DNA from: Elusimicrobia bacterium GWA2_51_34
GTDB lineage: Bacteria > Elusimicrobiota > Elusimicrobia > Elusimicrobiales > UBA9959
Direction of reading: 5' to 3'
Assembly (NCBI GenBank): GCA_001799565.1
Contig: MGTS01000034.1
Location: forward strand, 1 to 53,940
DNA length: 53,940 nucleotides
Made by a program: the position numbers and the translations under genes. This document shows, one piece after another, positions 1 to 53,940 of the stretch. Each line of letters starts with the position of its first letter. The first letter of the stretch is position 1. The notes below the pieces were generated by a model, which had not been told where the DNA came from, searched no databases, and saw only the letters and a program-made list of their open reading frames with translations.

Positions 1-2627
1 TCCAACGTGCCCCAGGAGGGATTTGCGGAGCCGCCCCCGGAGATAAGCGCCTGCCCCGCGTTGCCGGCGCTGCCCAAAGAATAAGGAGCCGCCCCCGCCC
101 CGCCGCCGATAAGCACATTGTATTGAGCCAGCGCGGCTGAAGTGTCTATCGCCGCCGCGGCGGAGAAATATGGAACGCCTCCGCTTGTTCCTGCCGTAAT
201 GCCGGTGCCGCCGCGGTCTACAGCGATGGTATTGCCGCTCCAGGCGCCCGCGGCTGATATCCTTGTGGTTCCGCCCGTCATGATATTGCCGGACGCGTTT
301 ATGTCTCCGGTTACATCCAGTGTATGAGCGGGCAGCGTGTCGTTACCTATTCTGGTCATGGCGCCCGGGGCGGTGGAAAGGTATACATTGTCTGAAACTG
401 TCAAAGCGGCGAAAAGGGCTGGTGTGGCCGAACGCTGTATAAGGCCTCCATCCAGGATCAAACTGCCGCCTACAATAAGGTTCGTGCCTGTAAGGTACGC
501 GTCAACCCCCGTGGGATTACCAACCACCAATGCGCCGTTTTGAACATTTAACCGGCTTACCGGATTTGATGTGCCGATGCCCACTTTACTGCTTTTTATT
601 ATAAGGCCTTCGTTGTTGCCGGTTTTTAATATAACACTGCCGAGGCCGTTACTATCGGCGTCGGCCTGCACAAGCGCGTCGCCGCTATTAGAAATCAATA
701 CGGCCGCGCCTACGGTGGCCGCCGAGAGCATGCTTGAGCCGTCCGCAAAAATAATTCCGTTTGAGGTGGGTCCGGATATGCGTATATTGCCGTCAATTGT
801 CAGTTTGTTGTCCGGGTTCGCCGTGCCGATGCCGACATTGCCCGTGGAAGAACTTACAAATATGGCGGGCGTGGTGGCGTAGCCGGTGGAGATCCAGAGA
901 ACATTATTCTGTATGCGCGAATATACGTCGTCAACCAGTATTTTTGTCTGTCCCGCCACGGTCAAAGCGAGCGCCGTCGGCTTGTCAAGCTGGGTTTCAA
1001 GGCTGGCGATTTGTGTCGCGCCGCGGTAAAAATAAAGCTGCGCGTCGGCGTTAGAACCGCCCACCATGTATGCCAGAGCGTTATTGCCGTTAAATATCGG
1101 ATTTTTGTCGCCTATCTGCAGATATTTTGCCGAGCCGGAAAAATTAAAATCTGCCGCGCCTATGGCCAGGCGTCCGGCGTAGCCTACGGGGCCGCCTACC
1201 ATTATATCGCTTGAAACCATAACCCTGTTTTGGAAAGTATTCTGACCGGTGAAGGTCTGGGTAGAGGCAAGGTACGCTCCGCCGCCGGCAATGCCGCCGG
1301 TAACATCTAAAGTTCCGTAAATTATAGTTGAAGACAGCTCTACTCTGTTAATTCCGGAAACGGCCTTAAAATCTCCTCTTACCGCGGCATTACCCGATAA
1401 ATCCGCAGTCTCCGCTGTAATGCCGCCGTCGGCGCGTATATTACCGCGCACATGCAGCTTTTCCTTGGGAGAGTCGGTGCCTATTCCCACGTTAAAACCA
1501 TTCTGCTGAATGAGGAGATTAGCCCCCTCGCCCCTTATTTCGTTCGCGAGCGCGCCGCCATACGCCCCAATGGAAACCTCGCCCCCGCGCACTCCGGTAT
1601 CGGATGCGATATCTGAAGCAGAATGCAGCATTACCGCCGGAACAGCCAGCCCGATGCCCACAAAACCGTTTGAATGTACGCGCATGCGTTCCGCCCCGTT
1701 GGAAACCATGGCGATCACATTATCGGGACTGCCTACCAGAAGATACTCCGAGTTGGCGCCGGTTATCCCGCCGCCGGAAACATAAACCCCGTTTACGGTC
1801 ACGGACCCGCCCAGCCGGTCATAGATCCCCTGGCTGCCCACATAAAGCGAACCGTCAATATCCACTGTGCCCATGGGTGCGGCAAGGGCCATCGGGCCCA
1901 CGCCTATCCTGCCGCCCAGACTTGAATTTTTGATCCGCATCCGTTCCACATTTGCGGTTTTGAAAATCATTTCCCCCGTGTCGTTAAAATCAGAATCCGC
2001 CTCAAGGACACTGTCTACGGTACTGGAAACGCTGCCCGCCGCGCCGACGTTAGCGCTGAACATGGGCGAGCCGTCCGAGAAGTAAATGGCGTCGGAAGGC
2101 CCCATTAATTTTATAGAACCGTTAACCGAAAGCTTGTAGGCGGGGGAATTAGTGCCTATGCCGACTTTACTGTCGGTATCGGTTGCCAGCAGCACCTGGT
2201 AGTTGGCGGTAAGGGTAGTCACGGAAACCGACGCGCCATCTTCCAGCTTTTTTGCCACCATTGCGTAAGCCACGCTGCCCAGCGGTTCGCGGGGCGTAAG
2301 AACTTCGCTTTCCACCTGCACTTCCAGGTAAAGGGTTTCAGCGCGGGAAAAAGTATCCCATGGGGGAGTGATATTGGCGCTGAAAATACCCTGAACGGCG
2401 TCAACTATTATCTCCGAAGGCGTGACCCAGCGCTGGGTCCCGGCTTCCGGAGCGTTGAAAATTCTGAATATAAGGTGTACTTGCCCGGTTACCGGGGCGT
2501 TGTCCCGTTCAAGGCGGCCTTGATAATTTATAGAGCCGGGAACGGCTCCCGGCTTTATTTCCCCCGCCCCCAGTATTTGAGTGAAAGCGACTGCCGCAAG
2601 TATTGCAGCGAGTATGGTTTTTTTCAT
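1..2627 (-). CDS. Large secreted repeat protein with GIGT-type tail-fibre-like repeats, cut by window edge
   Basis: Reading the minus strand from the ATG at 2627 gives an open frame of about 875 codons to position 1, with no stop in the window. The start follows an AGGAG site. The N-terminus is a signal peptide (MKKTILAAILAAVAF), then a GSINYQGRLERDNAPVTG module typical of large secreted proteins in Elusimicrobia and relatives. After that come repeated units of the form VGIGTxSPxxKLxVxGxI, for example at about 2150-2170, 1478-1498, 823-842 and 567-587. Such repeats occur in tail-fibre and trimeric-adhesin-like proteins. The 25-base gap from the gene at 2653 suggests one transcript. The product is probably exported and surface exposed; the ligand is unknown. 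The C-terminus is not visible, so a peptidase or sorting domain there cannot be excluded. Confidence 0.85.
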   Translation of the reverse strand, partial: MKKTILAAILAAVAFTQILGAGEIKPGAVPGSINYQGRLERDNAPVTGQVHLIFRIFNAPEAGTQRWVTPSEIIVDAVQGIFSANITPPWDTFSRAETLYLEVQVESEVLTPREPLGSVAYAMVAKKLEDGASVSVTTLTANYQVLLATDTDSKVGIGTNSPAYKLSVNGSIKLMGPSDAIYFSDGSPMFSANVGAAGSVSSTVDSVLEADSDFNDTGEMIFKTANVERMRIKNSSLGGRIGVGPMALAAPMGTVDIDGSLYVGSQGIYDRLGGSVTVNGVYVSGGGITGANSEYLLVGSPDNVIAMVSNGAERMRVHSNGFVGIGLAVPAVMLHSASDIASDTGVRGGEVSIGAYGGALANEIRGEGANLLIQQNGFNVGIGTDSPKEKLHVRGNIRADGGITAETADLSGNAAVRGDFKAVSGINRVELSSTIIYGTLDVTGGIAGGGAYLASTQTFTGQNTFQNRVMVSSDIMVGGPVGYAGRLAIGAADFNFSGSAKYLQIGDKNPIFNGNNALAYMVGGSNADAQLYFYRGATQIASLETQLDKPTALALTVAGQTKILVDDVYSRIQNNVLWISTGYATTPAIFVSSSTGNVGIGTANPDNKLTIDGNIRISGPTSNGIIFADGSSMLSAATVGAAVLISNSGDALVQADADSNGLGSVILKTGNNEGLIIKSSKVGIGTSNPVSRLNVQNGALVVGNPTGVDAYLTGTNLIVGGSLILDGGLIQRSATPALFAALTVSDNVYLSTAPGAMTRIGNDTLPAHTLDVTGDINASGNIMTGGTTRISAAGAWSGNTIAVDRGGTGITAGTSGGVPYFSAAAAIDTSAALAQYNVLIGGGAGAAPYSLGSAGNAGQALISGGGSANPSWGTL

Positions 2628-2652
2628 ATAGATCTCCTGCAAAGCCGCAAAG

Positions 2653-3189
2653 TTACCGTATTAAAACCAGTTTCCCTTTTTTTGAGGACCCCTCGCCCTT
2701 TATCAGGTAAATGTAAAGGCCGCTTGCCACGGTGGAATTGTTGTCGTTTTTAAGGTCCCAGCCGATGCTGTCTATGTTGCTGTTCTTATCTATGTGTCTC
2801 ACCAACTCGCCGGAAAGCGTGTAAACATAAATCGCGGCCTTAAGCGTGAGACGGGTAAAGGTTATTGCGTTGCAGTTGTTTTTTATATTGCAGGGGTTCG
2901 GGTAAACATGCGCGGCTGAAACATCCGCCTGCGGAGGCCTCCACGAATTTACTGTCCCCCAGTTTACGGTGTAACGCCCGCCGGAAAGCGTATTGTGACC
3001 CAACTGACCGGTGCTTCCTAAAAGGGAATACGCCCCGCTTGTTTTAATCCTGGTATTTCCCACGGTGGATTGCTCGCTTACAGGTATGCGGTAAGTAGCA
3101 GACCTGATCAAGGCTTCTGTCAGCCCGTAGAGCAAAAACACGCTGACAAGGACAATTATCAAACGAAGGCACTGCGCGCGTTCTCCCAT
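2653..3189 (-). CDS. Exported protein with C-terminal sorting/FlgD-like domain
   Basis: This is a 178-residue protein with an N-terminal hydrophobic segment (about residues 8-28) that is a signal peptide or anchor. A short linker with SxxYxLLGSTGQ and WRPPQA motifs follows. The C-terminal 80 residues look like a type A sorting or FlgD-like beta domain: a VYPNPCN entry motif, then IYVYTLSGELVRHI, a GWDLKN core, VASGLYIYLI and a basic KGKLVLIR end. In Bacteroidetes such domains direct secretion through the type IX system. Related domains are common on Elusimicrobia secreted proteins, where the exporter is less clear. It lies directly upstream of the large repeat protein and is likely co-transcribed. 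The role is unknown; it may be a stand-alone anchoring or assembly partner. Confidence 0.6.
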   Translation of the reverse strand: MGERAQCLRLIIVLVSVFLLYGLTEALIRSATYRIPVSEQSTVGNTRIKTSGAYSLLGSTGQLGHNTLSGGRYTVNWGTVNSWRPPQADVSAAHVYPNPCNIKNNCNAITFTRLTLKAAIYVYTLSGELVRHIDKNSNIDSIGWDLKNDNNSTVASGLYIYLIKGEGSSKKGKLVLIR

Positions 3190-3235
3190 ACTGTAATAAT
3201 AGCTGAAACTGTATTGCCCGTAAATGCTTATTAAG

Positions 3236-4600
3236 TTACGTTTTTGTTTCCCCTTCTTTTTTAACAGTCAGCCATTTTCTGGCTATAATAAGAGTGACGG
3301 GCGTTATGCAGGCGATAAAACCGTAAATCAGCCAGAGGGTGGAGCTATCCTGCGGGCCATGCGGCGGGATGAAACGCTTTATCATGGCTCCGGAATAAAG
3401 CCCTGTGGTGAATTTGGCCATAAACCAGGGTATGCCGGCCAGGCCCATATAGGCCCCGATCTTACCCGGCGGAGCTATGCCCGCCACATATTCAAGGAAG
3501 CGTGACGACCACAGGGCTTCTCCGAATGAAAAGAGAATAACATAAAGCATAAGAAGCCGGATATCCGGCCCCGGCACCAGAACAAAGGTGGTAAGCGCCG
3601 ACAGCATTGTGCCTATAATCATCATGGTTATGACATTCACATTTTCAGTGAGGGCGGCCACCAGCGGAACGAATACCACTATAATGAGCGGGTTAAGCCC
3701 GTTTATCCATTCAAACTTGGCGTTTACTTCCGGCGGGAAAACATTAAAAACATAGTCCGGCATGGTAAGGAATTGATGGGCAAAAAGGGTGCGTACCGGC
3801 AGCAGGATAAAAATAAAAAACATAAATTTCCAGTCGCCGAAAGGCAGTTCTTTTATTTTTTCGGCCAACGTAGGACTGCGGCCGGTTATTACGGGGGCTT
3901 CATTCAAAACCACGCGGCATTTTTCCTCGGTATCTTTGGTAAAGAAAAACAGGTGATTAACCAGCATTATAGCGGTAACGCCGGCGCAGACCCGGAATAC
4001 GCCGTCAATACCAAGTCCCAGGCCGTATATTCTGGTGAAACCCAGGTTCAAAAACAGATCCGGTGTGCGTATAAAAGGCGAGATAAAGCTGCCCGCCACT
4101 ATTCCCAGATTCATTATTGAGTAAAGAATGCCGTAGCCGATGGTGGCTGTGCGGGAATCCGTGTATTCCTTTGTTCCCGCGTACAGAGCCGGCTGTATAA
4201 CGCCTTCCCCCACGGCCATAATCGCCAGCGCCGTCCAGGCAAGGGACTGTTTCAGAGAGCCACCGCCTATAACAGGGGCGAGACACAGAAGTATCCTGCC
4301 TGTCAAAACGCTTACAAGAGAGAAAGTTATGGCTTTACGCACTCCCAATTTATCGGAAACAAAGCCTCCGCCGAACATGAAAAGCGTTACCAGCCCGGTG
4401 AACATGGATACGGCAAGCCCCACGCTGACCGAACTCATGCCCACTCTTGTTTCTAGAAAGCGGGTTAACAGCGTTAGTATGGCAAAGTACGCTATGCCGT
4501 CGCCGAAATTAACCGCGTTTACCAGCCAAAAACCTTTTGACGCCTTGAAGAGTATACTCAAAGATTCTTTAATTGAAAGTTTTTGGGTTGTTTCAGACAT
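3236..4600 (-). CDS. MFS transporter, POT/PTR2-like
   Basis: This is a 454-residue membrane protein with about 12 hydrophobic helices. The cytoplasmic loop FGGGFVSDKLGVRKAI after helix 2 is the MFS signature GxxxDxxGRR in slightly changed form. The stretch GEGVIQPALYAGTKEY resembles the helix 4-5 region of proton-dependent oligopeptide transporters, and a long loop near residues 215-245 separates the two halves. A GGAC-type ribosome site precedes the ATG. The likely role is proton-coupled uptake or efflux of a small solute such as a peptide; the substrate cannot be read from sequence. It is followed by the gene at 2653 on the same strand with a 46-base gap, but the functions do not suggest an operon. 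Confidence 0.7.
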   Translation of the reverse strand: MSETTQKLSIKESLSILFKASKGFWLVNAVNFGDGIAYFAILTLLTRFLETRVGMSSVSVGLAVSMFTGLVTLFMFGGGFVSDKLGVRKAITFSLVSVLTGRILLCLAPVIGGGSLKQSLAWTALAIMAVGEGVIQPALYAGTKEYTDSRTATIGYGILYSIMNLGIVAGSFISPFIRTPDLFLNLGFTRIYGLGLGIDGVFRVCAGVTAIMLVNHLFFFTKDTEEKCRVVLNEAPVITGRSPTLAEKIKELPFGDWKFMFFIFILLPVRTLFAHQFLTMPDYVFNVFPPEVNAKFEWINGLNPLIIVVFVPLVAALTENVNVITMMIIGTMLSALTTFVLVPGPDIRLLMLYVILFSFGEALWSSRFLEYVAGIAPPGKIGAYMGLAGIPWFMAKFTTGLYSGAMIKRFIPPHGPQDSSTLWLIYGFIACITPVTLIIARKWLTVKKEGETKT

Positions 4601-4631
4601 TTGTTATAAGTCCTCTGGTTTAAAGTTTAGA

Positions 4632-4665
4632 ATTCACGGTTGTTTTTTTCATGTAACCTGTGAAT
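4632..4665. other. Small inverted repeat between two minus-strand genes
   Basis: Arms ATTCACGGTT and AACCTGTGAAT flank a 13-base loop between the transporter start and the end of the radical SAM gene. There is no convincing T tail on the minus strand, so a terminator is possible but not shown. Confidence 0.3.
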
Positions 4666-4709
4666 CTGTCAGCCGGGGTATGAGGTCTTATTGTGATGTC
4701 ACGTAGCTG

Positions 4710-6128
4710 TTATAAATCCTCATGTAATAGGCTAAGTAAGTAATCTTCCGAGTCACACAAATGCTCGTCAAAAGAAATCTTTATCCCGTATTCCCGACCA
4801 AGCCTGATAAGTTCTATCAGGCGGTTCAAGCGTATGGGAAAAGTGTTCTGTTTGTCCTTAGTTTCCCAAAACAAGAAGTGCCTTTGTGCGGAAAGCCCCA
4901 TACCCTCCCATCTACCGTCGTTTTGATAGGTTAAGCATAGGCTGGGTAAAATATGTGATATGTTGTGTCTGTTTTTCTTGAAGAAGTTAAGCGTTTCCTG
5001 AAAATTATCCTCGGTTTCAGTGGGATAGCCGATAATGCAGAACAGCTGAGTTTCAATTCCGGCGGCGTAGGTATGTTTAATAACTTTCGCCATGCTTTTA
5101 ATGGATGTAGGCTTGTTCATTGCGTTTAAAACTTGCGGGGACGCGCTTTCCATCCCGTAGTAAAGCATCTCGCAACCAGACAATTTCATCTTTTCAAGCA
5201 GGGGCGGTTCCATCTGCGGCGAAATGATGGCTTTAGCTCCCCACTTTATGTTCAACCGGTTTTCCACGCAAAGGTCGCAAAACTTTAAAAGCTCTGCCGG
5301 CGCCCCGTTAATAAGATTATCCGTGAAATGAAAATTGTTCATCAGCGGATCCCTCTCAAGCTGGTAGCAAATCTGCTCAAAAAATCTTTTCCCGGACATG
5401 GAATGGTATTTTTGTGCGCCAGACCACTCGTCGCAAAAAGCACAACGCCGTACACAACCGCGGCTCATATGCACCGTTTTTTTTTGGTAAAGCTCCTTTT
5501 GAAATCCGCTAAAATCCGGATGCGAAAGTTCTTCCAGGTTGGTTTCGGGCGGGTAAACTGACCCCGTATGGCCACCCCCATCACGCATTAAAATCCCCGG
5601 CACGGGAGACGGCAGACCATGTTTTTCCATTGTGCTGACAAAAAGCGGGAATGATTCGGCGGCTTCACCGTAAGCCACGGCGTCCAGCTGTTCATTTTTA
5701 AGGTAATCCAGACAATTGGTAAAATCGAAACATGATGGTCCTCCGAGGATTGTTGTAATACCCGGGTCCTTCTGTTTTAGCATGGCCGCTATCAGCATTA
5801 CCGCGTTGAAGTTTGAAAAATACGTAGAAAATCCAATCACCCTGGCCCCGGATGACAATATCCGGTCTATTAGAGCGTCCACTTGCGGGCGGTATTCCGC
5901 AAGGATTTTGTTCCTTGCGGAAGCGGCATCCGTCCATTGGTTTATGTATGCTGGAAAAGCGTAAACGCGTGAACTTTTTTGGTTTATTTCAAGGAGAGAC
6001 AGCTCTTTGTTAAAATCAAAAATCAAAGGAGTATGTCCATAGCGCTTCAGTTGGGCGCTTAACAACGCCAAACTACACGCCATGTAGTTGGTATCCCATC
6101 CAGGACAAAGGACAAAAGCGACTTTCAT
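4710..6128 (-). CDS. B12-binding-type radical SAM protein
   Basis: The 472-residue protein starts at an ATG behind a clear AGGAG site. Residues 1-175 resemble a cobalamin-binding Rossmann domain (FSTYFSNFNAVMLIAAMLK, then ILGGPSC, then VAYGEAAESF). The radical SAM core begins at a CVRRCAFC motif with cysteines at 225, 229 and 232 that would hold the 4Fe-4S cluster. A PTETEDNFQETLNFFKK segment near residue 375 is typical of the B12-radical SAM superfamily. The classical DxHxxG histidine of B12-binding domains is not obvious, so the domain may be degenerate. Family members include methylases and ring-forming enzymes, and the substrate here is unknown. It is divergently transcribed from the envelope block that starts at 6244. 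Confidence 0.75.
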   Translation of the reverse strand: MKVAFVLCPGWDTNYMACSLALLSAQLKRYGHTPLIFDFNKELSLLEINQKSSRVYAFPAYINQWTDAASARNKILAEYRPQVDALIDRILSSGARVIGFSTYFSNFNAVMLIAAMLKQKDPGITTILGGPSCFDFTNCLDYLKNEQLDAVAYGEAAESFPLFVSTMEKHGLPSPVPGILMRDGGGHTGSVYPPETNLEELSHPDFSGFQKELYQKKTVHMSRGCVRRCAFCDEWSGAQKYHSMSGKRFFEQICYQLERDPLMNNFHFTDNLINGAPAELLKFCDLCVENRLNIKWGAKAIISPQMEPPLLEKMKLSGCEMLYYGMESASPQVLNAMNKPTSIKSMAKVIKHTYAAGIETQLFCIIGYPTETEDNFQETLNFFKKNRHNISHILPSLCLTYQNDGRWEGMGLSAQRHFLFWETKDKQNTFPIRLNRLIELIRLGREYGIKISFDEHLCDSEDYLLSLLHEDL

Positions 6129-6225
6129 TTAATCTCCTGCATTTTGTAATGCCGCTGATTACACCGATTACGGAACGATTGCCCATGGGGCTACCGACAC
6201 TTTTTCAGCAGCCCCGGGTAAATGA

Positions 6226-6231
6226 TATAAT
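6226..6231 (+). promoter_or_regulatory. Likely -10 element, short leader
   Basis: A perfect TATAAT sits 12 bases before the ATG at 6244, and no ribosome-binding site lies in between. Transcription starting six or seven bases after the element would leave a leader of only about six bases. No clear -35 box is visible. Confidence 0.45.
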
Positions 6232-6243
6232 TTTTGACTACCA

Positions 6244-7791
6244 ATGGAAATACTGCCTGAAAACCCTAAAATTCTGGTTATCAGAATGTCGTCTTTGGGC
6301 GATATTATACTGACGGCGCCTGTGCTGCGTAATCTTAAGGCCAGATGGCCGCTAAGCCGCGTTGATCTGCTGGTAAAGCCGCAGTTCGCGGCAGCGGCCT
6401 CTAACAGCGCTTTCATTTCCGGCACGGTGGAATTCCACGGGTTTTTTAAAACAGCACGGGCGCTGAATGCCGCCGGCTACGACATCATCATCGACCTGCA
6501 CGCTACTTTACGCAGCCGCCTGCTTTACGCCATGGTAAAGGCGCCTTTTAAGATCCGCTACCGCAAGGACTCGCTGGCGCGCAGATTATTTGTAAACTTC
6601 AGGGTGCCAAGCCCCGCGCTTGAAAAACATACGCTTGAACGATACCTGGAAACGCTTGCCCCCATTGGCGTTACTGTAAAATACCCGGGGCCGGTACTGG
6701 GCGACTGGGACCTCGCCAGAGAAACAGCAGGCAGCGGCATAGGGGAGAAGCCGGAGATCAGAAGAATAAAATTTTGTGTTTTCCAAAGCGCTTTCCTGGG
6801 CGACTGCGTATTGACGCTGCCTCTTTTAAAAAGACTGAAAGAAATAAAACCGGACGCGTCCGTTACCGTGCTTACAAGGCCGGAAACCGCCGCCATATTT
6901 TCTTCTTCCGGCTTCTGCGCCGAGGTGCTTACGGATAATAAAAAAACAGCGTCTTCCACGGGGGAGTTCTTTCGCCTTGTCGGCGAGCTGAAAAGCCGGA
7001 AATTTGACGCCGCTCTGATACCGCACCGTTCGTTTCGCACCGCAATGCTTGCCCGCGCGTCCGGCATACCGATTCGCTCCGGCTTCTCCACCAGCGCCGG
7101 TAGTTTTTTACTGACTCATAGAGCGCCTTTTTCCTGGCTTCTGCATGACGCGGAGCGCAATCTTACGCTTTTAGCGCCATTTATGAGGAAAGTTGTCAGT
7201 GGTCAGTGGTCAGATACAACAAACAAAGACCGGCTACCGGTCACCGGCTACCGGCCACTGGCTCATGCCAGGTTCGCCCCCGGAGAGAAAATTTTAATCG
7301 GTATTAACGCCGGTTCAGCCTGGTTTACCAAGCGCTGGCCGCAAGAGCGCTGGGCCAGGCTTATCCGAAAACTGGCTTTTACCCATCACTCCCGGATAAT
7401 GATGGTGGGCGGCCCCGGGGAAGCCGCCTGGAACGGTGAAATAGTCCGCTTGGCCGGCAGCGAAAACTGCCTTGACCTTACCGGTAAAACAGATATCAGA
7501 GAACTTATGGGGCTGATAGCCGGACTTAAACTTTTTATCACCAATGATTCCGGCCCCATGCATATCGCGGCGGCGCTTGGCGTGCCGGTAGCGGCGGTAT
7601 TCGGCCCCACCACAAAGGAACTTGGGTTTTTCCCCTATGGAGAAAAAACGGAAGTAATTGAAACCGCCCTTAAATGCCGCCCCTGCGCCCTGCACGGCTC
7701 CAATGAATGTCCGCGCGGACATTTTCTGTGCATGAAACTTATAACGGCGGATAAGGTTTTTGACGCGGCAGAAAGACTGTATGAAGCATGA
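6244..7791 (+). CDS. Glycosyltransferase family 9 (heptosyltransferase-like) with duplicated N-terminal domain
   Basis: The 515-residue protein holds one and a half GT9 units. Residues 1-165 match the N-terminal half of a heptosyltransferase (ILVIRMSSLGDIILTAPVLRNL, then a YDIIIDLHATLRSR segment). From about residue 178 a second unit starts (FCVFQSAFLGDCVLTLPLLKRL) and runs complete to the C-terminus, including GINAGSAWFTKRWPQERWA and TNDSGPMHIAAALGVPVAAVFGPT, the ADP-heptose-binding region. It probably transfers heptose or a related sugar onto the LPS inner core at the cytoplasmic face. About 25 residues near 320-345 are encoded by a 7-base tandem repeat and look like an in-frame insertion. 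The first gene of the envelope block, it may be leaderless. Confidence 0.85.
   Translation: MEILPENPKILVIRMSSLGDIILTAPVLRNLKARWPLSRVDLLVKPQFAAAASNSAFISGTVEFHGFFKTARALNAAGYDIIIDLHATLRSRLLYAMVKAPFKIRYRKDSLARRLFVNFRVPSPALEKHTLERYLETLAPIGVTVKYPGPVLGDWDLARETAGSGIGEKPEIRRIKFCVFQSAFLGDCVLTLPLLKRLKEIKPDASVTVLTRPETAAIFSSSGFCAEVLTDNKKTASSTGEFFRLVGELKSRKFDAALIPHRSFRTAMLARASGIPIRSGFSTSAGSFLLTHRAPFSWLLHDAERNLTLLAPFMRKVVSGQWSDTTNKDRLPVTGYRPLAHARFAPGEKILIGINAGSAWFTKRWPQERWARLIRKLAFTHHSRIMMVGGPGEAAWNGEIVRLAGSENCLDLTGKTDIRELMGLIAGLKLFITNDSGPMHIAAALGVPVAAVFGPTTKELGFFPYGEKTEVIETALKCRPCALHGSNECPRGHFLCMKLITADKVFDAAERLYEA
7193..7266. repeat. Heptamer tandem repeat inside a GT9 gene
   Basis: Degenerate 7-base units run through this stretch: CAGTGGT CAGTGGT on the left, then GGCTACC GGTCACC GGCTACC GGCCACT on the right. 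The gene's reading frame is kept. This is the same repeat style found at many gene borders of the window. Confidence 0.75.
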
Positions 7792-7807
7792 ATTATTGTT
7801 CAGGTGA

Positions 7808-7896
7808 ATAGACTGTAGTCAGCTAGGCTGTAGGAAAGAGGCAGAGATAAAACAGACTAACAGTCTAATAGCCTTCAGCCTACAGCCTTTCAGTAG
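7808..7896. repeat. Intergenic heptamer inverted repeat
   Basis: The left arm contains CTGTAGT CAGCTAG GCTGTAG units. The right arm contains CAGCCTA CAGCCTT and pairs with it imperfectly. It fills the gap between the GT9 gene and the polysaccharide deacetylase. Confidence 0.7.
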
Positions 7897-7917
7897 TAAT
7901 TCTGAGAACGGAGACCT

Positions 7918-8730
7918 ATGCATATTCTGATAGTTTTGGTTTTATTGCTGGCGGCGGCCGGCTTTAGCGCGCGGTGGGCCTGGTGGCGCAAAAAAACCCC
8001 TGGACTTGCCGTGCTGTGTTACCATAAAATAGGAACGCCGCCGTCCGGCTCAAAACTGAAGGATCTCTGGGTATCGCCGGAAAAATTCCGCCGCCAGGTT
8101 AAGTATCTGCTTGATAACGGTTATAAAACCCTGCTGTTTTCCGAGTTCCTTCATGCCTGGAAGAGCGGAACCGGCCTTCCTGAAAAAGCCGTGCTTATTA
8201 CCTTTGACGACGGTTACGAAAATAACTATACCGCGGCCTGGCATATACTGAAGGAGTTGGGCGCCAAAGGCAATATTTTCGTGGTTTTCAATACCATAGG
8301 CAAGGCCAATATCTGGCATAACCCCTCCTCCGAGCCCTGGATAAACATGGCCACGGCAGAAATGCTGCTTGAAATGAAAGAAAGCGGCATAATAGAATTG
8401 GGCTCGCATACTATGAGCCATCCGCATCTTGGCGCGCTTGAGCCGGAAAACGCCGCCTGGGAGATGCGCGAATCCAAGAGACAGCTGGAAGCTCTGCTAA
8501 GCGCAGAGGTCTGCGCCTTCGCCTACCCCTACGGCGACGGCGCCTACTTGCCGGCCGTGCGCGCCGGGGCGCTTGCGGCGGGCTACAGCCTTGATTTCAG
8601 TTTTACCCAGGGCAAAACCTCCTTGCCCTGGGACAGGCAAAAGGGGCCGCTTGACAGACTTTTCATAAAAGGTACGGACAATAACCTGGACCTGGTCCTG
8701 CACCTTTCCCGCGGCGCCTCAAGGCTGTAA
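7918..8730 (+). CDS. Polysaccharide deacetylase (NodB family, CE4)
   Basis: This is a 270-residue protein with an N-terminal membrane segment (about residues 2-20), so the catalytic domain is probably anchored and faces the periplasm. A GGAG site lies five bases before the ATG. CE4 motif 1 is ITFDDGYENNY (metal and catalytic Asp near residue 98). Motif 2 is SHTMSHPHL, giving the metal-binding histidines. Motif 3 is FAYPYGDGAY. Together these support a metal-dependent N-deacetylase acting on an N-acetylated sugar of the cell wall, O-antigen or capsule. It sits among GT9 genes, in line with a role in surface glycan maturation. The exact substrate is not known. Confidence 0.88.
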   Translation: MHILIVLVLLLAAAGFSARWAWWRKKTPGLAVLCYHKIGTPPSGSKLKDLWVSPEKFRRQVKYLLDNGYKTLLFSEFLHAWKSGTGLPEKAVLITFDDGYENNYTAAWHILKELGAKGNIFVVFNTIGKANIWHNPSSEPWINMATAEMLLEMKESGIIELGSHTMSHPHLGALEPENAAWEMRESKRQLEALLSAEVCAFAYPYGDGAYLPAVRAGALAAGYSLDFSFTQGKTSLPWDRQKGPLDRLFIKGTDNNLDLVLHLSRGASRL

Positions 8731-8733
8731 AAC

Positions 8734-8770
8734 AGGGTAGAGGGTATAGGGGTTAGGGTAGAGTATACGG
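8734..8770. repeat. Heptamer repeat, GGGTAGA family
   Basis: Units GGGTAGA GGGTATA GGGGTTA GGGTAGA directly follow the deacetylase stop. No matching right arm was found. A stretch of about 26 bases is shared exactly with the element starting at 18668. Confidence 0.75.
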
Positions 8771-8797
8771 CACTTTGATACGCTTACGCGTGAGCTT

Positions 8798-8806
8798 TGC
8801 TATAAT
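8798..8806 (+). promoter_or_regulatory. Extended -10 promoter
   Basis: TGCTATAAT matches an extended -10 element (TGnTATAAT). A weak TTGATA lies 20 bases upstream. It is followed by AGGAGG at 8815-8820 and the ATG at 8830, so a separate transcript for the DUF4254-like genes and the genes after them is likely. Confidence 0.6.
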
Positions 8807-8829
8807 AGAGTTTTAGGAGGTTGAAGATA

Positions 8830-9057
8830 ATGAAAAAACGGGGGATTGGCAGTATAATGAGCGAGCTTGCCATGACGAATGTTCAGTTGTGGCATGAAGA
8901 AGATAAAGCCCGCCTGATCGACGACCGGACTGTGGCGGCGGCTAAAAGGAATATAGACAGGCTTAACCAGAAAAGAAATGATCTTATAGAGCTGGTGGAT
9001 GAAACCGTTATGGAGGCGCTTAAAAATGGCGGAAACGCTGGGAAGTCTTGCGGATAA
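8830..9057 (+). CDS. Small DUF4254-like protein
   Basis: The ATG at 8830 is chosen because AGGAGG (8815-8820) lies nine bases upstream; a TTG nine bases earlier is less likely. The 75-residue product contains [19 protein letters not shown] and then [19 protein letters not shown], which resembles the core of DUF4254 proteins. They are of unknown function and, as I recall, often sit near LPS glycosyltransferase genes. Full members are about 200 residues, so this one is short. It overlaps the next gene by 32 bases. The predicted structure is helical with no signal peptide, so the protein is probably cytoplasmic. I infer an accessory role in surface glycan synthesis from context only. Confidence 0.6.
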
Positions 9058-9304
9058 GATAAGCATAATTCAGCTTAAGCGTTATCACATGAGTGAACAG
9101 CTTGTGCGCCGCGATTCGGATGAAGCCCACCGGGCGCAGGTTAATTCGCGTCTTAAAATACTGGCCGCGCAAAAAAAAGATCTGGAAAATGAGTTCACGG
9201 CGCTTTTTTACGCATATGCCTCAAAAAAGTCCGCCCCTAAAATTTATCGTCAGTTCAAGATGTATAACGATCCGAAATACAGGATTGTCAAGGAATCAAA
9301 GTGA
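9026..9304 (+). CDS. Small helical protein, companion of DUF4254-like gene
   Basis: The 92-residue product starting at the ATG at 9026 (METLG-like start, [22 protein letters not shown]) begins inside the end of the previous gene in another frame. Its opening [16 protein letters not shown] has the same pattern as [16 protein letters not shown] in the upstream protein. The two may be divergent duplicates, or the two halves of a split DUF4254-type protein. The rest is charged and predicted helical ([14 protein letters not shown]). No catalytic motif is visible. It is followed by a heptamer inverted repeat and another GT9 gene, which again points to an envelope role. Confidence 0.6.
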
Positions 9305-9399
9305 TAAAGGCGCAAAGGCACAGAGTGGCAAAGGGGCAAAGTTATAAGGAGTTCCTTCACTTTGTGCCTATGTGCCTGTGACCCTTTGCCTCTTTCGCA
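9305..9399. repeat. Intergenic heptamer inverted repeat
   Basis: Left arm 9306-9341 has AAAGGCG CAAAGGC ACAGAGT GGCAAAG units. Right arm 9359-9398 is the imperfect reverse complement (CTTTGTG CCTATGT GCCTGTG ACCCTTT). The tip carries AAGGAGTTCCTT. It ends five bases before the next start codon. Confidence 0.8.
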
Positions 9400-9403
9400 G
9401 CTT

Positions 9404-10345
9404 ATGCCGAAAAAATTTTTAGTCATGGTTTTTAAAGGTATAGGCGATGTATTGCTTACAACGCCCCTTGTGCGCGCGCTTAAAAAAAATATCCCCGGCG
9501 CCGAAATTTACTTTCTCACTAAAAAGTCTTCAGAGAAAATACTGCGTTTCAACTCCTGCCTTTCCGGTGTTTTTGTGCGGGAAGAAACTTGTTTAGGGGA
9601 AATACGCTCCCGCAAACTTGACACCACCATGGATTTTATGAATTCCTCGTCTTCCGGCGCGTACGCGCTTCTTTCCGGCGCCGGCAGGCGCCTGGCTTTC
9701 CGGCATCCGCTCGGGAGGATTTTTCATAATGTGCTGATTGAGAAAGAAGGACCCGCGCGATACACCGTTTATGACCGGTTGGAAATGTTAAAACCCCTTG
9801 GTGTGCCGCATGACGGCATAGGGCTTGATCTTCGGTTCGCTCCTGAAAACGCGGAGAAGGCGCTGGACTTCTTAAAACGCTCTGGGTTGGAGAGCGCTCG
9901 CCCGTCTTTTGTGATTTTTGACATAACAAGCCCGCGGCGGCACCGGTGCTGGCCGCCTGAAAAATTTATCGCGCTGGCTGACCGCCTTGAGGCAGACTTC
10001 CGTCTCCGGTCGGTTTTCTTGGCGGGTCCGGGTGAACTGGATTATGTTAAAAGCGCTTTGAGTTCGGCGAAAAGCAACCACCTGCTCTGCTCCGATTTTG
10101 ATCTTCTTGATATAGCCGCGCTTGAGCGGCACGCGGCACTTCACGCGGGTGTCAGTTCCGCACCCATGCACATCGCCGTCAGCCAGGGGACGCCCACTTT
10201 TACCGTTTACAGTCCCAACGATTCCCCCAAAGACTGGGGCCCGCCGCTCCCCATTCACTCCGGCCTGCAGGCCGACCTTGAAATACTCGGAGTTGACGAG
10301 CTATATGCTAAACTTTCCGCTCATGTACGGACCCTTAAGCTCTAA
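9404..10345 (+). CDS. Glycosyltransferase family 9 (heptosyltransferase-like)
   Basis: The ATG at 9404 is preferred because the frame upstream lies in a heptamer repeat. The 313-residue product begins FLVMVFKGIGDVLLTTPLVRALKK, the GT9 N-terminal motif. It has a YTVYDRLEMLKPLG segment mid-protein and HAGVSSAPMHIAVSQGTPTFTVY near the C-terminus, the GT9 nucleotide-sugar-binding region (usually DSGPMHIA). It is expected to be a cytoplasmic heptosyltransferase or related sugar transferase for the LPS core. The usual Asp-Ser-Gly is Val-Ser-Ser here, so donor or acceptor preference may differ. It lies directly upstream of lpxK with a 3-base gap, which suggests co-transcription. Confidence 0.85.
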   Translation: MPKKFLVMVFKGIGDVLLTTPLVRALKKNIPGAEIYFLTKKSSEKILRFNSCLSGVFVREETCLGEIRSRKLDTTMDFMNSSSSGAYALLSGAGRRLAFRHPLGRIFHNVLIEKEGPARYTVYDRLEMLKPLGVPHDGIGLDLRFAPENAEKALDFLKRSGLESARPSFVIFDITSPRRHRCWPPEKFIALADRLEADFRLRSVFLAGPGELDYVKSALSSAKSNHLLCSDFDLLDIAALERHAALHAGVSSAPMHIAVSQGTPTFTVYSPNDSPKDWGPPLPIHSGLQADLEILGVDELYAKLSAHVRTLKL

Positions 10346-10348
10346 AAC

Positions 10349-11461
10349 ATGAACTATTTAAAAGCTGACCTTAAAAAAACCCGCTCTAATCTTAAAAACA
10401 GCCTGACCGGACGTCTCTTATTGAAAATCCTGTCCGGTTTTTACGGCGGAGCTATAAACGTCAGGAAGGCCCTTTACGACTTTGAAGTTTTTAAAACGCG
10501 CCGATTAAGCGTCCCGGTGGTTTGTTTTGGCAATATTTCCACCGGAGGCACCGGAAAAACCTCAACAGTGGCCGTGGCAGCGCTGCAACTCGCCAAAACC
10601 GGCAAAAAACCCGCCATCCTGCTGCGCGGCTATAAGCGTCAGGCGGCCGCCAAAAAGCTCACGGCGCTGGTTGGCCCTTACTCATTTAATCCCTCTGAGG
10701 CGGGCGACGAGGCCATCCTGCTGTACAATCTGGTTAAGGGCGCGCAAATTCCTGTAATGGTCTGCGCGGACCGTTTTAAAGCGGGTTTGGAGGCCATAAA
10801 TAAATATGGCTGCGACATTTTGCTCATGGACGACGGTCTGCAGCACTTTGCCCTGAGCAGGGACTTAAACATCATTCTGATAAACGCCACCGCCCCCTTT
10901 TACAAGGATTTTCTGCTGCCCTTTGGGGATTTGCGGGAAAATGCCACGGCGCTTAAAAGAGCGGAAGCGATCATCATCTCCCACTGTGAACGCGCCGAAC
11001 ACGGCGCTCTGGAAGAACTTTCAGCGGAAATAAAAAAGATAAACTCCGCGGCCGTAGTGGTAAAGAGTTCCCATCAGCCGGATTTATTCATAAACGCTTT
11101 TACCGGTGAAACTCTCCCGCCCGGCGCCTTCGAGCTTAAGGACGCGGTAGTCCTGTCGGCCATAGGCGACCCTGAATCTTTTGAAGATGCGCTGAGAAAA
11201 TTAAAAATCAATATAAAACAGGCCTGGCGCTATCCCGACCACCACTATTTTGCCCGTGAAGAGATTATTGCGCTTCAAAACACCCGCCTGGGCCTGCCGG
11301 TGATAACCACTTATAAAGATTTTGTCCGCTTCCCTCCCGGTTGGCGCGAATTGCTGAAAGACGGGGTTTATCTGCTGTCCGTAAAAATAGTTTTCCTGCA
11401 CGACGGACACACCGCGCTTATGAGCGCCGTTAATTCTGTTTTTAAGGGGCAATCACGATGA
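10349..11461 (+). CDS. lpxK: Tetraacyldisaccharide 4'-kinase
   Basis: This is a 370-residue protein of normal family length. It phosphorylates the 4' position of the lipid A disaccharide, the sixth step of lipid A synthesis, at the inner face of the membrane. The P-loop is seen as GNISTGGTGKTSTVAV (about residues 61-76) after VPVVCFGN. The second signature is LLMDDGLQHFALSRDLNI, which holds the catalytic Asp pair, and a HHYFAREEI motif occurs near residue 295. The N-terminal helix (SGFYGGAINVRKALYDF) is the usual membrane-associated segment. It shows that this organism makes lipid A. It lies between a GT9 gene and gmhB. Confidence 0.95.
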   Translation: MNYLKADLKKTRSNLKNSLTGRLLLKILSGFYGGAINVRKALYDFEVFKTRRLSVPVVCFGNISTGGTGKTSTVAVAALQLAKTGKKPAILLRGYKRQAAAKKLTALVGPYSFNPSEAGDEAILLYNLVKGAQIPVMVCADRFKAGLEAINKYGCDILLMDDGLQHFALSRDLNIILINATAPFYKDFLLPFGDLRENATALKRAEAIIISHCERAEHGALEELSAEIKKINSAAVVVKSSHQPDLFINAFTGETLPPGAFELKDAVVLSAIGDPESFEDALRKLKINIKQAWRYPDHHYFAREEIIALQNTRLGLPVITTYKDFVRFPPGWRELLKDGVYLLSVKIVFLHDGHTALMSAVNSVFKGQSR

Positions 11462-11526
11462 TCCCGCCACCTGCCTGCCCCGCTCTTTTGGTTCGCATAC
11501 TGCCGCCTGCAAGCAGGTGGTTGGGA
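11462..11526. repeat. Palindromic element between lpxK and gmhB
   Basis: TCCCGCCACCTGC at 11462-11474 pairs with GCAGGTGGTTGGGA at 11513-11526, with a nested CCGCCTGC/GCAGGTGG hairpin. The right arm covers the gmhB ribosome site and start, so folding could affect its translation. Confidence 0.6.
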
Positions 11527-12128
11527 TGAAAGCATGGGCGGTTTCAAAAGAGGTCCGATTGAAACCGGCGGCTTTCCTTGACCGCGACGGAACGCTCACC
11601 CGCGACCGCCGGGGAGTTTACATCACGGAGCCCGGCGCTCTTAAGCTTTACTCCCGCACCGCGCTCGCACTGCGGCTTTTGGCCGATAAGGGCTACCGTC
11701 TGATAGTGCTTACAAACCAGTCGGGGGTGGCCAGGGGTTACCTTGCTCTTTCCACCGCTAAAAAAATAAATTTACGGCTGCGCGCCATGCTCGCGAAAAA
11801 GGGCGTAAAAATCAACGCCGTCTATTTTTGTCCGCACGGCCCCGAAGAAGGCTGTTCCTGCCGTAAACCGCGCGCTGGTTTGATAAAAGAAGCTCTGAAG
11901 GATTTCAGGACTCGCCTGGAAGATTCCCTGGTGATAGGCGACAAAGCCAGCGATATGGGCCTGGCGATCAATGCCGGTATCAGGCCTGTTCTGGTGACAA
12001 CGGGCCATGGCGGCTATCAGCTTAGAAAACACGCGGCAGCGTTAAAAGGCGTTCCAGTTTTCAGGGATATCTTGTCGGCCGCGCATAGCGCAGCGGATAG
12101 ATCAAAAACTGTTAAAAGAGGTTCGTAA
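11526..12128 (+). CDS. gmhB: D-glycero-D-manno-heptose 1,7-bisphosphate 7-phosphatase
   Basis: The ATG at 11526 gives a 200-residue HAD-family phosphatase that removes the 7-phosphate during ADP-heptose synthesis. HAD motif 1 is FLDRDGTLT (nucleophile and acid Asp), motif 2 is VLTNQSGVARGY, and motif 4 is VIGDKASDMGLAINAG. The zinc loop typical of GmhB is present as CPHGPEEGCSCRKP. The GTG three codons earlier lies inside the palindromic element and is less likely. It works with hldA (13812), which adds the 1-phosphate before gmhB acts; gmhA and the nucleotidyltransferase hldE-C/hldC are not in the window. Confidence 0.92.
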   Translation: MKAWAVSKEVRLKPAAFLDRDGTLTRDRRGVYITEPGALKLYSRTALALRLLADKGYRLIVLTNQSGVARGYLALSTAKKINLRLRAMLAKKGVKINAVYFCPHGPEEGCSCRKPRAGLIKEALKDFRTRLEDSLVIGDKASDMGLAINAGIRPVLVTTGHGGYQLRKHAAALKGVPVFRDILSAAHSAADRSKTVKRGS

Positions 12129-12130
12129 AA

Positions 12131-12207
12131 CAGGTTCACCGTTCAGCGGTTCAACGGTAACAAGATCGCGGAAAAAACAACCGTGAACCATTGAACCGCT
12201 GAACCTC
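12131..12207. repeat. Intergenic heptamer inverted repeat, GGTTCA family
   Basis: GGTTCAC CGTTCAG CGGTTCA ACGGT on the left pairs with ACCGTGA ACCATTG AACCGCT GAACC on the right across a loop of about 22 bases. It occupies nearly the whole gap between gmhB and the next gene. Confidence 0.85.
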
Positions 12208-12212
12208 CAATT

Positions 12213-12788
12213 ATGGGCCTGATAACCTGGGCATTTATGAAAAAACGCATATTAGTATCGCAAGTGATAACGCTGGCTGTTCTGGTTCTCTCAAAACCGG
12301 ACAGCCCTAAACTGTTTGTCGCTGGATTTGTAATAATGCTTTTTGGGCAAACCATCCGCCTGCTTTCAAGCGCGGCCATAGTAAAGTCTAAAACCCTTAC
12401 TACCTCGGGGCCATACGCCGCGGTAAGAAACCCGCTCTACCTTGGCACCGCGTTTATGACACTTGGTCTGCTGTTAATGCTTTCAAGCCCCAGGCATCCG
12501 ATCCTTACAGCCGCCGTCTGGGGCGTCACGCTTGCCTCATACCTTTGGATATACTCTAAGACCATGAAGAGCGAAGAGGAGTTTTTATCCTCAGTTTATG
12601 GCCCGCAGTTTGAGGCATATAAAAAAGCTGTCCCCGCGCTGGCGCCGCGCCCGGCGGATTTGAAATATTTTTTTGACGCTTCCGCCTATTCGCCGGAGGT
12701 TTTCAGAAAAAACAAGGAATGGAGGGGGTTTTGCGCGGGGCTGGCTTTGGCGGCTTTTGTTTTCTGCAGGATAAAATATGATTTTTAA
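12213..12788 (+). CDS. Isoprenylcysteine carboxyl methyltransferase-like membrane protein
   Basis: This is a 191-residue integral membrane protein with four to five hydrophobic segments. The motif SGPYAAVRNPLYLG (about residues 65-78) followed by a SEEEFLSSVYGPQFEAYKK tail is the signature of the ICMT/PEMT superfamily of membrane methyltransferases, where the RNP and the C-terminal E-x-x-Y region bind S-adenosylmethionine. The family methylates lipids, isoprenoid acids or thiols; the substrate is unknown here. Its stop overlaps the start of the DUF3108 gene by 11 bases, so the two are probably translated together. The start has no good ribosome site. Confidence 0.75.
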   Translation: MGLITWAFMKKRILVSQVITLAVLVLSKPDSPKLFVAGFVIMLFGQTIRLLSSAAIVKSKTLTTSGPYAAVRNPLYLGTAFMTLGLLLMLSSPRHPILTAAVWGVTLASYLWIYSKTMKSEEEFLSSVYGPQFEAYKKAVPALAPRPADLKYFFDASAYSPEVFRKNKEWRGFCAGLALAAFVFCRIKYDF

Positions 12789-13692
12789 AAAAATCCCAAA
12801 AAAGAGGATTTGGAAAAAACTCTCCATTTGCACTTTGCACTTTGCATTTTGCGTTTTTTTCTGGCCTTCAACGCTGTCCGCTGCCGAGTTGCTGCGCCAC
12901 CCCTACCAGGATCTGGAAGCCGTGCAGGTGTCCACCTCGCCACCCGCTTCGGAACCGGAAGGAACCGACAAAGTCGGGCAAGCATGTGGTGAGGCCATCG
13001 CATCAGCTTTTCCCTGGCTTGGTGAAACGCTTGAATACGATATTTCCTGGGGCTTGATAACAGTGGGCCGCGCCCGGCTTAAAATAGACAAACTTGTGAC
13101 CATAGAAGGAAGACCGGTTTACCATATAATCTCCACGTCAAAGTCAACCTCCTTTATTAATAATTTTTATCATGTGGACGATATAAACGAGGCCTGGCTT
13201 GACGCTTCGGATATGAAATCGTTCGGCTATTATAAAAAACTCCAGGAGGGCGGTTATTTTCTTAACGAATGGACGCTTTTTGACATGGCCGCCAAAAGTT
13301 TCCACGGCGAAAAGATGAATAAAAAAGGGGAAATTACAAAATTTGAAGGGACTCTGGATGGACCGGTAAACGACGTGCTTTCCGCCCTGTACGCCGTGCG
13401 TGTTATGGATCTAAAGCCGGACTCAAACCTGGAAATGAAAGTAAATACAAAAAAAAATTGGGCGATGACGGTTAAAGTCCTGCGCACTGAAAAAGCCAAA
13501 ACAGATTACGGCAAATTCAAGTGTTATGTGGTTGAACCCAGAGTCGGAGACGAGGGGCTTTTTGTGCCGAAAAAGGGTAAACGCATGTTTGTGTGGCTCA
13601 CTGACGATGCTTCGCGTCTTCCTCTTATACTTAAAGCCGATATCTTTATAGGTTCTGTAACCGCCAAACTGGTAAAAAGAACAATAGAATAA
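12778..13692 (+). CDS. DUF3108 periplasmic protein
   Basis: The 304-residue protein has an N-terminal signal (basic MIFKKIPKKRIWKK, then a hydrophobic core, then an alanine cleavage region near STLSAAE). From residue about 80 the DUF3108 domain runs to the end: GETLEYDISWGLITVGRARL, then YHVDDINEAWLD, and a C-terminal VWLTDDASRLPLIL. DUF3108 proteins are beta-rich periplasmic or outer-membrane-linked proteins of unknown function. Two oddities are visible: the signal-peptide core is encoded by TTTGCAC-type heptamer repeats (12825-12857), and the region of residues 40-68 carries a CCACCCGCTTC element also seen inside lptA. Its placement between LPS genes suggests an envelope role. Confidence 0.78.
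   Translation: MIFKKIPKKRIWKKLSICTLHFAFCVFFWPSTLSAAELLRHPYQDLEAVQVSTSPPASEPEGTDKVGQACGEAIASAFPWLGETLEYDISWGLITVGRARLKIDKLVTIEGRPVYHIISTSKSTSFINNFYHVDDINEAWLDASDMKSFGYYKKLQEGGYFLNEWTLFDMAAKSFHGEKMNKKGEITKFEGTLDGPVNDVLSALYAVRVMDLKPDSNLEMKVNTKKNWAMTVKVLRTEKAKTDYGKFKCYVVEPRVGDEGLFVPKKGKRMFVWLTDDASRLPLILKADIFIGSVTAKLVKRTIE
12825..12857. repeat. Heptamer repeat encoding a signal-peptide core
   Basis: Units TTTGCAC TTTGCAC TTTGCAT TTTGCGT code for the hydrophobic stretch CTLHFAFCVFF of the DUF3108 signal peptide. No right arm is seen. Confidence 0.7.
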
Positions 13693-13720
13693 ACAATAGG
13701 ATAGCGGTGAACTGCAAAGA

Positions 13721-13786
13721 TCGCTGGCAGGCTGGTAAGCGGGTATGCTTAGAGACTGCATACAAGCCCGCCAGCTTACAAGCACC
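13721..13786. repeat. Intergenic heptamer inverted repeat, GCTGGTA family
   Basis: Left arm GCTGGCA GGCTGGT AAGCGGG TATGC pairs with GCATACA AGCCCGC CAGCTTA CAAGCAC. Words resemble the element at 21308-21368. Confidence 0.8.
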
Positions 13787-13802
13787 TCCCCCCGTCTTTT
13801 AG

Positions 13803-13808
13803 TATAAT
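13803..13808 (+). promoter_or_regulatory. -10 element almost touching the hldA start
   Basis: TATAAT ends only three bases before the ATG at 13812 and six before a second in-frame ATG at 13815. A normal start point would make the second ATG the 5' end of the message, so a leaderless transcript is likely. Confidence 0.5.
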
Positions 13809-13811
13809 CTT

Positions 13812-14840
13812 ATGATGGACAGCGCGACTTATGGCAGGATAGCCGCACTTGTAACGAATTTCAGCGGCCGTAAAATTACCGTGCTTGGCGACTTGATGCT
13901 GGACCGCTATATAAGAGGTTCGGTCAGGCGCATCTCGCCCGAAGCTCCTGTGCCCATAGTTAAAGTGACCGAAGAGTTCACCGTCTGCGGCGGGGCCGGA
14001 AATGTGGCCGTAAACCTGGCGAGACTAGGCGCAAAAACCTCAATTATCTCGGTAACCGGTAAAGACGGAGCCGCCAAAAAACTCTCTCACGAACTTAGAA
14101 CGATAGGCGCCGACGCCTCAGGCCTTATAACCGCGCCTGAAACGGCAACCATAGAAAAAACCCGCGTGATAGCCGAGCATCAGCAGGTGGTCCGTTTTGA
14201 CCGCGACCCTTTAAAACCCCTTTCCCCCGGCCTTGAAAAACGCGTTCTTGCGGCCCTCGTACGGCAGTTGAAAAACGGAGCCGAAGCGGTAATTTTTTCC
14301 GATTACGGCAAGGGCCTGCTTTGCCCCGGAGTAATTACGAAAGCCATAGGTCTTTGCCGCGCGCGACGGGTGCCGGTTTTCGTGGACCCGAAAGTTGAAC
14401 ATTTCAGGCTTTATAAGGGGGTTGCCTGCATAACCCCGAACGTCATGGAAGCTTTCGGCGGCATGGGGATGCCGCAAAAATACGCTACGCCGGAAGTGGA
14501 AGCTCTGGGTAAAAAAATAATTTCCGAACTGCGCTGCCGCTCTCTGCTTATAACCCGCGGCGAGCACGGCATGACGCTCTTTACGGCGCATGCGTGTCGT
14601 CCCGCCGGTATGCTGCATATACCGACAAAGGCCAGAGAAGTTTTTGACGTCACCGGCGCCGGCGACACCGTTATCTCGCTTTTTGCCCTGGCCTGGGCCG
14701 CGGGCGCTTCTCCTGAAGACGCGGCCCTTACGGCTAATTTCGGCGCGGGCGTGGTGGTGGGAAAGCTCGGCACGGCCGCCGTTTCAAAAGAAGAACTGCT
14801 TGAGAGCATGCGATCATGGACAAAAGTAGTGCTCAAGTAG
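13812..14840 (+). CDS. hldA: D-glycero-beta-D-manno-heptose-7-phosphate kinase
   Basis: This 342-residue PfkB-family kinase adds the 1-phosphate to heptose 7-phosphate in ADP-heptose synthesis. It shows ITVLGDLMLDRYIRG near the N-terminus, the substrate signature GGAGNVAVNLARLG, and the catalytic VTGAGDTVISLFALAW near residue 280. It ends after the kinase domain, so it corresponds to the HldA half of the two-domain HldE of enterobacteria; the nucleotidyltransferase must be encoded elsewhere. The second ATG (13815) is the more likely first codon if the message is leaderless. It fits with gmhB upstream and the GT9 genes to form a heptose pathway. Confidence 0.92.
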   Translation: MMDSATYGRIAALVTNFSGRKITVLGDLMLDRYIRGSVRRISPEAPVPIVKVTEEFTVCGGAGNVAVNLARLGAKTSIISVTGKDGAAKKLSHELRTIGADASGLITAPETATIEKTRVIAEHQQVVRFDRDPLKPLSPGLEKRVLAALVRQLKNGAEAVIFSDYGKGLLCPGVITKAIGLCRARRVPVFVDPKVEHFRLYKGVACITPNVMEAFGGMGMPQKYATPEVEALGKKIISELRCRSLLITRGEHGMTLFTAHACRPAGMLHIPTKAREVFDVTGAGDTVISLFALAWAAGASPEDAALTANFGAGVVVGKLGTAAVSKEELLESMRSWTKVVLK

Positions 14841-14998
14841 CCAGAAGTCAGAATTCAGAAGTCAGAAGCTAGAAGTCAGGAGCCAGAATTCAGAAGCTAG
14901 GGGTGCGAAGCATAATTCAGCGATCAGTCAGAAAGATGTCGGAGGCTTGTTTGCATCGGCTATTCTGAATTCTGACTACTGGATTCTGTCTACCTGAA
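14841..14998. repeat. Intergenic heptamer inverted repeat, CAGAAGT family
   Basis: The left arm (14841-14900) has about eight units of the CAGAAGT/CAGAATT type. The right arm (14961-14998) holds TTCTGAA TTCTGAC TACTGGA TTCTGTC. The loop is long, about 60 bases. Confidence 0.85.
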
Positions 14999-15010
14999 TA
15001 AGAACATAAC

Positions 15011-15754
15011 ATGTCACAAGCCCTGATAATTATCCCTGCCAGGTACAACTCACAGCGATTTCCCGGCAAAGTTCTGGCTAAAATAGCCGGTAAGCCGGTT
15101 CTTCAATGGTGCTACGAAGCCGCCGTGCGCTCCGGCCTTGGAGAAGTTGTAATTGCAACCGAAGACCGCCGCGTTATGGCGTTCGCCGCGTCCATAGGCG
15201 CGGCTGTTGTTCTTACAAGCCCACGCTGCCAATCGGGCACCGACCGGGTCTTTGAGGCGGCACGGAAAACAAGAAAGGAGTTTGTAATCAATTTTCAGGG
15301 TGACGAGCCTTTCCTGCGTTCCCAAACGCTTGTTAAAGCCTTCAGGCAGCTTGTAAAAGCCCGTGACTGCGACATAGGAACCGCCTGCGCCCGCATAAAG
15401 GAAACCTCCGATATCAGAAATTCGAACTGTGTTAAAATCGCCATGAACTCAAAAGGCCGCGCCTTATATTTCTCCCGCTCTTCCATACCTTTTCACCATC
15501 CGCTTTCAGAGCTTAAAAACCGTCCTTTTTATAAGCACTGCGGTTTTTACATCTACCGCCGGGAAGCTTTGGCGCGGTTTGTCAAACTGACGGCAAGCCC
15601 GCTTGAAAAACTTGAAAGACTTGAGCAGCTGCGGGCTCTTGAAAACGGCATGGGTATAACCGTGGCCGAAGTGCGGGAACTGGGCCCCGCCATAGACACG
15701 CCTGCGGATATTAAAGCGGCTGAGAAGTTTTTAAGGAAGAGATTGCAGCGATAA
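15011..15754 (+). CDS. kdsB: 3-deoxy-manno-octulosonate cytidylyltransferase
   Basis: The 247-residue enzyme activates Kdo with CTP to CMP-Kdo for transfer to lipid A. The N-terminal nucleotide-binding motif is IIPARYNSQRFPGKVLAKIAGKPVL. INFQGDEPF (about residues 94-102) holds the metal-binding Asp, and KHCGFYIYRREALARF and LEKLERLEQLRALENG are the usual C-terminal family motifs. The length is normal. The next gene, pyrG, makes its CTP, and kdsA and kdsD follow, so the set makes CMP-Kdo from pentose phosphate except for the Kdo-8-phosphate phosphatase step. Confidence 0.95.
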   Translation: MSQALIIIPARYNSQRFPGKVLAKIAGKPVLQWCYEAAVRSGLGEVVIATEDRRVMAFAASIGAAVVLTSPRCQSGTDRVFEAARKTRKEFVINFQGDEPFLRSQTLVKAFRQLVKARDCDIGTACARIKETSDIRNSNCVKIAMNSKGRALYFSRSSIPFHHPLSELKNRPFYKHCGFYIYRREALARFVKLTASPLEKLERLEQLRALENGMGITVAEVRELGPAIDTPADIKAAEKFLRKRLQR

Positions 15755-15755
15755 A

Positions 15756-15872
15756 GAGTGGAACGAGATTACGGTGATAACCGACAATAGCTGTATTGAT
15801 AGTGAACGATTATTAAGATAATGTTTTAATAAAAATCACTGTCATCGTTGTTTTTATCACTGCAATCTCCGC
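15756..15872. repeat. Intergenic heptamer-like inverted repeat, GATTAC family
   Basis: AACGAGATTACGGTGATAA on the left pairs imperfectly with TTTTTATCACTGCAATCTC on the right. It shares words with the element at 42661-42803. Units of seven are more degenerate here, and the loop is A+T rich. Confidence 0.6.
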
Positions 15873-15877
15873 ACGAA

Positions 15878-17494
15878 ATGGCTAAATATATTTTTGTCAC
15901 CGGCGGCGTGGTAAGTTCGCTTGGCAAAGGCATTACCGCGGCCTCAGTCGGCCGCCTGCTTAAAGCCCACGGTCTTTCCGTCAATATTATAAAGTGCGAT
16001 CCTTACCTGAACGTGGACGCGGGCACTATGGCTCCCTTGCAGCACGGCGAGGTATTTGTAACCGACGACGGGGCCGAAACCGACCTGGACCTTGGTTATT
16101 ATGAGCGGTTTCTTGGCATAGATACCGGCCGGGTGAACAATATTACGGCCGGCCAGATTTATCAGGCGGTCATCACCAAAGAACGGCAGGGCCGCTATCT
16201 TGGGCAGACAGTGCAGGTTATCCCCCATGTTACGGATGAAATAAAAAAGAGATTTTTAAAAGCGGGAGAGGGTTGCGACATTACCATAATTGAAATAGGC
16301 GGCACCGTGGGTGATATAGAAAGCCTGCCGTTCCTTGAGGCCGCCCGCCAGATGCGCCGGGACAGAACAAAAAATGACACCATATACATACATGTCACGC
16401 TGGTGCCATACCTTTTATCAAGCGACGAGCTTAAAACAAAGCCCACCCAGCATTCGGTAAACAAGCTGCGCGAGATCGGCATAGACCCGGACATAATAGT
16501 CTGCCGCGCCGACAAGCCGCTGGCCCGCGACATAAAAAATAAAATCGCCCTTTTTACGAGCGTGCCGGAAGAAGCTGTTATAGACGCCCCTAACACGTTC
16601 TCCATCTACAATGTTCCCAACATGCTTAAAAAGCAGGGTATAGACGAGCAGATCATGATGCTGCTGCGCCTGCGCAGCAAGAAATGGGATTTTGAGGAGT
16701 GGACCTTCTTCGTGGAGCGCCTTAAGACTTCAATGAAAGCCGAAACCGTGCGCGTGGCCATTGCCGGCAAGTATACCAGGCTGAAAGACTCCTACAAATC
16801 CCTTTCCGACGCCATACTGCACGGGGCCATCGCCAACGGCGTACAGGCCGAAATATGCTTTGTAAATGTTGAAGCCGCGGATTTCCGCTCCAGCCTTGCC
16901 GGGATGGACGCGATAATAGTGCCGGGAGGATTTGGCGACCGGGGTATAGAAGGAAAGATCGAAGTGGTCCGCTTCGCGCGCGAAAAAGCAATTCCATTCC
17001 TAGGCATCTGCCTTGGCATGCAGTGCGCTGTTATAGAATTCGCGCGTAACGCGCTGGGGCTTGCAAAAGCCCATTCCACGGAATTTTCCCCTAAAACCCC
17101 CCACCCCGTGGTGGGGCTTATGTCCGCTCAGAAAGGGGTTAATGAAAAGGGCGGCACCATGCGCCTTGGCGCCTACCAGTGCACGCTTAAGGCCGGCTCT
17201 CTGGCCGGCCGCATTTACGCGAAAAAAGTTATTTCAGAACGCCACCGGCATCGTTATGAATTCAATTCAAAGTATCTGGCTCGTTATGCGAACAAAGGCC
17301 TGGACGTAAGCGGACGCAACATTGCCCTGGGCCTGCCGGAAATAGTGGAGCTTAAAGGGCACCCCTGGTTTGTAGGAGTGCAATTTCATCCTGAATTTAA
17401 ATCCCGCCCGCTAATGCCCCACCCGCTGTTTTTCAGTTTTATAGCGGCGGCGATAAAGAACCGGAAGAGTCAGATGGTAACCAGTAATCAGTAA
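15878..17494 (+). CDS. pyrG: CTP synthase
   Basis: The ATG at 15878 opens with MAKYIFVTGGVVSSLGKG, the conserved CTP synthase start, so a longer frame upstream is rejected. The 538-residue protein has the synthase domain first (KCDPYLNVDAGTM, then GGTVGDIESLPFLEA, where UTP and ATP bind) and the class I glutaminase domain last (VPGGFGDRG, the nucleophile in FLGICLGMQCAVIEFAR, and FHPEFKSRP with the catalytic His and Glu). It aminates UTP to CTP using glutamine. Its last residues (QMVTSNQ) and stop are encoded inside a heptamer repeat, so the C-terminus is probably variable between strains. Confidence 0.97.
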   Translation: MAKYIFVTGGVVSSLGKGITAASVGRLLKAHGLSVNIIKCDPYLNVDAGTMAPLQHGEVFVTDDGAETDLDLGYYERFLGIDTGRVNNITAGQIYQAVITKERQGRYLGQTVQVIPHVTDEIKKRFLKAGEGCDITIIEIGGTVGDIESLPFLEAARQMRRDRTKNDTIYIHVTLVPYLLSSDELKTKPTQHSVNKLREIGIDPDIIVCRADKPLARDIKNKIALFTSVPEEAVIDAPNTFSIYNVPNMLKKQGIDEQIMMLLRLRSKKWDFEEWTFFVERLKTSMKAETVRVAIAGKYTRLKDSYKSLSDAILHGAIANGVQAEICFVNVEAADFRSSLAGMDAIIVPGGFGDRGIEGKIEVVRFAREKAIPFLGICLGMQCAVIEFARNALGLAKAHSTEFSPKTPHPVVGLMSAQKGVNEKGGTMRLGAYQCTLKAGSLAGRIYAKKVISERHRHRYEFNSKYLARYANKGLDVSGRNIALGLPEIVELKGHPWFVGVQFHPEFKSRPLMPHPLFFSFIAAAIKNRKSQMVTSNQ

Positions 17495-17510
17495 CCGGTA
17501 AGCGGTAAAG
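17471..17510. repeat. Heptamer repeat across the pyrG stop, GGTAACC family
   Basis: GGTAACC AGTAATC AGTAACC GGTAAGC GGTAAAG units begin inside pyrG and run past its stop. The same words occur at 40414-40440. Confidence 0.75.
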
Positions 17511-17534
17511 GAAGAGAAGGCGGTATTTGCTGAT

Positions 17535-18362
17535 ATGAAACAAAAAGAAGTAAAAGTCAAAAACCTGATTTTTTCAAACAGCAAGGCGCTTACCTACATA
17601 GCCGGACCCTGCGTTATTGAAACCGAAGCCTCATACGAGCGCCTGGCGCGCGATCTGAAAGGAATATTTTCGTCTCTGAAAACTCCTTTTGTTTTAAAAG
17701 CTTCATTTGACAAAGCTAATCGCACCTCGTATAAGGCATTTCGCGGCATAGGCATGCGGGCCGCCCTGCCATTCTTAAAAAGTCTTAAAAAGCGCCTAGG
17801 CCTTACACTGCTTATTGATGTTCATGAACCGGCCCAGGCCCTGGAGGCGGCCGAAGCGGCGGATATACTGCAGGTCCCGGCCTTCCTTTGCCGCCAGACC
17901 GACCTGCTTTATGCCTGCGCAGACACGGGGCTTGTAGTGAATGTGAAGAAAGGTCAGTTCCTTTCGCCTTGGGAGGCGGAGAATATAGTAAAAAAGCTTG
18001 AATCGCGCGGAACAAGGCGTATTATGCTGACCGAGCGCGGGAACTCTTTTGGCTATTCAAACCTGGTGGTGGACATGCGTTCCCTTGAAGTGATGAAAGG
18101 CTTCGGATACCCTGTTATTTTCGACTGCACCCACTCCGTGCAGCGTCCCGGCGGTCTAGGCAGGTCCACCGGGGGCGACGCGCGTTTCGCCCTGCCGCTC
18201 GCGAAAGCCGCGGCAATACTTAAAATTGCCGGCATATTTTTTGAAACTCATCCGCATCCAGCCAGGGCTCTGTCAGACGGGCCGAATTCGCTAAAGCTTA
18301 AAGATGTAAAGCGGGTGGTTTCCGCGCTCAACCGCGTTGACAGCTTAGCCATGGAGATTTGA
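17535..18362 (+). CDS. kdsA: 3-deoxy-8-phosphooctulonate synthase
   Basis: The 275-residue enzyme condenses arabinose 5-phosphate and phosphoenolpyruvate to Kdo 8-phosphate. The motifs are YIAGPCVIETEASYERLA at the start, FVLKASFDKANRTS (PEP and A5P binding), LLIDVHEPAQALEAAEAADILQVPAFLCRQTDL, NVKKGQFLSPW and FDCTHSVQRPGG. The length is normal. Position 12 after the barrel start, where metal-dependent forms have Cys, reads Cys (GPCVIE), so a metal-dependent type is possible. It lies between pyrG and a small zinc-ribbon gene, with kdsD next. Confidence 0.95.
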   Translation: MKQKEVKVKNLIFSNSKALTYIAGPCVIETEASYERLARDLKGIFSSLKTPFVLKASFDKANRTSYKAFRGIGMRAALPFLKSLKKRLGLTLLIDVHEPAQALEAAEAADILQVPAFLCRQTDLLYACADTGLVVNVKKGQFLSPWEAENIVKKLESRGTRRIMLTERGNSFGYSNLVVDMRSLEVMKGFGYPVIFDCTHSVQRPGGLGRSTGGDARFALPLAKAAAILKIAGIFFETHPHPARALSDGPNSLKLKDVKRVVSALNRVDSLAMEI

Positions 18363-18399
18363 GGCGGGATAAAATACAAGCTTGTTACGAGGTTTAACT

Positions 18400-18663
18400 A
18401 TGAAATGCCCAAACTGCGCCCAGGAAAACAGAGCTTCCCTTAAATTCTGCCGAAAATGCGGAAGAGACCTTACACTGCCCCCCGCCTGGTTCCCGGGCTG
18501 GAAGTGGCATTTAAAAACCCTGTCATGGATTTATCTGGTGATCATTGCGGGCTTTTTCACCTTAAGTTGGCTTCTGCATAAACTCCCCCCGCCTTATGAC
18601 CAGCGTCGGATTCCTCCTGAAATGACCCCCTGGCTATCGCCACATAAAATCCCAGCACCATAA
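18400..18663 (+). CDS. Small zinc-ribbon membrane protein
   Basis: The 87-residue product starts at the ATG at 18400. Residues 3-24 form a zinc ribbon (MKCPNCAQENRASLKFCRKC, two CxxC pairs). One transmembrane helix follows at about residues 42-62 (WIYLVIIAGFFTLSWLL). This architecture (zinc ribbon plus helix) is widespread and of unknown function. It sits where kdsC would be found in an E. coli-like kdsD-kdsC arrangement, but it has no HAD motifs and cannot be the Kdo-8-phosphate phosphatase. Membrane association is inferred. Confidence 0.65.
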   Translation: MKCPNCAQENRASLKFCRKCGRDLTLPPAWFPGWKWHLKTLSWIYLVIIAGFFTLSWLLHKLPPPYDQRRIPPEMTPWLSPHKIPAP

Positions 18664-18785
18664 GATAGGGTAGAGGGTATAGGGGTTAGGGTAAAGGGTT
18701 CAGAAAAGAACTGAATAAAGGTTGAATTTATGAACAGTCTAAAAAATGTTTTCAAGTTTGTCTGTTGCTCTACCCTCTACCCTGG
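18664..18785. repeat. Intergenic heptamer inverted repeat, GGGTAGA family
   Basis: GGGTAGA GGGTATA GGGGTTA GGGTAAA on the left pairs with CTACCCT CTACCCT on the right (about 18769-18783). The left arm repeats about 26 bases of the element at 8734-8770. Confidence 0.8.
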
Positions 18786-18797
18786 CGAGGTGTTACC

Positions 18798-19778
18798 ATG
18801 AACGCGAAAGACTCTTTAATACTGCAAACGGCCCGCAGCGTGATTAAAAAAGAAGCTAGGGCGGTGGGCGGCCTGGCGAATACGCTTAACCGCGGTTTTT
18901 GCGCGGCTGTAAAAATGCTGGCGGCCTCGCGTGGCAAAGCGGTGCTTATAGGCATTGGCAAATCCGGCCTTATAGCGCGCAAGATCGCGGCCACCATGTC
19001 TTCCACCGGCACTCAAAGCATTTACCTGCACCCGGTGGAATCGCTTCACGGCGACCTGGGGATGATTTCCGAAGGTGATGTTATAATCGCCCTTTCCTAT
19101 TCGGGCGAAACCGAGGAAACCGCCAAGCTTATGGCTTTGCTTTCAAAACAGGGACTTAAGGTAATTTCCATTACCAACAACCCCGCTTCCCGCCTGGCCC
19201 GCAGCTCAGATATAACGCTTAACCTTGGCGTAAAAACGGAAGCCTGCCCCATGAATATCGTGCCCACCTCATCTACCACGGCAATGCTGGCACTTGGAGA
19301 CGCGCTTGCCGTGGCGCTGATGCGTCTGAAGGGTTTTACCAGCGACAAATTCGCCAGACTGCACCCTGGCGGCAGCCTTGGAAAACTTTTAAACATCCGC
19401 GTTTCCGACCTCATGCGCCGCGGCCGCGCAAACCCGGTGATAAACGAAAATTGCACGCTGAAGGCCGCACTTAAAGTTATGACGGACACCGCGGCGGGCG
19501 CCGTTTCCATAACCGGGCGACAAGGGCGGCTCAGCGGCTTTTTTACCGACGGAGACTTGAGGCGCTATTTACAGAAAGGGCAAACCGGACTTGATATAAA
19601 GCTTACCGCCGTAATGACCCGCAATCCTTTAACGGTGCATCCCGAAACCATGGCCCTGGAGGCCGCGCGGATAATTTCCGAATCCAAAGTTGACAACCTG
19701 CCGGTAACCGACAAAAAGACCGGCCGCCCCATTGGAATTATGGATGAAAAAGATCTATTGAAAGAAGGGTTGCTTTAA
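18798..19778 (+). CDS. kdsD: Arabinose-5-phosphate isomerase
   Basis: The ATG at 18798 gives 326 residues; an upstream in-frame start lies inside the repeat. It interconverts ribulose 5-phosphate and arabinose 5-phosphate, feeding kdsA. The SIS domain (residues 30-170) shows VLIGIGKSGLIARKIAATMSSTG, ESLHGDLGM, IALSYSGETEE and TSSTTAMLALGDALAVAL. Two CBS domains follow (about 200-326), the first opening after the VSDLMRRG motif and the second with VMTRNPLTVHPE and ending in GIMDEKDLL. The length is normal for KdsD/KpsF. It lies downstream of kdsA and upstream of the lpt genes. Confidence 0.93.
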   Translation: MNAKDSLILQTARSVIKKEARAVGGLANTLNRGFCAAVKMLAASRGKAVLIGIGKSGLIARKIAATMSSTGTQSIYLHPVESLHGDLGMISEGDVIIALSYSGETEETAKLMALLSKQGLKVISITNNPASRLARSSDITLNLGVKTEACPMNIVPTSSTTAMLALGDALAVALMRLKGFTSDKFARLHPGGSLGKLLNIRVSDLMRRGRANPVINENCTLKAALKVMTDTAAGAVSITGRQGRLSGFFTDGDLRRYLQKGQTGLDIKLTAVMTRNPLTVHPETMALEAARIISESKVDNLPVTDKKTGRPIGIMDEKDLLKEGLL

Positions 19779-19786
19779 ATTTTAGG

Positions 19787-19859
19787 GCCCACGGTTCAAC
19801 GGTCGAAAATCAGGGAACATAAGAATACCCTAAAAAAGCAATCTTAAACCGTGAACCAA
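19787..19859. repeat. Intergenic inverted repeat, GGTTCA family
   Basis: CACGGTTCAACGGTC pairs with TTAAACCGTGAACCA across a loop of about 40 bases, in the kdsD-lptC gap. Words match the element at 12131-12207. Confidence 0.65.
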
Positions 19860-19875
19860 TAGTTACAATTTAACC

Positions 19876-20370
19876 ATGAACTTATCTGCGCTTTTTATTT
19901 TACTCGCGCTTGCCGCGTGCTCCGGCGGCGGCCCGGCTGAAACTGCGTCCGGAGTGAGCCTTTTTTCCGGGTTTTCTGTTTCCGGAACGGACTCCAACTC
20001 TCTCAAATGGCGTCTTGACACTCCGGCGGCTTCCATGGAAGACCTGGAAAGCCGGATGACTTTTTCACTGCCGGTGATGCATTTTTACGAAGCCGGCAGG
20101 GTTTCTTCCATCATAAAAGCTAAATCCGGCCAGTTTGAACCATCAAAGAAATCAGCCATACTGTCCGCGAACGTGTCCGTTGACGCTAAAAAAGACGGTA
20201 TGCTGCTTAAAACGGAAAAACTTTATTACAGCTCTGAAAAAGGTAAAATCTGGACCGACGAAAAGGTAACGCTTTTTCGCGGTAAAACCGTGATAAAAGG
20301 CAAAGGTTTTACGGCCAATCCGGACCTTTCCGAGATAGAAATTGAGCATCAGGAAACCAAGATCCAATGA
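19876..20370 (+). CDS. lptC: LptC-like LPS export lipoprotein
   Basis: This is a 164-residue protein with a short signal ending in a lipobox (LALAAC, Cys at residue 15), so it is probably a lipoprotein, whereas E. coli LptC keeps an uncleaved helix. The rest is one LptA/LptC-type beta-jellyroll: FEPSKKSAILSANVSV, LKTEKLYYSSEKGKIWTDEKVTLFRGKTVIKGKGF and a terminal DLSEIEIEH. LptC links the inner-membrane LptBFG exporter to the periplasmic LptA bridge. The stop overlaps the lptA start as ATGA. The call rests on fold pattern and context (lptA and lptB next) rather than strong identity. Confidence 0.82.
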   Translation: MNLSALFILLALAACSGGGPAETASGVSLFSGFSVSGTDSNSLKWRLDTPAASMEDLESRMTFSLPVMHFYEAGRVSSIIKAKSGQFEPSKKSAILSANVSVDAKKDGMLLKTEKLYYSSEKGKIWTDEKVTLFRGKTVIKGKGFTANPDLSEIEIEHQETKIQ

Positions 20371-21305
20371 AAACCGCCGTTTTTTTTTATCTGTTCTTTA
20401 CGCTTGCGGCCGTACTCCGCCACGCGGTATCGGCGGAAAACCTGACCGCCTCAGGCGGACGCCGTGCCCCGGATTCTGACCCGCTTATGGGTTCGGTGGT
20501 TAAAAGCGATAAGTGGAAGATGGACCGGAAGAACAATCTGGAATTTTTCGATGGGGCAGTTTCATTTAAAAACCCGAGCTACACTATGCGCTCAGACCAC
20601 GCCATTTACAACCATTCGGCCAAACTATGGGATATCTATGGTTCGGCTTACATACTGCGTACATTCCCTGACTTGTCAAAAGTGGAGATTAACTGCGAAA
20701 AGGGCAAATACTTTGAAACAGGGCAAACCGCGTTCTTTGAGCGGGGCCGCAGGCAGATTAGCATGAAATATTATTTCCCAGCCTCAGTCGCGGACAACGC
20801 CATAGGCCCGCGACAGGCCAGTGTCACAGACAGCGCCATAGGCCCGCATCCGCCCAAGGCGGGCAGTGCCGCCCCGCCACCCGCTTCCGGACCGGCAGGA
20901 GGCCCCGCCTCAGCCGCTGACAGCTCCATAGGCCAGCGTCCGCCTAAGGCGGACAGAGTCACAGGTGGAAAAGCCGCGCAGGCAGGTGGCGGGGCCCCGA
21001 AGGAACTGCATGGTCTCGCGGATAAAGCCAAAGCCGAAAACACGCTGGGGCTTATGTCTTTTGAGGGCGATTTCTCGCTTACAACTGAAAACCTCCGTAT
21101 GCTCTCGCAAAAAGGCCTTTATCGCGACCTGGATAAAAGCTTTCTGATGTATGAATCAACGCCGCTGGTAGTGGGCACCACGGAGGGCTACGACTTTGCC
21201 ATTAACGCGGAGAAGATGAAATTTTTCAGAGATAGCCGCGACATAAAATTCTATAATAACGTTTTCGGCTGGGTGAAGGACCTGGATGCCAAAAAACAGC
21301 ACTAA
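20367..21305 (+). CDS. lptA: LptA/OstA-like LPS transport protein with low-complexity insertion
   Basis: The 312-residue protein has a signal peptide (residues 1-23) and an LptA-type beta-jellyroll in two parts: residues 45-135 (VKSDKWKMDRKNNLEFFDGAVSF, then MRSDHAIYNH) and residues 210-312 (GDFSLTTENLRMLSQKGLYRD, then YDFAINAEKMKFF). Between them lies a stretch of about 70 residues rich in Ala, Gly and Pro with repeated AIGP/SIGQRPPKA units. This insertion is encoded by palindromic GC-rich elements and looks like DNA invasion kept in frame. Another palindrome follows the signal peptide. LptA forms the periplasmic bridge for LPS. The ATGA overlap with lptC supports coupling. Confidence 0.82.
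   Translation: MKTAVFFYLFFTLAAVLRHAVSAENLTASGGRRAPDSDPLMGSVVKSDKWKMDRKNNLEFFDGAVSFKNPSYTMRSDHAIYNHSAKLWDIYGSAYILRTFPDLSKVEINCEKGKYFETGQTAFFERGRRQISMKYYFPASVADNAIGPRQASVTDSAIGPHPPKAGSAAPPPASGPAGGPASAADSSIGQRPPKADRVTGGKAAQAGGGAPKELHGLADKAKAENTLGLMSFEGDFSLTTENLRMLSQKGLYRDLDKSFLMYESTPLVVGTTEGYDFAINAEKMKFFRDSRDIKFYNNVFGWVKDLDAKKQH
20446..20458. repeat. Perfect short palindrome in lptA
   Basis: CCGCC TCA GGCGG lies just after the signal-peptide coding region. It has the same core style as the elements at 20849 and 20937. Confidence 0.55.
20770..20999. repeat. Palindromic elements inserted in lptA
   Basis: Two related palindromes, CATCCGCCCAAGGCGGGCA at 20848-20866 and CGTCCGCCTAAGGCGGACAG at 20937-20956, are each preceded by CCATAGGCC. 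A CCACCCGCTTCCGGACCGG stretch between them also occurs, with a few changes, in the DUF3108 gene near 12943. The reading frame stays open throughout. Confidence 0.75.
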
Positions 21306-21307
21306 TT

Positions 21308-21368
21308 TGCTGGTAGGCGAGTGCAGTTCGCTGGTAAACTAGCAGGTTTTAGGCATACCAGCTTACAG
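21308..21368. repeat. Intergenic heptamer inverted repeat, GCTGGTA family
   Basis: GCTGGTA GGCGAGT GCAGTTC GCTGGTA units pair with GCATACCAGCTTACAG on the right. It separates lptA from lptB. Confidence 0.75.
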
Positions 21369-21404
21369 TAAACTTTTAGCGGTATCATCAATTAAATCCA
21401 TACT

Positions 21405-22124
21405 ATGAAACTCTCATGTGAAATGCTGGAAAAAAGTTTCGGGCGCAAGGCTGTGGTAAACGGGCTCACGCTTGCCATCAACTCCGGAGAGGTTTGCGGC
21501 CTGCTTGGCCCTAATGGCGCCGGTAAAACCACAACTTTCCACATGCTGGTGGGTTTTCTTGAGCCCGATTCCGGCAAAGTTTTTATTGACGGGCGGGATG
21601 TGTCGCGCGAGCCTATGTATAAGCGGGCCAGAGGCGGGATCGGCTACCTGGCGCAGGAACCGACAGTCTTCCGCGGACTTAGCGTTGAAGAAAACCTTTT
21701 AGCCATTCTTGAGCGGACCATAAAAGACAAAACCGCGCTCGCTGGACGGGTGAACGCGCTATTGTCCGAGTTCGGCCTGCTGAAACTCAAAAAACAAATG
21801 GCATGGTCCCTTTCCGGAGGCGAAAAACGGCGCCTTGAAGTGGCGCGCGTTATGATAAATGAGCCCAGAATTATTTTATTAGACGAACCTTTTGTGGGGA
21901 TAGACCCAATAACGGTAAGCGAATTGAAAAAAACGATTTTTCACCTGAAGGAAAAAGGCATCGGCGTGCTGATTACCGACCACAATGTGCGTGAAACACT
22001 TTCAATTACCGACCGTTCATATCTCATTTACGAAGGCAAAATACTCATAGAAGGCTCACAGAACACCCTCCTTAACGACCCCAAAGCCCGCGAGCTGTAC
22101 CTCGGCTGGGATTTTAAGATGTAG
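21405..22124 (+). CDS. lptB: LPS export ABC transporter ATPase
   Basis: The 239-residue ABC ATPase powers LPS extraction from the inner membrane with LptF and LptG, which are not in this window. Walker A is GLLGPNGAGKTTTF (about residues 31-44), the Q loop is in YLAQEPTVFRGLSVEENLLAI (the LptB hallmark), the signature is LSGGEKRRLEVARVM, Walker B is RIILLDEPFVGIDP and the switch histidine is in ITDHNVRETLSI. The length matches LptB. It ends the plus-strand envelope block; the next genes run towards it on the minus strand. Confidence 0.95.
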   Translation: MKLSCEMLEKSFGRKAVVNGLTLAINSGEVCGLLGPNGAGKTTTFHMLVGFLEPDSGKVFIDGRDVSREPMYKRARGGIGYLAQEPTVFRGLSVEENLLAILERTIKDKTALAGRVNALLSEFGLLKLKKQMAWSLSGGEKRRLEVARVMINEPRIILLDEPFVGIDPITVSELKKTIFHLKEKGIGVLITDHNVRETLSITDRSYLIYEGKILIEGSQNTLLNDPKARELYLGWDFKM

Positions 22125-22142
22125 CGCTGCGGCAAAGTTCTG

Positions 22143-23354
22143 TTATTTTACGGTAGGCGGCCGTTTAAGGAAAGGGGACATCGCGGCCTTTATGTTTTCC
22201 GCCATGTACGCATGTCCCTGGTTGTTGATATGCCAGAGGGTGCGGTATAAACGCCAATCTATGCCGCCGCAATTATGGTCTATAATATGAAATCCGTGGC
22301 GCCGGGCATAGGCGCCAAGCAGGATGTTGATCCGGCTAAAATCATACTCACCCATATTTTCTTTCTTAATGTCCGGATACGTCTGGATAAACACGACAAC
22401 CTTGTGCCTGACTGCCCAACGCGATAAGACCAGAAAAGACCATTTTATAAGCGCTTCATGACTGTCCTTAAAACCCGCGTCATGATCATTAAGTTCCTGG
22501 TAGACCGAATAAGGGACAATGGAGAGCTTTTCCGGGAAAAACAGGCCGGCTTTTTTCAGAACGGCTTCCACTGCCTCGGTTTTAAAGCCCGCATTTAAGC
22601 CGGCAAAATAGAATTTCTGGTCCAGGCTCAGGCTTTTATTTTTTTTAAGAAAAACGGACAAGGCTTCGCACCGTATTTCATAACCTTTATCTTTCGGGCC
22701 TGTATTCCAAAATTCTATCATGGTAGAGTAAACCAGATGGGATCCTATCTTATCGTCAAGCGTTTTAAAATCCACAGGAAGCTTCTTTATCTTAAATGAA
22801 GCGGCAAGATAGCTGTAAAGCCTGTAAAGTTTCAAATGGTGGAACCATTTCGGGCGAAAAAGACACTTAAATTCCCCGCGGAATCCGGCTATCTCCGCGT
22901 TTGAAAGATAGCCGTATGCAAGATCTATAAATTTTTCTATGCCTATCAGATGCCAGGAGTTGACGCCCATGTTTATTACCGCTATCCGAGGAACCGCATC
23001 CCGGTCCATAATATTGCCTACGATTTGAAACCCGTTATTGCTGCCATACCCGAGGTTTGACATGGGATAGTCTTTAAATATCGGGTCTTTTTTTAGAATA
23101 TCGAAAAACCCCTTACCCTTGTCCGCCTCGGCCCCGTCGGTCCAGGAATCGCCTGAGAAAACTATGGAAGCATTGGAATCAGCCAGTGCACGGGTATTTG
23201 CTGGAAGCGGGAAAAGGCCTCCGATGCGCAGCAGCAGTTCAATCAGAAACAGGGCAACAATCAACCCCAGCATCACCGCAACCGGTTTCAAGAAAAACAG
23301 CGGGGCTCGTTCCATGGGGGAGCGCTCTGACTGGCGGTTATACTCATTGGGCAT
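22143..23354 (-). CDS. Membrane-anchored SGNH-hydrolase-like protein
   Basis: The ATG at 23354 is chosen because AAAGGA lies upstream at good spacing; a start 24 bases earlier is possible. About 403 residues: one N-terminal membrane helix (about 28-46), then a periplasmic domain. IVFSGDSWTDG gives the block I Ser in a GDS motif, INMGVNSWHLIG resembles block III, and the end shows HNCGGIDWR and LWHINNQGHAYMAENI, where the final His fits block V. This supports an SGNH/GDSL-type fold, often an acyl-esterase or acetyltransferase acting on surface polysaccharides. It overlaps the upstream membrane-protein gene by 11 bases, so the two are probably translated together. Confidence 0.6.
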   Translation of the reverse strand: MPNEYNRQSERSPMERAPLFFLKPVAVMLGLIVALFLIELLLRIGGLFPLPANTRALADSNASIVFSGDSWTDGAEADKGKGFFDILKKDPIFKDYPMSNLGYGSNNGFQIVGNIMDRDAVPRIAVINMGVNSWHLIGIEKFIDLAYGYLSNAEIAGFRGEFKCLFRPKWFHHLKLYRLYSYLAASFKIKKLPVDFKTLDDKIGSHLVYSTMIEFWNTGPKDKGYEIRCEALSVFLKKNKSLSLDQKFYFAGLNAGFKTEAVEAVLKKAGLFFPEKLSIVPYSVYQELNDHDAGFKDSHEALIKWSFLVLSRWAVRHKVVVFIQTYPDIKKENMGEYDFSRINILLGAYARRHGFHIIDHNCGGIDWRLYRTLWHINNQGHAYMAENIKAAMSPFLKRPPTVK

Positions 23355-25080
23355 AGTGTCCTTTGGGCAAATGGTCAATCATGAAATAATACATATTCTT
23401 CTTTTTAAGATCAGGGGCGGCGTCCCCTGTTGGTTTTAACCCGAACACAGTGTCGCGGATCAGTATGCCGCCGGTTTTTCTTAAATAGGTTCCTTTTTTG
23501 CCCTGAAGATAAATAGTGTTTGCCTGAAGCAGTTCGGCGTTTTTTTTGTTCCCAAAAAAGATAAACTTGAAATAAAATTTTCCATCCTTGATGAAAATAT
23601 CCTTATCAAGACTTTTTTCAATGACCGCAAACCGCGGGGGTTTATGCCATGTTTTCGGAAAACTCAATAATTGCTCCAGGATAAGAGAATCGGCCCATGA
23701 GTGAGAAAGGATGTATTTTGTTTCCAGCAGGTCCTTTCGTTCAATAATAATAGTGGTCCCATCGTTCATATCGGGGCATAATTGCACCACTTGATTCCAG
23801 AAGTCTTTCTGAAAGCCCCAGCTGCGCACGAAATCATTTTGAACAATGCCGCCGTAGCCGACATATGAAGAGCAAAAAAAAGAGATTAATAAAATTGAAA
23901 TTATTTTTAGCCGGTAGCGCGCAAAAATCAGATATAGTAAGTAAAATATCCCCCCCATAAGTATAGCGCTGGAAATACTTGCAGGTAAATGCACACTTGT
24001 CCCCCTGCCCGCCAATGCGACAGGAGGATAATAGCTTCCCGGAGCCGCTAAGAGATAGGAAAATACCAGCATAATGCCGCCAAGGATTATCGCTTTCAAT
24101 GGGATTTTCACTTCCAGTTTCAAAGATGTTCCAATGGAAATTGTTTCCAATTTAATATTGACCGGCTCCGATATCTTTTGAAACGTATGCTTTCTGGAAT
24201 AGAACAGGAAAAACAGCGTGAAGAAAGCGAAAGACGGCAGGATAAAAAGGGCCGAGATTTTATTGTTCGCCCACGCCTCACTGATAGCATGCAAGTAGGA
24301 ATAAATGGCGACAACGGGCCCGATAAAAAGCGACTTTAATGTTTTAAAAACAACATCATTCAGAACCAACTGTTCAAACAGCCGTTCAATACGCGCTTCA
24401 TTCGTAACTTGTCGCCACATAACGGCCGCCAGAACAATAAACGCGAAAATAATGGCATGTTTTATCTGGCGGAGCAGGTATTTCCGTTCCCTCCATTGAA
24501 TGTTTTCCAGCGCCGGCGCGAAGAAAAACGGCAAAAAAGCGGTTTCATAAGTAAGCAAAGAACAGGCTGCTGTTATGCAGGAAATCGTGTATTTTTTATG
24601 CAGGTACAGATGAAAGCCGATTAACAGGAAAGAGATTGATATCTGTAATTGATAAATATGAGTCAGGAAACCTTTTGTCGTATCCAGCGGCGATAAAATA
24701 AAAAAGAAAGCAACAAATACAGCCAATAGAGAAGGGAAAACTTTTTTCATCAACTGAAACAACAGAAATCCATTAGTTGTAACAATAATTAAACCAAGCA
24801 GATACATTGCCGGTATCCCGGAGATATTGTAAAGGACATACGAGAATACGTGCGGCAGCATAAATCCGATAACCCTTCCTTCGGGATTACCGGCAAATAT
24901 CTCTTTCAAAAGACGCAGGATCTGTGAAAAGTCCAGGTTGGCCGGGACAGCTACGAACACAAAATCATCTTCATATAATCCGAATTTGGTAAACCAAAAG
25001 AAGTGTGCCGCAAAAGTGACAGCCAATAGCGCCGCATAAACCAGCAGGCCCTCTTTAAAATCTTCTGTCCATGTTTTCAT
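23344..25080 (-). CDS. Polytopic membrane protein, GT-C glycosyltransferase-like
   Basis: The 578-residue protein has about ten hydrophobic helices in residues 10-430 and a soluble C-terminal part. Just after the first helix it has FGLYEDDFVF, an acidic pair in the first periplasmic loop like the catalytic Asp/Glu of GT-C lipid-phosphosugar-dependent transferases. An ILSPLDTTKGFLTH segment and VIGFMLPHVFSY fit the same fold. No precise family was recognised. It likely transfers a sugar from a polyprenyl-phosphate donor in the periplasm. It overlaps the triple-fusion gene upstream (ATGA, 25077-25080) and the SGNH-like gene downstream, which suggests one glycan-modifying operon. Confidence 0.55.
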   Translation of the reverse strand: MKTWTEDFKEGLLVYAALLAVTFAAHFFWFTKFGLYEDDFVFVAVPANLDFSQILRLLKEIFAGNPEGRVIGFMLPHVFSYVLYNISGIPAMYLLGLIIVTTNGFLLFQLMKKVFPSLLAVFVAFFFILSPLDTTKGFLTHIYQLQISISFLLIGFHLYLHKKYTISCITAACSLLTYETAFLPFFFAPALENIQWRERKYLLRQIKHAIIFAFIVLAAVMWRQVTNEARIERLFEQLVLNDVVFKTLKSLFIGPVVAIYSYLHAISEAWANNKISALFILPSFAFFTLFFLFYSRKHTFQKISEPVNIKLETISIGTSLKLEVKIPLKAIILGGIMLVFSYLLAAPGSYYPPVALAGRGTSVHLPASISSAILMGGIFYLLYLIFARYRLKIISILLISFFCSSYVGYGGIVQNDFVRSWGFQKDFWNQVVQLCPDMNDGTTIIIERKDLLETKYILSHSWADSLILEQLLSFPKTWHKPPRFAVIEKSLDKDIFIKDGKFYFKFIFFGNKKNAELLQANTIYLQGKKGTYLRKTGGILIRDTVFGLKPTGDAAPDLKKKNMYYFMIDHLPKGHYAQ

Positions 25081-27308
25081 GTCGTTTTTTCTTTGCCGGA
25101 TGCGGACGGCTTAACCGCCGCGTAAAGCACGTGCGGGTGAAGATAACCGGTGTCTATGCGAACAAGGGACGCCTGGAAGCCGATATCGGTCAGAAGCCGC
25201 ATATAACTGTCCGAGGCGCGGATAAAAATTCCACGCCCTGTGGTAAACCCCAAAACCTTTACCGCCAGGGTCTCCTCCGCAAGGTTTAACAAATGTTTCC
25301 AGCGCGGGCGGATATCGGTTTCCTTTATGAGCAATACTCCGCCGGGAAGCAGATTTTTGAAAAATCCAGCCAGAATTTTTTCCTGATCGAAATATTCAAG
25401 CAGGTACAGCACGTCGCTCGCGATGATGGCCGCGTACGGCCCAGGCGGGATTTCACCCTGAGCGGCAGTTGCAAAGACCGGGCCGCCTTCAATCCGGCGG
25501 GCCAGCCGCGCCGCGCTTATTTTTCGCGCGTCAATATCAACCCCTTCCAGTTTCCTCCTGGGATAATTCAGGGCCGCCATATGAGAGAGTACGCCTATGC
25601 CGCAGCCAAAATCCAGTATTCTGCCCGTGCGCGGAAGCCTCTTTTCAATTTCGCCTACAGGACAAAGAAGAAGCCGTGCCGCGGCATGCGCCCGCGTGAA
25701 AAAGCCCGTTCCGCCGTATAAACGCAGTGTTTCCAGCCCATTATTTATTAAAAACCGGTGAACCAGCTCCACAAGTATTTTCGCTATGTTTGAATAATTC
25801 ATCAGGCGCGAGCGGCCGAAGGTTCTGGCAAGCAAAGGAACGGGTATTTCCTTTATGGAAAATCCAGAGCGTGACGCTTCAAGCATCAATTCCGCGTCTA
25901 TAAAACTGCCATTAGAAGTTACGCGCAGCGATTTCCACGCGCTTGTGCTGAAAAGCTTGAAGGCGAAATTTACGTCTGAAAGCTTAAGCTTGAACGTAAA
26001 TCTTACCAGCGCTCCATATGCCCGCCGGTAAAAGAAACGCGCCGGCCCCTCGCTCCAGGAGTTATTGCGCCGGCCTATGACGAAATCGAAGGCGTCCGCA
26101 TGCCTGAAAGCCTTGGCGATATTTTCAATGCGCATCGGGTAATCGGCGTCAAAGTACAGTATCCGGTCTTTCGCGGCCTGGTCAAAGCCGGCCCGCAGCG
26201 CGGCGCCGTAACCCGCCCTCTTTGCGGTACGGATAACCCGGCCTTCCCCCCCGCGCAGCAGCCGCTCCGCCTCGGCGCCGGTGCCATCCGTGCTCATGTC
26301 ATCCACCACCAGTATCTCGCAGTCGGCCGCGTTTTTTTTAAGGTACCGTTTGGTGATGGACAGGGTTTTCGCTATATTCTCCCGCTCATTAAAAGCCGGT
26401 ATTACCACGGAAACGCCGCTTATTTTTTTTGACGCGGGCGCGGCGGGTTCCATGCAGGCGGTGGGTATTTCCCCGTAACCGCAAAGCCGCGCCCCCGCGG
26501 CCTTCCAGCCTCCGTAACGGTCAAAATTTATCAAAGCGTCCCTTTCAGCCTGCCAGTTGTAGCCCCAGTGTGCATAACGCCGGCAATCGCGTGAAACACC
26601 CCTGCCGGGGTGCGTTATTATCTCGGTAATTTCTACCGGCCGGGCCAGAGCGGCCCAGCGGTGCAGCTTTTGCGCGGTTATGCCTCCGGAACGAAAAAAA
26701 CCCCTGGTGAGCCCCGGATGCCTTATGCCGCGCAGTTCAAGTTCACGGCTCCTTGCTGGAAAGCGCGCCGCGAGAAAGAACTTTGCGGCGTTGGCGGCGT
26801 TAACGCCTCCGTCAGACGCGCCGGAGCAGCCTGGCAGCCTTACCGCCCCGATCCCGTACTCTTCCGCAAGGTGGACCAGCACTTTAAAAAGCGCCGGGTA
26901 CAAGTGTATGTGGTTGTGGGTATCCAGGTGGGATGGGTGGAGGCCTGCCGCTGCAAGGGCTTCTATCTGCAGTTTCCATTCCCGGTATACCTCGCCGGGG
27001 GCGAGCCGCCCGGAAATAAGGCGGAGTACCATATCCCGGTAAGGCAGAAAGCGGCCGTCCCGGACCAGAGTCGGTATTTGTCCGGCAGGGCTTAGCGGCA
27101 GTTCATCGTTAAGGCATAGATGCGCGCCAACTCCTATGCCGGGAAAATCCCGGAGTTTTTCAGCTCCGGAACGGAATGCCGAGCCTGCCGCAAGCGCTGA
27201 AACGCTGGAAACCGCCCCGGCGGAGCAGCAGTCCAGTATCCCGAGGTTTACCCCCTCCGAAATGCCAAAATCATCGGCTGAAACAATAATCAGCTTTACT
27301 GGATTCAT
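25077..27308 (-). CDS. Three-domain fusion: YdjC-type deacetylase, GT2 glycosyltransferase, methyltransferase
   Basis: The 743-residue protein is three enzymes in one chain. Residues 1-285 are a YdjC/ChbG carbohydrate deacetylase (VSADDFGISEGVN, GVGAHLCLNDELPL, HLDTHNHIHLYP and EIITHPG, the metal and catalytic residues). Residues 290-525 are a dolichol-phosphate-mannose-synthase-like GT2 (VSVVIPAFNERENIAKTL, ILVVDDMSTDGT, YFDADYPM, SDVNFAFKLF). Residues 530-743 are a class I SAM methyltransferase (ILDFGCGIGVLSHMAA, GVDIDARKI, ASDVLYLLEYFD). It could deacetylate, transfer and methylate one lipid-linked sugar. No frameshift is seen at the joins. It is followed by the GT-C-like gene with a 4-base overlap, and lies 12 bases after a radical SAM gene. 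Confidence 0.85.
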   Translation of the reverse strand: MNPVKLIIVSADDFGISEGVNLGILDCCSAGAVSSVSALAAGSAFRSGAEKLRDFPGIGVGAHLCLNDELPLSPAGQIPTLVRDGRFLPYRDMVLRLISGRLAPGEVYREWKLQIEALAAAGLHPSHLDTHNHIHLYPALFKVLVHLAEEYGIGAVRLPGCSGASDGGVNAANAAKFFLAARFPARSRELELRGIRHPGLTRGFFRSGGITAQKLHRWAALARPVEITEIITHPGRGVSRDCRRYAHWGYNWQAERDALINFDRYGGWKAAGARLCGYGEIPTACMEPAAPASKKISGVSVVIPAFNERENIAKTLSITKRYLKKNAADCEILVVDDMSTDGTGAEAERLLRGGEGRVIRTAKRAGYGAALRAGFDQAAKDRILYFDADYPMRIENIAKAFRHADAFDFVIGRRNNSWSEGPARFFYRRAYGALVRFTFKLKLSDVNFAFKLFSTSAWKSLRVTSNGSFIDAELMLEASRSGFSIKEIPVPLLARTFGRSRLMNYSNIAKILVELVHRFLINNGLETLRLYGGTGFFTRAHAAARLLLCPVGEIEKRLPRTGRILDFGCGIGVLSHMAALNYPRRKLEGVDIDARKISAARLARRIEGGPVFATAAQGEIPPGPYAAIIASDVLYLLEYFDQEKILAGFFKNLLPGGVLLIKETDIRPRWKHLLNLAEETLAVKVLGFTTGRGIFIRASDSYMRLLTDIGFQASLVRIDTGYLHPHVLYAAVKPSASGKEKTT

Positions 27309-27320
27309 TTTTTTTGTTAC

Positions 27321-28394
27321 TCATGCTTCTTTGGTTATTGAGGTTAAATTTCCTAAAAAGACGATGGGGTCCTTAAACACGTTATCTTTCAGCAATTGAG
27401 CGAGTTCCGGATATCTTGGATGGGCGCTCAGGTGGACAGCGCGCCGCAGGAATTCCGTCTCGGAAAAGATCCAGTTGTGAATGCTGCTGAAATAAACGCA
27501 AGTGGCGCCAAACTGCCGGCCAAGGGATACAAAGGCGGGCATCTCCCTGAAATTGTTTTCCTGGACCACCATGCTTAGTATTAAACGCTCCAAGCGCCGG
27601 CTTTTGCGCAATTCCCCCAGAAACGAAAGATTTTGCAAAAGTGTTTCAAAGCTCCCGCCTCTCCGATTGACATGATAAGTCTCCGGACTGGCCGCGTCAA
27701 TGGAAATTTCCACCTCCCTTATCAACTCCCGGACATCAGATGGGATAGTGTTCCACATTTCAGGCGTCAAAAGCTGGCCATTGGTATGCAGTCGGATCAG
27801 CTTTAATTCGGGCATATCCGCTGTTCTCATGGAACGCAGCCATTCCCGTGTAAAAGGACTGCCGAGGGGGTCCCCGGACCCCTCAATATACAGTTCCTCT
27901 ACATCCCGCAATTCCTGTATTTTGCGCTGTATCTCCAATATCTCCCTTTTGTTATCAGTATCCACGAACATCCTGGTCCGGCATGAAGGGCAGGAGAGAT
28001 TGCAGGAACGATCAAAACAACAATTGATCTGCCTGGGCCCGTAGGGAAGTGACAGCATATGGTTTTTTATCACCGCGGAAATGCGCGGATCCGTCACATC
28101 CCCGATCCTCTTGACGTGCATTGAAATGGTTTGCAGGAAAGGGCATGACGCGCGAATACAGTATTTAAATGACCCGTCAAAAACCGATTTCCTTATTTTT
28201 TGCGCCTCGTCGCTGTTCCAAACCTGTTGAATTGACCTGTTAGTAATATTGCCTATTGCCACAGGCAGCCGGAGCGTGCAGCAGATATGCACCACCCCGC
28301 CGGAATGTATTTCAATGTTCTCAAAAGGCGCGGCGCAGAACAACCGGTTCTCCCGCGCGGAATCAACTCCGCTGAAATTATGTCCTGTCACCAT
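27321..28394 (-). CDS. Radical SAM protein with N-terminal SPASM-like cysteine region
   Basis: In this 357-residue protein a cysteine-rich region precedes the radical SAM core. Residues 20-85 (Cys20, Cys38-39, Cys79, Cys84; PFENIEIHSGGVVHICC and GNITNRSIQQVW) look like the auxiliary-cluster SPASM domain normally found at the C-terminus. The core motif CNLSCPSC has cysteines at 131, 135 and 138. IEGSGDPLGSP replaces the usual GGEP, and SIDAASPETYHVNRRGG is typical. The C-terminus has no further cysteine cluster. The substrate is unknown. It overlaps the upstream radical SAM gene by seven bases (ATGGTGA), so the two are probably made together. Confidence 0.78.
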   Translation of the reverse strand: MVTGHNFSGVDSARENRLFCAAPFENIEIHSGGVVHICCTLRLPVAIGNITNRSIQQVWNSDEAQKIRKSVFDGSFKYCIRASCPFLQTISMHVKRIGDVTDPRISAVIKNHMLSLPYGPRQINCCFDRSCNLSCPSCRTRMFVDTDNKREILEIQRKIQELRDVEELYIEGSGDPLGSPFTREWLRSMRTADMPELKLIRLHTNGQLLTPEMWNTIPSDVRELIREVEISIDAASPETYHVNRRGGSFETLLQNLSFLGELRKSRRLERLILSMVVQENNFREMPAFVSLGRQFGATCVYFSSIHNWIFSETEFLRRAVHLSAHPRYPELAQLLKDNVFKDPIVFLGNLTSITKEA

Positions 28395-29605
28395 AGCGGG
28401 TCACACAATCCGGCCTGGAGCCGATAGTGTCTCATCGCGCATATTTTGCAGCCAAGGCTGCCGTCATTGGCCGCCGCAAGCTGCCTGAAGCGGCGCATCA
28501 CATCGCCATTCCAAAGATCTAAAATAGCCTCCTTGTGAACATTCCCGCCGAACGCCGCCCCGCACTGGCAATAGGGTCCGACCCTGCCTTCCGGGTCCGA
28601 AAACAGACTCCCCCATGGATACGGGCAGGTTAAATCGGGTTCATTTGACGGCTGCGCGGAAATATCGTTGCCGCGCTTGTCGGCTGGCGGCGCGACCGGC
28701 GCCTGCTGGATGATCCTGCCCAAATCCGGCAGGCCGACCTGTATATTCTTCTCCGCCGCTTCGCGCCGTATTCGGGGTATGGCCGTATCAAGGTACCATT
28801 TCACCAGTTCCGGATCGGTCCCGGGATTTTGTTCCTGGTATTCGCTATCCGGCGGAAACGGGTTCAGGGAGTTTACCTGGACCATTTTAATGCCGAAGCG
28901 GTGCGCGAAGCCTACCAGATGGTCAAGATCCCTGATGTTGCATTTCATAAGCACGAAATTTAAAAAAAGACGCGGTCTGTCGGAGATAGGATACGCCGCG
29001 AAATATTTTTGAAGACGCGAGAGTACCGCGACGAGGGCGTCAAACCGTGCCCCTCTTCTGACATGCTCATAAGTTTCCGCCGTAAAGCCATCCACTGAAA
29101 TGCACACGCAGGTCCTGTTTTTAGCCAGCTTTTCCGCCCATCTTTCGTCAATAAACAGCCCGTTGGTTATGATGTTATGGTGCAGGCGGGGATATCGCGC
29201 GGCCTCATCGAACAGCGGTTCAAAATAAGGAGATAAAGAGGCTTCTCCCCCGATCCAGTTTATCATTTCAAGGCAGGGGATAAGCGCGCTTATTTCCCGG
29301 CGGGTCCGCTCGGTTATTTCATGCTTTCCCTGTGTGCGCTGCAGGCACATGATACAGGAAAGGTTGCATTTATCCGTAAGAGCGATTTCAAGTTTCAGAG
29401 GTTTTGACTCCAGAACGATCGTCTTCCGGAGAAGTTCAATCTTGTTCGTTATTTTGTTGATCAAAAAAACATCTTCGCAGTCCAGTAAATGATTCCGGTA
29501 ATTCTCCAGAACGCTGATTGCCTGTCCGCGGTCTCCCCGTTTGTAATAAAAGTTGGCGAGTTCGGTTTCCGCTTTATACCTTTCAGGTGTCACAATCACT
29601 TCCAT
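28388..29605 (-). CDS. Radical SAM/SPASM protein with short N-terminal helical repeat
   Basis: The 405-residue protein opens with a TPR-like helical pair (residues 10-60, YKAETELANFYYKRGDRGQAI). The radical SAM motif CNLSCIMC has cysteines at 80, 84 and 87, followed by a NWIGGEASLSPYFE segment (GGE motif) and CVCISVDGFTAETYEHVRRG. The C-terminal SPASM region is CPYPWGSLFSDPEGRVGPYCQCG then LWNGDVMRRFRQL and LGCKIC. Such enzymes modify peptides or proteins or act in cofactor synthesis. The substrate is unknown. It lies second-to-last in a run of four radical SAM genes and overlaps the next. Confidence 0.82.
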   Translation of the reverse strand: MEVIVTPERYKAETELANFYYKRGDRGQAISVLENYRNHLLDCEDVFLINKITNKIELLRKTIVLESKPLKLEIALTDKCNLSCIMCLQRTQGKHEITERTRREISALIPCLEMINWIGGEASLSPYFEPLFDEAARYPRLHHNIITNGLFIDERWAEKLAKNRTCVCISVDGFTAETYEHVRRGARFDALVAVLSRLQKYFAAYPISDRPRLFLNFVLMKCNIRDLDHLVGFAHRFGIKMVQVNSLNPFPPDSEYQEQNPGTDPELVKWYLDTAIPRIRREAAEKNIQVGLPDLGRIIQQAPVAPPADKRGNDISAQPSNEPDLTCPYPWGSLFSDPEGRVGPYCQCGAAFGGNVHKEAILDLWNGDVMRRFRQLAAANDGSLGCKICAMRHYRLQAGLCDPLW

Positions 29606-29651
29606 TGCACACGTCTCCCTGACCGCCCTGGAAAATTAAACGACAGTAGTA

Positions 29652-30509
29652 CTACGCCGGTATATACTCGCCGCATTTACAATCGTCCACAGGACATGCA
29701 ATAGGGCGTTCGGACAGCTGTACCGGCGTATTATGCACATCCCCGATTTCAACCCCGCACGTACCGCACCGGTAAATCCTGCCGCCGGCGCTGATAGAGG
29801 CATATTTTCCGCCGGCCCAGCAAAGCCGCCCTTTGGAACTTTCCGCCTTTAAACTGAAAGCGAGCCGTTGCGGAACAAGACAGTCTTCCAATATGAAAGC
29901 TTTGTCTTCCGGAGAATATGAGTCCGGATAGGCGCGGCCATCATATTTGCCCCAGTAACTCGCGATAAAAAACCAGCCGCATCCCGCTTCTTTGAATATT
30001 TTCCGGTAAAGCCTGATCTTGTCGTAATTCCACTGGAGCGGATGCGGATAAGCTAGATAATTAATACCGACCGCGAAATTACTCTTCCGGAGTTTTTTAA
30101 CGGTCGCCAGGGTTTTATCAAAACTGGCCAGATACGCGTAAAAACTGATCGCAATCGTGATCTTTTCAGGATTCACATCACGGATAAAATCATCGCTTAT
30201 GAGCGAGCCGTTAGTACTGATCATTATGCGATGAATATTTGAAATATTTTTAATAATTTCGGTGAATCCGGGGTAAAAAAATGGTTCCCCGCCGACAATA
30301 GTTACCCGTATTTCGCCGTAATGGTCGTACAAGTGCTGCCAGAAATCTTTCCATCGCTCCGGCGGCAGATAGATCACATCTTTTTTGGCTGCTTCCCAAC
30401 TGCCGTCAAACCAGCAATGCGGGCAATGATAGTTACACAGGCGATGTATATCCCAGGTCATGCTGACTTTATTTTTTAAAATATTTTCTTGCGGCTGGCG
30501 ATCAAGCAT
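29652..30509 (-). CDS. Radical SAM protein, CWF-type
   Basis: The start at 30509 overlaps the upstream stop as TAATG, a classic coupled start; the longer frame would lie inside the upstream gene. The 285-residue product has WDIHRLCNYHCPHCWFDGSWE with cysteines at 25, 29 and 32, then TIVGGEPFFYPGF and ISTNGSLIS. The C-terminal cysteine cluster (RCGTCG, then CPVDDCKCGEY) is SPASM-like. The CNYxCPxCWFxGxWE pattern is shared with the next gene upstream, so the two are paralogues. The substrate is unknown. The pairing suggests a two-enzyme complex or consecutive steps. Confidence 0.82.
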   Translation of the reverse strand: MLDRQPQENILKNKVSMTWDIHRLCNYHCPHCWFDGSWEAAKKDVIYLPPERWKDFWQHLYDHYGEIRVTIVGGEPFFYPGFTEIIKNISNIHRIMISTNGSLISDDFIRDVNPEKITIAISFYAYLASFDKTLATVKKLRKSNFAVGINYLAYPHPLQWNYDKIRLYRKIFKEAGCGWFFIASYWGKYDGRAYPDSYSPEDKAFILEDCLVPQRLAFSLKAESSKGRLCWAGGKYASISAGGRIYRCGTCGVEIGDVHNTPVQLSERPIACPVDDCKCGEYIPA

Positions 30510-31990
30510 TATTGCCTTTTCACGGGAGCGCTGAGACTGCCGCCGGGGCCAAGCGGACCGCCTTGAATATAAAGCGCCTCGTTGCTGCATTCGCAGGTGG
30601 AAAACTGGCATGGCTGCGCCTCATCACACATACAGAAATCGCCGCTTAAGAAATTCCCCACATAGCCGCCCTGTGAACATCTTTGCATATCCCCGTTGAA
30701 CTGCAGCCTGCCGTATAAGCGCCCTGAGTTGCATAACCTGCCCAGCGTACTTTTGAGATCCAGTTGATAGTCAGTCATCGTCCTCTGCTTTTTACCGTCA
30801 AGCGTGGAAAAAGCGCTCGTGGCGGCAAAAATTACGTCCGGCGGATAATAACGCAAATATTCACCATCGATAAACCATGCGAACATCCGCCTGGCTGCCG
30901 CGGTATATGCGACGGGATAATAGCGTCCTCTCCAGTAGCCCCTGAAAGGCTGAACCGTCAGATGTATTCCGCGCGAAAAAAAAGAATCATTCCAATCCAC
31001 CAGTCTTTTAAGATACGGCGGGTAGGCGACAATGGTGGCGGTGGCATGAAAGCCGGCCTTTCTCAGACGCAATACTTTTTCGGCAAAAGCATCCGCGGAT
31101 GGGGCGAATTTTGGATGAAAACTGCACGAAAAACCGACTTTGGCCGGGTCCACACGGCCCGCTATTTCCGAAGGATCCCAGGCAAAATTGGTGGACACGG
31201 AAAGAGTGTTCCGTTCAGCCAGCATGGCAAGTATATCCGCAAAGCCCGGATAGGTGAACGGCTCCCCGCCTGCTATCTCTATGTGCGCGGGTCCGTGACG
31301 CTCATTAAAACGGGCCCAATGAGAGCCCCATTCCTTCGGGCTCAAAATAACGGCTTTCCCGAGATACGTTTCCCACCCGCCGTGGAACCAGCAGTAAGGG
31401 CAGTCATAATTGCATGACAGATGGATGTTCCATGAAAGCCTGGGGCGGCCCTCGGCGCCTGCCGCCAGGGGTGCAGGAGGATTGTTTACGGGTTCAAACC
31501 TGCGTCGCGGCCTAAAACTTTTAACAGCAATGGAAAGAGCGGCGTCCGAACGAGCATCCCTGAAAAACCACAGGGGCCGCACTAAACGCGTCCATGAAAC
31601 GCGTATGGCGGGAACAGCTGTCTCCGCCGCTTTTTTTATAGCCCGTCCGGCCCGTAATGTCTCTCCATAAAGCGCATAAAACCCGTCATGGCCATAACCG
31701 GCGAGCCGTATAGCCGGAGCGCGAAGCGCATAATACCCTTTATGGCCATAACCGGCGAGCCGTATAGCCGGAGCGCGAAGCGCATAATAGCCGTCATGGC
31801 CATAACCGGCGAGCCGTATGGCCTGAGCGCGAAGCGCATAATACCCGTCTTTTAGTCCGAACCCTAGATAGCGCAGGATATTCCAGAACCGCGAAAATAA
31901 ATCACGGATTGACTGTATTTCGCGCAGCCTGGCCGTAAGATAAGCCGGATTGACGAGAAAACGAAGGCGGAAATGATTCTCAGGTTCCAC
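30509..31990 (-). CDS. Radical SAM protein with N-terminal 18-residue tandem repeats
   Basis: It starts with GTG at 31990 behind AAGGGG. The 493-residue protein has an N-terminal extension of about 185 residues before the radical SAM core (CNYDCPYCWFHGGWE, cysteines 193, 197, 200; IEIAGGEPFTYPGF). Residues 49-66, 67-84 and 85-102 are near-identical copies of GYYALRAPAIRLAGYGHD, and a fourth decayed copy follows. The C-terminus is cysteine rich (CMCDEAQPCQFSTCEC) and SPASM-like. It is paralogous to the gene at 29652. The repeats could be a substrate-like tail, a docking region or a simple DNA expansion. It opens the four-gene radical SAM run. Confidence 0.8.
   Translation of the reverse strand: MEPENHFRLRFLVNPAYLTARLREIQSIRDLFSRFWNILRYLGFGLKDGYYALRAQAIRLAGYGHDGYYALRAPAIRLAGYGHKGYYALRAPAIRLAGYGHDGFYALYGETLRAGRAIKKAAETAVPAIRVSWTRLVRPLWFFRDARSDAALSIAVKSFRPRRRFEPVNNPPAPLAAGAEGRPRLSWNIHLSCNYDCPYCWFHGGWETYLGKAVILSPKEWGSHWARFNERHGPAHIEIAGGEPFTYPGFADILAMLAERNTLSVSTNFAWDPSEIAGRVDPAKVGFSCSFHPKFAPSADAFAEKVLRLRKAGFHATATIVAYPPYLKRLVDWNDSFFSRGIHLTVQPFRGYWRGRYYPVAYTAAARRMFAWFIDGEYLRYYPPDVIFAATSAFSTLDGKKQRTMTDYQLDLKSTLGRLCNSGRLYGRLQFNGDMQRCSQGGYVGNFLSGDFCMCDEAQPCQFSTCECSNEALYIQGGPLGPGGSLSAPVKRQ
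31690..31851. repeat. Three tandem 54-base repeats inside a radical SAM gene
   Basis: Copies begin about 31690, 31744 and 31798, 54 bases apart and differing at only a few bases. They encode the 18-residue repeat of the protein. Such near-identity suggests recent expansion and possible length variation. Confidence 0.9.
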
Positions 31991-32062
31991 TATAACCCCT
32001 TAAACAGGGCCGAATCGGTTCAATATGGCAATATTTTACCATATCGCATCTAAGGGAGCTCC

Positions 32063-33172
32063 TTACGTAAACACTTCCAGATAAGTATACAGCCCGTGCC
32101 TGCGGGCTTCTTTCAGTGCGGTAAAGTGAAGTTTTTCGGCTTTGGCCGTGTTGCCAAGCAGGTAATTAACCTGCGCCATGGAAAGCTTAGTCAGAATAAT
32201 TCCGCGCGGTTCAATCCACCGGGGGTGCCGTCCTAAAGGCCTTTGGCCTACAGAACGGCCAAAACCGGAAGAGAATAATTTTTCCGCCCGCTTGAACGCG
32301 CCCTCGGCTTTAGCCAGTTCGCCCCGCTTCTTATAAACCTCGCCGATGCCCCACTCCACAAACCCCAGATCCGGGCCGTCCTTAATAGCCGAATAAAGTT
32401 TATGCGCCCTCTTGTAGCCCTTAAGTGCCTCATCAAGGCGCCCAAGCTGCCGAAGGACATTAGACATCCCGCATTCGGCGTAAGCCCTCGCAAAAATATC
32501 AGAGGAACCGGAAAACATCGCGCGGGCTTCCCTGTACGGTTTAAGCGCGCTTTCAATATGCCCCGCCACCCGCTTCACCCCGCCCAGGCCAAAAAGGGCG
32601 TAGCCGCGCGCGGCTTTGTCTCCCGCCTTAGCCGCAAAAGCGGCGGAGCCCTCAAAAGCTTTTATGGACAATTTATACCGCCCCTGAAGCCGCCACAGGC
32701 CGCCGAGCGACCAAAGAACAAACGAAACGGCTTCCCAGTCGCCTCTCCGGCGATATAAAACATGCAGGCGCTTAAGCGCCGGTTCCGCTCTGGAAAAATT
32801 CCCGGCCAGGCGGTGCGCGAGGGCAAGCTCAAGTTCAGCTTCGGGAATAAAAAACCCGCTTGAGCGCGCAAGGATGAGGGCTGAGCCGGCGGCCTTAAGC
32901 GCGGCTGATGTAAGGCCCAGCGCGCGGCTGGCCGCCGCCTTTTTGATCAGTATTTCAAGGCGCAGCTCCCGGCCACAGCTTTTCAATTTAAGCCCGCGGT
33001 CATAGCACGCAAGAGCATTATTAAATTCCCCCGCCTGCCGCCAGGCCTCGCCCCGCAGGAAGAGCGCTTCCGCGCAGGTTTCATTTTTCTTAAGGCCGGC
33101 TAATATTTTAAGCGCCGCCGCAGGTTTTTCAGCGTCCAGGAATTTCCTTGCTTTTTTTATCTGTTCCAGCAT
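32063..33172 (-). CDS. Tetratricopeptide repeat protein
   Basis: The ATG at 33172 (MLEQIKKARKFLDAEK) follows a GGAG site and gives 369 residues; an upstream in-frame ATG has no ribosome site. The chain is helical TPR repeats throughout, for example AEALFLRGEAWRQAGEFNNALACYDRGL, ARAYAECGMSNVLRQLGRLDEALKGYKRAHKLY and GFVEWGIGEVYKKRGELAKAEGAFKRAEKLF. There is no signal peptide, so it is probably a cytoplasmic scaffold. Between two repeats near the C-terminus an in-frame palindromic element encodes about 15 odd residues (FGRSVGQRPLGRHPRW). It lies at the upstream end of the radical SAM run, but a shared operon is not proven (72-base gap). Confidence 0.8.
   Translation of the reverse strand: MLEQIKKARKFLDAEKPAAALKILAGLKKNETCAEALFLRGEAWRQAGEFNNALACYDRGLKLKSCGRELRLEILIKKAAASRALGLTSAALKAAGSALILARSSGFFIPEAELELALAHRLAGNFSRAEPALKRLHVLYRRRGDWEAVSFVLWSLGGLWRLQGRYKLSIKAFEGSAAFAAKAGDKAARGYALFGLGGVKRVAGHIESALKPYREARAMFSGSSDIFARAYAECGMSNVLRQLGRLDEALKGYKRAHKLYSAIKDGPDLGFVEWGIGEVYKKRGELAKAEGAFKRAEKLFSSGFGRSVGQRPLGRHPRWIEPRGIILTKLSMAQVNYLLGNTAKAEKLHFTALKEARRHGLYTYLEVFT
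32227..32259. repeat. Palindromic element inside the TPR gene
   Basis: GCCGTCCTAAAGGCC and GGCCTACAGAACGGC form an imperfect inverted repeat in frame with the TPR protein. It resembles the lptA elements in its CCTAAGG-like centre. Confidence 0.6.
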
Positions 33173-33311
33173 TATACAATCTCCGTACGGGGCGCCAACA
33201 ATGAAACAGTACAAAAAGTTTAATGCCGGAGGCAAATATAAGAATTCCACGGAGCAGGCAGGGCGAAACAGTGGATTACATCAGCGCTGTTTTTTGCGGA
33301 AAAGCAGCTGC

Positions 33312-33350
33312 CTAAGGCGGAAGGCTGGCGACATATGCCTTCCTTACGGA
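33312..33350. repeat. Intergenic inverted repeat upstream of the TPR gene
   Basis: CCTAAGGCGGAAGGC pairs with GCCTTCCTTACGG in the 203-base gap between the epimerase-like gene and the TPR gene. It may act as a terminator for the minus-strand operon to its right, though no clear T run follows. Confidence 0.45.
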
Positions 33351-33375
33351 CTGCGCTTAATAAGGAGAAAAAATG

Positions 33376-34347
33376 TCAGTTGATCATGTTTTCTAAGCAG
33401 TTTTTTGAGGTTGAAAGGCTGTTTTTTATTCTTTCAAGCGTCTTTCCTTCCACTTCAAGCATAATACTGCCGTTGTATCCTGTCCTTTCAAGACCAGAAA
33501 CAACACCATAATAGTCAATGCTTCCCTGCATGGGAGGAAGGTGCTGGTCATAAAGCCCGTCGTTATCGCTTGCATGTATGTCTATAATAGGGGTTTTAAA
33601 AGCACAGATATAATCGTAAATTGATTTCTCTTTTGTCAGTCCTCTTTGAATGTTCAGGTTGGCATGGCCGATATCAAGAAGCACGCCGAATTCACCGTTA
33701 AGCTCTTTTTGTATGTCTTCAAAATTTTCAGGAGTGCAGGTGCCTTCACTAAAGTTCTCAATGCCCACCGGGATTTCTTTGCATGCAGATGCCGCGAACT
33801 TGATGATATCAATAGTCGCGGCCCTGTAAAAAGTAAGCTTGCCGTTGAATATGCCGTGAACCAGTTTTAAATCTGAAATAGGTTTGATATTCCTTGATAA
33901 GTAACCGTATAAACCTCTTCTTATTTTTGAAACCGTATAGTAGAGAGAATCGCAGACTCCAGTCTTAAGGTATCCTGAACTCTTAACAAAAGGCCTGGTA
34001 TAAAGAGGGTCAAAAGTTATCATTTTAAGGTTCGTTTTGCCGGCCCACGAGAAGAAGGGAAGGACAAGTTCTTTAGCGGTTTCATTAAACGGCTTTCTAA
34101 TGCTGCAGGAATATGCACTGATATAATTCAAATCTATGTGTATATTCAGACAGAGAGAGTTCTCATTTAATATCCTGACAAGCCTGTTCTTGTATTCACC
34201 CGTCATAGCCGATGGGAAATAGGCCAGATCATCCACATTTATTTCAACGCTTTTAAAACCGAGCGCTGCTATGTTTTCAATCGCTTTATCTAAAGGCATA
34301 AACCTGGTAAATGCAGATGTGCAGCAGCCTATTCTTATATTCTTCAA
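33376..34347 (-). CDS. TIM-barrel sugar phosphate isomerase/epimerase-like protein
   Basis: A TTG at 34347 behind a perfect AGGAGG (34352-34357) is the likely start; the longer frame would overlap the upstream gene by about 100 bases. The 323-residue product begins KNIRIGCCTSAFTRF and has ALGFKSVEINVDDL. Further on are VGIENFSEG, GVLLDIGHANLN and PIIDIHASDNDGLYDQHLPPMQGSIDY, the usual metal ligands (Glu, Asp, His) of the AP-endonuclease-2/xylose isomerase-like TIM barrel, and MLEVEG at the end. The family isomerises or epimerises sugars or inositols. The substrate is unknown. It lies last in the A+T-rich operon that carries the furan genes. Confidence 0.7.
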   Translation of the reverse strand: MKNIRIGCCTSAFTRFMPLDKAIENIAALGFKSVEINVDDLAYFPSAMTGEYKNRLVRILNENSLCLNIHIDLNYISAYSCSIRKPFNETAKELVLPFFSWAGKTNLKMITFDPLYTRPFVKSSGYLKTGVCDSLYYTVSKIRRGLYGYLSRNIKPISDLKLVHGIFNGKLTFYRAATIDIIKFAASACKEIPVGIENFSEGTCTPENFEDIQKELNGEFGVLLDIGHANLNIQRGLTKEKSIYDYICAFKTPIIDIHASDNDGLYDQHLPPMQGSIDYYGVVSGLERTGYNGSIMLEVEGKTLERIKNSLSTSKNCLENMIN

Positions 34348-34393
34348 ATCGCCTCCTGTCAAACAACCGGTACAATGTATGATTAGCCCAGTT

Positions 34394-35881
34394 TTATTTT
34401 CTTTTAAAAAGCCAGGCTTCTGCCTGATGATACTTCCGATAGACAACCAGGTCCATTCCACTTTTAAGGCTTGCAAGAAACCGGTAAAACTTTTCATCCG
34501 AATCCATTAACAAGGGATCCACGCATGTTACCCAGAGGTATTGAGGCTTGGTATTTGCCAAAACTTTCATGCCCTTAACCCCATAAGCTACTTCTTTTCT
34601 TTTGCCGAGTTTTTCTTTGTCAAAATACCACCTCAGAAGGTCAGAAGGGTGCCCTGTCATGCCTCTTTCTATAAAAAGCGTAGAGTTTGCATTTTCATAT
34701 CTTTCGGCAATGAATTTTGACAATTCCCGCCATTGGGTTTTTGCGACTGTGCGGTAATAATCCCTGATAAAAACCAGGTTGTATAGAGGAAATATTATTA
34801 ACAAGCCGGAAATAACTAGCTGGCCTCTTGTTTTTTTTATAACTTTTATTAAAGCCCCGGCAACCAGGAGATAGCCTGCAGGAAGCGATATAATAAGATA
34901 TCTTGGTAGAAATACGGGAAATGAGAGTATTGATTTCAGGTATATCAGAAGCGGCGGTATTACAAACCAGGATAGAACAAGTATATCTCTTCGGGATTCA
35001 AAACCTTCTTTCGCTTTTGCGGGTTGCACAACATTATACAGCCCATAAGCTATAAGAAAAAGGTATAAAGGTGCGGAAATCTTCGGGACATCAAACAGAA
35101 AATAGAAGTATGAATTCCAATCGCTCATTGTGGGTTTTTGTATCCACTCAATAGCTATGAGGTTATGTTTTATCTGGTAAAAATATGCCGGTATCCAGGG
35201 GGAATAAACAACCGCTATAACGCCGTAAATTATAAAAAGGGAACGCAGGGCTTTTGTATTCCTTGCAAACAGCAGGATACCCATAACACATTGAAAAAGG
35301 ACAAGATAAAGTCCGAAATAGTGCGTATAAGATACAATTAAAGCCGATAATATATAGCACAGGGCAGAAGACAGCCTGGGTTTTTTTTCTTCATAAAAAT
35401 CTTTTAGTACAGACAGCCAGAAGAAAGCAGACAGTATAGAGAAAAGAAGCACAAGAGAATACGGCCTTGCTTCCTGGCTGTAGTTTATGCATGAGCCTGA
35501 AACAGCCATAAGCCCGGCAGCAATCAGCCCCTCTTTATATGAGTAGAACCGTTTTCCTGTAAAATAAATTGCGAGTATGGAAAAAAAACCGAAAACCGCT
35601 GATGGAAAACGCAGTAAACCTTCAGAATTGCCGATATATTTCTGAATAAAATACGGTATAAAATAATATAACGGGGGGCTGGTGTCAAGATTTTTTATTG
35701 TAGAAACCACTGACGAGAAACCTTCCACAACCGCCATTCTCGAACTGCTTGTCACAAGAACACTGAAAAGTTCGTCAAACCACAAAGACTCGCGTGATAA
35801 GCCGTAAAAGCGCAGGAAACCGCCGGCAGCAATAAGGATGGCAAGGATTATAGTGGTTCTTTTTTTATTTATAGAAAACAT
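34394..35881 (-). CDS. GT39-like membrane glycosyltransferase
   Basis: The 495-residue protein has about 11 hydrophobic helices. Its first loop holds SLWFDELFSVLV, the Asp-Glu pair of the PMT/ArnT (GT39 / PMT_2) family. The later NLDTSPPLYYFIPYFIQKYIG and NYSQEARPYSLVLLFS are further family hallmarks. A soluble domain follows from about residue 390. It probably transfers a sugar from a polyprenyl-phosphate donor at the outer face of the inner membrane. It lies 46 bases after the HisA-like gene on the same strand and probably belongs to the same transcript; whether it shares the furan pathway is unclear. Confidence 0.78.
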   Translation of the reverse strand: MFSINKKRTTIILAILIAAGGFLRFYGLSRESLWFDELFSVLVTSSSRMAVVEGFSSVVSTIKNLDTSPPLYYFIPYFIQKYIGNSEGLLRFPSAVFGFFSILAIYFTGKRFYSYKEGLIAAGLMAVSGSCINYSQEARPYSLVLLFSILSAFFWLSVLKDFYEEKKPRLSSALCYILSALIVSYTHYFGLYLVLFQCVMGILLFARNTKALRSLFIIYGVIAVVYSPWIPAYFYQIKHNLIAIEWIQKPTMSDWNSYFYFLFDVPKISAPLYLFLIAYGLYNVVQPAKAKEGFESRRDILVLSWFVIPPLLIYLKSILSFPVFLPRYLIISLPAGYLLVAGALIKVIKKTRGQLVISGLLIIFPLYNLVFIRDYYRTVAKTQWRELSKFIAERYENANSTLFIERGMTGHPSDLLRWYFDKEKLGKRKEVAYGVKGMKVLANTKPQYLWVTCVDPLLMDSDEKFYRFLASLKSGMDLVVYRKYHQAEAWLFKRK

Positions 35882-35927
35882 TGACTGGCCAGTTACAAGC
35901 GTTATTTAAGTTTGCCGTCGGAACATA

Positions 35928-36659
35928 CTATCCTGCTTTTTCTAAGTCTTCAACTGTGATATTGCCGCGGTGAAGAGAGGTGGCTATTAAAACCCCCGAT
36001 ATGCCGCTGCCGGACAGTCTTATTATGTCGTCTATGGAAGTTACGCCGCCGCCTGTTATAACATTTACTTTAATTTCGGATAATTTTCTCATTAAACCCG
36101 GGACAAAACCCGGAACTCCTGTCAAAGTGCCTACACCGCTTAGATTAAGCAGAATAAAATCCCGTGCTCCGCTTTTAAAAAGGCTTGTTATTGTTTCAAA
36201 AGGTTCACTGCTCAGGCCCGGGCATGCGGTTATTGTCCTGCCTTCTTTTATATCTATGCTGATAATAACCTTTTTCTGCCCAGCCGCTTTAATGAACCAG
36301 GACAGATTGTCTGTAGATCCCAGTGTTTCAGTGCCCAGTATCAGGTCGTCGCAACACTCAAAAATGCTTTTATCGAATTTATCAATGTTCCTTATTCCGG
36401 GGTCAAGCATTATCCTTAACCCCGATTTTTTTTTAATTTCCCTTATTATACCGTAGTTATTGCCGTTGTTTAATATAGAGTCAAGATCCGCGATATAAAG
36501 CCTTTTAAACCCCATCCTATTCTTGAACACCGCGGCAAAATCCAAAGGCGAATGCGAAGGCGCAAGGACAGAAACCAGGGGCTTGTATTTTTCCCTCTCG
36601 CCTTTGATCGCCCCTACGGCAATGCCGCCAAGAATATCAAGGACCGGTATTATTTCCAT
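35928..36659 (-). CDS. HisA/HisF-related protein of the tetrahydromethanopterin/methanofuran gene context
   Basis: This is a 243-residue (beta/alpha)8 protein. It begins EIIPVLDILGGIAVGAIKGERE and continues LYIADLDSILNNGNN, LDPGIRN, LGTETLG and ISIDIKEGRT, and has VITGGGVTSIDDI near the end. The pattern is that of the HisA-like family seen in methanogens and C1-oxidising bacteria (I recall it as TIGR00734) rather than histidine-pathway HisA, because the N-terminus reads VAVGAIKGER instead of the classic VRLxxGD. Its reaction is unknown. It overlaps the UbiA-like gene by ten bases. True HisA seems unlikely since no his gene is near. Confidence 0.72.
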   Translation of the reverse strand: MEIIPVLDILGGIAVGAIKGEREKYKPLVSVLAPSHSPLDFAAVFKNRMGFKRLYIADLDSILNNGNNYGIIREIKKKSGLRIMLDPGIRNIDKFDKSIFECCDDLILGTETLGSTDNLSWFIKAAGQKKVIISIDIKEGRTITACPGLSSEPFETITSLFKSGARDFILLNLSGVGTLTGVPGFVPGLMRKLSEIKVNVITGGGVTSIDDIIRLSGSGISGVLIATSLHRGNITVEDLEKAG

Positions 36660-37495
36660 AGTTTGCCCATCAAAAGAAAGAATGCAAAGAACAGGCCTTC
36701 TTGAATTGCAAAAAACCTGTCTTTCCTGTTTCTAAGGTCTCTAAAAAGCTCTTGAGTCTTTTCTGATTTTAAAAGAACCACGATCCTTGCACTGCTGAAG
36801 AGCAAAACTCCTATTAAAAAAAAGTTCCCTCTGGGATCCATCGAGATTCCGTATAATGCAAAAGCTATCGCAATAAGAAGGCAGGCGGCAGAAGCCTTTG
36901 CAGTAAAAGGTATGCCTTTAATTTGGGGAAGCGATTGAATTCTGTCTTTACCGAGGTGTTCAACCTGGTGGAACAACTCAAAGAAAGCCAGGTAAAAAAA
37001 GAAAATTACCGAGAGAATGACGGCAATGGGCGTTACTCTGCTTTCCAAAAACCAGAAAGGATACAGGAACAGTATCGTGCCAAGGCATACTGAATTTATT
37101 ATAAGAGACAAAATGTAGTTGTCTTTGTACCTGAATCCAGGCGCCTGGTATAAATGGAAAAGTATCTGGTAGAGAATTAAAAGAAAATAACTGGCATTGG
37201 AAAAAGGTATTGTAAGAAGCATCAAAATAAGCGGAAGAGCGCACAGCCTCCATACCGCCTTGTCGCTGAAACCCTTATTCATCAGTTCTTTTGCATAGTT
37301 TTCCTCACCCCATACTTTTGTGTCATAGTAATTGTTCATAGAGAATGAATACATTTGCGCAAGAAGTATCTGCAAGATAGCAAGAGCTGATTTAAGAATA
37401 GGCGGGAACTGGCTAACCGATAGAATGGCAATAAAACCAAGCCCCAGGTTTCTGATACAAAAATCCAGCCTGTAAAACTTGTAGATGCTTATCAT
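36650..37495 (-). CDS. UbiA-superfamily membrane prenyltransferase-like protein
   Basis: This is a 281-residue membrane protein with eight to nine helices. The first Asp-rich motif, usually NxxxDxxxD, reads NNYYDTKVW, so the second Asp is missing. The second region, usually DxxxD, reads HQVEHLGKDRIQSLPQIKG with a typical GxDRxxSLPxxxG ending. Both positions place it in the UbiA family, yet the altered metal ligands suggest a changed substrate. It overlaps mfnE by four bases (ATGA) and the HisA-like gene by ten, so all three are translated together. An unusual activated group, such as the furan made by the neighbours, is one possible substrate. Confidence 0.68.
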   Translation of the reverse strand: MISIYKFYRLDFCIRNLGLGFIAILSVSQFPPILKSALAILQILLAQMYSFSMNNYYDTKVWGEENYAKELMNKGFSDKAVWRLCALPLILMLLTIPFSNASYFLLILYQILFHLYQAPGFRYKDNYILSLIINSVCLGTILFLYPFWFLESRVTPIAVILSVIFFFYLAFFELFHQVEHLGKDRIQSLPQIKGIPFTAKASAACLLIAIAFALYGISMDPRGNFFLIGVLLFSSARIVVLLKSEKTQELFRDLRNRKDRFFAIQEGLFFAFFLLMGKLWK

Positions 37496-38157
37496 TCTTT
37501 TGTTATCAGTGTGCCGGCGCCTGATACGCCATCAAACGCTTTTTTTATTCTGCCCGGGTATTTTACAGAAACCACCCAGACCGGGATACCATTTTTTTGA
37601 ATTAGTTTCGGCAGGTATTTATCGGTACATGTGTTGTTTTTTAATTTTCCAAGCTTTAACGCCGTTATCTTCTTCACGGCTCTTCCACCGGGTGAGACGC
37701 ATATCCCGTTTATATTCTTAACAAGTATCGTTCTAGTCGCTTTTAATTTTTCAGCTGCATAAAGAGCTATAGAATCTGAAGTTAAGTCCCAGCTTTTAGG
37801 AAGAGACTTTTCTTTTTCAATCAGTTTTGCGGCGAGTAGAATCGGTATTTGTTTTTTTGCGGCTATCTTTTGCGCTTTTTGCGCAGTATCCACCAGCCGC
37901 ATTCCCGGGCACAGATCTTTAATAATGCAAGAATTAATATTCATGGCCTTCAACGCCATAAAGTGGGCGGCCGTATTCGAAAACCCGTGTTTTTTCTGCA
38001 GATTTCTTATGGCATCAGCAAGAACACCTCCGCCTGCTATGACTGTAAATCTGTATTTGTTCTTAAGAGATGTCAGAATCCGGCATAAAGGCAGCAGTTC
38101 TCTGCCATTGTTTATTATACTGCCGCCGATTTTAATTACTGCATCCATGTCTGCCAT
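37492..38157 (-). CDS. mfnE: [5-(aminomethyl)furan-3-yl]methyl phosphate kinase-like amino acid kinase
   Basis: The 221-residue protein is a small amino-acid-kinase-fold enzyme. VIKIGGSII at the start is the phosphate-binding lysine motif, VIAGGGVLADAIR follows, and SWDLTSDSIALYAAEKL near residue 140 is characteristic of MfnE-type kinases in methanogens and C1 bacteria. ILVKNINGI and a TCTDKYLPKL region follow. MfnE phosphorylates 5-(aminomethyl)-3-furanmethanol phosphate to the diphosphate in methanofuran synthesis. It lies 23 bases after mfnB and overlaps the UbiA-like gene. Other small kinases (isopentenyl phosphate kinase, UMP kinase) are alternatives, but the mfnB neighbour makes MfnE the best call. 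Confidence 0.8.
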   Translation of the reverse strand: MADMDAVIKIGGSIINNGRELLPLCRILTSLKNKYRFTVIAGGGVLADAIRNLQKKHGFSNTAAHFMALKAMNINSCIIKDLCPGMRLVDTAQKAQKIAAKKQIPILLAAKLIEKEKSLPKSWDLTSDSIALYAAEKLKATRTILVKNINGICVSPGGRAVKKITALKLGKLKNNTCTDKYLPKLIQKNGIPVWVVSVKYPGRIKKAFDGVSGAGTLITKE

Positions 38158-38180
38158 TGTTATTTGTATCGCGAAGCCTG

Positions 38181-38894
38181 TTACTTTGAATTGTGCACTG
38201 CTTTATACAACCTGTTTACCAGTTCAGGATCCAGAGATGCATTTCTTGATTTATTTATACATAAAGACCCTCTCATCCCTATTATGTCCGGATTTACTAC
38301 TGCCACAGAGTCAAGGTTATTTTCATCGAGGCTTCCTGATAGTACTGTGAGAATCCCCAGCTCGCTGCAAACCTGCTTAAATTGCTTCAAGTCTTTTAAA
38401 GGGATGTGGTCAAATGGGGTTTTCCTGTCTTTTACAACTGTGTCTATCATGCAGGCAAAAGCCCCATATTTTTTCGCTACTTCAGGAAGCAAAAGAGGGC
38501 TTACGCATCCGATAGAAGAATAATCCGCATATCCGACCAGGACCAGGTTTGCCGTTATATTAAACAAGTTTATGGTTTCAACTATCTTTTGCGCTACCTT
38601 TTCCGCGTCTTTTTCGTTCTTTGCTCCCAGAAAACCTATTTTTATTAAAGCGGGTTTAAACATTGAAACGCCAAGAAGAGCCAATGACATTGTATTGGGG
38701 TTATCGTGAACATCCCCTATAGATATGCTCAGAGGGAGGCTTCTGTCCATCACGCTTACCACCTCTTTAATAACTTTAGGCGAGCCGGCACCGATAGTCC
38801 CTTCAAGAGGGTCTTTTATATCCAGTATATCGCAGTTTACGGAGTTTAAGCAGGCTGCTTCTGTTTTGTTTATTACGGAAACAAGAAGTTTCAT
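38181..38894 (-). CDS. mfnB: (5-formylfuran-3-yl)methyl phosphate synthase
   Basis: This 237-residue TIM-barrel protein (DUF556 family) joins two glyceraldehyde 3-phosphates into 4-(hydroxymethyl)-2-furancarboxaldehyde phosphate, the furan precursor of methanofuran. LLVSVINKTEA at the start and DILDIKDPLEGTIGA give Asp25 and Lys27; ALIKIGFLGA gives Lys85; CMIDTVVKDRKTPFDH gives Asp151 and Lys155. As I recall these equal the catalytic residues and even the numbering of the Methanocaldococcus jannaschii enzyme. GSLDENN and GMRGSLC close the barrel. It is the first gene of the minus-strand operon with mfnE, the UbiA-like and HisA-like genes. MfnA, MfnC, MfnD and MfnF are not seen here. Confidence 0.9.
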   Translation of the reverse strand: MKLLVSVINKTEAACLNSVNCDILDIKDPLEGTIGAGSPKVIKEVVSVMDRSLPLSISIGDVHDNPNTMSLALLGVSMFKPALIKIGFLGAKNEKDAEKVAQKIVETINLFNITANLVLVGYADYSSIGCVSPLLLPEVAKKYGAFACMIDTVVKDRKTPFDHIPLKDLKQFKQVCSELGILTVLSGSLDENNLDSVAVVNPDIIGMRGSLCINKSRNASLDPELVNRLYKAVHNSK

Positions 38895-39118
38895 AATGAG
38901 ATGTTAACAAGTGTTAGCGGTTTTGTCAATATTTTGCAGATTCCATCAACAATTCCGAAAAAGACATCGGAATTGCTGCGTAGGGGGCGATCTGTGATGG
39001 CCGCAAGTTGCATCCGATTGATTCATCAAAAAGGAACGCAAGGCTGATTGTAAAAACAGGCTTGATTTGCTTTTTTGGGAAATATATACCGGTTTGCGCA
39101 ACTGGGAGATGGTTTTTG

Positions 39119-40105
39119 TCAGTTGAAAAGCCTCATAACGCCGTTATAGAACCCATGAAGCTCCATTATAAAAGACGAAAAACCACGGCTGGATGCAGAA
39201 GCTTTTTTCAGCGGGTTTGCAAGTTTGCTTTCAACGCACTTCCTGCAAATGTTTTTGTCATACGCAAAACAGGACAGTCTTGCCCATATATCAGACGGCT
39301 CAAATTTTAGAATATTACCTATTGAATACGGATAGAAAAGGCAAGGCCATACTTCCCCGTCAGGTTTTATTAAAGGCACTGTCCGCCTTTCGCACAGCGA
39401 AACCTTTATGCCGGAATCCGATAAAGAACCATGGCCAAGCAGATTGAGCTTTGAAAACACCGGCCTTATTATACCCCAGAAAAGGGCAAACTGCATCACA
39501 TTAAGTTGAAAGCTCTCCTGCTGTTTAATGCCGCCAAGAGACATAAAAACATCAAGATGAACGTCTTTTGCGGAATATTTTTTCGCAAACCCTTCTACCC
39601 TGAATAGCTCAAGAAAATTCTTTCTTGTCAAAAGAAAAGCAAGGTCAGTGTTTATTCCTTCCGCTTTGGCCAGAGCAAGAGCATTGATTATTTTTCTAAA
39701 ATGTCCGGGCTTTGTAAAAGCGTCGTGTGTTTTGCTTGTAGTGCCGTAAATTGTAACATTAAGTTTATCAAGCCCTGCATGTTTAAGCGCTTTTGCCAAC
39801 TCGGGAGTGAGCAAGGATGCGTTTGTATCTATACCTGCATAAACACCTCTTGATTTTGCATGTTTTACAATCTCGATTATATCTTTTCTTTCAAGTGGTT
39901 CTCCTCCAAGAAACAGTATTTTAATGTGTGGGATAGAAGCAAGCCTGTCAATAACATCCTTGACATGCTGAAGATCCATATCATTGATCTTTCTTGTGTT
40001 TTCGGATATATAACAGTGGCTGCAGCCGAGCGAGCATTGTGCGGTTATTTCGAACCTTACAAGCTGGGGAGTTGAAAAAGAGTTTATTTCTTGTTTGTTT
40101 TGCAC
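39119..40105 (-). CDS. Radical SAM/SPASM protein
   Basis: It starts with GTG at 40105 and is 328 residues. VRFEITAQCSLGCSHCYISE gives cysteines 24, 28 and 31 for the SAM cluster; LFLGGEPLERKDI is the GGE motif; and ATIDTNASLL-like text (GIDTNASLLTPELAK) and LNVTIYGTTSKTHDAFT follow. The C-terminal part has CERRTVPLIKPDGEVWPCLFYPYSIGNI and DKNICRKCVESKL, a SPASM-type auxiliary cluster. It resembles peptide- or cofactor-maturing enzymes of the PqqE/MftC type, but no small peptide gene was seen next to it. It lies 224 bases upstream of mfnB in the same direction and shares its A+T-rich composition. Confidence 0.8.
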   Translation of the reverse strand: MQNKQEINSFSTPQLVRFEITAQCSLGCSHCYISENTRKINDMDLQHVKDVIDRLASIPHIKILFLGGEPLERKDIIEIVKHAKSRGVYAGIDTNASLLTPELAKALKHAGLDKLNVTIYGTTSKTHDAFTKPGHFRKIINALALAKAEGINTDLAFLLTRKNFLELFRVEGFAKKYSAKDVHLDVFMSLGGIKQQESFQLNVMQFALFWGIIRPVFSKLNLLGHGSLSDSGIKVSLCERRTVPLIKPDGEVWPCLFYPYSIGNILKFEPSDIWARLSCFAYDKNICRKCVESKLANPLKKASASSRGFSSFIMELHGFYNGVMRLFN

Positions 40106-40221
40106 AGTTTTTTAAAGTGGAATACTGAATTGTCAAATAAAAAAACAGAGTTGAACAAGTCCTGACACCGGCCTATCTGCCGGCCTACGTATCCCTTTTA
40201 GTGCTTGCGGTTTTTTATCTA

Positions 40222-40422
40222 TCACTGTTTTTCCAGCTTATTTTCAAAATCACTAAGCATTGCCTTTCTTGTTTCGTCATCAACAAAAGCAGATTTTATA
40301 GCATATATATTTGTTTCAATTATATCATTTATCGTCATCCCCATTTCACGGATGCAATGCAAATATTCCTGGCTCATATTTGTGTCAAAAACGGTTCTAT
40401 CGTCCGTATTTATTGTTACCGG
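40222..40422 (-). pseudogene. add: Adenosine deaminase C-terminal remnant
   Basis: Read on the minus strand, 67 codons from 40422 to the TGA at 40222 give VTINTDDRTVFDTNMSQEYL, then EMGMTINDIIETNIYAIKSAF and a helical end. This matches the last part of adenosine deaminase (the VTINTDDP metal-site motif and the following helices). Nothing of the first 250 or so residues is present: the frame meets a stop at 40423-40425, inside a GGTAACC-type heptamer repeat. The repeat therefore marks the break point. The gene is a decayed fragment and cannot make an active enzyme. Confidence 0.85.
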
Positions 40423-40440
40423 TCACTGATTACCGGTTAC
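40414..40440. repeat. Heptamer repeat at the add break point
   Basis: On the minus strand this reads GTAACCG GTAATCA GTGACCG GTAAC. It joins the add remnant to the end of the endonuclease III-like gene. Words match the element at the end of pyrG. Confidence 0.75.
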
Positions 40441-41105
40441 TTCTTGTTGTTACACATTTTCCCTAAGGGGCAGCCGTTACAGAGCGGTTTCCTTTTTTTA
40501 CAAAACTCCTTTCCCAGTTTTACCAGCAGAGCGTGGTATTCATTATACGTGCCGGCATTTGGCGGCAGATTCGCCTCAAAAAGCGCCTGCCAATCCTCGT
40601 AAGAAAGTTCACCAGCGAAACCCAGCCTTTGGCTTATCCGCTTTGTATAGGAATCTATCACAAAACCAGCCTTACCGGCGGCGTATAGCGCTATTGAATC
40701 CGCTGTTTCGGGGCCTATGCCCTTAAGAGAAAGAAGTTCGCCGCGCAGCGTCTGGCGCGGCGCGGCGGAAAACCATTTTTTTAGTCCTTCAGGATGTTTT
40801 CGCAGGATATAACAGCAGAAGCCCTTAAGCCGGCCGGCCTTCTGGCGGTAATAACCACTGGACCGTACCAGGCGGCCCAGCTTTCCCGCGGGACAGACGT
40901 TTATTTTTTCAGGAGAAGTGGTGTCAGCCGCGTGCAGCGCGGCAAGGGCCTTTTCCACATTTTTCCAGGAGGTGTTCTGAGTAAGTATAGCCCCCGCGCA
41001 GATCTCGAAAATTTCATTTTCAGAAATCGGGCCGTAAAAACCCGGTCTGTAAAGCGGTTTGTTCCAGCCTACGGGCCACCAGCCCTGCGGGCCGAAGGCA
41101 GCCAT
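40437..41105 (-). CDS. Endonuclease III-like DNA glycosylase
   Basis: The frame is open to 41243, but it would overlap the upstream gene and run through a heptamer repeat, so the ATG at 41105 is used; the true start may lie slightly upstream. The product has about 222 residues. The helix-hairpin-helix is LLSLKGIGPETADSIALYAAGK followed by the catalytic Asp region VIDSYTKRI. The 4Fe-4S motif reads CKKRKPLCNGCPLGKMC. AAFGPQGWWPV and AGAILTQNTSWKNVEKAL are typical of the Nth-related group that includes 3-methyladenine glycosylases. It removes damaged bases; the substrate range is uncertain. The stop lies beside the repeat next to the add remnant. Confidence 0.88.
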   Translation of the reverse strand: MAAFGPQGWWPVGWNKPLYRPGFYGPISENEIFEICAGAILTQNTSWKNVEKALAALHAADTTSPEKINVCPAGKLGRLVRSSGYYRQKAGRLKGFCCYILRKHPEGLKKWFSAAPRQTLRGELLSLKGIGPETADSIALYAAGKAGFVIDSYTKRISQRLGFAGELSYEDWQALFEANLPPNAGTYNEYHALLVKLGKEFCKKRKPLCNGCPLGKMCNNKK

Positions 41106-41124
41106 CAAAAGAGAGTAAGCTTTT

Positions 41125-41149
41125 CCTACCCCGAACCCTCTACCCTTAC
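41125..41149. repeat. Heptamer repeat, GGGTAGA family
   Basis: On the minus strand: GTAAGGG TAGAGGG TTCGGGG TAGG. It covers the leader or first codons of the glycosylase gene. Confidence 0.65.
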
Positions 41150-41161
41150 ATTGCAGTAGGA

Positions 41162-41566
41162 TTATCCCTGCAGAAGTTTTTTTATTTCCCGCAGCAGGTC
41201 TTCCAGATTGTAAGGTTTTTTCATGAAGTTTTTTGCGCCGCATATTTCAGCCCTTTCAACGCTTTCAGGGGAATCCATGGTGGAAATGATAAGCACCGGG
41301 ATATGCCTTACGGTATTATCGCGCTTGAGTGCGGCGCAGACCTCGTAGCCGTTCAGTTTGGGAAGCAGCAGGTCTAGCAGGATCAGGTCTGGCTTTTCTC
41401 GGCGCGCAAGCGCGAGGCCCGTCACGCCGTCGTGGGCCAGAAAAGCAAGCCTGCCCTCGGCTTCAAGCACGGCCTTCAGCGCTTCGGAAGTGCTCTTGCT
41501 GTCTTCCACTATCAGAATTTTTTTCTTTTGTATTTCAGGTTCCGCCGCGGAAAATTTATCCGTCAT
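41162..41566 (-). CDS. CheY-like single-domain response regulator
   Basis: The ATG at 41566 follows GGAAAG and overlaps the flippase-like gene by 11 bases; a longer frame upstream lacks support. The 134-residue product is one receiver domain: KKILIVEDSKSTSEAL (acidic pair), DLILLDLLLPKLNGYEV (phospho-acceptor Asp), PVLIISTMDSPESVERAEICGAKNFMKKPY (Thr and Lys switch). There is no output domain, so it acts by protein contact or in a phosphorelay. No histidine kinase is next to it. Confidence 0.9.
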   Translation of the reverse strand: MTDKFSAAEPEIQKKKILIVEDSKSTSEALKAVLEAEGRLAFLAHDGVTGLALARREKPDLILLDLLLPKLNGYEVCAALKRDNTVRHIPVLIISTMDSPESVERAEICGAKNFMKKPYNLEDLLREIKKLLQG

Positions 41567-42638
41567 TTTCGCTTTCCTTTCCGGCTGTGTTTTTAACGGA
41601 CGCTTTTGGGAATTGATAATGCCGGCGTTCCGATACTTGCAGCCCCCAGTAAATAGGTATGCTGGCAAGTGACGGCACAATATAATAGAAAAGACGGAAC
41701 AACAGGCTTGCGGCCAGCGCATGGCCCACTCCTATGCCCATCTGTGAATAGGCGGCGGTCATGGCCGCCTCCATGGCGCCAAGCCCGCCGGGTAAAATCG
41801 GGATAACCGTCATAATCATGCCGAAGGCAAAACCTATAACAAGCTGTGAGGCCCCCATCGTCACTCCCACAGCTTTGAAAGCGAAGAATAAAACCAGGAT
41901 GTTGCAGACCCAGTCGGCGGCCACGTAGGCAACTACTTTCGGCAGTTCGTATTTGCGGCTGTGAATGGTCTGAATTCCGGAATTCAACTGCTCTTCAAAC
42001 TTTAGAAAGCTTTCATGCGGTATTTCCCGCTTGGAAAAGAAATAGATGAGATGATTTATGATCTTAAAAATTTTCCTGGACCAGGAATGGCGCAGTTCTT
42101 CGTGGAAGAAAAGCAGAATAAGGGCGAGGGCGAAACTCATTACAAAGCCCCCCCCCGCCACGCCTTCCACAAAACTCCTGCCGAACTCGTTGGTTTTAAG
42201 TATCTGAAGGAACATGCCTTCAACAATAATAGCCGCTAGCACCAGATAAATAAAAACAGTCAGCACCACCGAGGACGTGACGCTGGTTCCGTACGGAACA
42301 TTGCGCCTGCTTAAAAGATGCGCCCTGGTGGCAAAACCGCTGATACCTCCGGATGAGAAAAAGTAATTTACGGTGGTGGAAACAAAAGAAATGCCGGACG
42401 TCTCCAGGAAGTTAAGCGGCCAGCCGAGTATGCGCAGCACCTCCCAAAGGGAAAGCCCCATAAAAGCGTAACTGGCAAAGGAACACGATAAAGAGAGCGT
42501 AAGCCACCACGGGTCGGCATCTTTCAGCGTATCAAGCAGGGACCCGGCGTTGGGCGCTATCAGCCACGCCAATATGGTGAGCGATACGGCCATGGGGGCG
42601 TAGATGAATAGTTTATTCCTGAAAGCAGCCGGTTTCAT
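41556..42638 (-). CDS. Flippase-like membrane protein (UPF0104/YbhN type)
   Basis: The 360-residue protein has seven to eight helices. FLETSGISFVSTTVNYFFSSGGISGFATRAHLL and IPILPGGLGAMEAAMTAAYSQMG are the two signature stretches of the lysylphosphatidylglycerol-synthase TM / UPF0104 family (LPG_synthase_TM). It lacks the soluble synthase domain, so it is thought to flip or handle a lipid rather than aminoacylate one. A run of nine G on the coding strand (complement of 42148-42156) lies in a VAGGGFVMSF region and could slip. It overlaps the receiver-domain gene downstream by 11 bases. Confidence 0.8.
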   Translation of the reverse strand: MKPAAFRNKLFIYAPMAVSLTILAWLIAPNAGSLLDTLKDADPWWLTLSLSCSFASYAFMGLSLWEVLRILGWPLNFLETSGISFVSTTVNYFFSSGGISGFATRAHLLSRRNVPYGTSVTSSVVLTVFIYLVLAAIIVEGMFLQILKTNEFGRSFVEGVAGGGFVMSFALALILLFFHEELRHSWSRKIFKIINHLIYFFSKREIPHESFLKFEEQLNSGIQTIHSRKYELPKVVAYVAADWVCNILVLFFAFKAVGVTMGASQLVIGFAFGMIMTVIPILPGGLGAMEAAMTAAYSQMGIGVGHALAASLLFRLFYYIVPSLASIPIYWGLQVSERRHYQFPKASVKNTAGKESENDG

Positions 42639-42660
42639 AATTTTGTAAACTAGAGGAATA

Positions 42661-42803
42661 GATTACAGCGATAAAATAGTTAATACAGCGATACTTACAG
42701 AGAGTTAAAAGATACAGTAGAGATTATAGTAATTTCGGATTGTCATCTCATCCCAAAAGATTGTGATGATTTCTTTTCTGTGCAGTATCGCTGTAATCTC
42801 TTC
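42661..42803. repeat. Intergenic inverted repeat, GATTACAGCGATA family
   Basis: GATTACAGCGATA and AATACAGCGATACTTACAG on the left pair with TGCAGTATCGCTGTAATCTC on the right. It lies in the divergent gap between the flippase-like gene and nadB. Confidence 0.75.
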
Positions 42804-42826
42804 CTTAAAACTTGGATAAAAGCAAC

Positions 42827-44449
42827 ATGTCTATTTATAAGTCTGATTTCCTTGTGATCGGGAGCGGAGTGTCGGGGCTGCTTTGCGCCCATAAGCTCTC
42901 CGCGCTGGGGTCCGTTTCAATACTCAGCAAGCGCGAGGCCTTCCGCTCTAACACCGATCTCGCCCAGGGAGGCATAGCGGCTGTGATGGACGAGACGAAC
43001 GACGCGTTTTTCCTGCACGTAAAAGATACCCTTAACACAGGAGCCGGCCTTTCGGACCGGCGTGTGGTGGAATTTACGGTGCGGGAAGCGCCTGAGCGCA
43101 TAAGGGAACTGGTGGAGCTGGGGGTGCGGTTTGCCGGCGCGCCCGGTCATTTTGAACTGGGGCTTGAAGGCGGTCACTCAAGGCGCCGTATACTGCACGC
43201 GGCCGATGCCACCGGCCATGAAGTGGAACGGGCTCTTCTGGAAACCTGCCGTGCCCGCGCAAATATCCGTTTTTTTGAGAACCACTCCGCCGTTGACCTG
43301 ATACTTGCGGCGCACCCTTCGTCGGTAAAACCCCGTTCAAACGCCTGTTTAGGGGCCTATGCGCTTGAGGAACGCTCCGGCCGTGTGCACAGCTTTTTAG
43401 CGGGCCGGACTGTGCTCGCCAGCGGCGGAGCCGGCAAGGTTTACCGCTACACCTCAAACCCCGATGTTTCAACCGGCGACGGCATGGCCATGTCCTACCG
43501 CGCCGGGCTTGATCTTGTTAACCTGGAATTTGTGCAGTTCCACCCCACCTGCCTCTATTTTCCGGGCGCGAAGTCTTTTCTTATTTCAGAGGCCTTACGG
43601 GGTGAAGGCGGCGTGCTTCGTCTGGCGCCCGGTGGGGCCGCTTTCATGAAAAAGTATTCCCCGCTTAAAGATCTGGCGCCGCGGGATGTGGTGGCCCGGG
43701 CCATAGACAGCGAATTAAAACGCACCGGCCAGAACTGCGTTTATCTGGACATCACGCATCTCCCCCCCGCTTTCATAAAACATCGTTTCCCCACCATACG
43801 CCGCCGTTGCCTTGAATTCGGCCTGGATATCGCCAAAAATCCTATACCCGTGGTACCGGCCGCCCACTTTTTCTGCGGGGGCGTGGCGGTAAACGAGTAT
43901 TCAAAAACGGCATTATCGGGCCTTTACGCTGTCGGGGAGGTTTCTCATACCGGACTTCACGGCGCGAACCGTCTGGCCTCAAATTCGCTTTTGGAAGGCT
44001 GCGTTTTCGCTCACAGGGCGTATCTGTCCATAAAAAAGGATTTTCTGAACCGGAGCGTGCGGGCCGCGGCAAAGGCCAGGTTATGGAACTGCGGCAACGC
44101 CAGACATTCCGACGAGGCCGTAATAATCGCGCATAACTGGGATGAAGTAAGAACACTTATGTGGAACTATGTGGGCATAGTGCGAAGCGACAAACGCCTT
44201 GAGCGCGCCTCGGCCAGGATGGACATAATCACGGGGGAGATAATCAAATACTACTGGGATTTCCTGCCAACGCGGGATCTGCTGGAGTTAAGAAATATCG
44301 CCTGCCTTGCCGCCCAGATAATACGCTCGGCCCGCATCCGCAAAGAATCGCGCGGCCTGCACTTCAATATTAATTACCCCAGACTGAAAGCAGCCTGGCT
44401 TAAGCCCACGCGCGTAAACAGGTATCAGGGGAAAGTGGCTAGTGACTAG
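42827..44449 (+). CDS. nadB: L-aspartate oxidase
   Basis: The ATG at 42827 gives 540 residues; a TTG 15 bases upstream is less likely. NadB oxidises L-aspartate to iminoaspartate, the first step of NAD synthesis, using FAD. FLVIGSGVSGLLCAHKL is the FAD-binding motif, SNTDLAQGGIAAVMDE and GLEGGHSRRRILHAADATGHEVE are the succinate dehydrogenase-type active-site region, LEFVQFHPTCLY and GLYAVGEVSHTGLHGANRLASNSLLEG complete the domain, and a helical C-terminal domain follows. Its last residues are encoded in the repeat element that follows. nadA and nadC are not in the window. Confidence 0.95.
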   Translation: MSIYKSDFLVIGSGVSGLLCAHKLSALGSVSILSKREAFRSNTDLAQGGIAAVMDETNDAFFLHVKDTLNTGAGLSDRRVVEFTVREAPERIRELVELGVRFAGAPGHFELGLEGGHSRRRILHAADATGHEVERALLETCRARANIRFFENHSAVDLILAAHPSSVKPRSNACLGAYALEERSGRVHSFLAGRTVLASGGAGKVYRYTSNPDVSTGDGMAMSYRAGLDLVNLEFVQFHPTCLYFPGAKSFLISEALRGEGGVLRLAPGGAAFMKKYSPLKDLAPRDVVARAIDSELKRTGQNCVYLDITHLPPAFIKHRFPTIRRRCLEFGLDIAKNPIPVVPAAHFFCGGVAVNEYSKTALSGLYAVGEVSHTGLHGANRLASNSLLEGCVFAHRAYLSIKKDFLNRSVRAAAKARLWNCGNARHSDEAVIIAHNWDEVRTLMWNYVGIVRSDKRLERASARMDIITGEIIKYYWDFLPTRDLLELRNIACLAAQIIRSARIRKESRGLHFNINYPRLKAAWLKPTRVNRYQGKVASD

Positions 44450-44521
44450 TGGATAGTGGTCAGAATAATAAGGAATTCTTAATATTCCCCCTCACTAGCC
44501 ACTCGCCACTAATCACTAACG
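44434..44521. repeat. Intergenic heptamer inverted repeat, GTGGCTA family
   Basis: GTGGCTA GTGACTA GTGGATA GTGGTCA pairs with CACTAGC CACTCGC CACTAAT CACTAAC. It starts inside nadB, supplies its stop, and ends 23 bases before uvrA. Confidence 0.88.
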
Positions 44522-44544
44522 ATTAAATCAGCCGTACCGGCTTT

Positions 44545-47379
44545 ATGGATAAAATAATTATCACCGGAGCCCGCTCCCACAACCTTAAGAACATAAGCCT
44601 TGAGCTCCCGAAAAACAGGCTGGTGGTGATCACGGGGCTTTCCGGCTCAGGCAAATCCAGCCTTGCATTTGACACTATCTACGCTGAAGGCCAGCGGCGC
44701 TATGTGGAAAGTCTGTCCGCATACGCGCGTCAGTTTCTGGAACAGATGGACAAACCGGATGTGGAATCTATTACGGGGCTTTCCCCCGCCATAGCCATAC
44801 AGCAGCGTTCCCCTTCACGAAATCCGCGCTCCACGGTGGGCACCGTGACTGAAATTTACGATTACCTGCGGCTGCTATACGCAAGGGTTGGCCGGGCACA
44901 CTGCGTCTCATGTGGAAAACCCCTTAATGCCTGGAGCGCTTCGGCCATGGTGTCGGACTTGCTCACGAAATACGCCGGCAAAAGAATCAGAATTTTCGCT
45001 CCGCTGGTCAGAGGCCGCGCCGGCACCTATGAAGAACTTTTTTTACGCCTCAAAAAAAACGGTTTTATGCGCGCCAGGGCAGACGGCAAGCTTTTTGAGC
45101 TGTCCGCTCCACCCCCGCTTTCGCGTTACTCAAAGCATAATATAGACCTCTTTGTAGACGAGATGACGCTTTCTTCCCCAGAGCGGGAACGGCTGGGCGA
45201 AGCCGTGGAGCTCGCGCTTAAGGAATCGCGCGGGCTCGCAACCGTGGAAATAGCCGGAGTAAAAACGCCTGTTGCTTACAGCGAAAAGAACTCCTGTCCG
45301 GAATGCGCGCTCAGCTTCCCGGAACTTGAGCCAAGGCTTTTTTCATTTAATTCCCCTTACGGCGCCTGCCCCGGCTGCGGCGGGCTTGGCGTGAAAATAG
45401 AAATAGACCCGGCCCTGGTGGTGCCTGAACCGGGAAGATCAGTGAACGGCGGCGCCCTTGAAGCCTGGGCGAACCCAGTTACCACCCGCACCCACCGCTG
45501 GAAAAATTCCTGGTCGGGTTATTATGCCGAGCTGCTTTCGGCTGCCGCAAAGACTGCCGGAATAAGCCTTGACACGCCCTGGAAAGAACTTGCCCCGAAA
45601 GCCAGGCAGGCGCTTTTCTACGGAGACGGCGCCGGTGACTTTGAAGGAGTGCTGGTGAACCTGAAACGCCGCTACGATGAAACGGAATCCGAGTTCGTAA
45701 AAGAAGAAATATACCGCCGCTTTATGAGGGAAACCGTCTGCCCGCAATGCAAAGGTTTAAGACTGAAGGCGGAAGGTTTAAGCGTGCTGGTGGGCGGGAA
45801 AAAAATTTCACAGCTGACGGAACTGCCTATAGCCGCAATAAAACGTTTTATTACGGCGCTGGCCCTTTCTGAAAAAGAGCGCGCCATCGCCCGCCTCATT
45901 CTCAGGGAAATAAATTCCCGTCTCAATTTTCTTGATGACGTGGGCCTTGGCTATATCTCGCTAGAACGCCGCTCCGAAACCTTGTCGGGCGGAGAAGCCC
46001 AGCGCATACAACTTGCCACCCAGATAGGCTCAGGGCTTACGGGGGTACTTTATGTGCTTGACGAACCCACCATAGGCCTGCACCAGCGCGACAATGCGCG
46101 GCTTATCAACACCTTAAAGACCTTACGTGATATCGGCAACACTCTTATAGTGGTGGAACACGACGAAGCGGTCATCCGCGGCGCCGATTATGTGGTGGAT
46201 ATGGGCCCGGGCGCGGGCATTCACGGCGGGCAGGTTGTAGCAAGCGGAACTCCGTCGCAGATTATCGCCAACCCGGCCTCGGTAACCGGCGTGTTTTTAA
46301 ACGGCAGGCGCAGCGCGGCAATGGCCGGAGGAAAAAAGCTCCCTCAGTCGCGGCGCCTTCTTCAATTTAAAGGAGCTTCTCAATTTAATCTAAAAAATAT
46401 AGATGTAGCGGTGCCGCTCGGCCTTTTCACATGCATCTGCGGCGTTTCAGGCTCAGGCAAATCCACCCTGCTGCATGAAATAATTTATAAGGCCCTGGCG
46501 AAGAAACTTTACAATTCAAAAGAGGAACCGGGGAAATTCAGAAGCATGAAAGGAGCGGAGTTAATAGACAAGGTCGTTATAGTTGACCAGCTGCCGATAG
46601 GCCGCACCCCCCGCTCAAATCCGGCCACTTACAGCGGAGTTTTCAACCATATACGGGATATTTTCGCGGAAATGCCGGAAGCGAAACGGCGCGGCTACGA
46701 ACCGGGACGTTTTTCCTTTAATGTAAAAGGCGGCCGCTGCGAGGCCTGCCAGGGCGACGGCACGCTGAAAATTAAAATGCAGTTTCTGCCGGATGTGTAT
46801 GTTAAGTGCGACGAATGCGGCGGCAGGCGCTTCAACGAGGACACTCTGACGGTGCGCTTTAAAGGAAAAAATATTTCAGAAACGCTTGCCATGTCGGTAG
46901 AGGAGGCCTCCGCTCTGTTTTCGGCGGTGCCGCGCATTGCCAGGATCTTTTTCACCATGAATGAGGTGGGCCTTGGTTATATCAAACTGGGTCAGAGCGC
47001 TACCACGCTCTCCGGCGGCGAGGCCCAGCGCCTTAAGCTGGCGGAGCAGCTCTCAAAACGCGCCACCGGGCGCACGCTGTATATTTTAGACGAACCCACC
47101 ACGGGCCTGCATTTCGCGGACGTTGAGAAACTCTTAAAGGTTCTGCGCAGGCTTGCGGAGAACGGCAACACAGTGCTGGTAATTGAACATAACCTGGATG
47201 TGGTCAGTTCGTCCGACTGGATAATAGAGCTTGGCCCAGAAGGCGGCGACGCCGGCGGACAGCTTGTTTTTTCTGGACCGCCTTCGGAAATAATCAAAAA
47301 AAGCCCGCTATCCCATACCGGCTTATATCTCAGGGAGCATACCCGAAAAAAAACCGGGGCTCAGGATAAAGCGAAATGA
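44545..47379 (+). CDS. uvrA: Excinuclease ABC subunit A
   Basis: The 944-residue protein is the damage-sensing ATPase of nucleotide excision repair, with two ABC modules. Module 1 has [38 protein letters not shown] and the UvrA signature [19 protein letters not shown]; module 2 has [19 protein letters not shown] and [15 protein letters not shown]. Zinc motifs [16 protein letters not shown] and [14 protein letters not shown] are present. The length is normal. It starts after a heptamer repeat and overlaps the GT2 gene (ATGA). Confidence 0.97.
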
Positions 47380-48110
47380 CCACCCCTCTTGCACGCAACC
47401 CTGATATGGAAAACCGGATACCGGAAATATCGCTCATCATCCCATGCCTCAACGAGGCGCAAAACGCGGCGCATTATGAGGAAACGCTTTTCAAGCCTCT
47501 GGAAGATGCCGGCATTGAAAGTGAGGTGATCTTTTCGGACGGTGGAAGTTCGGACGGTACCGCGGAAATAATAGCGAAGATCTCCGCACGGCGTACCGGA
47601 GTGCGTCTGCTTGAGGCTGCAAAGTCCTCGTCATTCGCCGAGTCAATCGCCATGGCGGTGCAGGCCAGCAGGGGCGTATATGTGGTTCTCTTTGAGGCTG
47701 ACCTCTCTTTTTCCCCGGGGGATATCGCAAAATTGCTGGCGGCGGCAAAAGCCGGGGATTATGACTGCGTCTGCGGCTCCCCGTTCCTCGGAAGTTTTGA
47801 AGGATTCTGTTTTACCAGGAAGGCGCTCACCTGCTTGGCCAACCTGCTTTTGCGGCTTCGTTTCGGAAGGGCTGTCACCTCGTACACGCAGATTTTCAAG
47901 CTCTTCAGGGCCTCTGTGCTTAAAACCATGAATTTTAAAAACACGGGCTTCACCCTTGACGCGGAACTTATTGCGAAATGCCTGGCACACGGTTTTAAGG
48001 TGGCTGAAGTGCCGGTAACAATGAAAGCCAGGACCCTTGACAGTTCAAAACTGAACGCTATGGCCGAAATCTGCAGTTGCCTGCGTCTTATCATAAGAGG
48101 AGTGCGTTAA
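47376..48110 (+). CDS. GT2 glycosyltransferase, dolichol-phosphate-mannose-synthase-like
   Basis: This 244-residue GT-A enzyme has SLIIPCLNEAQNAAHYEETLFKPL, then SEVIFSDGGSSDGTAEI (donor-binding Asp pair), VVLFEADLSFSPGDI (the DxD-like EAD), and a FTLDAELIAKCLAHGFKVAEVPV end. It likely moves a sugar to polyprenyl phosphate, making the donor that GT-C enzymes use. An internal ATG (MENRIPE) could be the real start. The 4-base overlap with uvrA suggests translation from the same message. It is followed by a GT4 gene and a polysaccharide exporter. Confidence 0.85.
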   Translation: MTTPLARNPDMENRIPEISLIIPCLNEAQNAAHYEETLFKPLEDAGIESEVIFSDGGSSDGTAEIIAKISARRTGVRLLEAAKSSSFAESIAMAVQASRGVYVVLFEADLSFSPGDIAKLLAAAKAGDYDCVCGSPFLGSFEGFCFTRKALTCLANLLLRLRFGRAVTSYTQIFKLFRASVLKTMNFKNTGFTLDAELIAKCLAHGFKVAEVPVTMKARTLDSSKLNAMAEICSCLRLIIRGVR

Positions 48111-48140
48111 GCCGTTCCTCCCAGCACAAGCGTGTAAATT

Positions 48141-49361
48141 ATGACCAGTTTAAACCCGAAAACAGGGAGCCCGCGGCGCAGGGTATTGCTGATTACGCCC
48201 CGCTTCCCGTTCCCTTCAATCAGCGGCGGGGAAAAATGGGCGGCCGCCCTGGCCTGGGGTCTGGCGGAGAACTACGAGGTTTCGCTTTTCTCGTTCACAA
48301 ATCCGGGAGACGAAACGCGTCAGACAGCGCTGGCTATGAGCCTGGAAGGAAAATTTTTTAAAAAGGTTTTCCTGCTGCCCAGGCCGGACGCAACAGCGGA
48401 CAGCCGTCTCCCGGCGCTGCCGGCCATGTTCTGGTCACCTGAGGCCGCAGCCGGTCTTTTAGAAGCCGCGCGTGAAACAGGGGCCGAGATCGCCCACATA
48501 CTTTTTTCAGAAATGGCCTGTTACGAAGCCGCCCTGCCGGCCGCCCTGCCGGTAGTGTACACGGAAATAGACTCCAGCTACCTCTATCCATGGAAGTCTT
48601 TCATGCGGGAAACGGCAGGGTTTAAGGGTTTTTTTAAGGCGGGTGAGTTTTTTAAAGCGAGGGCCTACGCGCGCAGGCATTACAGGCGTTTTGCCGCAGC
48701 CACTTTTATTACCGCCAGCGACGGACGGGACATAGCCCGCTACCTTTCTACGGGTTTGACGGCCGTAACCCCCAATGCGGTAGCCCCGGCTGATTTTCTC
48801 CTCCCGCCGGCTTTCGTTAAAAAACCGGGAGAAATACTTTTCCTCGGCCATTATCCTCATTATCCCAACGCGGACGCGGCGCTTCGCTTGGCGCGCCGCA
48901 TTTTCCCGCTTGTAAAAGCGGGCGAGTCCGCCGCCTCTCTTACGCTTGCCGGTTCCTGCCCCACTCCCCAGATAGCCGCCCTGGCGGGGCGGGATATTTT
49001 TGTGCCCGGAACGGCCGCCGACATACGGCCTTTCCTTTGGCGGGCGCAGGTGTTCGCGGCGCCGGTACGCTACGGCCTGGGGACCAAGGGTAAGATACTG
49101 GAAGCCTTCGCGGCCGGCCTGCCGGTTATAGCCTCGCGGGAAGCAGCCGCCGGAGTGGAAGGGGCAAAGGACGGAGTACACCTGCTCGTGGCTTCTTCTG
49201 ACCGGGATTTTGCCGCCAGAACCGGACTTCTTCTTAAAGACCCGGTTCTGCGCGCGCGCCTGGCTGCCGGAGCTCTGGAACTGGTTAACCGCAAGTTTTC
49301 CTTTAAAGGGGTAATTTCCACCGTTTCTGAAATTTACGGGAGGGTCCTGGATGCGCGTTGA
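48141..49361 (+). CDS. GT4-type glycosyltransferase
   Basis: The 406-residue protein follows the two-domain GT-B plan. The N-terminal domain has LLITPRFPFPSISGGEKWAAALA, a typical GT4 start with a G-G-x-x loop. The C-terminal domain has PGEILFLGHYPHYPNADAALRLA, PGTAADIRPFLWRAQVFAAPVRYGLGTKGKILEAFAAGLPVIAS, with the family lysine and an acidic EAFAAGLPV motif in place of the usual ExFG. It probably adds one sugar to a cell-surface glycan using a nucleotide donor. The stop overlaps the radical SAM gene by 11 bases. Confidence 0.85.
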   Translation: MTSLNPKTGSPRRRVLLITPRFPFPSISGGEKWAAALAWGLAENYEVSLFSFTNPGDETRQTALAMSLEGKFFKKVFLLPRPDATADSRLPALPAMFWSPEAAAGLLEAARETGAEIAHILFSEMACYEAALPAALPVVYTEIDSSYLYPWKSFMRETAGFKGFFKAGEFFKARAYARRHYRRFAAATFITASDGRDIARYLSTGLTAVTPNAVAPADFLLPPAFVKKPGEILFLGHYPHYPNADAALRLARRIFPLVKAGESAASLTLAGSCPTPQIAALAGRDIFVPGTAADIRPFLWRAQVFAAPVRYGLGTKGKILEAFAAGLPVIASREAAAGVEGAKDGVHLLVASSDRDFAARTGLLLKDPVLRARLAAGALELVNRKFSFKGVISTVSEIYGRVLDAR

Positions 49362-50244
49362 AACCCTGCACATAGAACTGCTGCACGCCTGCCCGCTGAA
49401 ATGCCTGGCCTGCGACCACCGCCTGCTGGGCGGTGCCCGGCTTTCGCTTGAAAAGCTGGGGCCGGTTTTACGCTCTCCTGTTTTCAGGGACCTGCGCCTG
49501 ATTTCATTTTCAGGCGGGGAGCCGGCGCTGCATCCGGAGCTGGGCGCCATTATAAAAGCGGCCGCAGGGACTTTTTCCTCCGCCAGGCTCATACTCCTGA
49601 GCGGGCTTTCTGAAGGGTCGCGTCTGGAGAATACGCTGAAAGACCTCACGCCTTCCGTCCTCTCCCGCCTTCATATCGGATCATCGCTGGATGGCCCCGG
49701 TCCCATACACGATGCCATGCGCGGCCGCGCAGCGTCTTTCGCCCGGTTGAAAACCGCCCATGCCCGTATAAAGACATATTTCCCGCAGGTCTCAACCGGC
49801 TTCACTTTCACCGCGACCGCTATTAACGCCGCTTATTTTTACGAGGCCTGGAAGGCCGCCGGCCGGGAGCTGGGCGCCCCGCTGAGTTTGCAGTTCCTTG
49901 TGCCCAACGCCAATACCTCCCGGCTGGAACTGAAAGCCGCTGATAAAGGGAAGCTGGCGGCCGGCCTGGAAAGCGCCATTGCGGACAGGTCTTCGGCGAT
50001 ATACGGCATCTCGGCGCCTGGTTTAACATCTGCGCTGCTCTTTCTAAAAGGAAAAAACCACGCGCTGAGCTGCGGCGCTGGAAAAACCTTCCTGATGCTT
50101 TCTCCCGAAGGACGCTTCTACCTCTGCCCTTTTCATAAGGAAATTACCGCCTCTCTGCCGGGTATTTCAGGTCTGCGCGCCCGGCTTAAAGGCCCGGGGC
50201 TGAAAGCCTGCGCCTCGTGCTTCCTGCGTTGCGCCCGGCCATAA
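49351..50244 (+). CDS. Radical SAM protein in a glycan-export operon
   Basis: The 297-residue product starts at an ATG overlapping the GT4 gene end. LHIELLHACPLKCLACDHR gives cysteines 14, 18 and 21, and ISFSGGEPALHPEL is the GGE motif. LHIGSSLDGPGPIHDAMRG and LSCGAGKTFLMLSPEGRFYLCPFHK and CASCFLRCA make a short SPASM-like C-terminal cysteine cluster. The substrate is unknown. Its overlap with the GT4 gene and the ABC exporter downstream suggest it modifies the same surface glycan or a protein linked to it. Confidence 0.8.
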   Translation: MRVETLHIELLHACPLKCLACDHRLLGGARLSLEKLGPVLRSPVFRDLRLISFSGGEPALHPELGAIIKAAAGTFSSARLILLSGLSEGSRLENTLKDLTPSVLSRLHIGSSLDGPGPIHDAMRGRAASFARLKTAHARIKTYFPQVSTGFTFTATAINAAYFYEAWKAAGRELGAPLSLQFLVPNANTSRLELKAADKGKLAAGLESAIADRSSAIYGISAPGLTSALLFLKGKNHALSCGAGKTFLMLSPEGRFYLCPFHKEITASLPGISGLRARLKGPGLKACASCFLRCARP

Positions 50245-50280
50245 AACGCGGGCCGAAAACCGCGATGGGATAGTCTATTG

Positions 50281-50286
50281 TATAAT
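50281..50286 (+). promoter_or_regulatory. -10 element six bases before a start codon
   Basis: TATAAT is followed by TGAGGT and then the ATG at 50293. A start point six or seven bases downstream would place the ATG at the 5' end, so a leaderless message is possible. GAGGT could instead serve as a weak ribosome site for a longer message. Confidence 0.45.
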
Positions 50287-50292
50287 TGAGGT

Positions 50293-51048
50293 ATGAAAAA
50301 AGCCGGTTTTGCCAAACTATTAGCCCTCGCCCGCGTTGAATGGCGGCTGCGCCAGCAAAGCACCTTCCTTGGTTTCCTTTGGACCATGCTGAACCCGGCA
50401 TTGCTTTTTGCCGTTATGTACGCGGTTTTTGAGCATTCGTTCGGATCACGGCAAAGCGATTATGCCATGTTTCTGGTCATAGGCATAGTGGAATGGAATT
50501 TCTTCTCCTCGGCCACAAATTGCGCTCTTACAAGTCTGCAACGGCGGGCACCCATAATAAAAAATTATCCTGTAAGCCCTGAAACCGTAGTGCTGGCCTC
50601 GCTGCTGAGCGTCTACTTCTCCCACTTATTGGAGCTAGCCGCCCTTGGAACGCTTGTTCTGCTTTTCGGGGCCTCCCCTTCACTTTCGTGGCTCTGGCTG
50701 GCGCCGTTGGATATTCTTTACCTTTGTCTGGTTGCCGGGACAGGCATGCTTTTAGCCTGGTTGGGAGTGTTTTATTTTGATATTGAGCGCATATGGGCCA
50801 TAGCGCTGATGGCGGGTTTTTTTCTGACACCTATTTTCTACCCTCTTGACGTAGTCAATGAGGTCAAGCGCCGCCTGCTGGAGTTCAGTCCTCTCACCGC
50901 CGCGGTTGAAAGCCTTAGGCTTATTTTTTCCGGGGCGCCGCCTTCACACGAAGCGCTGTTGTGCCTGGCGTTTTGGGCTGTGCCGGCGCTTATTGCCGGC
51001 TTTACCGCGCTGCGCCTTGCCCGCGCTAAAATAGGAGACGCGCTATGA
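50293..51048 (+). CDS. ABC-2 type polysaccharide/teichoic-acid exporter permease
   Basis: The 251-residue membrane protein has six helices. WRLRQQSTFLGFLWTMLNPALLFAVMYAVFEHSF is the hallmark start of the Wzm/TagG/KpsM permease family, and FFLTPIFYPLDVV is the conserved late helix. It forms the channel that moves a completed glycan on a lipid carrier across the inner membrane, with the ATPase encoded next. The stop overlaps that gene (ATGA). The ligand is unknown; the GT2 and GT4 genes upstream probably build it. Confidence 0.88.
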   Translation: MKKAGFAKLLALARVEWRLRQQSTFLGFLWTMLNPALLFAVMYAVFEHSFGSRQSDYAMFLVIGIVEWNFFSSATNCALTSLQRRAPIIKNYPVSPETVVLASLLSVYFSHLLELAALGTLVLLFGASPSLSWLWLAPLDILYLCLVAGTGMLLAWLGVFYFDIERIWAIALMAGFFLTPIFYPLDVVNEVKRRLLEFSPLTAAVESLRLIFSGAPPSHEALLCLAFWAVPALIAGFTALRLARAKIGDAL

Positions 51049-51761
51049 ACGCGGTAACCGCCAAAGGGATATACAAGATCTTCCGCCTGGAAACCCCGCG
51101 TTCGGACGTCTTTTCGGCGCTTATCAAATTTTTAAGCGGCCACACACCCAGACGCCCTTTTACGGCCCTGGAAAATATTTCTTTTGAGCTGGTCCCCGGA
51201 AAGATTTTAGCGCTTTGCGGCCCGAACGGTTCCGGTAAAACCACTTTACTCAAGGTGCTGGCCGGAATACTACGCCCTACCTCAGGCAGCGTATCCCTGG
51301 CCGGGAAAAAAGCCTGTCTGCTTGGTTTCTCCTCTATACTGCAGGACCGCCTTACTGTGGAAGACAACGCCAGGCTTTGCGCCGTTTTTTTTGAGTTGGA
51401 AGGCCCGATACGCAAAAACACTTCCCGCCTGTTGGAAGAAGCGGGGTTGGAGGAATTTCGCCAGGGCCGCATGGGAGATCTTTCATCCGGAATGCGCATC
51501 CGCCTGCCCTTTATGGCCGCGCTCAATTCCGGCGCCTCCGTATTTCTGGTGGACGAGGCTCTGGCCGTAGGAGACGCAGCTTTCCAGCAGAAATGCCTGG
51601 ATAAATTCAGGGGGCTGAAAGCGGCAGGCGCGGCCATAGTCCTGGCTACGCATAACCTGAAGCTTGCGGAAACACTGGCGGACGAGGTGCTGCTGCTTGC
51701 GGCCGGACGACAGCTTTTTAAAGGGCCCTTTAAGGATATGCCGCAGGGGTATGACCGGTGA
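51045..51761 (+). CDS. ABC exporter ATPase, Wzt/TagH/KpsT type
   Basis: The 238-residue ATPase pairs with the permease just upstream. Walker A is LCGPNGSGKTTLLKVLAG, the signature is LSSGMRIRLPFMAAL (as in KpsT/Wzt), Walker B is VFLVDEALAVGDAAFQQKC, and the switch His is in VLATHNLKLAETLADEV. It lacks the C-terminal carbohydrate-binding domain of long Wzt proteins, so it probably belongs to the KpsT/TagH-like short group. Its stop overlaps the GTG start of glyQ (GTGA), so exporter and tRNA synthetase genes are co-transcribed. Confidence 0.9.
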   Translation: MNAVTAKGIYKIFRLETPRSDVFSALIKFLSGHTPRRPFTALENISFELVPGKILALCGPNGSGKTTLLKVLAGILRPTSGSVSLAGKKACLLGFSSILQDRLTVEDNARLCAVFFELEGPIRKNTSRLLEEAGLEEFRQGRMGDLSSGMRIRLPFMAALNSGASVFLVDEALAVGDAAFQQKCLDKFRGLKAAGAAIVLATHNLKLAETLADEVLLLAAGRQLFKGPFKDMPQGYDR

Positions 51762-52642
51762 ACCTGCAGGATATTATCTCCAACCTGAACGATTACTGGG
51801 CAGCCAGGGGCTGTGTCATCCTCCAGCCTTATGACGTTGAAAAAGGTTCCGCTACCGTGCACCCTGCTACGTTCTTCGGAACCCTCGGCGCAAAACCGCT
51901 CCGCGCGGCCTATGTGGACCATTGCCGCCGCCCGAAAGATGGGAGATACTCCATAGACCCGCGCCGGCTGGGCGGGTTTTACCAATACCAGGTCCTTATA
52001 AAACCGCCGCCGGCAGATATCAGACAGGCGTATCTGGACTCTCTGGATCTGGCGGGAATAAATACTTCCGCGCGCGACATACGCTGGATAGAGGGAGACT
52101 GGACGTGCCCCCCCCTGGGCGCCTACGGCTTCGGTTGGGAGATCCAGGTTGAAGGCCTTGAAGTAACGCATTTTACCTATCTCCAGCACATGGCTTCTTT
52201 TGAGCTCCGCCCCGCAAGCGTTGAGATAGCGTACGGCCTTGAGCGGCTGGCCCTGTGCGCCCAAAAGAAAAAGAACATTTTTGATCTACAATGGGATGAC
52301 CGGCTGACTTACGGGCAGCGGTTTAAAGCCGCTGAAGAACAATTTTCCCGTTACAGCTTTGAAGAAACGGATGTACAAGCCCTTCTGCGTAATTTAGAAG
52401 TTCTGGAGAAAGAATCTCTGTCGCTGGCGCAAAGGGGGCATTACCTGCCCGCTTACGATCTGGCGCTTAAATTTATCAGTGATTATTACCTGCTCCAAGC
52501 CCGTAACACGATTCCGGACTCAGAAAAAGATTCACTTGTCCGCAGGGCCGGCGCTCTAACGCGCGCCTGCGCCGCCGCCTACATAAAAGACAATGAACCC
52601 GTACAGGAGCACAAGAGCACAGGAACACAAGAGCACAAGTAA
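51758..52642 (+). CDS. glyQ: Glycyl-tRNA synthetase alpha subunit, divergent
   Basis: It starts with GTG at 51758 and has 294 residues, the usual length. It shows NDYWAARGCVILQPYD, HPATFFGTLG, CRRPKDGRYSIDPRRLGGFYQYQVLIKP, DWTCPPLGAYGFGWEIQVEGLEVTHFTYLQ and SVEIAYGLERLAL, the class II catalytic motifs of the alpha subunit. Several positions deviate from common sequences (GSATVHPATF instead of GAGTFHPATF). The last 13 residues (VQEHKSTGTQEHK) are encoded by an AGCACAA heptamer repeat and are not part of the conserved fold. It needs glyS, encoded next, for tRNA charging. Confidence 0.9.
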   Translation: MNLQDIISNLNDYWAARGCVILQPYDVEKGSATVHPATFFGTLGAKPLRAAYVDHCRRPKDGRYSIDPRRLGGFYQYQVLIKPPPADIRQAYLDSLDLAGINTSARDIRWIEGDWTCPPLGAYGFGWEIQVEGLEVTHFTYLQHMASFELRPASVEIAYGLERLALCAQKKKNIFDLQWDDRLTYGQRFKAAEEQFSRYSFEETDVQALLRNLEVLEKESLSLAQRGHYLPAYDLALKFISDYYLLQARNTIPDSEKDSLVRRAGALTRACAAAYIKDNEPVQEHKSTGTQEHK

Positions 52643-52796
52643 GAAGCCGGGAAGAAAGCGCACAAGTAACAAGCAAGAAGTTAAGTTTGGAACAAAAATA
52701 CAAGTCTTTTCTCGGTCTCTTACTTGTGCTCTTGCGACTAGTGTTCTTGTGTTCTCACTTGTGACTTGTGCTCCTGTGCACTTGTAACCTTGTGAG
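52605..52796. repeat. Heptamer inverted repeat, AGCACAA family, across the glyQ end
   Basis: AGCACAA GAGCACA GGAACAC AAGAGCA CAAGTAA on the left begins inside glyQ. The right arm (about 52708-52796) has CTTGTGA CTTGTGC TCCTGTG CACTTGT. It is the longest element in the window. Confidence 0.85.
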
Positions 52797-52827
52797 CGGT
52801 TTACGAATAAATTTTCATGGAGACGAT

Positions 52828-53796
52828 ATGACTAAGAGAGACGCCGTACTTGAAATACTGATTGAAAACATTCCGGTCCGGTTTATACTTCCGGCCGAAG
52901 AGCAGTTTAAAGCGCTTGCGTATTCCTTAATGGAAGAAGCCGGACTGCCTTTCTACGGAATAGAAACCTGCGCCACCTGCAGGCGCCTGGTGATATACAT
53001 ACGGCAGATCCCCGCCCGCTGCGGAAACCGTTACCCCGGTAAATCCGCGGTTGACGCGCTGCGTTCTGTATTTGCGGGCGCCATTTCAGGGCTCAAATTC
53101 CCGACTACTATGCTTTGGGGAGAGGAAAGCATCCCCTTCGTGCGCCCGATACGCGGCCTGCTGGCCCTTTACGGCGACAAAGCGGTAGTTTTTGACGCCG
53201 CCGGGCTAACTTCCGGCCGGTCCAGCGTTACCATAAGCGCCAACGCTCCTTTTCCGATAAATGTTCCTTCGGCGGAAACATATTTCAAAACCCTTAAAAA
53301 TTACGGAATACTGGTAAAGGACAAGGAACGTATGGCCTTGCTGCGCCGGACACTGACCGGTTTTGCAAGACGGGCAAGTTTAAGGTGTGATATGGACGAA
53401 GATCTCCTGCGGGAGAACTTATACATGGCGGAACGGCCTGTTTGCGTCTTTGGCGAATATTCAAAAGATTTTTTGCGGCTTCCCCCTGAACTCATCATTC
53501 TTGTAATTAAAAAGCAACTTAAGCTTTTCCCCCTCCATGACAGGAAAAACCGGCTAAAACCTTTTTTTCTGGCCATCACGGACGGGATTTCAAAAGGCCG
53601 CCACGACATTTCCAACGGTTTCCGTAATACCGCTGAAGCGCGCCTGCGCGGCGCGGTGTTCCTTTATTCGCGTGATCTCTCGGCTGAACCCCGCACTGCG
53701 AGAATCACTTTTGCCGGTAGACTGGGCGCGTGCCTCAAGCCGTTACGGAGCAATGTCCGGCGCAGACTTGAAAACATGAAGAAACTCGGATTTTAG
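52828..53796 (+). CDS. glyS: Short glycyl-tRNA synthetase beta subunit
   Basis: The ATG at 52828 gives 322 residues, about half the usual 680-700. Recognisable parts are VLEILIENIPVRFILPAEEQF (normally the LLxEIGTEELP start), CATCRRLVIYI (TPRRLAV region), MLWGEESIPFVRPIRGLLALYGD, TSGRSS and SNGFRNTAEARLRGAVFLY. About 80-100 residues are missing between the RRLVIYI and AISGLKFP segments, and everything after the KLxxVxF region is missing, including the HD and anticodon-binding domains. No continuation follows the TAG. Either this lineage uses a minimal beta subunit or the gene is degenerate. Expression downstream of glyQ is likely. Confidence 0.75.
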   Translation: MTKRDAVLEILIENIPVRFILPAEEQFKALAYSLMEEAGLPFYGIETCATCRRLVIYIRQIPARCGNRYPGKSAVDALRSVFAGAISGLKFPTTMLWGEESIPFVRPIRGLLALYGDKAVVFDAAGLTSGRSSVTISANAPFPINVPSAETYFKTLKNYGILVKDKERMALLRRTLTGFARRASLRCDMDEDLLRENLYMAERPVCVFGEYSKDFLRLPPELIILVIKKQLKLFPLHDRKNRLKPFFLAITDGISKGRHDISNGFRNTAEARLRGAVFLYSRDLSAEPRTARITFAGRLGACLKPLRSNVRRRLENMKKLGF

Positions 53797-53868
53797 AAGC
53801 CCCGCTTTTAAATATAGAAAAAGATAGAGCGATAATTTTAGGGGAATTCCAGGGCTGTTGCAAGAGAA

Positions 53869-53908
53869 TAGAAATGTCCTGGTTTGCGTATAGTAGAAGT
53901 GTCATGGT
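53869..53908. mobile_element. Possible insertion-sequence end
   Basis: Two direct repeats, TAGAAATGTCCTGGT at 53869-53883 and TAGAAGTGTCATGGT at 53894-53908, match at 13 of 15 bases and are 25 bases apart. Short spaced repeats with TGTCC cores are typical of IS21- and IS481-type transposon ends. No transposase gene falls inside the window, so this is a weak call. Confidence 0.35.
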
Positions 53909-53940
53909 CGTAGTTTTTCTTTTTTGCTTCTTTTTTCTTT

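Follow-up and report, generated by a model that had tools for sequence, protein, structure and literature searches.

What does an Elusimicrobia bacterium do with genes of methanofuran synthesis? The first-pass annotation of the window (the whole stretch analysed here, 53,940 nucleotides) had left two options, a methanofuran-like C1 carrier or use of the furan for something else. It had described the host as diderm from lpxK, kdsA and lptB in the same window, and all three genes are real.

A four-gene set in an inserted island

The minus-strand ORFs at 35928-38894, annotated at first pass as mfnB, mfnE and genes for a UbiA-like and a HisA-like protein, were all confirmed at these coordinates. 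The kinase gene lies 24 bp downstream of mfnB, the MfnE-like and UbiA-like ORFs overlap by 4 bases (37492-37495), and the UbiA-like and HisA-like ORFs by 10 bases (36650-36659), as had been noted. The operon extends beyond these four genes, with a radical SAM gene upstream, which shares its strand and its base composition with mfnB, and glycosyltransferase and sugar-isomerase-type genes downstream. The features are:

about 33173..40450, no strand: inserted island, about 7.3 kb, about 40% G+C (flank-gene synteny and G+C drop)
40222..40422, minus: adenosine deaminase remnant, C-terminal 66 aa, at the island edge (PF00962, 44 bits, profile positions 269-327 of 330)
39119..40105, minus: radical SAM/SPASM protein, 328 aa, first gene of the island (PF04055, 89 bits; PF13186, 24 bits)
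38181..38894, minus: mfnB, (5-formylfuran-3-yl)methyl phosphate synthase, 237 aa (PF04476, catalytic residues, predicted model)
37492..38157, minus: mfnE-like amino-acid-kinase-fold protein, 221 aa (best match NCBIfam MfnE)
36650..37495, minus: UbiA-superfamily membrane transferase, 281 aa (PF01040)
35928..36659, minus: Orf17/hisAF_rel protein, HisA-like TIM barrel, 243 aa (TIGR00734)
34394..35881, minus: membrane glycosyltransferase (PMT_2/GT39-like), 495 aa, downstream part of the island (PF13231, 35 bits)
33376..34497, minus: xylose-isomerase-like TIM-barrel protein, last gene of the island (PF01261, 56 bits); its real start probably lies downstream of the listed one

A TPR gene (32063-33250) borders the island on one side and an HhH-GPD DNA glycosylase gene (40437-41243) on the other; in two genomes of the same genus, those of both sister species, these genes are direct neighbours. 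Together with the G+C drop, this arrangement identifies about 33173-40450 as an insertion. All its ORFs are intact, and the adenosine deaminase remnant is a donor gene cut off at the island edge. Flanking repeats and an integrase were looked for at the edges, and none was found. No donor lineage could be named: all three island proteins placed in trees were on long branches, and the nearest by identity were those of Bathyarchaeota and Hakubella. The sharp fall in G+C might also betray a foreign contig or a chimera created by assembly or binning, but the island is enclosed in a single 53.9-kb contig whose flanking regions are syntenic with both sister genomes, in which LPG-synthase-TM, nadB and uvrA are 83-89% identical to the window genes; an artefact is thus extremely improbable.

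Enzymes of the furan half

MfnB had been recognised by its catalytic residues Asp25, Lys27, Lys85, Asp151 and Lys155. These residues occupy exactly these positions and were invariant in an alignment of 24 MfnB sequences; the other invariant columns were likewise kept in the window protein. A failing PF04476 profile or a misplaced lysine set would have spoken against the identification; instead, the profile matched residues 3-229 with 203 bits (cut-off 22.4), and the AlphaFold model (pLDDT 93) superposed on MJ1099/MfnB (4rc1, 4u9p) with a TM of about 0.94, at 34% identity. In conclusion, as judged from its sequence and predicted fold, the gene is a genuine mfnB.

The window MfnB is a divergent one, at most 41% identical to any of the 80 best genome matches, and the tree branches of MfnB (2.5) and MfnE (2.4) were very long. 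A single-sequence search of the genome contigs with MfnB gave no match and a profile search did recover relatives; no mfnB relative was found in viral contigs. Such divergence would be expected if MfnB and the kinase had drifted to another substrate and no furan were made. This is improbable, since all five catalytic residues are retained, as are the remaining invariant columns, the fold is the same as that of MJ1099, and two further methylofuran genes have been kept with mfnB. Compared with the other MfnB proteins of its GTDB family, the window protein is only 33% identical and has different neighbour genes; despite this, a separate origin is not claimed, because a single clade was not rejected by the AU test (p 0.6).

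The best family for the kinase was NCBIfam MfnE (NF040622), with 127 bits versus 42 for the next family. This score is below the curated cut-off of 300, but MfnE-like kinases from genuine mfnF-bearing clusters scored 182, 123 and 104 bits with the same model, so the threshold is set too high for these as well. The kinase, whose first-pass assignment is supported by a score inside the range of genuine clusters, is 34% identical to MfnE of Bathyarchaeota and Njordarchaeota clusters and is predicted from its sequence to convert a furan phosphate to the diphosphate.

The HisA-like protein scored 144 bits with TIGR00734 and 103 with TIGR00007, the best of the true-HisA models, and this ranking rules out a role in histidine biosynthesis. 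It does not reach the curated TIGR00734 cut-off of 180, nor do its relatives in genuine clusters (160, 139 and 114 bits); the next-best match among the 341 genomes of the phylum was 84 bits. Its relative in Methylorubrum, Orf17, is required for methylofuran and has no assigned role (PMC8141765). The first-pass view of the UbiA-like and HisA-like genes as followers of mfnB and mfnE therefore needs amending: the overlaps stand, but the HisA-like protein belongs to a methylofuran-biosynthesis family, and the UbiA gene sits inside the mfnE-orf17 pair. That MfnB, an MfnE-like and an Orf17-like protein form the kept set suggests a furan-half function for Orf17, and not one in the tyramine or polyglutamate half.

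Absence of the tested C1 pathway and other mfnB clusters

Profile searches of the 97.8%-complete genome gave no match for FTR/FhcD (PF01913), Mch (PF02289), MfnF (TIGR03123), MfnD, the tyramine-glutamate ligase (NF040722), or beta-RFAP synthase of H4MPT synthesis (TIGR00144). In each search, the same profiles matched in Methanocaldococcus jannaschii and Methanosarcina acetivorans. The profiles for MfnA and MfnC also match common PLP enzymes. MfnD is also missing in several methylotrophs. The lack of MfnD and MfnF, first noted for the window, thus holds genome-wide, and all of the tested methanofuran C1 signature genes are missing. This contradicts the option of a C1 carrier as the product of the cassette; with UbiA lying between mfnE and orf17, it favours use of the furan for something else.

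Clusters of Bathyarchaeota, Hakubella, Syntrophobacteraceae, Nitrososphaerales and others comprise mfnB, mfnE, mfnF, an ATP-grasp gene resembling mfnD, and hisAF_rel (in locus L024 profiles confirmed mfnF and mfnD; the remaining loci were read from translated ORFs). Where these genuine methanofuran clusters carry the mfnF/mfnD pair, the window has UbiA, between mfnE and hisAF_rel. With MfnA-F of methanogens and Orf22/21/9, MyfA, MyfB and Orf17 of Methylorubrum (PMC8141765), it shares MfnB, an MfnE-like and an Orf17/hisAF_rel-like protein in one cluster; it differs from these systems in that its genome lacks MfnF, MfnD and the tested C1 enzymes, and in that membrane glycosyltransferase and radical SAM genes adjoin the set.

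The island could then be a captured piece of a methanofuran or methylofuran cassette, either decaying or feeding a furan-methanol derivative through unrecognised host enzymes that replace MfnF and MfnD, with UbiA as a passenger. Its mfnB, mfnE and hisAF_rel are genes of genuine clusters, and the cut-off adenosine deaminase implies transfer as a blunt chunk of donor DNA. We consider this rather unlikely, as UbiA is embedded in the operon by its overlaps, every ORF is intact, and the searches above found no C1 enzyme to use such a cofactor.

Two other kinds of mfnB cluster were compared. Loci L129 and L130, on Streptomyces plasmids, carry a cassette of MfnB, aldehyde dehydrogenase, alcohol dehydrogenase and methyltransferase genes (L131 is without the aldehyde dehydrogenase), which has the look of a pathway to a furan alcohol or acid. 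Like the window, it encodes a homologue of MfnB (35-37% identity), although methanofuran C1 chemistry is not known from this genus; unlike the window, it gave no match within 14 kb when queried with UbiA, MfnE or Orf17.

An mfnB cluster of another type is present in ten further members of the GTDB family. As in the window, UbiA is found together with mfnB (10/10), along with radical SAM enzymes and, in five, an amino-acid-kinase-fold diphosphate-forming kinase resembling isopentenyl phosphate kinase (IPK); its GSFGH segment reads GSYGK or GSFGK. The His of this segment is essential in IPK. Unlike the window, the relatives' clusters hold at least two prenyl-diphosphate synthases (10/10), PqqD and acyltransferase genes. 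None contains hisAF_rel, and the two types of cluster are therefore distinct systems. In all eight aligned copies of the mfnB-adjacent synthase, DDxxD-RRG is retained but GDELN stands where the second DDxxD would be; the remaining two copies share the first motif and likewise lack a second DDxxD. Synthases in which both Asp motifs are present (PPSb) also occur, next to UbiA. No description of mfnB-prenyl synthase-UbiA clusters was found in the literature searched.

A possible furan donor for a UbiA-type enzyme

The UbiA-like protein matched PF01040 with 41.7 bits (cut-off 34.2). Its model was of low confidence (pLDDT 57) and the nine best PDB matches, all UbiA-fold enzymes, add weak support. 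It resembles UbiA prenyltransferases (4tq3-4tq6, 4od4) and a membrane phosphoribosyltransferase (8j8k) in these two respects, but its genomic partner is furan synthesis instead of quinone, haem or arabinan synthesis, and its Asp-rich motifs are only partly kept: NxxxDxxxD and DxxxD read NNYYDTKVW and QVEHLGKD, with the Asn and two Asp conserved in the alignment and the others changed. It is the only copy of its kind among the 341 genomes of the phylum (BLAST), and no relatives were found by phmmer in the PDB or around 80 mfnB loci. The two other UbiA genes of the genome are at unrelated loci, C3 (common to sister species) and C21 (adjoining a radical SAM gene).

We propose, with a probability of about 0.45, that the island is a cassette for a furan head group, acquired by horizontal transfer, in which furfuryl diphosphate is passed to UbiA. 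By homology, catalytic residues and fold, MfnB would form the furan phosphate from two glyceraldehyde-3-phosphates; the kinase, from its family, would add the second phosphate, giving a furan-methyl diphosphate, chemically an allyl- or benzyl-type diphosphate, and the Orf17-like protein would perform a step needed for the furan half. In place of the joining to glutamyl-tyramine by MfnF, we infer that UbiA uses up this diphosphate and moves the furfuryl group to an aromatic, isoprenoid or lipid acceptor associated with the membrane. A membrane compound bearing a furan would result, which the operon's radical SAM protein and membrane glycosyltransferase might modify in turn; the transaminase step (MfnC) would have to be supplied by a host enzyme, or skipped with the aldehyde left.

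The overlaps and the single compact insertion tie UbiA to mfnB and mfnE, and the relatives' mfnB, UbiA and prenyl synthases make an independent case for the furan-UbiA pairing. Several points count against this reading: the usual donor of UbiA is a prenyl diphosphate, the partly degenerate motifs do not allow the substrate to be read, the relatives' UbiA shares only about 20% identity with that of the window, the island has no dedicated aminotransferase, and the window-type set was met in a single genome, no other copy being found.

Alternatively, the furan may be the acceptor, UbiA attaching a host prenyl chain to the MfnB-made ring, in the manner of quinone synthesis, to give a prenyl-furan, with the kinase serving another purpose. 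UbiA enzymes normally prenylate aromatic acceptors, and the PPSb synthases beside UbiA in the relatives fit this scheme. It is nevertheless doubtful, because the window island has no prenyl synthase, the diphosphate-making kinase is left without a purpose, and a phosphorylated polar furan would be a poor acceptor for a membrane enzyme.

Returning to the furan as donor, we tentatively go one step further: furan-methyl diphosphate might be a non-isoprenoid 'prenyl' donor for UbiA (and, in the relatives, for the prenyl-synthase paralogue with its rewritten second Asp motif), yielding membrane lipids or quinone-like compounds of a new, furan-headed class, with Orf17 as a missing furan-synthesis enzyme.

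The furan-forming half of methanofuran synthesis is therefore present in a bacterium without the tested methanofuran C1 signature genes, and mfnB alone is not a marker of methanofuran-linked C1 metabolism. The evidence suggests another destination for the furan, in a molecule that is probably membrane-linked. The island is also a natural dissection of the pathway, pointing to the furan half for Orf17, the deletion of which abolished methylofuran. Should furfuryl diphosphate indeed be used by UbiA or by the altered prenyl synthase, this would be a new class of donor for these large enzyme families.

The furan genes and the missing remainder of the pathway

The first-pass annotation had placed mfnB, mfnE, a UbiA-like gene and a HisA-like gene at 35928-38894, the last two with 4- and 10-base overlaps; these coordinates and overlaps were confirmed, and the genes are on the minus strand. 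MfnB was identified by its match to PF04476 (203 bits). Its residues Asp25, Lys27, Lys85, Asp151 and Lys155 show no variation among 24 archaeal and bacterial MfnB proteins, and its predicted model (pLDDT 93) superposes on the solved MfnB structure MJ1099 with a TM of 0.94. MfnE is the top family of the kinase by a wide margin (127 bits versus 42 for the next). It does not reach the curated cut-off of 300; with the same model, the kinases of mfnF-bearing furan clusters score 182 (Bathyarchaeota), 123 (Hakubella) and 104 bits (Syntrophobacteraceae). The solved structure closest to the window's kinase is 7qrh. The UbiA-like protein passes its Pfam cut-off (41.7 bits; cut-off 34.2), and its low-confidence predicted model had UbiA-fold enzymes as nine of its nine best PDB matches; BLAST returned no relative within the phylum. 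The LPS genes lpxK, kdsA and lptB are genuine.

A second UbiA gene lies elsewhere in this genome (9371-11291 of locus L127, on contig C21), beside a radical SAM gene. By eye it resembles phosphoribosyl-transferring UbiA proteins, and neither sister genome was found to have it.

The model that fits the HisA-like protein best is TIGR00734 (hisAF_rel; 144 bits versus 103 for true HisA); the TIGR00734 runner-up across 341 genomes of the phylum scored 84 bits. At E 1e-10 the search reported no further gene of HisA type for the window's genome, nor, Orf17-like gene aside, for its GTDB family; the lineage may be without histidine synthesis. Methylorubrum Orf17, a PF00977 protein homologous to MJ_0703, has no assigned role; Methylorubrum needs it to make methylofuran but can make H4MPT without it (PMC8141765). 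In a set of 80 mfnB loci, Orf17-like homologues are close to mfnB in most archaeal loci, and Bathyarchaeota, Hakubella, Nitrososphaerales and Syntrophobacteraceae carry a block of mfnB, mfnE, mfnF, an mfnD-like ATP-grasp gene and hisAF_rel (mfnF and mfnD were profile-confirmed in one comparison cluster, L024, and judged from translated ORFs in the remaining loci). Since mfnB, mfnE and hisAF_rel belong to genuine furan clusters elsewhere, three of the four genes constitute a furan cassette.

The genome (2.63 Mb, 97.8% complete) was searched for FTR, Mch, MfnF, MfnD and beta-RFAP synthase, each with a methanogen positive control, and none gave a match. The window had been described as devoid of MfnD and MfnF, and the genome-wide search agrees. 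The absence of MfnD says little by itself, as several methylotrophs also lack it. A methanofuran-like C1 carrier had been one option offered for the furan; with both FTR and Mch lacking, the C1 use known for it is excluded. Orf17 is kept together with MfnB and MfnE while MfnF, MfnD and H4MPT synthesis are gone, which argues that it belongs with the furan head and not with the side chain; if it acted close to the kinase or the amination, this would agree both with its retention here and with its lack in the relatives' clusters described below.

An inserted island and a second mfnB cluster

The four genes lie on an insertion of about 7.3 kb:

about 33173-40450: island; seven ORFs on a single strand, for a radical SAM protein, MfnB, MfnE, UbiA, the Orf17-like protein, a membrane glycosyltransferase and a TIM-barrel isomerase-like protein
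40222-40422: adenosine deaminase C-terminal remnant (66 aa), at one island edge

The G+C content is about 40% over 33.4-40.1 kb and above 50% in the flanks. Alignment with the sister genomes ends at 33172 and restarts at 40450, and in each of these two genomes of the genus the flanking TPR and DNA glycosylase genes adjoin each other. The edges carry no repeats; the adenosine deaminase remnant is a relic of the gene next door in the donor. Positions 22143-32000, which hold four radical SAM genes, a YdjC-GT2-methyltransferase fusion and unassigned membrane genes, are probably a second insertion, because in one sister genome (G022) lptB follows the TPR gene at a distance of about 1.5 kb.

Of the GTDB family's 58 other genomes, 10 have mfnB, and none of these 10 is in the window's genus. 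All ten loci (L012-L021) have a common neighbourhood, different from that in the window. Next to uvrA comes a block of glycosyltransferase, radical SAM and ABC exporter genes, followed by a methyltransferase, mfnB, at least two prenyl-diphosphate synthases and UbiA; further radical SAM genes, B12-type or other, accompany them. Five loci have an IPK-like kinase, and loci of enough length also hold radical SAM, PqqD, acyltransferase and ATPase-like genes. The set has the look of a biosynthetic cluster for a furan-isoprenoid that has not been described; as it has no Orf17, Orf17 is dispensable for some MfnB action. The mfnB-adjacent synthase keeps the first DDxxD-RRG motif; at the second, all eight aligned copies read GDELN and not DDxxD. 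The remaining two likewise lack the second DDxxD, and some paralogues not adjoining mfnB are changed in the same way. IPKs carry GSFGH at a segment where the five kinases have GSYGK or GSFGK. About 5 kb from the island, the window's genome also carries the uvrA-glycosyltransferase-radical SAM-ABC block, followed by glyQ and not by mfnB. One shared acquisition of the window's and relatives' MfnB was not rejected (AU p 0.6).

At L018 (6322-7905) and in homologues, mfnB adjoins a gene for a fusion protein, an ABC transporter ATPase (PF00005) joined with an amidohydrolase domain of histone-deacetylase type (PF00850); the window homologue (51045-51761) is without the second domain. Outside the family, one more genome of the phylum (G169, in another family) has a very divergent MfnB-like protein (L103, 9580-10371; 132 bits) adjoining a 983-aa protein; it probably has another function.

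Possible use of the furan

The setting is established: a true MfnB, clustered with MfnE-like and Orf17-like proteins on inserted DNA, in a genome lacking the tested signature genes. There, the kinase would turn out furan-methyl diphosphate, and UbiA, in the place of MfnF, would take it and move its furfuryl group onto an acceptor in the membrane. UbiA is the sole diphosphate-consuming enzyme type in the island. The main rival has the opposite direction, with the furan being prenylated; the relatives' clusters agree with it roughly as well as with the donor reading. The best argument that UbiA is no passenger is that one bacterial family pairs it with MfnB twice, in clusters that are otherwise very different.

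A search of open-access literature turned up no paper that pairs MfnB with UbiA or describes a furan use for the cassette. Streptomyces plasmids carry a different cassette, MfnB-aldehyde dehydrogenase-alcohol dehydrogenase-methyltransferase, so that MfnB outside C1 metabolism is not limited to this phylum. Three such loci (L129, L130 and L131; L129 is 79-94% identical to the other two) have MfnB, the alcohol dehydrogenase and the methyltransferase; the aldehyde dehydrogenase is in L129 and L130 only.

Under either direction, transfer of the furfuryl group by UbiA or prenylation of the furan, we infer that the membrane either holds the resulting furan compound or is the site where it is made.
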